IMG/VR virus record: IMGVR_UViG_3300009593_004077
Coordinates: 1 to 20,356 of that record
Source: a virus
Reading direction: 5' to 3' (one strand)
Length of the DNA: 20,356 nt
Below the pieces are notes generated by a model. That model saw only the letters and a program-made list of their open reading frames with translations. It was not told where the DNA came from and ran no database searches. Position numbers and translations under genes: made by a program. This document shows positions 1 through 20,356 of this stretch, one piece after another; within the stretch, counting starts at the first letter, position 1, and each line of letters begins with the position of its first letter.

Positions 1-134
1 AAGATGATGCTGCTGTACCGTTAGAAAATGGTTGGTGTCGTGCTTATCTTTTAGATTACCCTTCTTTAACGGCTGTTCTCGTTGAGGCAGTTAAAGAATT
101 GACAACAAGAGTAGAAACTTTGGAGGGTGCGTAA
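1..134 (+). CDS. C-terminal end of a tail-associated structural protein (partial)
   Basis: An open frame runs in from the left edge (codons begin at base 3) and stops with TAA at 132-134. Only about 43 residues are visible. They end in a short amphipathic helix, LVEAVKELTTRVETLEGA, which looks like the trimeric coiled coil that closes many phage tail fibre proteins, including those with an S74-type intramolecular chaperone. That family link is an inference, because the catalytic part would lie outside the window. The stop codon overlaps the next gene's ATG (TAATG), so the two are translationally coupled, which fits a tail fibre cluster. Confidence 0.6.
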   Translation, partial: DDAAVPLENGWCRAYLLDYPSLTAVLVEAVKELTTRVETLEGA

Positions 135-1147
135 TGGCTATAAATTTTCCTGACAGCCCTTCTGTAAACGACACGGTTACGCAAGGCGATCATACTTGGA
201 TTTGGGATGGCACTACTTGGAAACTTGCTATCGCTACTGCTATTGCTCCTGCTGGTTCTAACACGCAGGTGCAATATAATAGTTCTGGCGCTTTTGCTGG
301 TTCATCAAATTTAACTTTTGACGGTTCAACTGTATCTGTCAGTAGCGGTACAGAAAATATAGGTATTAAAGTTACTTCCACTGATGCAAATGCTTTAATT
401 TCTTTTGCTGATAATGGGGCTACTGCTCATGGATATGCCGCTTTAGGCGGTCAAAGTGATGGATTGGCTTTCTTTGCTGGTGGTTCTCAGAGAGTAACGG
501 TTTTATCTGGCGGCAATGTTGGTATTGGTACTACAACGCCGATGCGTAAGTTAGATGTAGACCAAGAAGTTTTAATGCACCACGGCGACCACGCTTGGCT
601 ATGGCAATCCTATGGTGGAGATTTAAGGCTCTGGTATCAGAGTACTTACACCTCTGGTGATAGTGGCTGGACTAAAGTATTGGATATTGGACCTGATGGT
701 GCTGTGCAGCAACCATTGATTCCAGCGTTTCGTGCCGCTAACACAACAGGAGGCGCAGGTTATATATATAACGGTTCAGTGTCTGGAGCAGGAACTATTA
801 TATGGGGTAGCGATAGCGGATATGGACTATACGATAACGGAAATAACTACAATACAAGCACTGGTATATTTACTGCCCCTGTAGACGGTTATTATCTTTT
901 TACTGCGACTATTTTTATGCACACGTCTTATGATAACGATACCGACTGTTATTGGGGCATTTCAAGCAGCAACGGAATAGTCACAACAAACCACGGAACC
1001 AAAGGTGAAGATGGCGGGCAAACCGCTTCAGGCGTATTTTATTTAGACGCAGGCGATACTGCCAAAGCGTATGTAAATAGTTCTTTGGACCTTTACTCAT
1101 GGCGAACAGAACAATATAACAGTTTTCAAGGAATCCTACTAGGATAA
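134..1147 (+). CDS. Tail fibre protein with C-terminal C1q-like head
   Basis: This is a 337-residue, Gly/Ser/Thr-rich adsorption protein. Residues 1-35 (NFPDSPSVNDTVTQGDHTWI, then WDGTTWK) resemble a short module seen at the start of many phage tail proteins. The middle contains GNVGIGTTTPMRKLDV (about 127-142), a motif typical of fibre proteins. Residues about 196-337 look like a C1q/TNF-type jelly roll: PAFRAANT at the start, GIFTAPVDGYYLFTATIFM in the core, then LDAGDTAKAYV, and a closing SFQGILLG. Such heads form trimers and bind receptors, so this is probably the host-recognition tip. The start is supported by GGAGGG six bases upstream, inside the previous gene. The exact receptor cannot be told. 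Confidence 0.82.
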   Translation: MAINFPDSPSVNDTVTQGDHTWIWDGTTWKLAIATAIAPAGSNTQVQYNSSGAFAGSSNLTFDGSTVSVSSGTENIGIKVTSTDANALISFADNGATAHGYAALGGQSDGLAFFAGGSQRVTVLSGGNVGIGTTTPMRKLDVDQEVLMHHGDHAWLWQSYGGDLRLWYQSTYTSGDSGWTKVLDIGPDGAVQQPLIPAFRAANTTGGAGYIYNGSVSGAGTIIWGSDSGYGLYDNGNNYNTSTGIFTAPVDGYYLFTATIFMHTSYDNDTDCYWGISSSNGIVTTNHGTKGEDGGQTASGVFYLDAGDTAKAYVNSSLDLYSWRTEQYNSFQGILLG

Positions 1148-1159
1148 GGAGGTAATAAT

Positions 1160-1417
1160 ATGGCTAAAACATTTACAGTAACAATCACAGACGCAGAAGA
1201 AAAAGCATTCTATTGGGACATTGTTGATCCTGAAGATTGGGTAAACAATGTTGTTAAAGAGAAGTGTCGTAAGGCAGGAGATCGTTTATACGACGAGGAA
1301 GTTGCACGTATGACTGCTGATGACAGCATTACTTCTATGCCTGCGGATAAAGACACTGTTATCAATGATGCTAATGTCGAGACTGCCGCTGAGCGTGCTA
1401 CTGCAGATACGCCATAA
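1160..1417 (+). CDS. Small acidic protein of the tail cluster, function unknown
   Basis: An 85-residue acidic protein beginning MAKTFTVTITDAEEKAFYWD. It is preceded by a near-consensus ribosome site (AAGGAGGT, 1147-1154), which decides the start. No catalytic motif, signal peptide or membrane segment is visible. The N-terminal half could form a small beta/alpha fold. The last 30 residues are rich in Ala, Asp and Thr and look disordered. It sits 12 bases behind the fibre gene and ahead of virion-type genes, so it may be a structural accessory or fibre-assembly factor. That is inferred from position only. Confidence 0.7.
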   Translation: MAKTFTVTITDAEEKAFYWDIVDPEDWVNNVVKEKCRKAGDRLYDEEVARMTADDSITSMPADKDTVINDANVETAAERATADTP

Positions 1418-1463
1418 GAAGTTTCAAAATTAGTAAACTTGTACTATAACAGATTGGAATAAA

Positions 1464-1625
1464 ATGAGTGAAAAATTACATATCGAATTAGAAGCAGTGT
1501 TAGCCCAACTTTCACCTGCAGGTGTTAAAGAATGGGAACTTGCTGTTGTAAAAGCAGAAAATGTTGTGATGAAAGAACACATCGATTCCTTAAATCAAGA
1601 TGATTTGGGACAAGATGACGAATAA
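1464..1625 (+). CDS. Small 53-residue acidic helical protein, function unknown
   Basis: A short frame starts MSEKLHIELEAVLAQLSPAG and ends in DDLGQDDE. The residues between form two likely amphipathic helices (EWELAVVKAENVVMKEHID). It fills the space between two better supported + strand genes, has the same orientation and leaves only small gaps (46 and 23 bases). Its ribosome site is weak (GGAA about 6 bases upstream). The composition and ordered helix pattern make it look coding. Phages often carry a small acidic protein of this sort in the structural block, but no function can be assigned. Confidence 0.6.
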   Translation: MSEKLHIELEAVLAQLSPAGVKEWELAVVKAENVVMKEHIDSLNQDDLGQDDE

Positions 1626-1648
1626 ATGATAAGTATTTAAGGAAAAAG

Positions 1649-2062
1649 ATGGCTTACGGAGATTATTCAGCGCAGGCTGGCAACATAGGTAGAAGAGTAA
1701 CTGATTATGGTTACGGCTTTGACGATATTCAGCGTGCTAGAGAAGGTCTTGAACGCCAAAATGTTCTTAATAAATTTCAATTAGAAAAGAAGGTGCAGGA
1801 TGCTTCACGTGCTTTGGGGGGAACTTTTAATCGTCGCGGGATGGTTGACAGTGGTTTGCATCGTCGCGGCGTTGAGCGAGGTGCGGCTCAGGCTGAGTTG
1901 GCGAGATTCGGGATTGCGGCGCAATCCGAAGAAGCAGGTCGGCAGTTAGATCGTCAGCGTCAACAGATTGAGGAACAGTTTTATACAGGCAATATGTCTG
2001 ATCAGATCGCTAATGCTTTACGTAGGTTTGGTATAGCGCAGACGTTGGAAGGAATCGTATAA
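1649..2062 (+). CDS. Virion-associated helical protein (137 aa), probable internal or minor structural protein
   Basis: A basic, Arg/Gln-rich protein of 137 residues. After a glycine/tyrosine-rich start (MAYGDYSAQAGNIGRRVTDY) it is mostly helical, with a central motif FNRRGMVDSGLHRRG (about residues 60-74). Motifs of the 'RGM-DSG' kind recur in small structural proteins coded next to internal-virion genes of phages; that link is from memory. No enzyme motif or membrane segment is seen. The start follows AAGGAAAAAG. The stop overlaps the next ATG by one base (TAATG at 2060-2064), so it is coupled to the 723-aa gene, and the two products probably work together in the particle. Confidence 0.7.
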   Translation: MAYGDYSAQAGNIGRRVTDYGYGFDDIQRAREGLERQNVLNKFQLEKKVQDASRALGGTFNRRGMVDSGLHRRGVERGAAQAELARFGIAAQSEEAGRQLDRQRQQIEEQFYTGNMSDQIANALRRFGIAQTLEGIV

Positions 2063-4233
2063 TGGGTGCTCCTATTTCTGGGAATTTAGATGAAGCAATT
2101 AGAGAAGGAATGTACGCTAATGCCATGTCTGAAATGGCTTTAGGTCGTAGAAGTAGAAACACTATTGACAATTTGCAATACGCAGATCTTGTAGCAGCGC
2201 AAAAAAAAGGTCAGAGCGGTTCAACTAACCCTGTTATTCAAGATGCTTTAAGCCAGTTGACAGGTTCAATCGCTCCTGCAGGGGGTATGAATCCTGCAGA
2301 TACTGTGCAACAAAGATATGCTCCACAGGCTGCTTCAACGAATGCTTTAAGCCAGTTGACAGGTTTAATTCCTCAGTCTGCTCCCATGAATCCTGCAGAT
2401 ACTGTGCAACAAAGATACGCTCCACAAGGGCAACTTCCTGCTAATGGCATGAATCCTGCTGATCAGGTACAACAAAGATATAACCTTCCTAATAATCAAA
2501 CAGCAGGTTCTCAGGCATCTACTTCCGCTCTTACTAGCGGCGGTGATTTGCAGGCAGCGATAATGCAGCAAGTAGCGAATCAACCACAATCAACTACAAA
2601 TGTTCCTACAAATACAATTGTTCCTACAAATACAAATGTTCCTGTAGTAACTGGCGGCGGCGGTGGTGGTGGTCAAATGTCTACAGGAGTTCAAGGACTC
2701 GTCGCTCCTACTGATCAAACAGCAAACATTAATGCAGCATTTGACAATTTAGAAGGAACTGTAAGAGACGAGTTCGGCAACTTACAAACAGTAGATTTTA
2801 CAGCGCAGATACAAGATTTAATTGAACAAGGAAGATTGTCTTTACAGGATTTAAATTCTCAACAAATTGTTGCTTTGCAAGAAGCGGCTTTACGTCGTGA
2901 AGGTCAAATAGGTGAGATACAAACTGGTTTAGAAGGCGACCTTGCTCAACAAGAGCAATATCGCCAAACTATACAACAACAAGTCGCTGACCAAGCAGCA
3001 CAACGTGCAGGTCAAATGACCGCAGATCAGGCTGCTCGTGTTGAAGCAGGAAGAGGGGCGTTAGGTCCTCAAGTAACTTCAGAGTTTGAAGAAGTTGCAG
3101 CGCTTACAGGTGGTTTAACTGGATCGCAAGCAATGTCTACTACTGCAGGTATGGATCGTTTGGCTCAGGTCGCTAATCAGGCTGCGGCACAGCGTTTGGC
3201 TGCGCCTGCGCAGTTGGCTGCTGAAGCAAAGATGGCTGTAGGCGATGAAAGGTTCAGATTAGAGAATCAGTTGCAGCAACAACTTTCTGCAGGTCTTGCA
3301 GAGTTGAATATGCAAGAGCAACAGCAAGTGTTGCAAGAGGCTATGCGTCAAGAGCAATTTGGTATTGAGCGTGATCAGGCTATGGCTAATGCTTTGATGA
3401 GTATAGCGAGTCAACGTACTGGCGCTACTTTGGGTGAAGCGCAACGTCTTGAGGATGTTGCTTTACGTCAAGGTGAAATATTGCAGGGTCAGGCTTTCCA
3501 AGCAGGTGAGGCTCAGAAGAATCGTGATTTTCAAGCGGCTCAAGCGGCGGCTAGCCGTGCGGCTGCACGCGCTTCTGAGGATAGAAGATCTGCGGAGCAG
3601 CAGGAAGCGCTTGATAAAGCGGTTTCTGGTCTTGTCGCTAGCGCTGAACAGTTGTATGGCGAGAGTTTAACTACTGAACAGGCTGAGGCTCTTGTTAGTT
3701 CGGGAATGATTGATGTTTGGATGCAGCAGAATCAGACGGCTGATGATCGTGCTTGGATACTTGAGCAAGCAGCCATTGAGCATCAAAATCATCTAGACGC
3801 TTTGGACCATGAAGCAATGTTGGAGGCTGCAGGTGCAGATACTTCTCCTACAGCACTATTTGATGCTCAGAATCCTGACGCTCCTACAGATCTACGTGTG
3901 TACACTTTCCAGTACTGGGATCAAAGCGAAGAAGATAAACAAGCATTTTTACAGAGAGTTTTCCCTACCAATACGGCTAATGATAATATAAATGCTTCAA
4001 ACGCAGGTTCAGTAGCGCAACTTGAGGTTTATTGGGCACAAAGGGAAGCGATTCACGACAATGTACAACAAGAGTTGTGGGCTGCTACTGGAATAGATAA
4101 TTTTGAGAATCCACAAAGAAGCCCTGCTAATACAAGCACTGATGGAATGACTACTACAGAATATTTTGAGCGTGATCCTGCCAAGGAGAGTGGCTCTCTC
4201 AACGGCACCAAATATTTTCCACCATATCCTTAA
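2062..4233 (+). CDS. Large Gln/Ala-rich coiled-coil virion protein with internal repeats (probable internal/ejection protein)
   Basis: A 723-residue protein. Residues 1-65 are ordered. Residues about 66-205 are low-complexity and contain three copies of a peptide MNPAD(T/Q)VQQRY beginning at residues 76, 109 and 130. The first two sit inside a longer 83-base tandem repeat. This part ends in a run of seven glycines near residue 200. Residues about 210-590 are dense in Gln, Ala and Glu and read as long helical coiled coil. The C-terminus is more globular and rich in Trp, Asn and Asp. There is no catalytic motif or membrane span. The composition is like internal core or ejection proteins of podoviruses and some scaffold or tape-like proteins. 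GGAAGGA about 8 bases before the ATG supports the start. It lies directly before the giant protein gene, and a shared role in the virion is likely. Confidence 0.72.
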   Translation: MGAPISGNLDEAIREGMYANAMSEMALGRRSRNTIDNLQYADLVAAQKKGQSGSTNPVIQDALSQLTGSIAPAGGMNPADTVQQRYAPQAASTNALSQLTGLIPQSAPMNPADTVQQRYAPQGQLPANGMNPADQVQQRYNLPNNQTAGSQASTSALTSGGDLQAAIMQQVANQPQSTTNVPTNTIVPTNTNVPVVTGGGGGGGQMSTGVQGLVAPTDQTANINAAFDNLEGTVRDEFGNLQTVDFTAQIQDLIEQGRLSLQDLNSQQIVALQEAALRREGQIGEIQTGLEGDLAQQEQYRQTIQQQVADQAAQRAGQMTADQAARVEAGRGALGPQVTSEFEEVAALTGGLTGSQAMSTTAGMDRLAQVANQAAAQRLAAPAQLAAEAKMAVGDERFRLENQLQQQLSAGLAELNMQEQQQVLQEAMRQEQFGIERDQAMANALMSIASQRTGATLGEAQRLEDVALRQGEILQGQAFQAGEAQKNRDFQAAQAAASRAAARASEDRRSAEQQEALDKAVSGLVASAEQLYGESLTTEQAEALVSSGMIDVWMQQNQTADDRAWILEQAAIEHQNHLDALDHEAMLEAAGADTSPTALFDAQNPDAPTDLRVYTFQYWDQSEEDKQAFLQRVFPTNTANDNINASNAGSVAQLEVYWAQREAIHDNVQQELWAATGIDNFENPQRSPANTSTDGMTTTEYFERDPAKESGSLNGTKYFPPYP
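2245..2426 (+). repeat. Tandem 83-base direct repeat within the 723-aa gene
   Basis: Two near-identical 83-base units lie at 2245-2327 and 2344-2426 (period 99 bases, a multiple of three). Both begin GCTTTAAGCCAGTTGACAGG and end GCTCCACA. A shorter third copy of only the last part (ATGAATCCTGC...CAACAAAGATA) follows at 2449-2480. The units keep the frame and encode NALSQLTG...MNPADTVQQRYAPQ, which suggests duplication of a short linear peptide. Confidence 0.9.
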
Positions 4234-4243
4234 GCGGTAAATA

Positions 4244-7200
4244 ATGGCAACAGAAAATGATCTTGCAGAAGATTTTAGGAGGCTTGCTTCTGAAACTTTG
4301 ACTAAAAGGGCAACTCCTCCAGAGTTGCCTTCTGGTCCTCCTCAGTTTGCTGCACCTAAAAACAAAATGCTTGAATCTTTAGGCATCAAGTATTTAGACC
4401 CTAAAGTCTACGGTGTAGACACAGCCCTTTCTAGGGATAAATCTTTTTGGGAAAGAGATCAGCCTTTTGGCTTGTACGGCGACATGCCTGTCAGACCAGA
4501 TCCTACTACTGTTTCGTGGATGAACGAGGTGTATCAAGACAGGGCTTATGATAATCTTCCTTGGCATCAAAAACTTTTAGTCAATGTTGGTAAAGCCGCT
4601 ACTACTGGTTTGACAGGATTCTTATTTAAAACAATACAGTATCCGTTGACGGTGATGGCTGTTGGCGCTCGATTATTTCTGGAAAATCAGCATAAATTTA
4701 ATCCTTTTGTAAATGAGGCTCAGGGCAATCCTGAAAACAGAATGGGTGTCAGGGATGCTTTCGGCAAGTTAAACATTTTTTCAGGTTCTGGTACTTACAC
4801 TTTTGGTGAAGTTTTACACGACATGGATTATTTGCAAGATACTCATTGGGCTTGGAAAGTGGGGCTTGCAGGTGATATTTTCTTAGATCCTTTAACTTAT
4901 TTGACTGTTGGTATAGGTAAGGCAGGCCTACTTGCCGCTAAAGTTGCTGCTAAGGGTGGTGTAACAATTGCTCGCCATACGGCTAGAAGAGCAGTTCAAG
5001 AGGCTGCTGAAATAGCCTTTGAAGCGGCTGGTCGAAGCGCTGACGAGATTGCAGGAATTTCTGGCAGAATTGCTGCTCTTCCTGATTCTACTATCAATCA
5101 ATTAGCAGACAGTATTGTAAGCGGATCTACTTATTCTCGTGGTTTTAATACTGTTACAGGCGAAATCGACGATGTTGTTAAACATGTCGATGATGCGGTT
5201 GAAGTTAATCTTCGTTCTTTATTTGATGAAGTCGGAGAAGGCGCAATAGATGATGTTTATTTGACTTTAAACGCTGATGATGTTGCAGATATGCGGATCT
5301 TGTTTGATCCGCAAATTCGTGGAACTACTGGCGTGTCTGACGATGTTTTACGTGTTGCTGCTACGCAAATCCATAAAAATCGGTTAGATGAAACTTTGCG
5401 AGTTGTACCAAAACAAGCCGATGATGCTGTTGGAGTTTTTGCAAAAGAAACTAATAAAAAAGGTTTTTATGGCGCTAGAACAAGGCAACCGAGAGAATGG
5501 TTTCCAGACATAGGTGAAGCACAGAACGTTCACTTGGCTCTCGGGTTTAAAGTTCCTCTTTCGGGAAGTCTTGGCCAGAAAATTTTTAGACACAACTTGC
5601 AGCAACCTATTGGGTTTAAAGTTCTTGGTTCTGCAACTAACCCTGTTATTGGCACTTGGTTAAGGGCTATACCGCAGGCAACTCGGTCACTTTTCTTTGG
5701 ACGTAAAATTGTTAAAAACGGTCCTTTGGCGAGAATTTTTGCTGCAACAACTGGGAAGGCGGCCCCTGAAGGGGTGCTTGGCACTGCTGAAGGTGGTTTG
5801 ATTGGTTGGATGCGACGTGGTGGGCGCAGGCAAGATGTAAGACAATTGGCTAGGCAGGCGTTTAGGGATGGCGACGCTGTTGCTGTGCATCAGTACAAGT
5901 CGCTTCTTCATATCAGTGGTCGTGGTGATGCTGCGGCTAGGAAAGCAGGAACTGATTTAAGTCGTTTGTTGAAAGAGTTTCGGAGAAATTCTTTAATATC
6001 TAGCGTTGATAGTCAAGATCTTGTTGCGGCTTTAAGAGGAAATGAAGAAGCCATTGGAATCCTTAACAATGTGCAAGGCACTAGGGAAATAGGTGGGAAA
6101 ATTGAAACTGTTACCGCTTACGATTTGGCTCAAGAGTTTATGGAAAACTTGCGTGTTGTTTCTAACAGAATGGCGCATAGGGACTTTTTAGGAAAAGTTG
6201 ATAATTATTTGCCTCGTGTTTTAAGCGATGATGCTGCAAGATATTTGGAATCTAAAAAAAGTGGGTTGATTGGTCGTCGTCACAAGAATGTGAAACGTAA
6301 ATATGGTCCTTCTGGTTTTGAAGAAAGACGTACATATGTTTCTGCTGAGGAGTATGACGAATTAGTTAAGCAAAAAGGTGAAGAAGCGGTTCTTGAATCT
6401 GGTATGCAGAAAACGTTTTTAGGTGAGGAACTTTATGATCCTGCTAATGCTAATGGTTTGTCTGTTGAGGAACAGATTGCCGAGATCATGCATTCTAAAG
6501 GAATCAATTATTCTTTGTTTGATGACGATTTTGATCGTGTAATGGACGTATATATAGGGGCTATTTCTAAGCGTATAGGGGAAGTTTATTCAGAGTCTCT
6601 TCTTATTAAAGAGGGAATTTTTGTTGATGTGACAACTTCTTTTGTTCATATCCCAAATGGTGAAGTTGCTGGCGCTGTACATAATGTACGTAAAGCGCAA
6701 ACAAAGGTCGTTCAAAGCGCCAATGCTTTAGATGAAGCATTAGAGGAAGCGATTTTACAAGGTAGCGAAGAGGTTGCGAAGCAAACTCGGTATGTTAAAC
6801 AATTAGAGGAAATTGCTAAGCAGGCTCAAACAGAGTATGACAGCGCTGTAGCAAAATTCAACAAGTTGGCTGAAGATGCCCTTCAGTTGGAAGAATTAAA
6901 CGAAGCAAGGCGCGTTGCTGTAGATGAAATAAACAGGAAACTTGCCGCTATAAGCGAAGGGGCTGCTTTTTCTGAAAAGGTTGTTGCGGCTGCTGAAGAG
7001 GCTAAACGACTTCTTGACGAAAAAGAAAGATTATTTACGAGTGGTTTGCTTGATTTCCATACAGGCGCGTTAAAAACTGCTTCTGTTCAGAAAATGGTTT
7101 TAGAGAACAGGATATTTAGTTTATTCGGAAGTAAGAAAAGGTGGGATGATTTTGCTGAACTCGCAAAAGGATATGATCCAATCGAACAACCTGATTTTGC

Positions 7201-10200
7201 TGCGTACATAAAACAGGTAGCGCCAGATATGGCTGACGACGATGTGGCTAAGAATGTTGAGTGGATGAATCAAGTATCAGAACTCGTTTCTGATATTGAT
7301 TCAACTCCTCAGGGTCCTTGGCTTGCTTTGCAAAACGAGACCGTGGAGTCGCTTCAAGGGCAACCTTCACTTTCTAATTTTGTAAACAATATTGAAGGCA
7401 CTTTCAAAATGCTTGATAACCAAATTGAAATTTCTCAAGGGATTGTTTCAGATGGTCAACAACTGTTAGCAGACGCTGGTGTCGCTATGGAAGATCTTTT
7501 TGTAGGCGGCAAACTTCCTACTCCAGAAAACATTTCTGAAGCGAAGCAGATAATCGTTCAAAAGTTGGATGAAGCAATGGCTCCTGAGACGGTTGGTCAT
7601 TGGTGGGAGATTCCTATTGGGCATCCTGAATATAGCAAACCTATGGCTGCATCTAAACAGTATTTAGATCTTGATGCTGCTTGGGTTAAGTTGATGTCAG
7701 AAGATCCAGATTTTAAAAATGCTGTTCATTTGTTTTATGACTCTTTTAAGGGTTTCAACGTTAAAGCCGCTTTTGTTGATGGTCAGGATTTAAACAATTT
7801 GATTGAGAGCGGTATTCGTGGTTTGGATGATAAGAGGATGCTTGCGAAAGAATTAGGTTCGCTTGAAATTTTCAATGATCCTTTAATCGCTTCTAATGGC
7901 AAGGGTAGAGTCTTTAACGATGTCACTGTGCAGGATTTGGCTACTTGGATAAAGTGGAGAGATCAGACGCTTACAAGTTTTAACTCTGGGTCTTTACCTG
8001 CGCCTGTTACTCATAACTCTGCTGAAGATATTCTTCAAGGCGGCATCCTCAGAGGTGTAAGTCAACATAGTGACACTGGATATGTTTTGGAAGATCTTGG
8101 TGTTGATTTGGAAGATGCGGAAGATCTTTTAGAAATTCTTGATGGAAGTAATCTTGTCGTAAAAGTTGATTTTGGTGATAAAACATATTTTTTGAAAAGG
8201 TATTTGGGCGATCAGGGGCTTCAAACTTCTATAGATTTACCTAATGCTTCTGCTGCTGAGCATCGTGTGACTGGCGAAGTTTTGGCTGATAATCTTTATG
8301 ATCAGTTGTCGAGCGGTGGCGCTCCACGTTCTTCTTACAGTTTCATAGATAATGGAACTGAGTTAGATGGTTGGTGGAAGGTTTCTGAAGAGGTTGAGCA
8401 GATTATACCTGCGGATGGGTACGATGTTTCTACGCAGGACAGGCGAACATCACTTAACTCGCAAGGTGAGATTCTTGGTTATGAGATTGTTCGTATAGCG
8501 AACCCTCAGGATGTTATTGCTGCTACTGATGTGCCTTTACGTGAGTTGAGGCAACAGAGTTTTATGGCTGATGTTCTTTTAGGCAACCATGATGTTATGG
8601 GTTATGGCGGACCTGATGGAGTCAACTTTGGTATTAACAGGTTAACTGGGGAGTTTGTTCGTTTAGATAACGGCGCTTCGTTCTTTTACAGGGGGCGTGG
8701 TGTTCCTAAGTCTAGTGACCCTAGTTTTAACTTTGGCGAGGTTCAAGAAATGTTTGGGCCTGAAACTTTCTTTGACGAAAGTTACGAAAACACTATCGGG
8801 CATGTTAACGATAATCTGCTCATGAGGCAGGGTTTAGGTAGCGCTGCTGGATTCGTAAGCGAAATGAGTAACCAATTAGATGTTTTGCTTGATATTCGTC
8901 TAAATAGTGGAGGTTGGGAAAATTGGGTTCGTAATCTTATGCCTGATCTTTCTGACGATAATGTCGCCTTGTACACAGCATGGCTTGATGAGCGTTCTAG
9001 GACGTTAGCGAGAAAGTTTAATAAGAAATTTGATGACGATATTCCTGTTCCTCGTGTTTTAAACCTGATTCATCGTTCTAAGTTGGAAGGGTTTTTACCT
9101 CAGGGGCAAATTATAGGTACCGCAGATGCAGCGTGGTTAGATTCTCAGGCTGGAATGAACGCCAACGTAGGGAATGTAGAAAATGCTCTTTTCGAGCCTG
9201 ATGACTCTGAATACCTTATTCAACTTGGTCTGCCAAGAGATGCTGGCGGTGCGAGGTTTTATGGTTACGCATTAGTTGAAGAAGATGAATTGGTTGAGTT
9301 GTTAATCGAGCAAAGCAAATTAAATCCTAAAAATGAGGTAGGTGAATTTGTTGAACTTGAAAGGCACATTGAGGCGCTTGAAAGAACTATAGAAGATGAT
9401 GCTAGGGCGATAGGTCTTTCTGGGGCTACTGTTTTTGATGGTGGTGTCAGGGATCAGGCTTGGGATATTGCTGAAAGAGTATTCAACTCTGATCCAGATT
9501 TGTTAAGAAATTATTTGGAACAAGCAAGTTCTACAATTGTCGGTGGAGGTTCAAATACAGCCGCTTATGCGGATTTTGTTCTTGAGTTGATGGATAGTGT
9601 TGATCGTCTTTCTAGCAGGTCTTTGTTTGGGATTGATCCTGACGGTGTTCCGCTTGGGTGGAGAGACAAAATGTTGATTGTGTCACAAATTCTTAGACTT
9701 GACGATATTGGATTTGGGGCATCAGTTGGAAAAGTTGATCCTGCACTTAAAGGAATTTTAGACGATTGGTTCTTGAGGGTCCCTAGTGCATTGAGTGAAC
9801 CAAAAGAGGTTTATGAGAATTTGCCTGAAGTGATAGGGATACTTGAAAGTTTGCCAGATGTGAGACTGAGGGAACTTATCAGTCGGAGAATCTCAGGATT
9901 GAGTAGCGACGCTGGGATTGGTGCAAGAAGAGCCAGTTGGATTAAGCGTTTACAGTGGGAGCAAAACCCTTTACTTGCCGCTTTTCATGATGGTCGAATT
10001 TTTAGAGAAGGAACTCACGCTTCTTTAGGTTGGAGTAATAGGAACGTTAGATCAGTACTTCACCGAGAATTGTTTGGAAGTTCTACAGCGGAAATGGATA
10101 GGGTTTATCGTCTTGCTGATGAGATCATTAGAGAAGAAGGTGGTTCTTTTACAACTGTTTCTGGTGGAGATTATCTTACAGGGCAAAGCGAGGCTGGCGT

Positions 10201-12715
10201 TGCAGGTATTACTCCTGCGATTAGGGCTACAGGTGATGTAAGCGGAATCATTAAAAGATTTTTTGCAGACGAAGGGTTACCTGTTCCTGATATAGATTCA
10301 GCGACTTTAAGGCTTATAGAAGAGGAACTGATGTTAAATAAACTTCCTTCAAGAGTTTATTCAACATACAGAAATTCTTTAACCCTTGATGGCTACAATG
10401 TTGCTGTTTGGCGAAACCGCAGGGAAGCGGTTTCGGTTACAGGCCATGGTTCAGAAATTAGGGGTCAATCTTCATTCATGTTGACGAACCCTCATGCTGT
10501 TAAACCTGTACAGTCTGTCGATTCTCAGATAAAAATGATGGCTGGTGAAATTGATGGGCAAGGAAAATTGTTGGATTATGAGAAAGCAATCGACGAATAC
10601 ATAGAAGCAATTGATGCAGAGTTTGCAGGGATGACTGCTCGGCAAAGGGCTGATTGGGGCGAAAAGTTTGAAAAGTTCATAAATCCTGATGATGTTCTTG
10701 TTCAAATGCAAAACAGTTCGCAGCAGCGTATAGCAGGTTTGGGTTCTGTAGGTTTAGAAAGTGAGGCTTTGAAAGATTTGGCAGAGGCTCGTGCGAGAGT
10801 TGAATCTGCAGGGTTGCCTGCTAAGGAACTTAAAGAAGCGAGAATTGTTTTAGAGGGAGTGCAAAGCCGTGTAGATGAAATGTCTCGTGCGCAAAGAACG
10901 TTAAATGTGATTTTGGACGAAAACAGTATCAATCTTGAAGCACCATTGTTAAGAGGCGCTTACGAACAGTTGCAGACTTCTGTCGCTATTCTCCATTCTG
11001 TAAATCTTGAACAAAACAGAAAAGCGCTTGAACTTGCTTTAGGTCAAGGAGATCTTAATGATATCGCTAGATACATTGGAGACATTAATCAAGGGTCTGT
11101 TGATGGAATAAGTAATGAACTTTTGCAGGCTATAGAGGGTTTAAAAACTTTAGAGGGTGCAAGACCGATACCTAAAGGCGGTATTGCCGCTGAGCCTATT
11201 TCTCCTGATGACGATTTTTGGTTTCCTTTGAAGTCTTTTCAGGATAGAGAAAAGATTTTAGATGAAGTTTTTGTATCTGGTTTTAAGGCTTTTGGTGTGA
11301 ACGCTCAGGGTCCTGAAGCGATGGTTGATGCTATGACTGCTGTTACACGTTTTCAGGCTCAAGGCGGTTGGGGTGCGTTCCTTAGACAATACGATAAAGT
11401 CCATAACCTAACCAAGGGCTATATGATTGCGAAACCTGGGTTTCATATGAGGAACCTTTTTTCTTCTACTTTCATGAACTTTTTACATGGTGTAGATATT
11501 GCTAGTTATCGCCAGTTCCAACGTGCTTATTGGCAAGTTCAACATGAATTGGCTGTGGAGCGTGGGGCTGTTAAAACGGCACGGAACATCAGGGTTGCTA
11601 TGCGTTCTAGGGGCATTTGGAGAAAAACCAACGATGATGCTAAAGCGATTGTACGCGAAATGCTTGATGAAAATATTGTTGGTACTTCTGCTGGTCAGAT
11701 AGGTGTGGAATTTACTGGGGGTAGTGCACGTGGGGGCAGGATTCGTCGTGCTTGGAGTACTGTGAATCCGTTTAATTCTAGAAACCTTCCTTTGCAGTTG
11801 TCTAAAAATGTTGGTATGGGTGTTGAGACTTATGTGCGTGGTGCGCTTGGGTTTGATGTTATTAAAAAAGGTGGAACAGTCGATGAGGCTTTTGACGCTA
11901 TAACTACTTGGCATTTTGATTATGACGATTTGTCTGATTTTGAACGTTTTGTTGTTAAAAGGATCATTCCATTTTATACATGGACGAAAAATGCTATGCC
12001 TTTGATGATTGAGCAGATAGGTAAAAATCCTGCAAAAATGAGTTTGTATTTCAAGTTAAAGAACAATGTGGAGCAAGGTCAAGACCGTGCGCCAATTGTT
12101 CCTGAATATTTTCATCGCCAACAAGCCATGCAATTACCTATCAAGTACAAGGGTGAGAACATGTTTTGGTTACCTGATTTACCATTTAAGGCTCCTTTTG
12201 AATTGCTTGATCCTACTTTGTCTTTTGATACAGATATGACTGTTGCTGATAGGGTTAAAACGGCTTTGGGTAGTGTTCTTACTCAAACGACGCCTTTGAT
12301 TAAAGCGCCTGTTGAGTGGTATATGCAACGTAACATTTGGAAAGGTTATTCTTTTTCAGGCAGGTATCAGGAAGTTCCTACTGCTTATCAGACAATTCCT
12401 TTACTTATGCCCATGTTAGATAAGTTGGGTTTGAGCGAGAATCAAGATGATAGATGGTTTATGAAGGATTACGATTTGCATGCCATGGCGCAATTGTTGC
12501 CTACTTTCACGGATTTGCGTAGGTTGTTTCCTAGTGAGGAGCGGTATCAGCAAAGAACTTTGTCTAGTTGGTTGAGTTTTGTGTTTGGTGCTGGTATTAG
12601 AACTAATACACGTGACGAGCAGCAACGTGTATTACAATCTTTAAGGTACGAACGTCAAGAGGAAATTGACGACATGAACTCTTTACGCAGGGCTGCTGCT
12701 AGAGCGAATCAATAG
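4244..12715 (+). CDS. Giant 2823-aa virion/polyvalent protein with embedded HipA/PI3-4K-like kinase module and LPD38-like C-terminus
   Basis: The N-terminal region has hydrophobic helices (about 120-146 and 205-240). A segment DNYLPRVLSDDAARYL lies near residue 655. A long coiled coil covers about 810-930. Residues about 1270-1560 look like a protein-kinase-like fold: beta-strand lysine in YFLKRY (K1318), glutamate in GEVLADNLY (E1345), catalytic-loop NHDVMG (D1450) with N1461 eleven residues on, and metal-binding RLDNGASFFYRG (D1475). This is the pattern of HipA-like / PI3-4-kinase-like enzymes. Residues about 2390-2640 (GYMIAKPGFHMRNLFSS; RIIPFYTWTKN at 2574-2584) resemble LPD38, a domain of phage polyvalent proteins. 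No lytic transglycosylase motif was found. Position after two virion-type genes and before lysis genes suggests it is packaged and ejected. The kinase call is fairly firm, its substrate unknown. Confidence 0.8.
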   Translation: MATENDLAEDFRRLASETLTKRATPPELPSGPPQFAAPKNKMLESLGIKYLDPKVYGVDTALSRDKSFWERDQPFGLYGDMPVRPDPTTVSWMNEVYQDRAYDNLPWHQKLLVNVGKAATTGLTGFLFKTIQYPLTVMAVGARLFLENQHKFNPFVNEAQGNPENRMGVRDAFGKLNIFSGSGTYTFGEVLHDMDYLQDTHWAWKVGLAGDIFLDPLTYLTVGIGKAGLLAAKVAAKGGVTIARHTARRAVQEAAEIAFEAAGRSADEIAGISGRIAALPDSTINQLADSIVSGSTYSRGFNTVTGEIDDVVKHVDDAVEVNLRSLFDEVGEGAIDDVYLTLNADDVADMRILFDPQIRGTTGVSDDVLRVAATQIHKNRLDETLRVVPKQADDAVGVFAKETNKKGFYGARTRQPREWFPDIGEAQNVHLALGFKVPLSGSLGQKIFRHNLQQPIGFKVLGSATNPVIGTWLRAIPQATRSLFFGRKIVKNGPLARIFAATTGKAAPEGVLGTAEGGLIGWMRRGGRRQDVRQLARQAFRDGDAVAVHQYKSLLHISGRGDAAARKAGTDLSRLLKEFRRNSLISSVDSQDLVAALRGNEEAIGILNNVQGTREIGGKIETVTAYDLAQEFMENLRVVSNRMAHRDFLGKVDNYLPRVLSDDAARYLESKKSGLIGRRHKNVKRKYGPSGFEERRTYVSAEEYDELVKQKGEEAVLESGMQKTFLGEELYDPANANGLSVEEQIAEIMHSKGINYSLFDDDFDRVMDVYIGAISKRIGEVYSESLLIKEGIFVDVTTSFVHIPNGEVAGAVHNVRKAQTKVVQSANALDEALEEAILQGSEEVAKQTRYVKQLEEIAKQAQTEYDSAVAKFNKLAEDALQLEELNEARRVAVDEINRKLAAISEGAAFSEKVVAAAEEAKRLLDEKERLFTSGLLDFHTGALKTASVQKMVLENRIFSLFGSKKRWDDFAELAKGYDPIEQPDFAAYIKQVAPDMADDDVAKNVEWMNQVSELVSDIDSTPQGPWLALQNETVESLQGQPSLSNFVNNIEGTFKMLDNQIEISQGIVSDGQQLLADAGVAMEDLFVGGKLPTPENISEAKQIIVQKLDEAMAPETVGHWWEIPIGHPEYSKPMAASKQYLDLDAAWVKLMSEDPDFKNAVHLFYDSFKGFNVKAAFVDGQDLNNLIESGIRGLDDKRMLAKELGSLEIFNDPLIASNGKGRVFNDVTVQDLATWIKWRDQTLTSFNSGSLPAPVTHNSAEDILQGGILRGVSQHSDTGYVLEDLGVDLEDAEDLLEILDGSNLVVKVDFGDKTYFLKRYLGDQGLQTSIDLPNASAAEHRVTGEVLADNLYDQLSSGGAPRSSYSFIDNGTELDGWWKVSEEVEQIIPADGYDVSTQDRRTSLNSQGEILGYEIVRIANPQDVIAATDVPLRELRQQSFMADVLLGNHDVMGYGGPDGVNFGINRLTGEFVRLDNGASFFYRGRGVPKSSDPSFNFGEVQEMFGPETFFDESYENTIGHVNDNLLMRQGLGSAAGFVSEMSNQLDVLLDIRLNSGGWENWVRNLMPDLSDDNVALYTAWLDERSRTLARKFNKKFDDDIPVPRVLNLIHRSKLEGFLPQGQIIGTADAAWLDSQAGMNANVGNVENALFEPDDSEYLIQLGLPRDAGGARFYGYALVEEDELVELLIEQSKLNPKNEVGEFVELERHIEALERTIEDDARAIGLSGATVFDGGVRDQAWDIAERVFNSDPDLLRNYLEQASSTIVGGGSNTAAYADFVLELMDSVDRLSSRSLFGIDPDGVPLGWRDKMLIVSQILRLDDIGFGASVGKVDPALKGILDDWFLRVPSALSEPKEVYENLPEVIGILESLPDVRLRELISRRISGLSSDAGIGARRASWIKRLQWEQNPLLAAFHDGRIFREGTHASLGWSNRNVRSVLHRELFGSSTAEMDRVYRLADEIIREEGGSFTTVSGGDYLTGQSEAGVAGITPAIRATGDVSGIIKRFFADEGLPVPDIDSATLRLIEEELMLNKLPSRVYSTYRNSLTLDGYNVAVWRNRREAVSVTGHGSEIRGQSSFMLTNPHAVKPVQSVDSQIKMMAGEIDGQGKLLDYEKAIDEYIEAIDAEFAGMTARQRADWGEKFEKFINPDDVLVQMQNSSQQRIAGLGSVGLESEALKDLAEARARVESAGLPAKELKEARIVLEGVQSRVDEMSRAQRTLNVILDENSINLEAPLLRGAYEQLQTSVAILHSVNLEQNRKALELALGQGDLNDIARYIGDINQGSVDGISNELLQAIEGLKTLEGARPIPKGGIAAEPISPDDDFWFPLKSFQDREKILDEVFVSGFKAFGVNAQGPEAMVDAMTAVTRFQAQGGWGAFLRQYDKVHNLTKGYMIAKPGFHMRNLFSSTFMNFLHGVDIASYRQFQRAYWQVQHELAVERGAVKTARNIRVAMRSRGIWRKTNDDAKAIVREMLDENIVGTSAGQIGVEFTGGSARGGRIRRAWSTVNPFNSRNLPLQLSKNVGMGVETYVRGALGFDVIKKGGTVDEAFDAITTWHFDYDDLSDFERFVVKRIIPFYTWTKNAMPLMIEQIGKNPAKMSLYFKLKNNVEQGQDRAPIVPEYFHRQQAMQLPIKYKGENMFWLPDLPFKAPFELLDPTLSFDTDMTVADRVKTALGSVLTQTTPLIKAPVEWYMQRNIWKGYSFSGRYQEVPTAYQTIPLLMPMLDKLGLSENQDDRWFMKDYDLHAMAQLLPTFTDLRRLFPSEERYQQRTLSSWLSFVFGAGIRTNTRDEQQRVLQSLRYERQEEIDDMNSLRRAAARANQ
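4307..4331 (+). other. Inverted repeat (10-bp stem with one G-U) near the 5' end of the giant gene
   Basis: Arms AGGGCAACTC (4307-4316) and GAGTTGCCTT (4322-4331) enclose a 5-base loop. In the + strand RNA all ten positions pair, one of them as G-U. The stem starts about 60 bases after the start codon and encodes a Pro-rich linker (RATPPELPSG). It could modulate early elongation or be an RNA-processing site; chance is not excluded. Confidence 0.4.
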
Positions 12716-12734
12716 GACAGAAAGGCTTATAGGT

Positions 12735-13508
12735 ATGGATTTCAATTTACCAGTTACTTCTAAATGGGTACGCACGGAAGAGTTGCACCCTAAATTCAAA
12801 TACAGGTTAAATCAGTTTTTTAAAGATAACCGTATTGTTGGGCGTGTGAAGATTGTCAGCGGTGTACGCACGTTAGCGCAACAACAGGCGTTATATGACA
12901 AGTACAAGGCAGGTCGCGGGAATCTCGCCGCGAATCCAATGAGACGCATGTCTAATGGCATGCGTGGTTCTTACCATATGGCTCAGGAGGCTTTCGGTGG
13001 CTATGGTTATGCTGTTGATTTAAGGATTACAGGCAAAGGGCTGTCTACTGCTGAGGTGAATCGTATCGCAGCGGAGTATGGCTGCGTGAAAACGGTACCT
13101 TCGGAGTGGTGGCATGTATGTCCTGGGCGTGTACAGGGGTCAGAATTTGTGTGGTTTGACGCTCCTGCGGTTTCAGGTGATGAAACCTTGGATGCTGTGA
13201 AAATGGACCCTAAGACACCCCTTCAGATCTTCGCTGAGGCGGTCACAGAGGCTCGTCAGCACGTCCTACGCAAGGGCAGTAGGGGTAAACCTGTTGAGGT
13301 GCTTCAACTGTTCTTAGAGCAAGAGGGGTTCTGCACGGCACGGAACAAGAAACGTTCACGTAAGGGCGCAGGAATCGATGGCATTTTTGGTTCAGGTACA
13401 AGGGCTGCTGTTATGAAGTTCCAAGAATCTGAATTTGTAAACACAGGTAACAAACTCACTGTGGATGGGATCGTTGGTCCTTCTACGTGGAATGCGTTAA
13501 TAAATTAG
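12735..13508 (+). CDS. Endolysin: VanY-like (M15) zinc peptidase plus peptidoglycan-binding domain
   Basis: A 257-residue lysis enzyme that cuts peptide bonds in host peptidoglycan. Residues about 20-135 form a VanY/M15-type D,D- or L,D-carboxypeptidase-like domain. Visible motifs are SGVRTLAQQQALYDKY (conserved Arg45), zinc ligands H81 (GSYH), D95 (YAVDLR) and H127, and the catalytic E124 in SEWWHV. The H81-D95 spacing is longer than the usual H-x6-D, because a Gly/Tyr-rich insert (AQEAFGGYGY) lies between. Residues about 178-257 (KPVEVLQLFLEQEGF; VDGIVGPSTWNALIN) are a PG_binding_1-type repeat. There is no signal peptide, so release should depend on the holin coded 100 bases downstream. The ribosome site is AGAAAGG. 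Confidence 0.92.
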   Translation: MDFNLPVTSKWVRTEELHPKFKYRLNQFFKDNRIVGRVKIVSGVRTLAQQQALYDKYKAGRGNLAANPMRRMSNGMRGSYHMAQEAFGGYGYAVDLRITGKGLSTAEVNRIAAEYGCVKTVPSEWWHVCPGRVQGSEFVWFDAPAVSGDETLDAVKMDPKTPLQIFAEAVTEARQHVLRKGSRGKPVEVLQLFLEQEGFCTARNKKRSRKGAGIDGIFGSGTRAAVMKFQESEFVNTGNKLTVDGIVGPSTWNALIN

Positions 13509-13516
13509 GAAAAGAT

Positions 13517-13603
13517 ATGCCTAAAGTGGGAAATAAAAAATACGCCTACACTGCTAAAGGTAAGGCCGCTGCTGCAAAAGCAAGGAAAAGAAAGAAGAAA
13601 TAA
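13517..13603 (+). CDS. Tiny 28-residue basic protein (MPKVGNKKYAYT... type)
   Basis: A 28-residue peptide beginning MPKVGNKKYAYTAKGKAAAK and ending in a run of Lys and Arg. AGGAAAAG precedes the ATG, and its stop overlaps the holin ATG (TAATG, 13601-13605), which argues that it is translated. Very small proteins of the pattern MPKVG-K-Y-YT-KG-AAAK are familiar from many phage genomes, but no function is known to me. The charge suggests binding to nucleic acid or to phospholipid. Its place between endolysin and holin could equally mean a lysis accessory or a minor virion peptide. Confidence 0.72.
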   Translation: MPKVGNKKYAYTAKGKAAAAKARKRKKK

Positions 13604-13812
13604 TGAATTATAGAGATCTCGCTGAGCGTGTAGGGGCAACTTTTGTTCAAGCCGCTGTGGGCGCTATGGGAACTAACACATTTTTGGATCTAGGTATAGA
13701 TCAATGGAAAATGATTGTTATGGCAGGCGTGTCTGCTGCTCTTTCAGTTTTGAAAGGCGCTGCTGCTGCTCGTCTGGCTGGCACAAGGGGTTCTGCTTCT
13801 CTGGTGGATTAA
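13603..13812 (+). CDS. Holin, r1t-like
   Basis: A 69-residue membrane protein that should oligomerise in the cytoplasmic membrane and open holes for the endolysin. It has two hydrophobic stretches, about residues 10-29 (GATFVQAAVGAMGTNTFLDL) and 36-60 (KMIVMAGVSAALSVLKGAAAARLAG). They are joined by a short turn with Asp, and the tail reads GTRGSASLVD. The order, length and the ALSVLK...GSASLV ending match the phage r1t holin family (Pfam 'r1t holin') that is common in phages of Gram-positive, especially actinobacterial, hosts. It is coupled to the 28-aa gene by TAATG and touches the next gene without a gap. Confidence 0.85.
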   Translation: MNYRDLAERVGATFVQAAVGAMGTNTFLDLGIDQWKMIVMAGVSAALSVLKGAAAARLAGTRGSASLVD

Positions 13813-14166
13813 ATGAGCGAAGAAGATACCAACATAGCCTTTGAGCAGTGGTGTAGAGCAGAAGGTGACGCTATCGCTGATGAGATAAGGGATAGCATGA
13901 AGGCCAGTTCAAGCGTATTGAACGTTGATGATGGTTCTCACGCTGTTTGGCATGAAGGTAATTTAGGTTTGCTTTTAGTTCTTCCATTTGAGCATGCTAT
14001 GGCTTTTGCTGTTGAGCATGAAAACAATGATGTTGAGACTAATCCTGTACACAACTACATATTTAACACTATTAGTAACCTTGTTCTTCGCGCTACAAAC
14101 ATAATGGATTTCCCTGATGATCCTGCAGAATGGCAGGATTGGGCTGACGATTTTGGTGAAGATTAG
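13813..14166 (+). CDS. Small acidic protein at the end of the + strand block, function unknown
   Basis: A 117-residue acidic protein whose ATG follows the holin stop directly. It begins MSEEDTNIAFEQWCRAEGDA and has a central hydrophobic strand LGLLLVLPFEHAMAFAV, then helices, and ends in WQDWADDFGED. No signal peptide, clear membrane span or catalytic motif is seen; the hydrophobic strand is probably buried rather than transmembrane. The tight spacing places it in the lysis cassette, so an antiholin or late regulatory role is possible but unsupported. Its stop codon overlaps the stop of the convergent gene. Confidence 0.72.
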   Translation: MSEEDTNIAFEQWCRAEGDAIADEIRDSMKASSSVLNVDDGSHAVWHEGNLGLLLVLPFEHAMAFAVEHENNDVETNPVHNYIFNTISNLVLRATNIMDFPDDPAEWQDWADDFGED

Positions 14167-14696
14167 ATCTTAATGTGTTCGTATTGGTCGCTTAAAGGTA
14201 AGCGCCAAATGTTCCTAACCACCATGCATCCTATGATGCAGTAACCTACAAGGTCTAAGAACGTATCTTCGATGCTTTCAAAGTTACCGTTTCTTCCTGC
14301 AAGGTTTTCTAGTCTGGCTATTTTGTCATGTATACGCACAAGCAAGCCGTCTGTTCCGAATCTGCTTATATTCTCGTATCCGTAATCTTCTTGCTTTTTT
14401 CTAAGCAGTGGAATTACTTGCGTTGCAGTTAGTTCAAAGTCGTCGTCGTAATAGAATTTTGTCATGTCTAGGAACATGATTGCCATTGCTGTGAACCAGT
14501 TAGCGCCGACATCTTCGTACACTTCTGCGCCGTAATAAACTGCTGAAAACGTGTCGTATTCGTTGCGTATGACTCCTAAAAGGAGGTCGTGGTCTTGTGA
14601 GTGAGGGTGCCTCACTCCTTGTACACGTTTTGTATCTATGTTGTTTGCCATCAGCCCTGCGGCTGCATCCCATGTTTCTGGGCTAATTTTTCTCAT
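14163..14696 (-). CDS. DUF1599 / Nmad1-like protein (nucleotide-modification-associated, all-alpha)
   Basis: A 177-residue helical protein. The C-terminal half carries a recognisable signature: KKQEDYGYENISRFGTDG (about 100-117), LLVRIHDKIARLENL (118-132) and ESIEDTFLDLVGYCIIG (140-156). This is the K-x-DYG / R-DK--RL / E--DTLLDL-Y pattern of DUF1599 (nucleotide modification associated domain 1), related to the all-alpha NTP pyrophosphatase fold. In that fold the Glu/Asp residues bind metal and a nucleotide. The N-terminal 90 residues are extra and of unknown role. A possible job is handling modified or non-canonical dNTPs. The start follows AAGGAA at 7-base spacing and overlaps the sigma-like gene by 14 bases. 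It is the last gene of the - strand block. Confidence 0.75.
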   Translation of the reverse strand: MRKISPETWDAAAGLMANNIDTKRVQGVRHPHSQDHDLLLGVIRNEYDTFSAVYYGAEVYEDVGANWFTAMAIMFLDMTKFYYDDDFELTATQVIPLLRKKQEDYGYENISRFGTDGLLVRIHDKIARLENLAGRNGNFESIEDTFLDLVGYCIIGCMVVRNIWRLPLSDQYEHIKI

Positions 14697-15006
14697 CTAA
14701 AAATTCCTTAACTATTTCGTGTCGGGAAAGTTCTTCCCCGAGTTTTTTCAATATTTGATCTCTTCTACGAGCAACTGTCGTTTTAGGTATGCCTAAAATG
14801 TATTCGACATCTCGTAAACTCAGTTTTTCAAACAGTAAAGCGTTAATGATCCAGAGTTCTATGCCTTCAAGAGTGTCGTATGCGTTAAATACTAATTCGT
14901 GTAACGCTGTTCGATCTACCCCTGAGAATCTTTCGTCTTTGCCTGAAAGTGTTTCTTTCAGCCAAGATAAGTGCGAAGGGTCAGTTGGTATTTCCTTGCG
15001 ACTCAT
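14683..15006 (-). CDS. Sigma-70 region 4-like DNA-binding regulator (107 aa)
   Basis: A small protein whose residues about 45-92 read as sigma-70 region 4: LEGIELWIINALLFEKLSLR, then DVEYILGIPKTTVARRRDQI, then LKKLGEEL. This is a helix-turn-helix of the LuxR/sigma type that would contact a -35 element or the beta-flap. There is no region 2, so it cannot act alone as a classical sigma factor. The first 40 residues are unrelated and short. Likely roles are an anti- or co-sigma factor that redirects host RNA polymerase, or a simple repressor or activator. It overlaps the upstream gene by 26 bases and the downstream gene by 14, so it is part of the replication operon. The ribosome site is weak. 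Confidence 0.78.
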   Translation of the reverse strand: MSRKEIPTDPSHLSWLKETLSGKDERFSGVDRTALHELVFNAYDTLEGIELWIINALLFEKLSLRDVEYILGIPKTTVARRRDQILKKLGEELSRHEIVKEFLDEKN

Positions 15007-15430
15007 CTACCCATACTAACGCAGCAGGTATCGCATAGTACTGTTTCCCCTCAGGAAACGATTCTATCGTCGCTTTTCTGCACAATTTTTGCAAATCGCT
15101 GTACTCTATTAACGCATTTCTGTCATTTGTTGAGTCATAAACAAAAAGTTGCACTTTGTGCATTCGGTTCCATGAACCTAATGCTTTCATTTTTTCTAGT
15201 TTCATTTTCAACATCTGATCTTTGCCTAAACCTTGCACTTCTACAAGGTTGTTTGACGTTAAATAATCAGGTGTATGCCTTATGGAAAGAGGCAATGAAG
15301 CCATGTTTAGAGGGGGTCTGTTAAGTCCGTAACGTATGTAATTGACTTCGGATGTTTCTTCAAATTTTCGTTCAGCGATATCGCCCATCATTTGTATTCT
15401 TTGGTTGAACGGCCTATCTGCAAAACTCAT
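14981..15430 (-). CDS. PD-(D/E)XK-like nuclease-fold protein (149 aa)
   Basis: A 149-residue protein with the layout of a small restriction-endonuclease fold. There is an N-terminal helix with E20 (GDIAERKFEE), then RHTPDYLTSNNLVEVQGLGK, giving D55 and the E64-x-Q66 pair. After that comes a basic helix (KDQMLKMKLEKMKALGSWNR) and a strand VQLFVYDS. Gln replaces the usual Lys of the (D/E)XK motif, a variation known in some families. Similar 'TPDY...VEV-G-G-D' proteins are common in actinophages, usually called hypothetical. It may be a structure-specific nuclease working with RusA, or an inactive relative. Its ATG overlaps the stop of the 39-aa gene (ATGA). Confidence 0.7.
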   Translation of the reverse strand: MSFADRPFNQRIQMMGDIAERKFEETSEVNYIRYGLNRPPLNMASLPLSIRHTPDYLTSNNLVEVQGLGKDQMLKMKLEKMKALGSWNRMHKVQLFVYDSTNDRNALIEYSDLQKLCRKATIESFPEGKQYYAIPAALVWVDESQGNTN

Positions 15431-15546
15431 TTGTTTTTACGTTCTTCTTTACGCTTCAAGTATCTTTTATGATCCTCTTCACGTGCTTTTTCAAGCGCTT
15501 TTTTTGTCATTGTGGTATTCATGCCAGTAGGACTGATGTTACCCAT
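15427..15546 (-). CDS. 39-residue basic helical peptide between RusA and the nuclease-fold gene
   Basis: A short frame opens 8 bases after the rusA stop with a near-perfect ribosome site (AGGAGG, 7 bases before ATG). It starts MGNISPTGMNTTMTKKALEK and continues as a strongly charged helix rich in Lys, Arg and Glu, ending ERKNK. The stop TGA overlaps the next ATG as ATGA, a classic coupling. The strong ribosome site and exact fit between two genes make translation very likely, although it is short. No family is recognised; the charged single helix could bind nucleic acid or a partner protein. Confidence 0.72.
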   Translation of the reverse strand: MGNISPTGMNTTMTKKALEKAREEDHKRYLKRKEERKNK

Positions 15547-15554
15547 GTTTCCTC

Positions 15555-15956
15555 CTATAGTTTTGTGGCTTCTACGTGAACGACTTGCGAGTCGTTCACG
15601 ATAATTCCAGCACGTTGAATCCCATCTAACGCTAGTTTTACGTAATTATCTAGGTCACCTCTAAGGGGCGACTTCCATGATTTGTCCACAGATTCGATAT
15701 TCACGACTGTACTGTCGTTAGAGAAAATCAATCCAACTTTTACAGGTCCCACGAAAACAGGTGCGTCATCACCTGCAGCATAAGCGTATTCTTCTTCGGC
15801 GCTTACAGTAGCAGCAGGCGTATAAACTCTCCCTTTGCGAGACATTCGTGGGCGGCCCTTTGGTACAGGCCGCCCATGAACTAAAAAGTTAAACTCAGTT
15901 ATGTCTGGTTGCTCGTTGTCTTGCGTCGGCAACGAGTCTTTTGATTTGTCGGTCAC
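15555..15956 (-). CDS. rusA: RusA-like Holliday junction resolvase
   Basis: A 133-residue endonuclease that cuts four-way DNA junctions made during recombination and replication. The family signature is clear. VHGRPVPKGRPRMSRKGRVY (about 26-45) is followed by TPAATVSAEEEY, GPVKVGLIF, the acidic core LRGDLDNYVKLALDGIQRAG (about 97-116) and IIVNDSQVVHVEATK. The Asp residues of GDLDN and of VND are the expected Mg-binding residues, and all are present. It starts at GTG; an AGGAAGG site 7 bases upstream favours this over later codons, even though it makes a 62-base overlap with the primase gene. Its place after primase and helicase fits a role in resolving replication intermediates before packaging. 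Confidence 0.93.
   Translation of the reverse strand: MTDKSKDSLPTQDNEQPDITEFNFLVHGRPVPKGRPRMSRKGRVYTPAATVSAEEEYAYAAGDDAPVFVGPVKVGLIFSNDSTVVNIESVDKSWKSPLRGDLDNYVKLALDGIQRAGIIVNDSQVVHVEATKL
15575..15600 (-). other. Perfect 11-bp inverted repeat in the 3' end of rusA
   Basis: Arms CGTGAACGACT and AGTCGTTCACG lie around a 4-base loop, with no mismatch. The hairpin ends about 18 bases before the rusA stop and about 30 bases before the strong ribosome site of the 39-aa gene. It overlaps codons for the conserved VNDSQVVHV strand, so both protein and RNA constraints may act. No T-run follows, so it is not a standard terminator. Confidence 0.6.
15849..15876 (-). other. GC-rich 9-bp inverted repeat over the RusA GRP motifs
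   Basis: Arms TGGGCGGCC and GGCCGCCCA flank a 10-base loop, and in the - strand RNA an extra U-G pair can extend the stem to 10. The arms encode the two GRP tripeptides of GRPVPKGRPR, so part of the symmetry comes from the protein. The choice of complementary synonymous codons is what makes it perfect. Confidence 0.45.
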
Positions 15957-16896
15957 AATCTTGCCTTCCTACGAATTTAGGTCCGTCCGTCCACCATTGT
16001 CCTAAGCGTCCGTCAAGGTCTTTGGTCCATGTCAGTATATCGTTCTGATCATAGCCTGCTTCCCACATGGCTCTAGCGAACCTATTTAGGAAACCGTGAC
16101 GACCTCTTCCAGCGCCTTGTCCAGAAGTGTAGTACGAATGAGGGCCGTCGTTGTACATTGAGCGTGCAACACCTCGTAAGCGTGTTCCATCTACTTGCAT
16201 TAACGGCTCTTTCGAGTACTCTCTTGGTGGCGGCAAATCGGGTGTGGGATCTTTCCACAACCCTGCTGCTGTTTCTAACAAATCGATCTTCGCACGTTTG
16301 CTTTCTGCATGTTCAAGAAAGTAATCGAACTCGATGCCTATCATCTCTTGTCTGCCTTCTGGCCTCGCCCCTCCATACGGTAAACGCATGTAATTTCCTG
16401 GGGGTCCGCTTAAAGAATCACTCTTAGGATAAACAGCATCGTATTTGATGTCTGCTATCTGGCAGGCTGACTGTAAGGCTTTTCGCATCGTTGTGGCTTG
16501 CACCCAATCTTCTGCGAACACCCATACGTGGCATCCTTTTGATCGTGAAAGTTCTACCCAACTCTGCACGGCTAACGCTTCTAGTACGGTGCTAGCGTTT
16601 TGTGCGTGAATAATTGAATCTTCACCTTCGTCTATATCTATGGCTCCCCATTTGCAATACCACAAAGAGGGGTCCATGTCGTTGTATTTTTTATCGTTGC
16701 CATAGGCTTTGCATCCAAGTTCATCACGAGTGCTGAAAGGGTCGTAAACCATTGGGTAAACGCCTATCATTTCCTCGCCAGATAGATGACGTTTCAACAA
16801 ACCGTAGGTTATGCCTTCCCACACGCAACCTCCGCTGTCGCTTCCGTATGCATGAGGAAAACCTTCAAACAGTTGGTAAAACTTATTCACTTTCAT
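15895..16896 (-). CDS. Archaeo-eukaryotic-type (AEP) DNA primase, TOTE-like
   Basis: A 333-residue replicative primase that should make primers at the phage fork. The AEP catalytic motifs are visible in order: WGAIDIDEG (D87 and D89, metal-binding), SRSKGCHVWVF (119-127, the S-K-x-x-H motif with H123) and PKSDSLSGPPGNYMRLPYGG (157-176), which matches the PK...GN-x-RLPYG signature of TOTE-type AEP primases. Residues about 260-330 are helical with RHGFLNRFARAMWEAGYDQN and resemble a PriCT-type C-terminal domain. There is no zinc-binding TOPRIM/DnaG-type motif. It overlaps the helicase gene by 14 bases and the rusA gene by 62, so the three are co-expressed. The start is the ATG at 16896, with no better upstream choice seen. 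Confidence 0.88.
   Translation of the reverse strand: MKVNKFYQLFEGFPHAYGSDSGGCVWEGITYGLLKRHLSGEEMIGVYPMVYDPFSTRDELGCKAYGNDKKYNDMDPSLWYCKWGAIDIDEGEDSIIHAQNASTVLEALAVQSWVELSRSKGCHVWVFAEDWVQATTMRKALQSACQIADIKYDAVYPKSDSLSGPPGNYMRLPYGGARPEGRQEMIGIEFDYFLEHAESKRAKIDLLETAAGLWKDPTPDLPPPREYSKEPLMQVDGTRLRGVARSMYNDGPHSYYTSGQGAGRGRHGFLNRFARAMWEAGYDQNDILTWTKDLDGRLGQWWTDGPKFVGRQDCDRQIKRLVADARQRATRHN
15964..15970 (-). promoter_or_regulatory. Ribosome binding site that sets the GTG start of rusA
   Basis: AGGAAGG on the - strand lies seven bases before GTG at 15956, within the primase reading frame. No ATG is available until well inside the conserved domain, so this site decides the start. Confidence 0.6.
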
Positions 16897-17878
16897 CGAA
16901 ACTCATCTGCTCCCATGTGACTCCAGCCTCTAGCAATCTACCACTTGGGTCTATGGTCAAATGGGTTTCTGCTTTTTCGCCTTCGCCTGCTTTGTTTTTC
17001 CAAAGCCCAACGCTTATTTCGTTTTCGTAGTATCTGCGGACTTCTTCTTCTAGGTTTGTGTCATCCCAACGCCGCCATGTTTCTATCACGAAATGGCTTT
17101 CGCTGGTTCCTGCATACCTGCCAGAATCAATACCTCCTGCTGTTCCACGGCTGCCAGAGCCGCGACCAGACTGGTGAACTACTACGCCTACAACACGCCA
17201 ATCTGAAACGAGTTGCTTAAACGATTCTATTTTTCCTTGCACGCTGCTTGCGTCACCTGAGCCTCCGCCCCGAATGAGTTCCAAGTAGTCGTACACTAGA
17301 ACTTCTGGCCTTTGCCCTCCCCATAGTTGAGAGGACGCTATCCGCATTGCTTTGTCTAGGTCATCTACCGACATACCTGTTGACTCGAAATGCAGATTGC
17401 TAGCCTTAGTCATTATCTCCTGTGTGCGCTCCCAAGCAACCTTATCGTCGCGTTGCAAGCGTGCATTCCAGTCCTTTTGACTTATGTCTAGTTTCATGGC
17501 TGAATAGCGCCCCCAAAACATTTGTTCTGTTTCGTCAGGGCTTATCCAAAGTGTTCTGAGATGAGGGTTGTGGGCAATCATGTTTAAACCAAGCATCGTT
17601 TTACCTGTATGCGTTTTACCGATCAAGGTAACGAGTTGGCCTGCTCTGGCACCGCCCATGGTTGCTTCATCAAATGCACGGATTCCAAACTTCCACACAC
17701 CACCTGCCCTGAAATCGTCACGCATTCGTGACAATTGCTCAGTTTTGGGAGTATATAAACGCTTAATATCCGCAGACGTGACCCCATCTATTTTTGCCTC
17801 AACAGGTTTCGGGGCGGCTTTCGCCGCCCCTTCACCTATGAGTTGCATAGCATCTTCAAGGGATAATCGGTCAGGCAT
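16883..17878 (-). CDS. DnaB-like replicative helicase (RecA-fold ATPase)
   Basis: A 331-residue RecA-fold ATPase expected to unwind DNA as a hexamer. It shows a Walker A motif GKTHTGKT (87-94), WISPDETEQMFWGR (111-124), Walker B EVLVYDYLELI (192-202), and a sensor strand VVGVVVHQSGRGSG (229-242). An Arg-containing loop follows near 252-270. This matches the C-terminal domain of DnaB-family and RepA-like helicases. It is shorter than a full DnaB (about 450 residues), and only about 60 residues precede the core, so the usual N-terminal primase-contact domain is missing. Residues 16-25 are an Ala/Pro-rich linker (EGAAKAAPKP). The ATG overlaps the previous stop by 8 bases, and the primase follows directly. 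Confidence 0.88.
   Translation of the reverse strand: MPDRLSLEDAMQLIGEGAAKAAPKPVEAKIDGVTSADIKRLYTPKTEQLSRMRDDFRAGGVWKFGIRAFDEATMGGARAGQLVTLIGKTHTGKTMLGLNMIAHNPHLRTLWISPDETEQMFWGRYSAMKLDISQKDWNARLQRDDKVAWERTQEIMTKASNLHFESTGMSVDDLDKAMRIASSQLWGGQRPEVLVYDYLELIRGGGSGDASSVQGKIESFKQLVSDWRVVGVVVHQSGRGSGSRGTAGGIDSGRYAGTSESHFVIETWRRWDDTNLEEEVRRYYENEISVGLWKNKAGEGEKAETHLTIDPSGRLLEAGVTWEQMSFDESE
17811..17830 (-). other. All-G/C 8-bp hairpin with GAAA loop near the helicase start
   Basis: On the - strand the sequence is GGGGCGGC, GAAA, GCCGCCCC: a perfect stem of only G-C pairs closed by a GNRA tetraloop, an exceptionally stable RNA shape. It begins about 48 bases after the helicase ATG and encodes the Ala/Lys/Pro linker. 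In this AT-rich genome a block like this stands out. No T-run follows it. Confidence 0.5.
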
Positions 17879-18596
17879 CTATTTTGCTCAACCATCCTTG
17901 AGGATCAATGGCCTCTGGCCTGTCACCCCATGTAAAGGGGCTGTGTTTAACTAACCCACCAAAGTAACCGCTTTTGTTAGCAAGGGGATGATTGCCTTCG
18001 CTTTGCCCTAGCACATACGAACCGTCTTGATTCATGCTTAGACCGCGCTTGATCTTGAAATCCCCAAGACCACATTTGCCATTTTTGGTTGTTGGTATAT
18101 CTGAACCTCGCATGGATTCCACAAAGAAATCAGCAGGGAACTGGCGGTGGCCAGCAGCGAACATTTTACGTATCGCTTGATTATCCATAAATGCTGATTG
18201 TTGTGAACCATACTGAATGCCTTGTGAACGTTCATATATGAAGATTTTGTTTACTTCCGCATATGATTCGTCATCAATGTATTTAGATTCACCAGCCGTA
18301 AAGGTTGGTTTTGCTGTTTGTTGCACAACAGTTGCTTCTGGGAAAGCATCAACAACCGTTGCCACGGCTGCTGCTGTTGCATTTTCTACGCTCGCTCCAC
18401 TGATGTGTGCTTCCAGAGATGTTTTCAACTCTGGTAACGCATCAGCGAGTGCTTGCGCATTCATAATAGCCATCGTTGCGGCTACGCCTTCCTCACCTGC
18501 GGCAAGTTCGGCTATTGCAAGGTCTGTCCCTGCTTTAATAAGCACTTGTGCTTCTATTGATGCCCTTTCACTCGGGCCGAGTGGCTTAAATGCCAT
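17871..18596 (-). CDS. Unknown 241-aa protein in the recombination/replication operon
   Basis: I do not recognise this family. Residues 1-90 are Ala-rich helices (SERASIEAQVLIKAGTDLAI...), probably a coiled bundle. Residues about 95-110 form a linker (AKPTFTAGESKY). The rest is a mixed, aromatic and Gly-rich domain: EVNKIFIYERSQGIQYGSQQ, then QAIRKMFAAGHRQFPADFF and GLGDFKIKRGLSMNQDGSYV. No nuclease, ATPase or zinc motif is visible. It lies between a Cas4-like nuclease and a helicase, where phages often encode single-strand binding or annealing proteins, so a DNA-binding partner is a reasonable guess. GGAG before the ATG supports the start, and the gene overlaps the helicase by 8 bases. Confidence 0.72.
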   Translation of the reverse strand: MAFKPLGPSERASIEAQVLIKAGTDLAIAELAAGEEGVAATMAIMNAQALADALPELKTSLEAHISGASVENATAAAVATVVDAFPEATVVQQTAKPTFTAGESKYIDDESYAEVNKIFIYERSQGIQYGSQQSAFMDNQAIRKMFAAGHRQFPADFFVESMRGSDIPTTKNGKCGLGDFKIKRGLSMNQDGSYVLGQSEGNHPLANKSGYFGGLVKHSPFTWGDRPEAIDPQGWLSKIDA

Positions 18597-18599
18597 AAT

Positions 18600-19400
18600 T
18601 TATGCTCCTTTTATATGTGAGCCTTTACACTGTGTCCACGATGGACACCATTTCTCGGAACACCACCAACCGTTGTCACCTAACACCCAAGGGGCGGCAG
18701 GTGCGTTTTCAACGTATCGGCAGAGCGCCAAGACCTTTTGACTAAGCCAATCGAAATGGCTTTCGTCACGAACTAAATCTATTCTCCCTACACCCTTCGG
18801 ATGCATGATCGCATACGAAAAGTTGGGGATATCCATTGCGTAACAGTAAGCGATGCTTTGAACATCCCACCGCTGATACTGCCAAGCATCTTTTGCATAG
18901 TCACGTTTGGGAAACTTCCAGTCCCACAAACGACCATCTTCTACGAGATCAATTGTGCCTGTCAAATGCACTACACGTTCATCGTCCTCAATTAAAACTT
19001 TACTAAACGTGTGTTCAATAAGTTTTGGTTGCAATTCGGGGTACACATCGGACCACCAAAACCCAATCCTGTCTACGCCTGCATCTGCTGCTTTTTCTGG
19101 CGTGTAGGATGACCATTCTTGTATTGCAGGTTCCTCTACCTCGTGCCAGTGATACCTAAAGGCATCCATAACGTCTTGTTGCGTAAACTCTGTACCGTTT
19201 CTTTTCGCATACAATGCATCTTCTGCTGCTGCGTGGCATGCAGTGCCTAACGCTGCTGCGTCTTTTTGAACTTCGTCATGAACGCCATAAATGTCGTTCC
19301 TGAAGCGCTCCATACACATATCTGATGTTTTCACAGAGGATTGTCTAACCCACGTGTGTACCCAACGCCCATCCGAATCTTTATGAAGCGGATATTGCAT
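18600..19400 (-). CDS. Cas4/RecB-like PD-(D/E)XK exonuclease with likely Fe-S cluster
   Basis: A 266-residue nuclease of the RecB/Cas4 type, probably processing DNA ends in recombination. It shows SSVKTSDMCMERFR (21-34), LGTACHAAAED (51-61, with H56), then HLTGTIDLVEDGRLWDWKFP (145-164), giving the active-site D151, D160 and K162, and YQRWDVQSIAYCYA (175-188, Q181). C29 and the C-terminal trio C247, C252 and C258 (WWCSEKWCPSWTQC) have the one-plus-three arrangement that holds a 4Fe-4S cluster in Cas4 and AddB-type nucleases. GGAGGAAAG directly before the ATG is one of the strongest ribosome sites in the window. It is the first gene after the intergenic gap and probably leads the replication operon. 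Confidence 0.88.
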   Translation of the reverse strand: MQYPLHKDSDGRWVHTWVRQSSVKTSDMCMERFRNDIYGVHDEVQKDAAALGTACHAAAEDALYAKRNGTEFTQQDVMDAFRYHWHEVEEPAIQEWSSYTPEKAADAGVDRIGFWWSDVYPELQPKLIEHTFSKVLIEDDERVVHLTGTIDLVEDGRLWDWKFPKRDYAKDAWQYQRWDVQSIAYCYAMDIPNFSYAIMHPKGVGRIDLVRDESHFDWLSQKVLALCRYVENAPAAPWVLGDNGWWCSEKWCPSWTQCKGSHIKGA

Positions 19401-19552
19401 CTTTCCTCCAAACGTATCTAGTAAACTTCGCTCTCCTTTACAGAGAGCGAAGGTACTAAGTACTAATACTATTCTACTGCTGTGACAACCTGTTTCGTGT
19501 TACAGTCGCGTTCCAATGTTTTGAGTTATGTTACATTTTCTTTACGGAAATG
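19401..19552 (-). promoter_or_regulatory. Intergenic control region ahead of the replication operon
   Basis: This is the only sizeable non-coding gap in the window. On the - strand it has a possible -10 TAGAAT (complement of 19471-19476), but no good -35 at 17 bases. Three TGTTAC words (+ strand) begin at 19498, 19529 and 19551. An imperfect operator-like inverted repeat, CTGTGACA (19480-19487) and TGTTACAG (19498-19505), differs at one position. An odd palindrome GTACT-A-AGTAC lies at 19453-19463. TTACGGAA occurs at 19542 and 19553, 11 bases apart. Together they suggest a regulated promoter, but none is proven. Confidence 0.45.
19426..19452 (-). other. 10-bp perfect hairpin in the leader of the nuclease gene
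   Basis: Arms CTTCGCTCTC and GAGAGCGAAG surround a 7-base loop. The hairpin ends about 25 bases before the ATG of the Cas4-like gene, in non-coding DNA, and is followed on the - strand by TTTAC and not by a true U-run. It could be an RNase III-type processing site, a leader stabiliser, a weak terminator of the two upstream genes or an attenuator. Confidence 0.6.
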
Positions 19553-20023
19553 TTACGGAACCCATTTCCCAACGTTTTCCAGACTCCTGTCTCTCGGCCA
19601 TATCCTATTGATTACACCCCAAGTAGAGTTCAACGTCCACGACACCCTGTCAGCGATTGTTTCCCCAAACTGGTCGTACCATTTCTCGTGAACCGCAGGT
19701 TTAAAATTGTCGTAAGTGATGTCGTTGCAAGCCAAACCAAGATAGTTCATCCAAGCATTCTTAGGGATAAGCATACGATGCTCATAATCTGTACCCTCAA
19801 AGGTCCAAATTTCACCGCTCCATTCACCTTCCTTAGGTTTGATCCACTCAACATCGCAATCTTTCAACCTGTCCACAACTTGCGTCATCGACCACGAATC
19901 TCTTGTCCTGACAAGCAGGTAAGATTGTTGCGGCAACTCGTGCCCTTTCCAATAAGGCGCATCCATTCCATGCGCTTCTGCATTAGCGACAGAATAAAAT
20001 CCGTCTGTTGTTATTAACCACAT
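19553..20023 (-). CDS. 'MWLITTDGF' protein, actinophage-type, function unknown
   Basis: A 156-residue protein starting MWLITTDGFYSVANAEAHGM. The N-terminal block is followed by LLVRTRDSWSMTQVVDRL and, near the end, by YEHRMLIPKNAWMNYLGLAC and ITYDNFKPAVHE. Proteins that open MWL(F/I)TT-GF(Y/F)SVV and end with DY-NFK are widespread in actinobacteria and their phages, with no known activity; this example is longer. A GTG five codons upstream is also in frame, but GGAGAG lies 5 bases before the ATG used here, and the family begins at this Met. There is no membrane segment or catalytic motif. It follows the previous stop by one base. Confidence 0.75.
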   Translation of the reverse strand: MWLITTDGFYSVANAEAHGMDAPYWKGHELPQQSYLLVRTRDSWSMTQVVDRLKDCDVEWIKPKEGEWSGEIWTFEGTDYEHRMLIPKNAWMNYLGLACNDITYDNFKPAVHEKWYDQFGETIADRVSWTLNSTWGVINRIWPRDRSLENVGKWVP

Positions 20024-20024
20024 A

Positions 20025-20354
20025 TCAACTCTCCACACTTTGTACGTCTATTTCGTGCATGCCCATATCTACAATAACGACATCGTTCCAATCAACATTT
20101 GTGCTTACACTGCGCACAAGTTCTTCGGCTTCTTCTTCGCTATGTGCATTTACCCATACACGCATCACTGCTTGAGTTTCAAACGTGACGCTATAATTTT
20201 CTGGTCCCACACTTTCCTCCAATACTTGTAACGAGCAAACAGGGGGACGAGTGGGGGGTGTAGCCCCCTGTCTGCTCTTGTTTTTTATATATCTAACTGC
20301 CCATATAACCGCAGATACAAGAAATAACCCAATAACTGCTATAGGATAACTCAT
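20025..20354 (-). CDS. Membrane-anchored small protein (109 aa) with possible internal start
   Basis: Residues 3-21 (YPIAVIGLFLVSAVIWAVRY) are a single membrane span followed by basic residues (KNKSRQ), so the rest should face the cytoplasm. A Pro-rich linker (GATPPTRPPVCS, about 29-40) then leads to a small acidic alpha/beta domain (YSVTFETQAVMRVWVNAHSE... VIVDMGMHEIDV). That domain resembles short free-standing phage proteins. A GTG at 20210 (residue 49) has its own strong ribosome site and would give a soluble 61-residue product. The linker region holds a long RNA hairpin. The function is unknown. The ATG lies only two bases from the window edge, so an upstream gene may overlap it. Confidence 0.68.
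   Translation of the reverse strand: MSYPIAVIGLFLVSAVIWAVRYIKNKSRQGATPPTRPPVCSLQVLEESVGPENYSVTFETQAVMRVWVNAHSEEEAEELVRSVSTNVDWNDVVIVDMGMHEIDVQSVES
20029..20034 (-). promoter_or_regulatory. Ribosome binding site choosing ATG at 20023
   Basis: GGAGAG on the - strand stands five bases before ATG at 20023. It overlaps the alternative upstream GTG at 20038, which therefore has no site of its own nearby. Confidence 0.6.
20216..20220 (-). promoter_or_regulatory. Internal ribosome site ahead of GTG 20210
   Basis: GGAGG on the - strand lies five bases before an in-frame GTG, inside the 109-aa gene. Its context (TTGGAGGAAAG) is nearly the same as that of the Cas4-like nuclease gene, which suggests a real start. 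Confidence 0.45.
20233..20277 (-). other. 14-bp RNA hairpin with competing C-runs inside the 109-aa gene
   Basis: On the - strand GAGCAGACAGGGGG pairs with CCCCCTGTTTGCTC across a 17-base loop. All 14 positions pair in RNA, one as G-U. The same position is an A-C mismatch on the + strand, so the structure belongs to the transcript of this gene. The loop contains a second run of six C (20253-20258) that could pair with the same G-run, giving a 5-bp alternative hairpin. The ribosome site at 20216-20220 lies 12 bases downstream. Confidence 0.65.
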
Positions 20355-20356
20355 GA

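What the first reader, a model, noticed from the sequence alone, without database searches (positions are those of the whole stretch)
8050..8925. Kinase-like module embedded in a giant phage virion-type protein
Seen: residues about 1270-1560 contain an ordered set of kinase-like positions: K1318 in YFLKRY, E1345 in GEVLADNLY, NHDVMG with D1450, N1461, and RLDNGASFFYRG with D1475. Known: HipA-like and PI3/4-kinase-like enzymes use this K-E-D-N-D layout. Inferred: if the protein is ejected with DNA, the phage delivers a kinase (or an AMP/ADP-transferring relative) at the moment of infection, perhaps to disable a host defence or shut down translation. All key residues are present, so it is likely active.
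Basis: partly seen in the sequence, partly recalled or inferred. Interest (0 to 1): 0.75.

Follow-up and report, generated by a model that had tools for sequence, protein, structure and literature searches.

The report
Kinase domain in phage ejection-type protein
A giant protein encoded among the particle genes of an uncultured bacterial virus contains a real, probably active kinase-like enzyme domain that is present in every checkable relative of that protein and belongs to a large, mostly unnamed phage family, so these viruses may carry a kinase into the cell with their DNA, although neither delivery nor activity has been shown.

Summary
AlphaFold2 with 68 homologues gives mean pLDDT 79, pTM 0.86, and Foldseek against the PDB returns kinase-fold enzymes: CotH, CtkA, PRPK, HipT, PI4KII. 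A family profile built without this protein or its full-length relatives matches it at E=1.5e-17, and at 9e-10 with the search motif masked; the best of 1000 shuffles scores 4 bits. Relatives fetched by the C-terminal domain alone carry the kinase in 34 of 34 testable cases; K, E and the last D are always kept, while D1450 and N1461 are lost together in four sequences. The domain is one branch of a large phage family found with ADP-ribosyltransferase, NUDIX and MuF domains. Gene order places the giant where podoviruses keep internal, ejected proteins. Not shown: packaging of this protein, ejection, activity, substrate. HipA-like kinases in phages were already reported (PMC8008677), so this is a new variant of a known kind.

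The parts
4244..12715 (+). Giant protein P0001, 2823 aa, ejection-type (internal virion) protein by gene order
   Evidence: full-length homologues of 2.6-3.3 thousand aa
8051..9043 (+). Kinase-like domain, residues 1270-1600 (HipA/CtkA/CotH-like fold)
   Evidence: AF2 mean pLDDT 79, pTM 0.86; Foldseek PDB E 2e-5 to CotH kinase, 4e-4 to CtkA; family profile E 1.5e-17
8144..8152 (+). G1301-S1302-N1303, start of N-lobe strand, conserved G-S/T-N in the family
8195..8197 (+). K1318, expected ATP-binding lysine
   Evidence: invariant
8276..8278 (+). E1345, expected salt-bridge glutamate
   Evidence: invariant
8585..8602 (+). N1448-x-D1450-V-x-G1453, expected catalytic loop
   Evidence: invariant in A4; D1450 40/44 in C-term-fetched relatives
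8624..8626 (+). N1461, expected metal-binding asparagine
   Evidence: 40/44, lost together with D1450
8660..8695 (+). R1473-L-D1475-N-G1477, DFG-like metal-binding aspartate loop
   Evidence: D1475 44/44
11249..12700 (+). Conserved C-terminal domain of the giant (residues 2336-2819), shared with a MW202803 protein that lacks the kinase
1649..2062 (+). 137-aa protein, first of the conserved cassette (size and place like T7 gp14)
2062..4233 (+). 723-aa Gln-rich protein of the cassette (size and place like T7 gp15)
134..1147 (+). Tail-fibre-type protein, 337 aa
   Evidence: PHROG 9942 tail fiber, E 5.4e-13
12735..13508 (+). Endolysin-like protein, 257 aa
   Evidence: PHROG 2649 endolysin, E 3.4e-21

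Best explanation
The domain is a catalytically competent atypical kinase of the HipA/CtkA/CotH-like group, built into the middle of a giant internal virion (ejection) protein of an uncultured podovirus. Most likely the protein is packaged in the particle, enters the cell with the DNA as internal core proteins do, and the kinase phosphorylates one or more host proteins in the first minutes of infection, before any phage gene is expressed. Shown by computation: homology, fold, active-site conservation, fixed presence in the lineage, gene context. Inferred: packaging, ejection, phosphotransfer, host target.
For: Kinase fold with pTM 0.86 and kinase-fold enzymes as the leading PDB matches; CtkA best PDB sequence match, E 3.5e-4; HipA_C in 14/68 relatives, best E 1.3e-5. 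K-E-D-N-D invariant in 68 diverse members. 34/34 giants fetched without using the kinase carry it. D1450 and N1461 change together in four sequences, as expected if they serve one catalytic role. The cassette 137 aa - 723 aa - giant - endolysin-like lies in the structural half of the genome after portal, major head and tail genes, the order of T7 genes 8-16 (general knowledge). Relatives sit in proteins with ART, MuF, NUDIX or portal domains; one is annotated 'phage particle associated protein' in Yersinia phage fHe-Yen8-01. A homologue of the giant without the kinase exists (MW202803), so the backbone does not need it.
Against: No virion proteomics for this lineage; the Yersinia note is an annotator's wording on a protein of different architecture. 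No sequence link to T7 gp14-16 was tested. Foldseek TM-scores are modest (about 0.4) and the window domain alone hits no Pfam family. Four relatives have lost D1450 and N1461, so part of the conservation may be structural. I could not inspect coordinates to measure whether the five residues meet in one pocket.
Confidence: 0.62

Rival explanations
1. The kinase is active but acts late, inside the producing cell: it modifies virion proteins during assembly or the host envelope against superinfection, and is not an injected effector.
For: It is encoded among late structural genes; Benler et al. (PMC8008677) proposed superinfection immunity for HipA-family kinases encoded between portal and MCP.
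Against: Fusion within one giant protein whose C-terminal domain and gene position are of internal-virion type, and family association with ART and MuF proteins, fit packaging better.
Confidence: 0.17
2. It is a kinase-fold enzyme that transfers something else (AMP, glutamate) or phosphorylates a lipid or small molecule.
For: The fold group includes lipid kinases; PI4KII and the 4jw1 'Effector protein B' chain appear among weak matches; SelO and SidJ show that the fold can change chemistry (general knowledge).
Against: The standard K-E-D-N-D set is kept in canonical order, and the best matches are the protein kinases CtkA and CotH.
Confidence: 0.12
3. It is a pseudokinase: a nucleotide-binding or purely structural module kept for assembly or unfolding during ejection.
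For: Present in 34/34 giants; two small groups keep the domain but lost D1450 and N1461.
Against: 40 of 44 relatives keep all five catalytic positions while overall identity in the region is low.
Confidence: 0.08
4. The motif set is coincidence in an unrelated domain.
For: Pfam, PHROG and PDB searches with the window domain alone found nothing; the first AF2 model without homologues was poor.
Against: Profile match with the motif masked, fold prediction and search, invariance in diverse homologues.
Confidence: 0.01

Closest known systems
HipA-family kinase of Gratiaviridae gut phages (Benler et al. 2021, PMC8008677)
   Same: HipA-like kinase encoded in the head gene region of phages
   Different: Five gut phages, found by HHpred, encoded between portal and MCP and interpreted as superinfection immunity; not compared here sequence to sequence, so membership in the same subfamily is untested
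Phage ART/MuF/NUDIX proteins carrying the same domain (Aeromonas ST4, Pseudomonas Dolphis, Gordonia Forza group, Yersinia fHe-Yen8-01)
   Same: Homologous domain with the same K, E, N-x-D, N, D residues
   Different: Other architectures (0.7-3.3 thousand aa, often with ART); D-A-G or D-T-G in place of D-N-G; annotated only as ADP-ribosyltransferase or hypothetical
CtkA of Helicobacter pylori (3akk) and CotH spore-coat kinase of Bacillus cereus (5jd9)
   Same: Best fold matches, Foldseek probability 1.00; CtkA is best by sequence profile
   Different: 12% identity, TM about 0.4; stand-alone cellular proteins
HipA/HipT toxins
   Same: Kinase fold and HipA_C profile hits in relatives
   Different: No toxin-antitoxin arrangement; embedded in a 2823-aa virion-type protein
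Kinase of polyvalent proteins (Iyer et al. 2017, PMC5512222)
   Same: Kinase in very large proteins thought to enter the host with DNA
   Different: That group is described as Ser/Thr/Tyr-type, lacking the C-terminal subdomain, with a conserved His and Asp; here the position before D1450 varies (H/Y/W/T/R) and C-terminal helices are present
T7 gp0.7 kinase
   Same: Phage kinase acting on the host (literature)
   Different: Expressed after entry, not carried in the particle; different family

Membership tests
Protein-kinase-like fold, HipA/CtkA/CotH-like group | Two-lobed kinase fold | tested here: met
   AF2 pTM 0.86; kinase-fold enzymes lead the PDB matches
Protein-kinase-like fold, HipA/CtkA/CotH-like group | Lys-Glu pair, catalytic Asp, Asn and metal-binding Asp in order | tested here: met
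   Invariant in 68 sequences
Protein-kinase-like fold, HipA/CtkA/CotH-like group | ATP binding and phosphotransfer | not testable with these tools
   Needs protein
HipA toxin family (Pfam HipA_C / HipA_2) | Match to the family model | tested here: inconclusive
   Window domain none; 14/68 relatives match HipA_C at best E 1.3e-5, HipA_2 weaker
HipA toxin family (Pfam HipA_C / HipA_2) | Adjacent HipB-like antitoxin | tested here: not met
   Same-strand neighbours are the 723-aa protein and an endolysin-like gene; judged from the gene table, no HipB profile search run
CotH (PF08757) | Match to the family model | tested here: not met
   No CotH hit for the window domain at E 10
Polyvalent proteins (Iyer 2017) | Very large phage protein combining several effector domains | tested here: inconclusive
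   2823 aa with one recognised enzyme domain; relatives of the domain carry ART, NUDIX, MuF, LPD38
Polyvalent-protein kinase of Iyer 2017 | Conserved His-Asp and loss of the C-terminal subdomain | tested here: not met
   No conserved His before D1450; C-terminal helices at model residues 265-322
Internal virion (ejection) protein of podoviruses | Gene order portal-head-tail-internal proteins | tested here: met
   order inferred across the contig ends of G001
Internal virion (ejection) protein of podoviruses | Present in particles and ejected | not testable with these tools
   Only a record note for a distant homologue

The most novel reading that the evidence does not exclude
A whole lineage of podoviruses has a particle-borne kinase fused into its DNA-ejection protein, delivered with the genome, and it represents a broad phage family of injected kinases (at least several hundred copies in IMG/VR) that works alongside injected ADP-ribosyltransferases to rewire the host before phage gene expression.
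Probability: 0.5. Interest if true: 0.8.

Novelty: new variant of a known kind. Interest (0 to 1): 0.64.

Why it matters
Injected phage enzymes are known mainly as ADP-ribosyltransferases (T4 Alt) and virion RNA polymerases (general knowledge). A kinase held in 34 of 34 checkable ejection-type proteins of a lineage, in a family spread over hundreds of phage contigs with no clear Pfam or PHROG model, would add phosphorylation to what a particle can do to a cell at entry. It gives concrete residues (D1450, D1475) and cultured relatives (Gordonia, Pseudomonas putida and Aeromonas phages) in which to test it.

Tried and rejected
Pfam, PHROG and PDB searches with the window domain alone: nothing. 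tblastn against phage and plasmid records with the domain: no real match. Single-sequence AlphaFold: useless, pLDDT 35. DNA pattern with the window's exact spacing: only the one close relative. The link to the phage family first came from a motif I recalled; it was then tested with profiles, masking and shuffles. The region after the kinase was considered by eye as a possible ART remnant, but Pfam gave no support. A 'coincidental motif' reading was rejected. Literature searches for a described virion HipA-like kinase returned only Benler 2021; most subscription papers are not held.

Full report
Observation. The giant ORF 4244-12715 (+) encodes 2823 aa. K1318, E1345, D1450, N1461 and D1475 are at the stated positions. 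The window is a 20,356-base IMG/VR virus record.

Finding relatives. Direct searches gave only one close relative, contig IMGVR_UViG_3300030107_002518 (L003), with a 2821-aa homologue at 52% identity over the full length and all five residues kept. A motif I remembered from phage ART proteins (N-x-D-V-V-G...R-x-D-x-G) was used as a lead and matched 19 annotated phage records. Their domain (alignment A3) aligned with ours by profile comparison at probability 91%, E 1.1e-6, and 456 stretches in IMG/VR encode relatives of A3. Two degenerate DNA patterns then returned 47 and 40 stretches; nearly all translate to this family, the clear exception being L168. Among them are 18 contigs with homologues of the giant itself.

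Independence of the evidence. Some loci were fetched by a pattern taken from the window, which inflates similarity at residues 1443-1454. I therefore built a profile from the non-giant members only. It scores the window protein 50.1 bits (E 1.5e-17), and 24.6 bits (E 9e-10) with residues 1443-1454 masked; the best of 1000 shuffles reaches 4.0 bits. I also fetched relatives with the C-terminal domain alone: of 34 whose sequence reaches far enough upstream, 34 carry the kinase. Some of the 34 are near-identical to each other, and several lie in contigs already seen, so the number of independent lineages is smaller. In those, nine shorter ones and the window, K1318 and E1345 are kept in 43 of 43, D1475 in 44 of 44, D1450 and N1461 in 40 of 44. 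The four exceptions (L242/L250 and L219/L254) have lost D1450 and N1461 together, which looks like two pseudokinase branches; that they are independent is inferred from their differing sequences, no tree was made.

Fold. AlphaFold2 with 68 sequences (A4) gives mean pLDDT 79 and pTM 0.86 for residues 1270-1600. Foldseek against the PDB has three matches at E <= 0.001: CotH kinase twice (2.0e-5, 2.6e-5) and CtkA (4.4e-4); PRPK, WaaP, HipT and PI4KII follow with weaker scores. TM-scores are about 0.4, so the fold class is well supported and the exact subfamily is not. HipA_C matches 14 of 68 members, best E 1.3e-5; CtkA is the top PDB sequence match at 3.5e-4. BFVD matches are phage 'ADP ribosyltransferase' and portal-type proteins.

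Context. The related contig G001 has, on one strand, portal (E 8.8e-27), major head protein (3.1e-72), structural and internal-virion-type genes; the window has a tail fibre gene, then 137 aa, 723 aa, the giant, and an endolysin-like gene. Parts of this cassette recur in other contigs of the lineage. Its order and sizes recall T7 genes 14-15-16; that comparison is from general knowledge and no sequence homology to T7 was tested. Podovirus MW202803 has a 1312-aa homologue sharing the C-terminal domain (E 5.1e-29) but no kinase, so the kinase is a module. Among 43 other proteins with the domain, Pfam finds the ADPrib_exo_Tox domain in 10, ART in 2, ART-PolyVal in 1, MuF in 6, NUDIX in 6, and LPD38, portal, minor capsid and minor tail in 1 each. 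The homologue in Yersinia phage fHe-Yen8-01 is annotated as a particle-associated protein.

Mechanism. Best reading: a packaged, ejected kinase that modifies host proteins at entry. Homology, fold, active-site conservation and fixed presence are shown computationally; packaging, ejection, activity and targets are inferred.

Prior work. HipA-family kinases in phages were described in Gratiaviridae (PMC8008677) and a different kinase in polyvalent proteins (PMC5512222). I found no paper in the held library describing a kinase within a podovirus ejection-type protein.

Noticed in passing
L242, L250, L219, L254: Giants that keep the kinase domain but have lost the D1450 and N1461 equivalents together: probable pseudokinase branches.
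   Followed up: partly
L214 (ORF residue ~40), L215 (ORF residue ~1082): Some giants carry a NUDIX-box motif; Pfam also found NUDIX in 2 of 15 giants (E 7.6e-11).
   Followed up: partly
L255-L311: The family occurs in 57 bacterial genome contigs (Microvirga, Endozoicomonas, Actinomycetes, Gastranaerophilales, Pseudomonas syringae group and others), mostly in proteins of 500-1600 aa; whether prophage or cellular was not determined.
   Followed up: no
window 14683-15006 (-): 107-aa protein with a helix-turn-helix-like stretch (LGIPKTTVARRRDQILKKLG), conserved across the lineage; may be a phage regulator.
   Followed up: no
window 14163-20354 (-): Opposite-strand replication module: by eye RusA-like, primase-like, RecA/DnaB-like ATPase and RecB-like nuclease genes, largely conserved in order with L003.
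   Followed up: no
window 12735-13508 and equivalents: The endolysin-like gene after the giant keeps its place but diverges strongly in the lineage (28-40% identity in partial matches).
   Followed up: no

Follow-up and report, generated by a model that had tools for sequence, protein, structure and literature searches.

Position of the hairpin and gene order

A long hairpin lies a short distance ahead of a ribosome site in the DNA analysed here, and it raises the question of what kind of element it is, to which gene it belongs and how it might act. The window, that is, the whole stretch of DNA that was analysed, comprises 20356 bases and is the entire record of an uncultured virus. Structural genes are located on its + strand and a replication module on its − strand, with the latter encoding a PD-(D/E)XK exonuclease, a DnaB-like helicase and an AEP-type primase. 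The hairpin, termed P1, lies where the − strand module begins, some 80 nt short of the contig end. The features of this region are as follows:

20211–20354, − strand: upstream part of a 109-aa open frame, traversing the hairpin, with its ATG at the contig end
20264–20277, − strand: P1 5′ arm (segment A), GAGCAGACAGGGGG, forming 14 pairs with 20233–20246, one of them G-U
20247–20263, − strand: P1 loop, CTACACCCCCCACTCGT, containing a C-run (segment B, 20253–20258)
20233–20246, − strand: P1 3′ arm (segment C), CCCCCTGTTTGCTC, pairing with the 5′ arm
20216–20222, − strand: Shine-Dalgarno sequence TTGGAGG, 5 nt upstream of the GTG at 20210
20025–20210, − strand: 61-aa gene downstream of the hairpin, starting from GTG 20210, weakly DpnD/PcfM-like
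19553–20023, − strand: MWxxT.. gene (156 aa, no assigned function), found directly behind the hairpin in most relatives
19426–19452, − strand: second leader hairpin, before the ribosome binding site (RBS) of the PD-(D/E)XK exonuclease gene, CTTCGCTCTCT-GTAAA-GGAGAGCGAAG, its position being conserved in relatives

The lineage is without literature, as the nearest annotated phage (MW202803) shows an identity of only 28–34%. The product of the MWxxT gene (MW protein) gave no match in Pfam or PHROG, and its sole NCBIfam match was far under the cut-off and meaningless. Its AlphaFold model had a mean pLDDT of 82, and a search of the PDB with this model returned no match at E ≤ 0.001. One MW protein had its best match in the phage collection with an Actinomycetia phage (40%). 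A search of the relatives for a T7-type polymerase gave no match, with the control genomes being equally silent.

Structure of P1 in the window

Of the 14 pairs in the stem of P1, a single one is G-U in − strand RNA and reads A-C on the + strand. The stem is separated from GGAGG by a spacer of 12 nt (GTTACAAGTATT), followed by AAAGT and the GTG at 20210. A preliminary description, made from the letters of the window alone, had stated that the stem is complete only in − strand RNA and that a ribosome site lies 12 bases past it; these and all of its other structural statements on P1 proved correct. Folding of 20233–20277 as − strand RNA gave −25.6 kcal/mol (z −5.87, with 0/200 shuffles as good) and as + strand RNA −22.7 kcal/mol (z −2.74), the latter fold being weaker because the A-C mismatch breaks the stem. 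With a score of 35.5, P1 ranked at the top of eight strong − strand hairpins, the runner-up scoring 30. A chance origin of P1 was ruled out by the shuffles together with the comparison with relatives described below.

The gene preceded by P1

The hairpin had been assigned in the preliminary description to the transcript of a membrane protein gene. The open frame of 109 aa (20025–20354) does span the hairpin, with its ATG lying 2 nt from the record end, but its homologues do not support this assignment. From residue 46 on, the frame shares 92% identity with a protein encoded on IMG/VR contig 3300030107_002518 (loci L002/L004), and its C-terminal part shows a resemblance to PF14207 (DpnD/PcfM-like) that falls under the cut-off (E 0.0055). 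The homologue in locus L003 has an ATG at exactly the codon of the window's GTG 20210 (after SVG..), and that of L002/L004 starts 16 codons upstream in frame, yet still past the hairpin. In both L003 and L002, the upstream reading frame terminates 6–7 nt ahead of the hairpin. A peptide scan found no homologue for the hydrophobic N-terminal half, which, with its start 2 nt from the record end, is a putative coding segment. A linker within a membrane protein was thereby rejected, as the homologues of the remainder start after the hairpin. Homologous genes with an unpaired linker, named in the preliminary description as the result that would refute a structured RNA, were looked for, and the closest homologues, L003 and L004, do not show this. 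Because homologues of the downstream domain begin past the hairpin, P1 is the 5′ leader of the weakly DpnD/PcfM-like 61-aa gene that begins at GTG 20210.

Conservation of P1 among relatives

Relatives were gathered by way of the exonuclease, which yielded 124 IMG/VR loci (the window counted), or 59 after dereplication. In 34 leaders from these 59 loci (window included) a strong hairpin immediately precedes the ribosome site of the gene that lies 5′ of the exonuclease, this gene being the MWxxT gene in most relatives and a small gene as in the window in a few. The hairpins of the relatives have 11–23 pairs and are placed at the same kind of position, a typical leader reading GCGTGTGGGGGCGGGGC-ACTGATCCCCTCCGTC-GTCCCGTCCCCTCACGC-tcttacactcaggaggtgtatgtATG. 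Among the 28 non-redundant cases, most have a stem that starts 4–20 nt past the upstream stop codon, and P1 thus fills the intercistronic gap.

The position of the stem is kept and its sequence is compensated. Stem and loop sequences differ widely from phage to phage and among the leaders of a single genome, with arm similarity averaging 0.47–0.53. When arms were swapped between phages, own arms gave −32.9 kcal/mol against −18.4 ± 1.0 for swapped arms (0/20000 permutations; since the sequences are related, permutation values such as this overstate independence). In an alignment of 20 sequences, 93.3% of the P1 cells were paired and both sides had changed in 12 of 17 pairs, with lower values for the controls. 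A structure of two helices, the second of which is described in the next section, scored above column shuffles (≤1/500 as high) and above every slid version by each of five measures.

The strand on which pairing takes place was read from the deviations from Watson-Crick pairing. As the first hairpin finder favours G-U, the focal hairpins were rescored with G-U and A-C treated alike, which gave 63 G-U against 4 A-C on the sense strand; the sense strand is therefore the pairing strand. A covariance model was also built from 16 relatives, leaving out the window, L003, L004 and L024. Its single match in the window at E ≤ 10 covered 20275–20208 (19.6 bits, E 0.019) and ended on the GTG start, and the same model placed the leaders of L003 and L002 correctly. 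An earlier model (R1) proves nothing for the window because the window was included in it.

A structured RNA of regulatory type, as opposed to plain coding DNA, had been suggested in the preliminary description, with covariation in relatives as the check; the compensated stem and the sense-strand G-U in 63/67 deviations bear this out. Sense-strand RNA structure, leader position and architecture are thus established by comparison of sequences, and P1 is very probably a conserved sense-strand RNA leader element.

A second hairpin and the wider early-gene pattern

In most relatives the Shine-Dalgarno sequence itself is found in the loop of a hairpin of 4–6 pairs (P2), the flanks of which covary (e.g., GCAC-AGGAG-GTGC, GTCA-TGGAG-GTGAC and TACCT-AAGG-AGGTA). 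Own flanks in these leaders gave −3.49 against −1.62 ± 0.27 (0/20000). P2 is missing from the window and a few relatives, and comparison of the region in the window (TTGGAGGAAAGTGTG) with that in L003 (TTGGAGGTGCAGATATG) shows that the window has lost it.

The pattern extends to other genes of the same genomes. Within genomes, the test of Shine-Dalgarno flanks was significant on the early strand in 6/8 genomes (z −2.6 to −5.9) and reached the 5% level on the late strand in only 1/6 (p 0.04). Strong hairpins located 8–60 nt ahead of Shine-Dalgarno starts numbered 29/73 against 4.2 expected (0/500). Leaders laid out in this way are widespread among these phages' early genes. It is conceivable, though on balance doubtful, that P1 is one part of a genome-wide post-transcriptional system of this lineage in which early genes carry two-part leaders of free sequence and fixed architecture, made up of a long hairpin that competes with itself and, behind it, a hairpin presenting the Shine-Dalgarno sequence. 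Were this the case, one factor, such as a nuclease or RNA-binding protein, could read the shape and set the translation of early genes as a group.

Proposed role of P1 and alternative explanations

It is proposed that P1 is a cis-acting leader hairpin of an early message, serving in intercistronic processing or protection and in insulation; a probability of roughly 0.4 is given to this mechanism as a whole. The − strand RNA between two genes folds into a long, perfect stem about a dozen bases ahead of the Shine-Dalgarno sequence and would act post-transcriptionally on the next gene. The stem would provide the downstream cistron with a protected 5′ boundary and would prevent upstream RNA from pairing with its ribosome site, and P2, where present, may tune initiation. 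This mechanism is preferred because the stem takes up the space between stop codon and Shine-Dalgarno sequence, combines length with perfect pairing, has no U-run behind it (33/34 leaders) and is free in sequence. A pure double-strand signal would not account for the G-richness of the 5′ arm (60% G) or the C-richness of the loop.

Because both this polarity and the C-richness of the loop have been conserved, the strongest rival is a translational operator, in which a phage or host protein would bind P1/P2 and repress or activate the gene behind, possibly autogenously. Operators at ribosome sites are known in phages, as with the MS2 coat protein and T4 gp43, and the constant G-rich 5′ arm, the recurrent C-run in the loop and the placement of the Shine-Dalgarno sequence within a small covarying hairpin would suit such a site. 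However, the stem and loop sequences diverge both between phages and within a genome, to the arm similarity given above, and no recognised RNA-binding fold was found for the MW protein in the PDB (none at E ≤ 0.001), so that an operator is considered unlikely.

The loop C-run had also led the preliminary description to propose two mutually exclusive shapes, and a bistable RNA switch has to be weighed in which the C-run and the 3′ arm vie for the 5′ G-run, the two folds differing in access to the ribosome site. In the window, the C-run (20253–20258) is able to pair with the G-run at 20264–20268 in place of the 3′ arm. The loops are C-rich in general (44% C against a background of 24%), CCCC occurs in 17/28 of them with 7.9 expected from shuffled loops, and at least four alternative pairs can form in 21/28 non-redundant relatives. 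The 5′ arm with its own loop gave −10.06 against −6.21 ± 0.56 with random genomic loops, with 0/300 of these as strong, and pairs that have changed together were observed in L114 (GGGGAUU/AAUCCCC), L098 (GGGAGU/ACUCCC) and L005 (GAGGG/CCCUC). The leaders of L015 and L053 have alternative hairpins that are long. Against this, the alternative falls short of the full stem by 12 kcal/mol or more; in the window, the 5′ arm and loop alone gave −10.5 kcal/mol with 7 pairs, compared with −25.6 for the full hairpin. Folding of the growing chain showed that the full stem wins once 5–11 nt of the 3′ arm have been made. Loops can be exchanged among phages at little cost (p = 0.053), covariation with the ribosome site was seen for neither the loop nor the 3′ arm (p = 0.35 for both), and L126, L024 and L125 possess the stem without a competing run. 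The competing pairing recurs and beats random loops, but its own covariation in the loop swap is borderline, and a regulated switch is judged rather improbable. The short G-run/C-run hairpin is read here as a transient intermediate or folding guide of the nascent stem; under the processing and insulation mechanism it would be an intermediate and not a regulated second state. The loop was also considered as an anti-Shine-Dalgarno sequence. CCTCC was found in 6 loops against 2.8 by composition (p = 0.048), and CTCC or CCTC in 14 against 9.1 (p = 0.02), but this reading was rejected, as there is no covariation with the own RBS and the window loop is without CTCC.

The next three readings fail in the relatives, although the terminator and the frameshift signal are attractive in the window alone. 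An intrinsic terminator or attenuator could work on the sense strand or else, as far as the window is concerned, on the + strand, on which TTGTTTTTT comes after the stem. Apart from this + strand layout it is favoured by L108, which has TTTTTT right behind the stem on the sense strand. The other 33 leaders lack a sense-strand U-run behind the stem, the window having GTTACAAGTATT there, and no A-run like that of the window was seen when upstream sequences of relatives were inspected by eye. With the G-U deviations lying on the sense strand, + strand RNA pairs worse, and a gap of about 15–25 nt between P1 and the start in most members leaves scant space for a new promoter. Such a role for P1 is very improbable.

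A palindrome acting at the DNA level (operator, promoter part, replication or packaging site), as proposed for the ESAS of cluster K phages discussed below, has slightly less still to recommend it. It finds a parallel in other hairpins, such as the one before the RBS of the exonuclease gene. This hairpin is present at the same place in about 40 relatives, its 5′ arm usually being C-rich and its loop A-rich, and TACTAAGTAC-like palindromes follow or enclose it. As its mismatches (6 G-U against 6 A-C) are without strand preference, it is possibly a DNA-level site. The marked excess of G-U over A-C in the focal family is not predicted by selection on DNA, and the P1 sites are strictly placed ahead of a start codon and share no sequence.

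A stimulator of −1 frameshifting can be all but dismissed: the heptamer A AAA AAC (window 20280–20286, − strand) is exactly right and in frame within the 109-aa frame, but it is judged coincidental, given a spacer to the stem of just 2 nt (5–9 nt being usual at −1 frameshift sites), the ending of the upstream gene 4–20 nt before the stem in most relatives and further upstream in most others, the absence of the heptamer from the upstream sequences inspected in relatives, and a −1 frame which stops soon after the hairpin.

Other structured elements in the relatives

Several further structured elements were observed. A stand-alone tRNA-like domain of tmRNA (83–106 nt, RF00023 at 61–72 bits) was detected in some relatives, with about 14 nt replacing the mRNA-like and pseudoknot part of about 300 nt in L007. 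In three relatives a Pistol ribozyme (RF02679, 51–57 bits) lies some 100–250 nt upstream of this domain. ARAGORN called no tmRNA in the loci on which it was run. The early region of one relative contains a type II hammerhead ribozyme. The sites are:

L007 454–536 and 189–250: tmRNA-like domain (RF00023) and Pistol ribozyme (RF02679)
L015 1614–1696 and 1437–1506: tmRNA-like domain (RF00023) and Pistol ribozyme (RF02679)
L072 2386–2468 and 2698–2762, − strand: tmRNA-like domain (RF00023) and Pistol ribozyme (RF02679)
L069 15266–15371: tmRNA-like domain (RF00023)
L069 12094–12170: hammerhead type II ribozyme (RF02276, 45.7 bits)

Near-perfect hairpins of 17–24 pairs were also seen, with free stem sequence and an 11-nt loop that recurs as GAACGAAGTGA (or GAATGAAATGA, GAACAAAGTGA), frequently a short way upstream of early-gene ribosome sites. 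Examples are:

G008 (L069) 12433–16501
G001 (L065) 15937–15993 and 17768–17826
G002 (L079) 4451–4505
G013 (L075) 12635–13118

Another recurrent structured element, GGCGGTCGGAGGTT-TCTTGAAACCTCCC-AGCCTCCGGCTGCC followed by CGCAGGGGTGCGTCTGCG...CGCA, is found in L041, L049, L050 and others, between about −900 and −1800 relative to the exonuclease start. Here too a segment of the loop can pair with the 5′ arm instead, and a similar tail precedes the MW gene in L055.

Comparison with known systems

Messages of phage T7 carry RNase III-type processing hairpins between cistrons. P1 resembles these in being a long intergenic stem just before the next ribosome site, and its position and stem length are compatible with a processing site of the T7 type. 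It differs in its conserved G/C arm polarity, its C-run loop and the usual presence of a separate Shine-Dalgarno hairpin.

With the leaders and riboswitches of Rfam 15, P1 shares a structured 5′ leader by the ribosome site and the possibility of alternative pairing; it differs from riboswitches in that the leader has no conserved aptamer-like core. A scan of the window against Rfam 15 returned no family at gathering score, and the matches over the hairpin obtained with permissive settings (E 2.1–2.2, bits far under the cut-off) are attributed to chance.

Little was found in the literature on hairpins before phage ribosome sites beyond the SAS/ESAS of cluster K mycobacteriophages (PMC3203893), which have an analogue in the cluster EF Microbacterium phages (PMC7302621). 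The SAS is a conserved Shine-Dalgarno motif of 13 nt with GGG...CCC symmetry (GGGnnnnnnnCCC) at the starts of non-structural genes, and the ESAS, located upstream of about half of the SAS sites, is a pair of inverted repeats of about 17 nt with a short spacer (PMC3203893). The ESAS repeats share a consensus and the authors saw little support for RNA pairing (PMC3203893); the ESAS was later read as carrying SigA-like promoters (PMC11373665). In both systems a Shine-Dalgarno sequence with symmetric flanks marks the start of non-structural genes and inverted repeats lie upstream, as with the 29/73 strong hairpins counted above, and either layer may occur alone. However, the SAS is one sequence of 13 nt, whereas the P1/P2 flanks vary from gene to gene and are compensated, and the ESAS repeats have a common consensus, whereas P1-type stems differ within a genome, covary and carry G-U on the sense strand. 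When the consensus of cluster K (GGGATAGGAGCCC) or cluster EF (GGGAAAGGACCCC) was sought with up to two mismatches 3–9 nt before starts in 9 genomes, none was present in the window or in the early-gene leaders discussed here, and a few scattered matches were seen in relatives. P1 was not filed as a member of SAS/ESAS because neither the sequence consensus nor the lack of RNA pairing was found for it. The P1 leader sits, and perhaps works, like SAS/ESAS.

In actinobacteriophages, repeats associated with gene starts have been on record since 2011 with no function attached to them, the upstream inverted repeats being judged non-RNA. The present lineage is unrelated to the SAS/ESAS phages and keeps the layout with free sequence, so that compensatory change can be read, and here it is the structure of the sense RNA that is kept. 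The lineage thus lends itself to comparative work on the marking of early genes by phages where translation starts.
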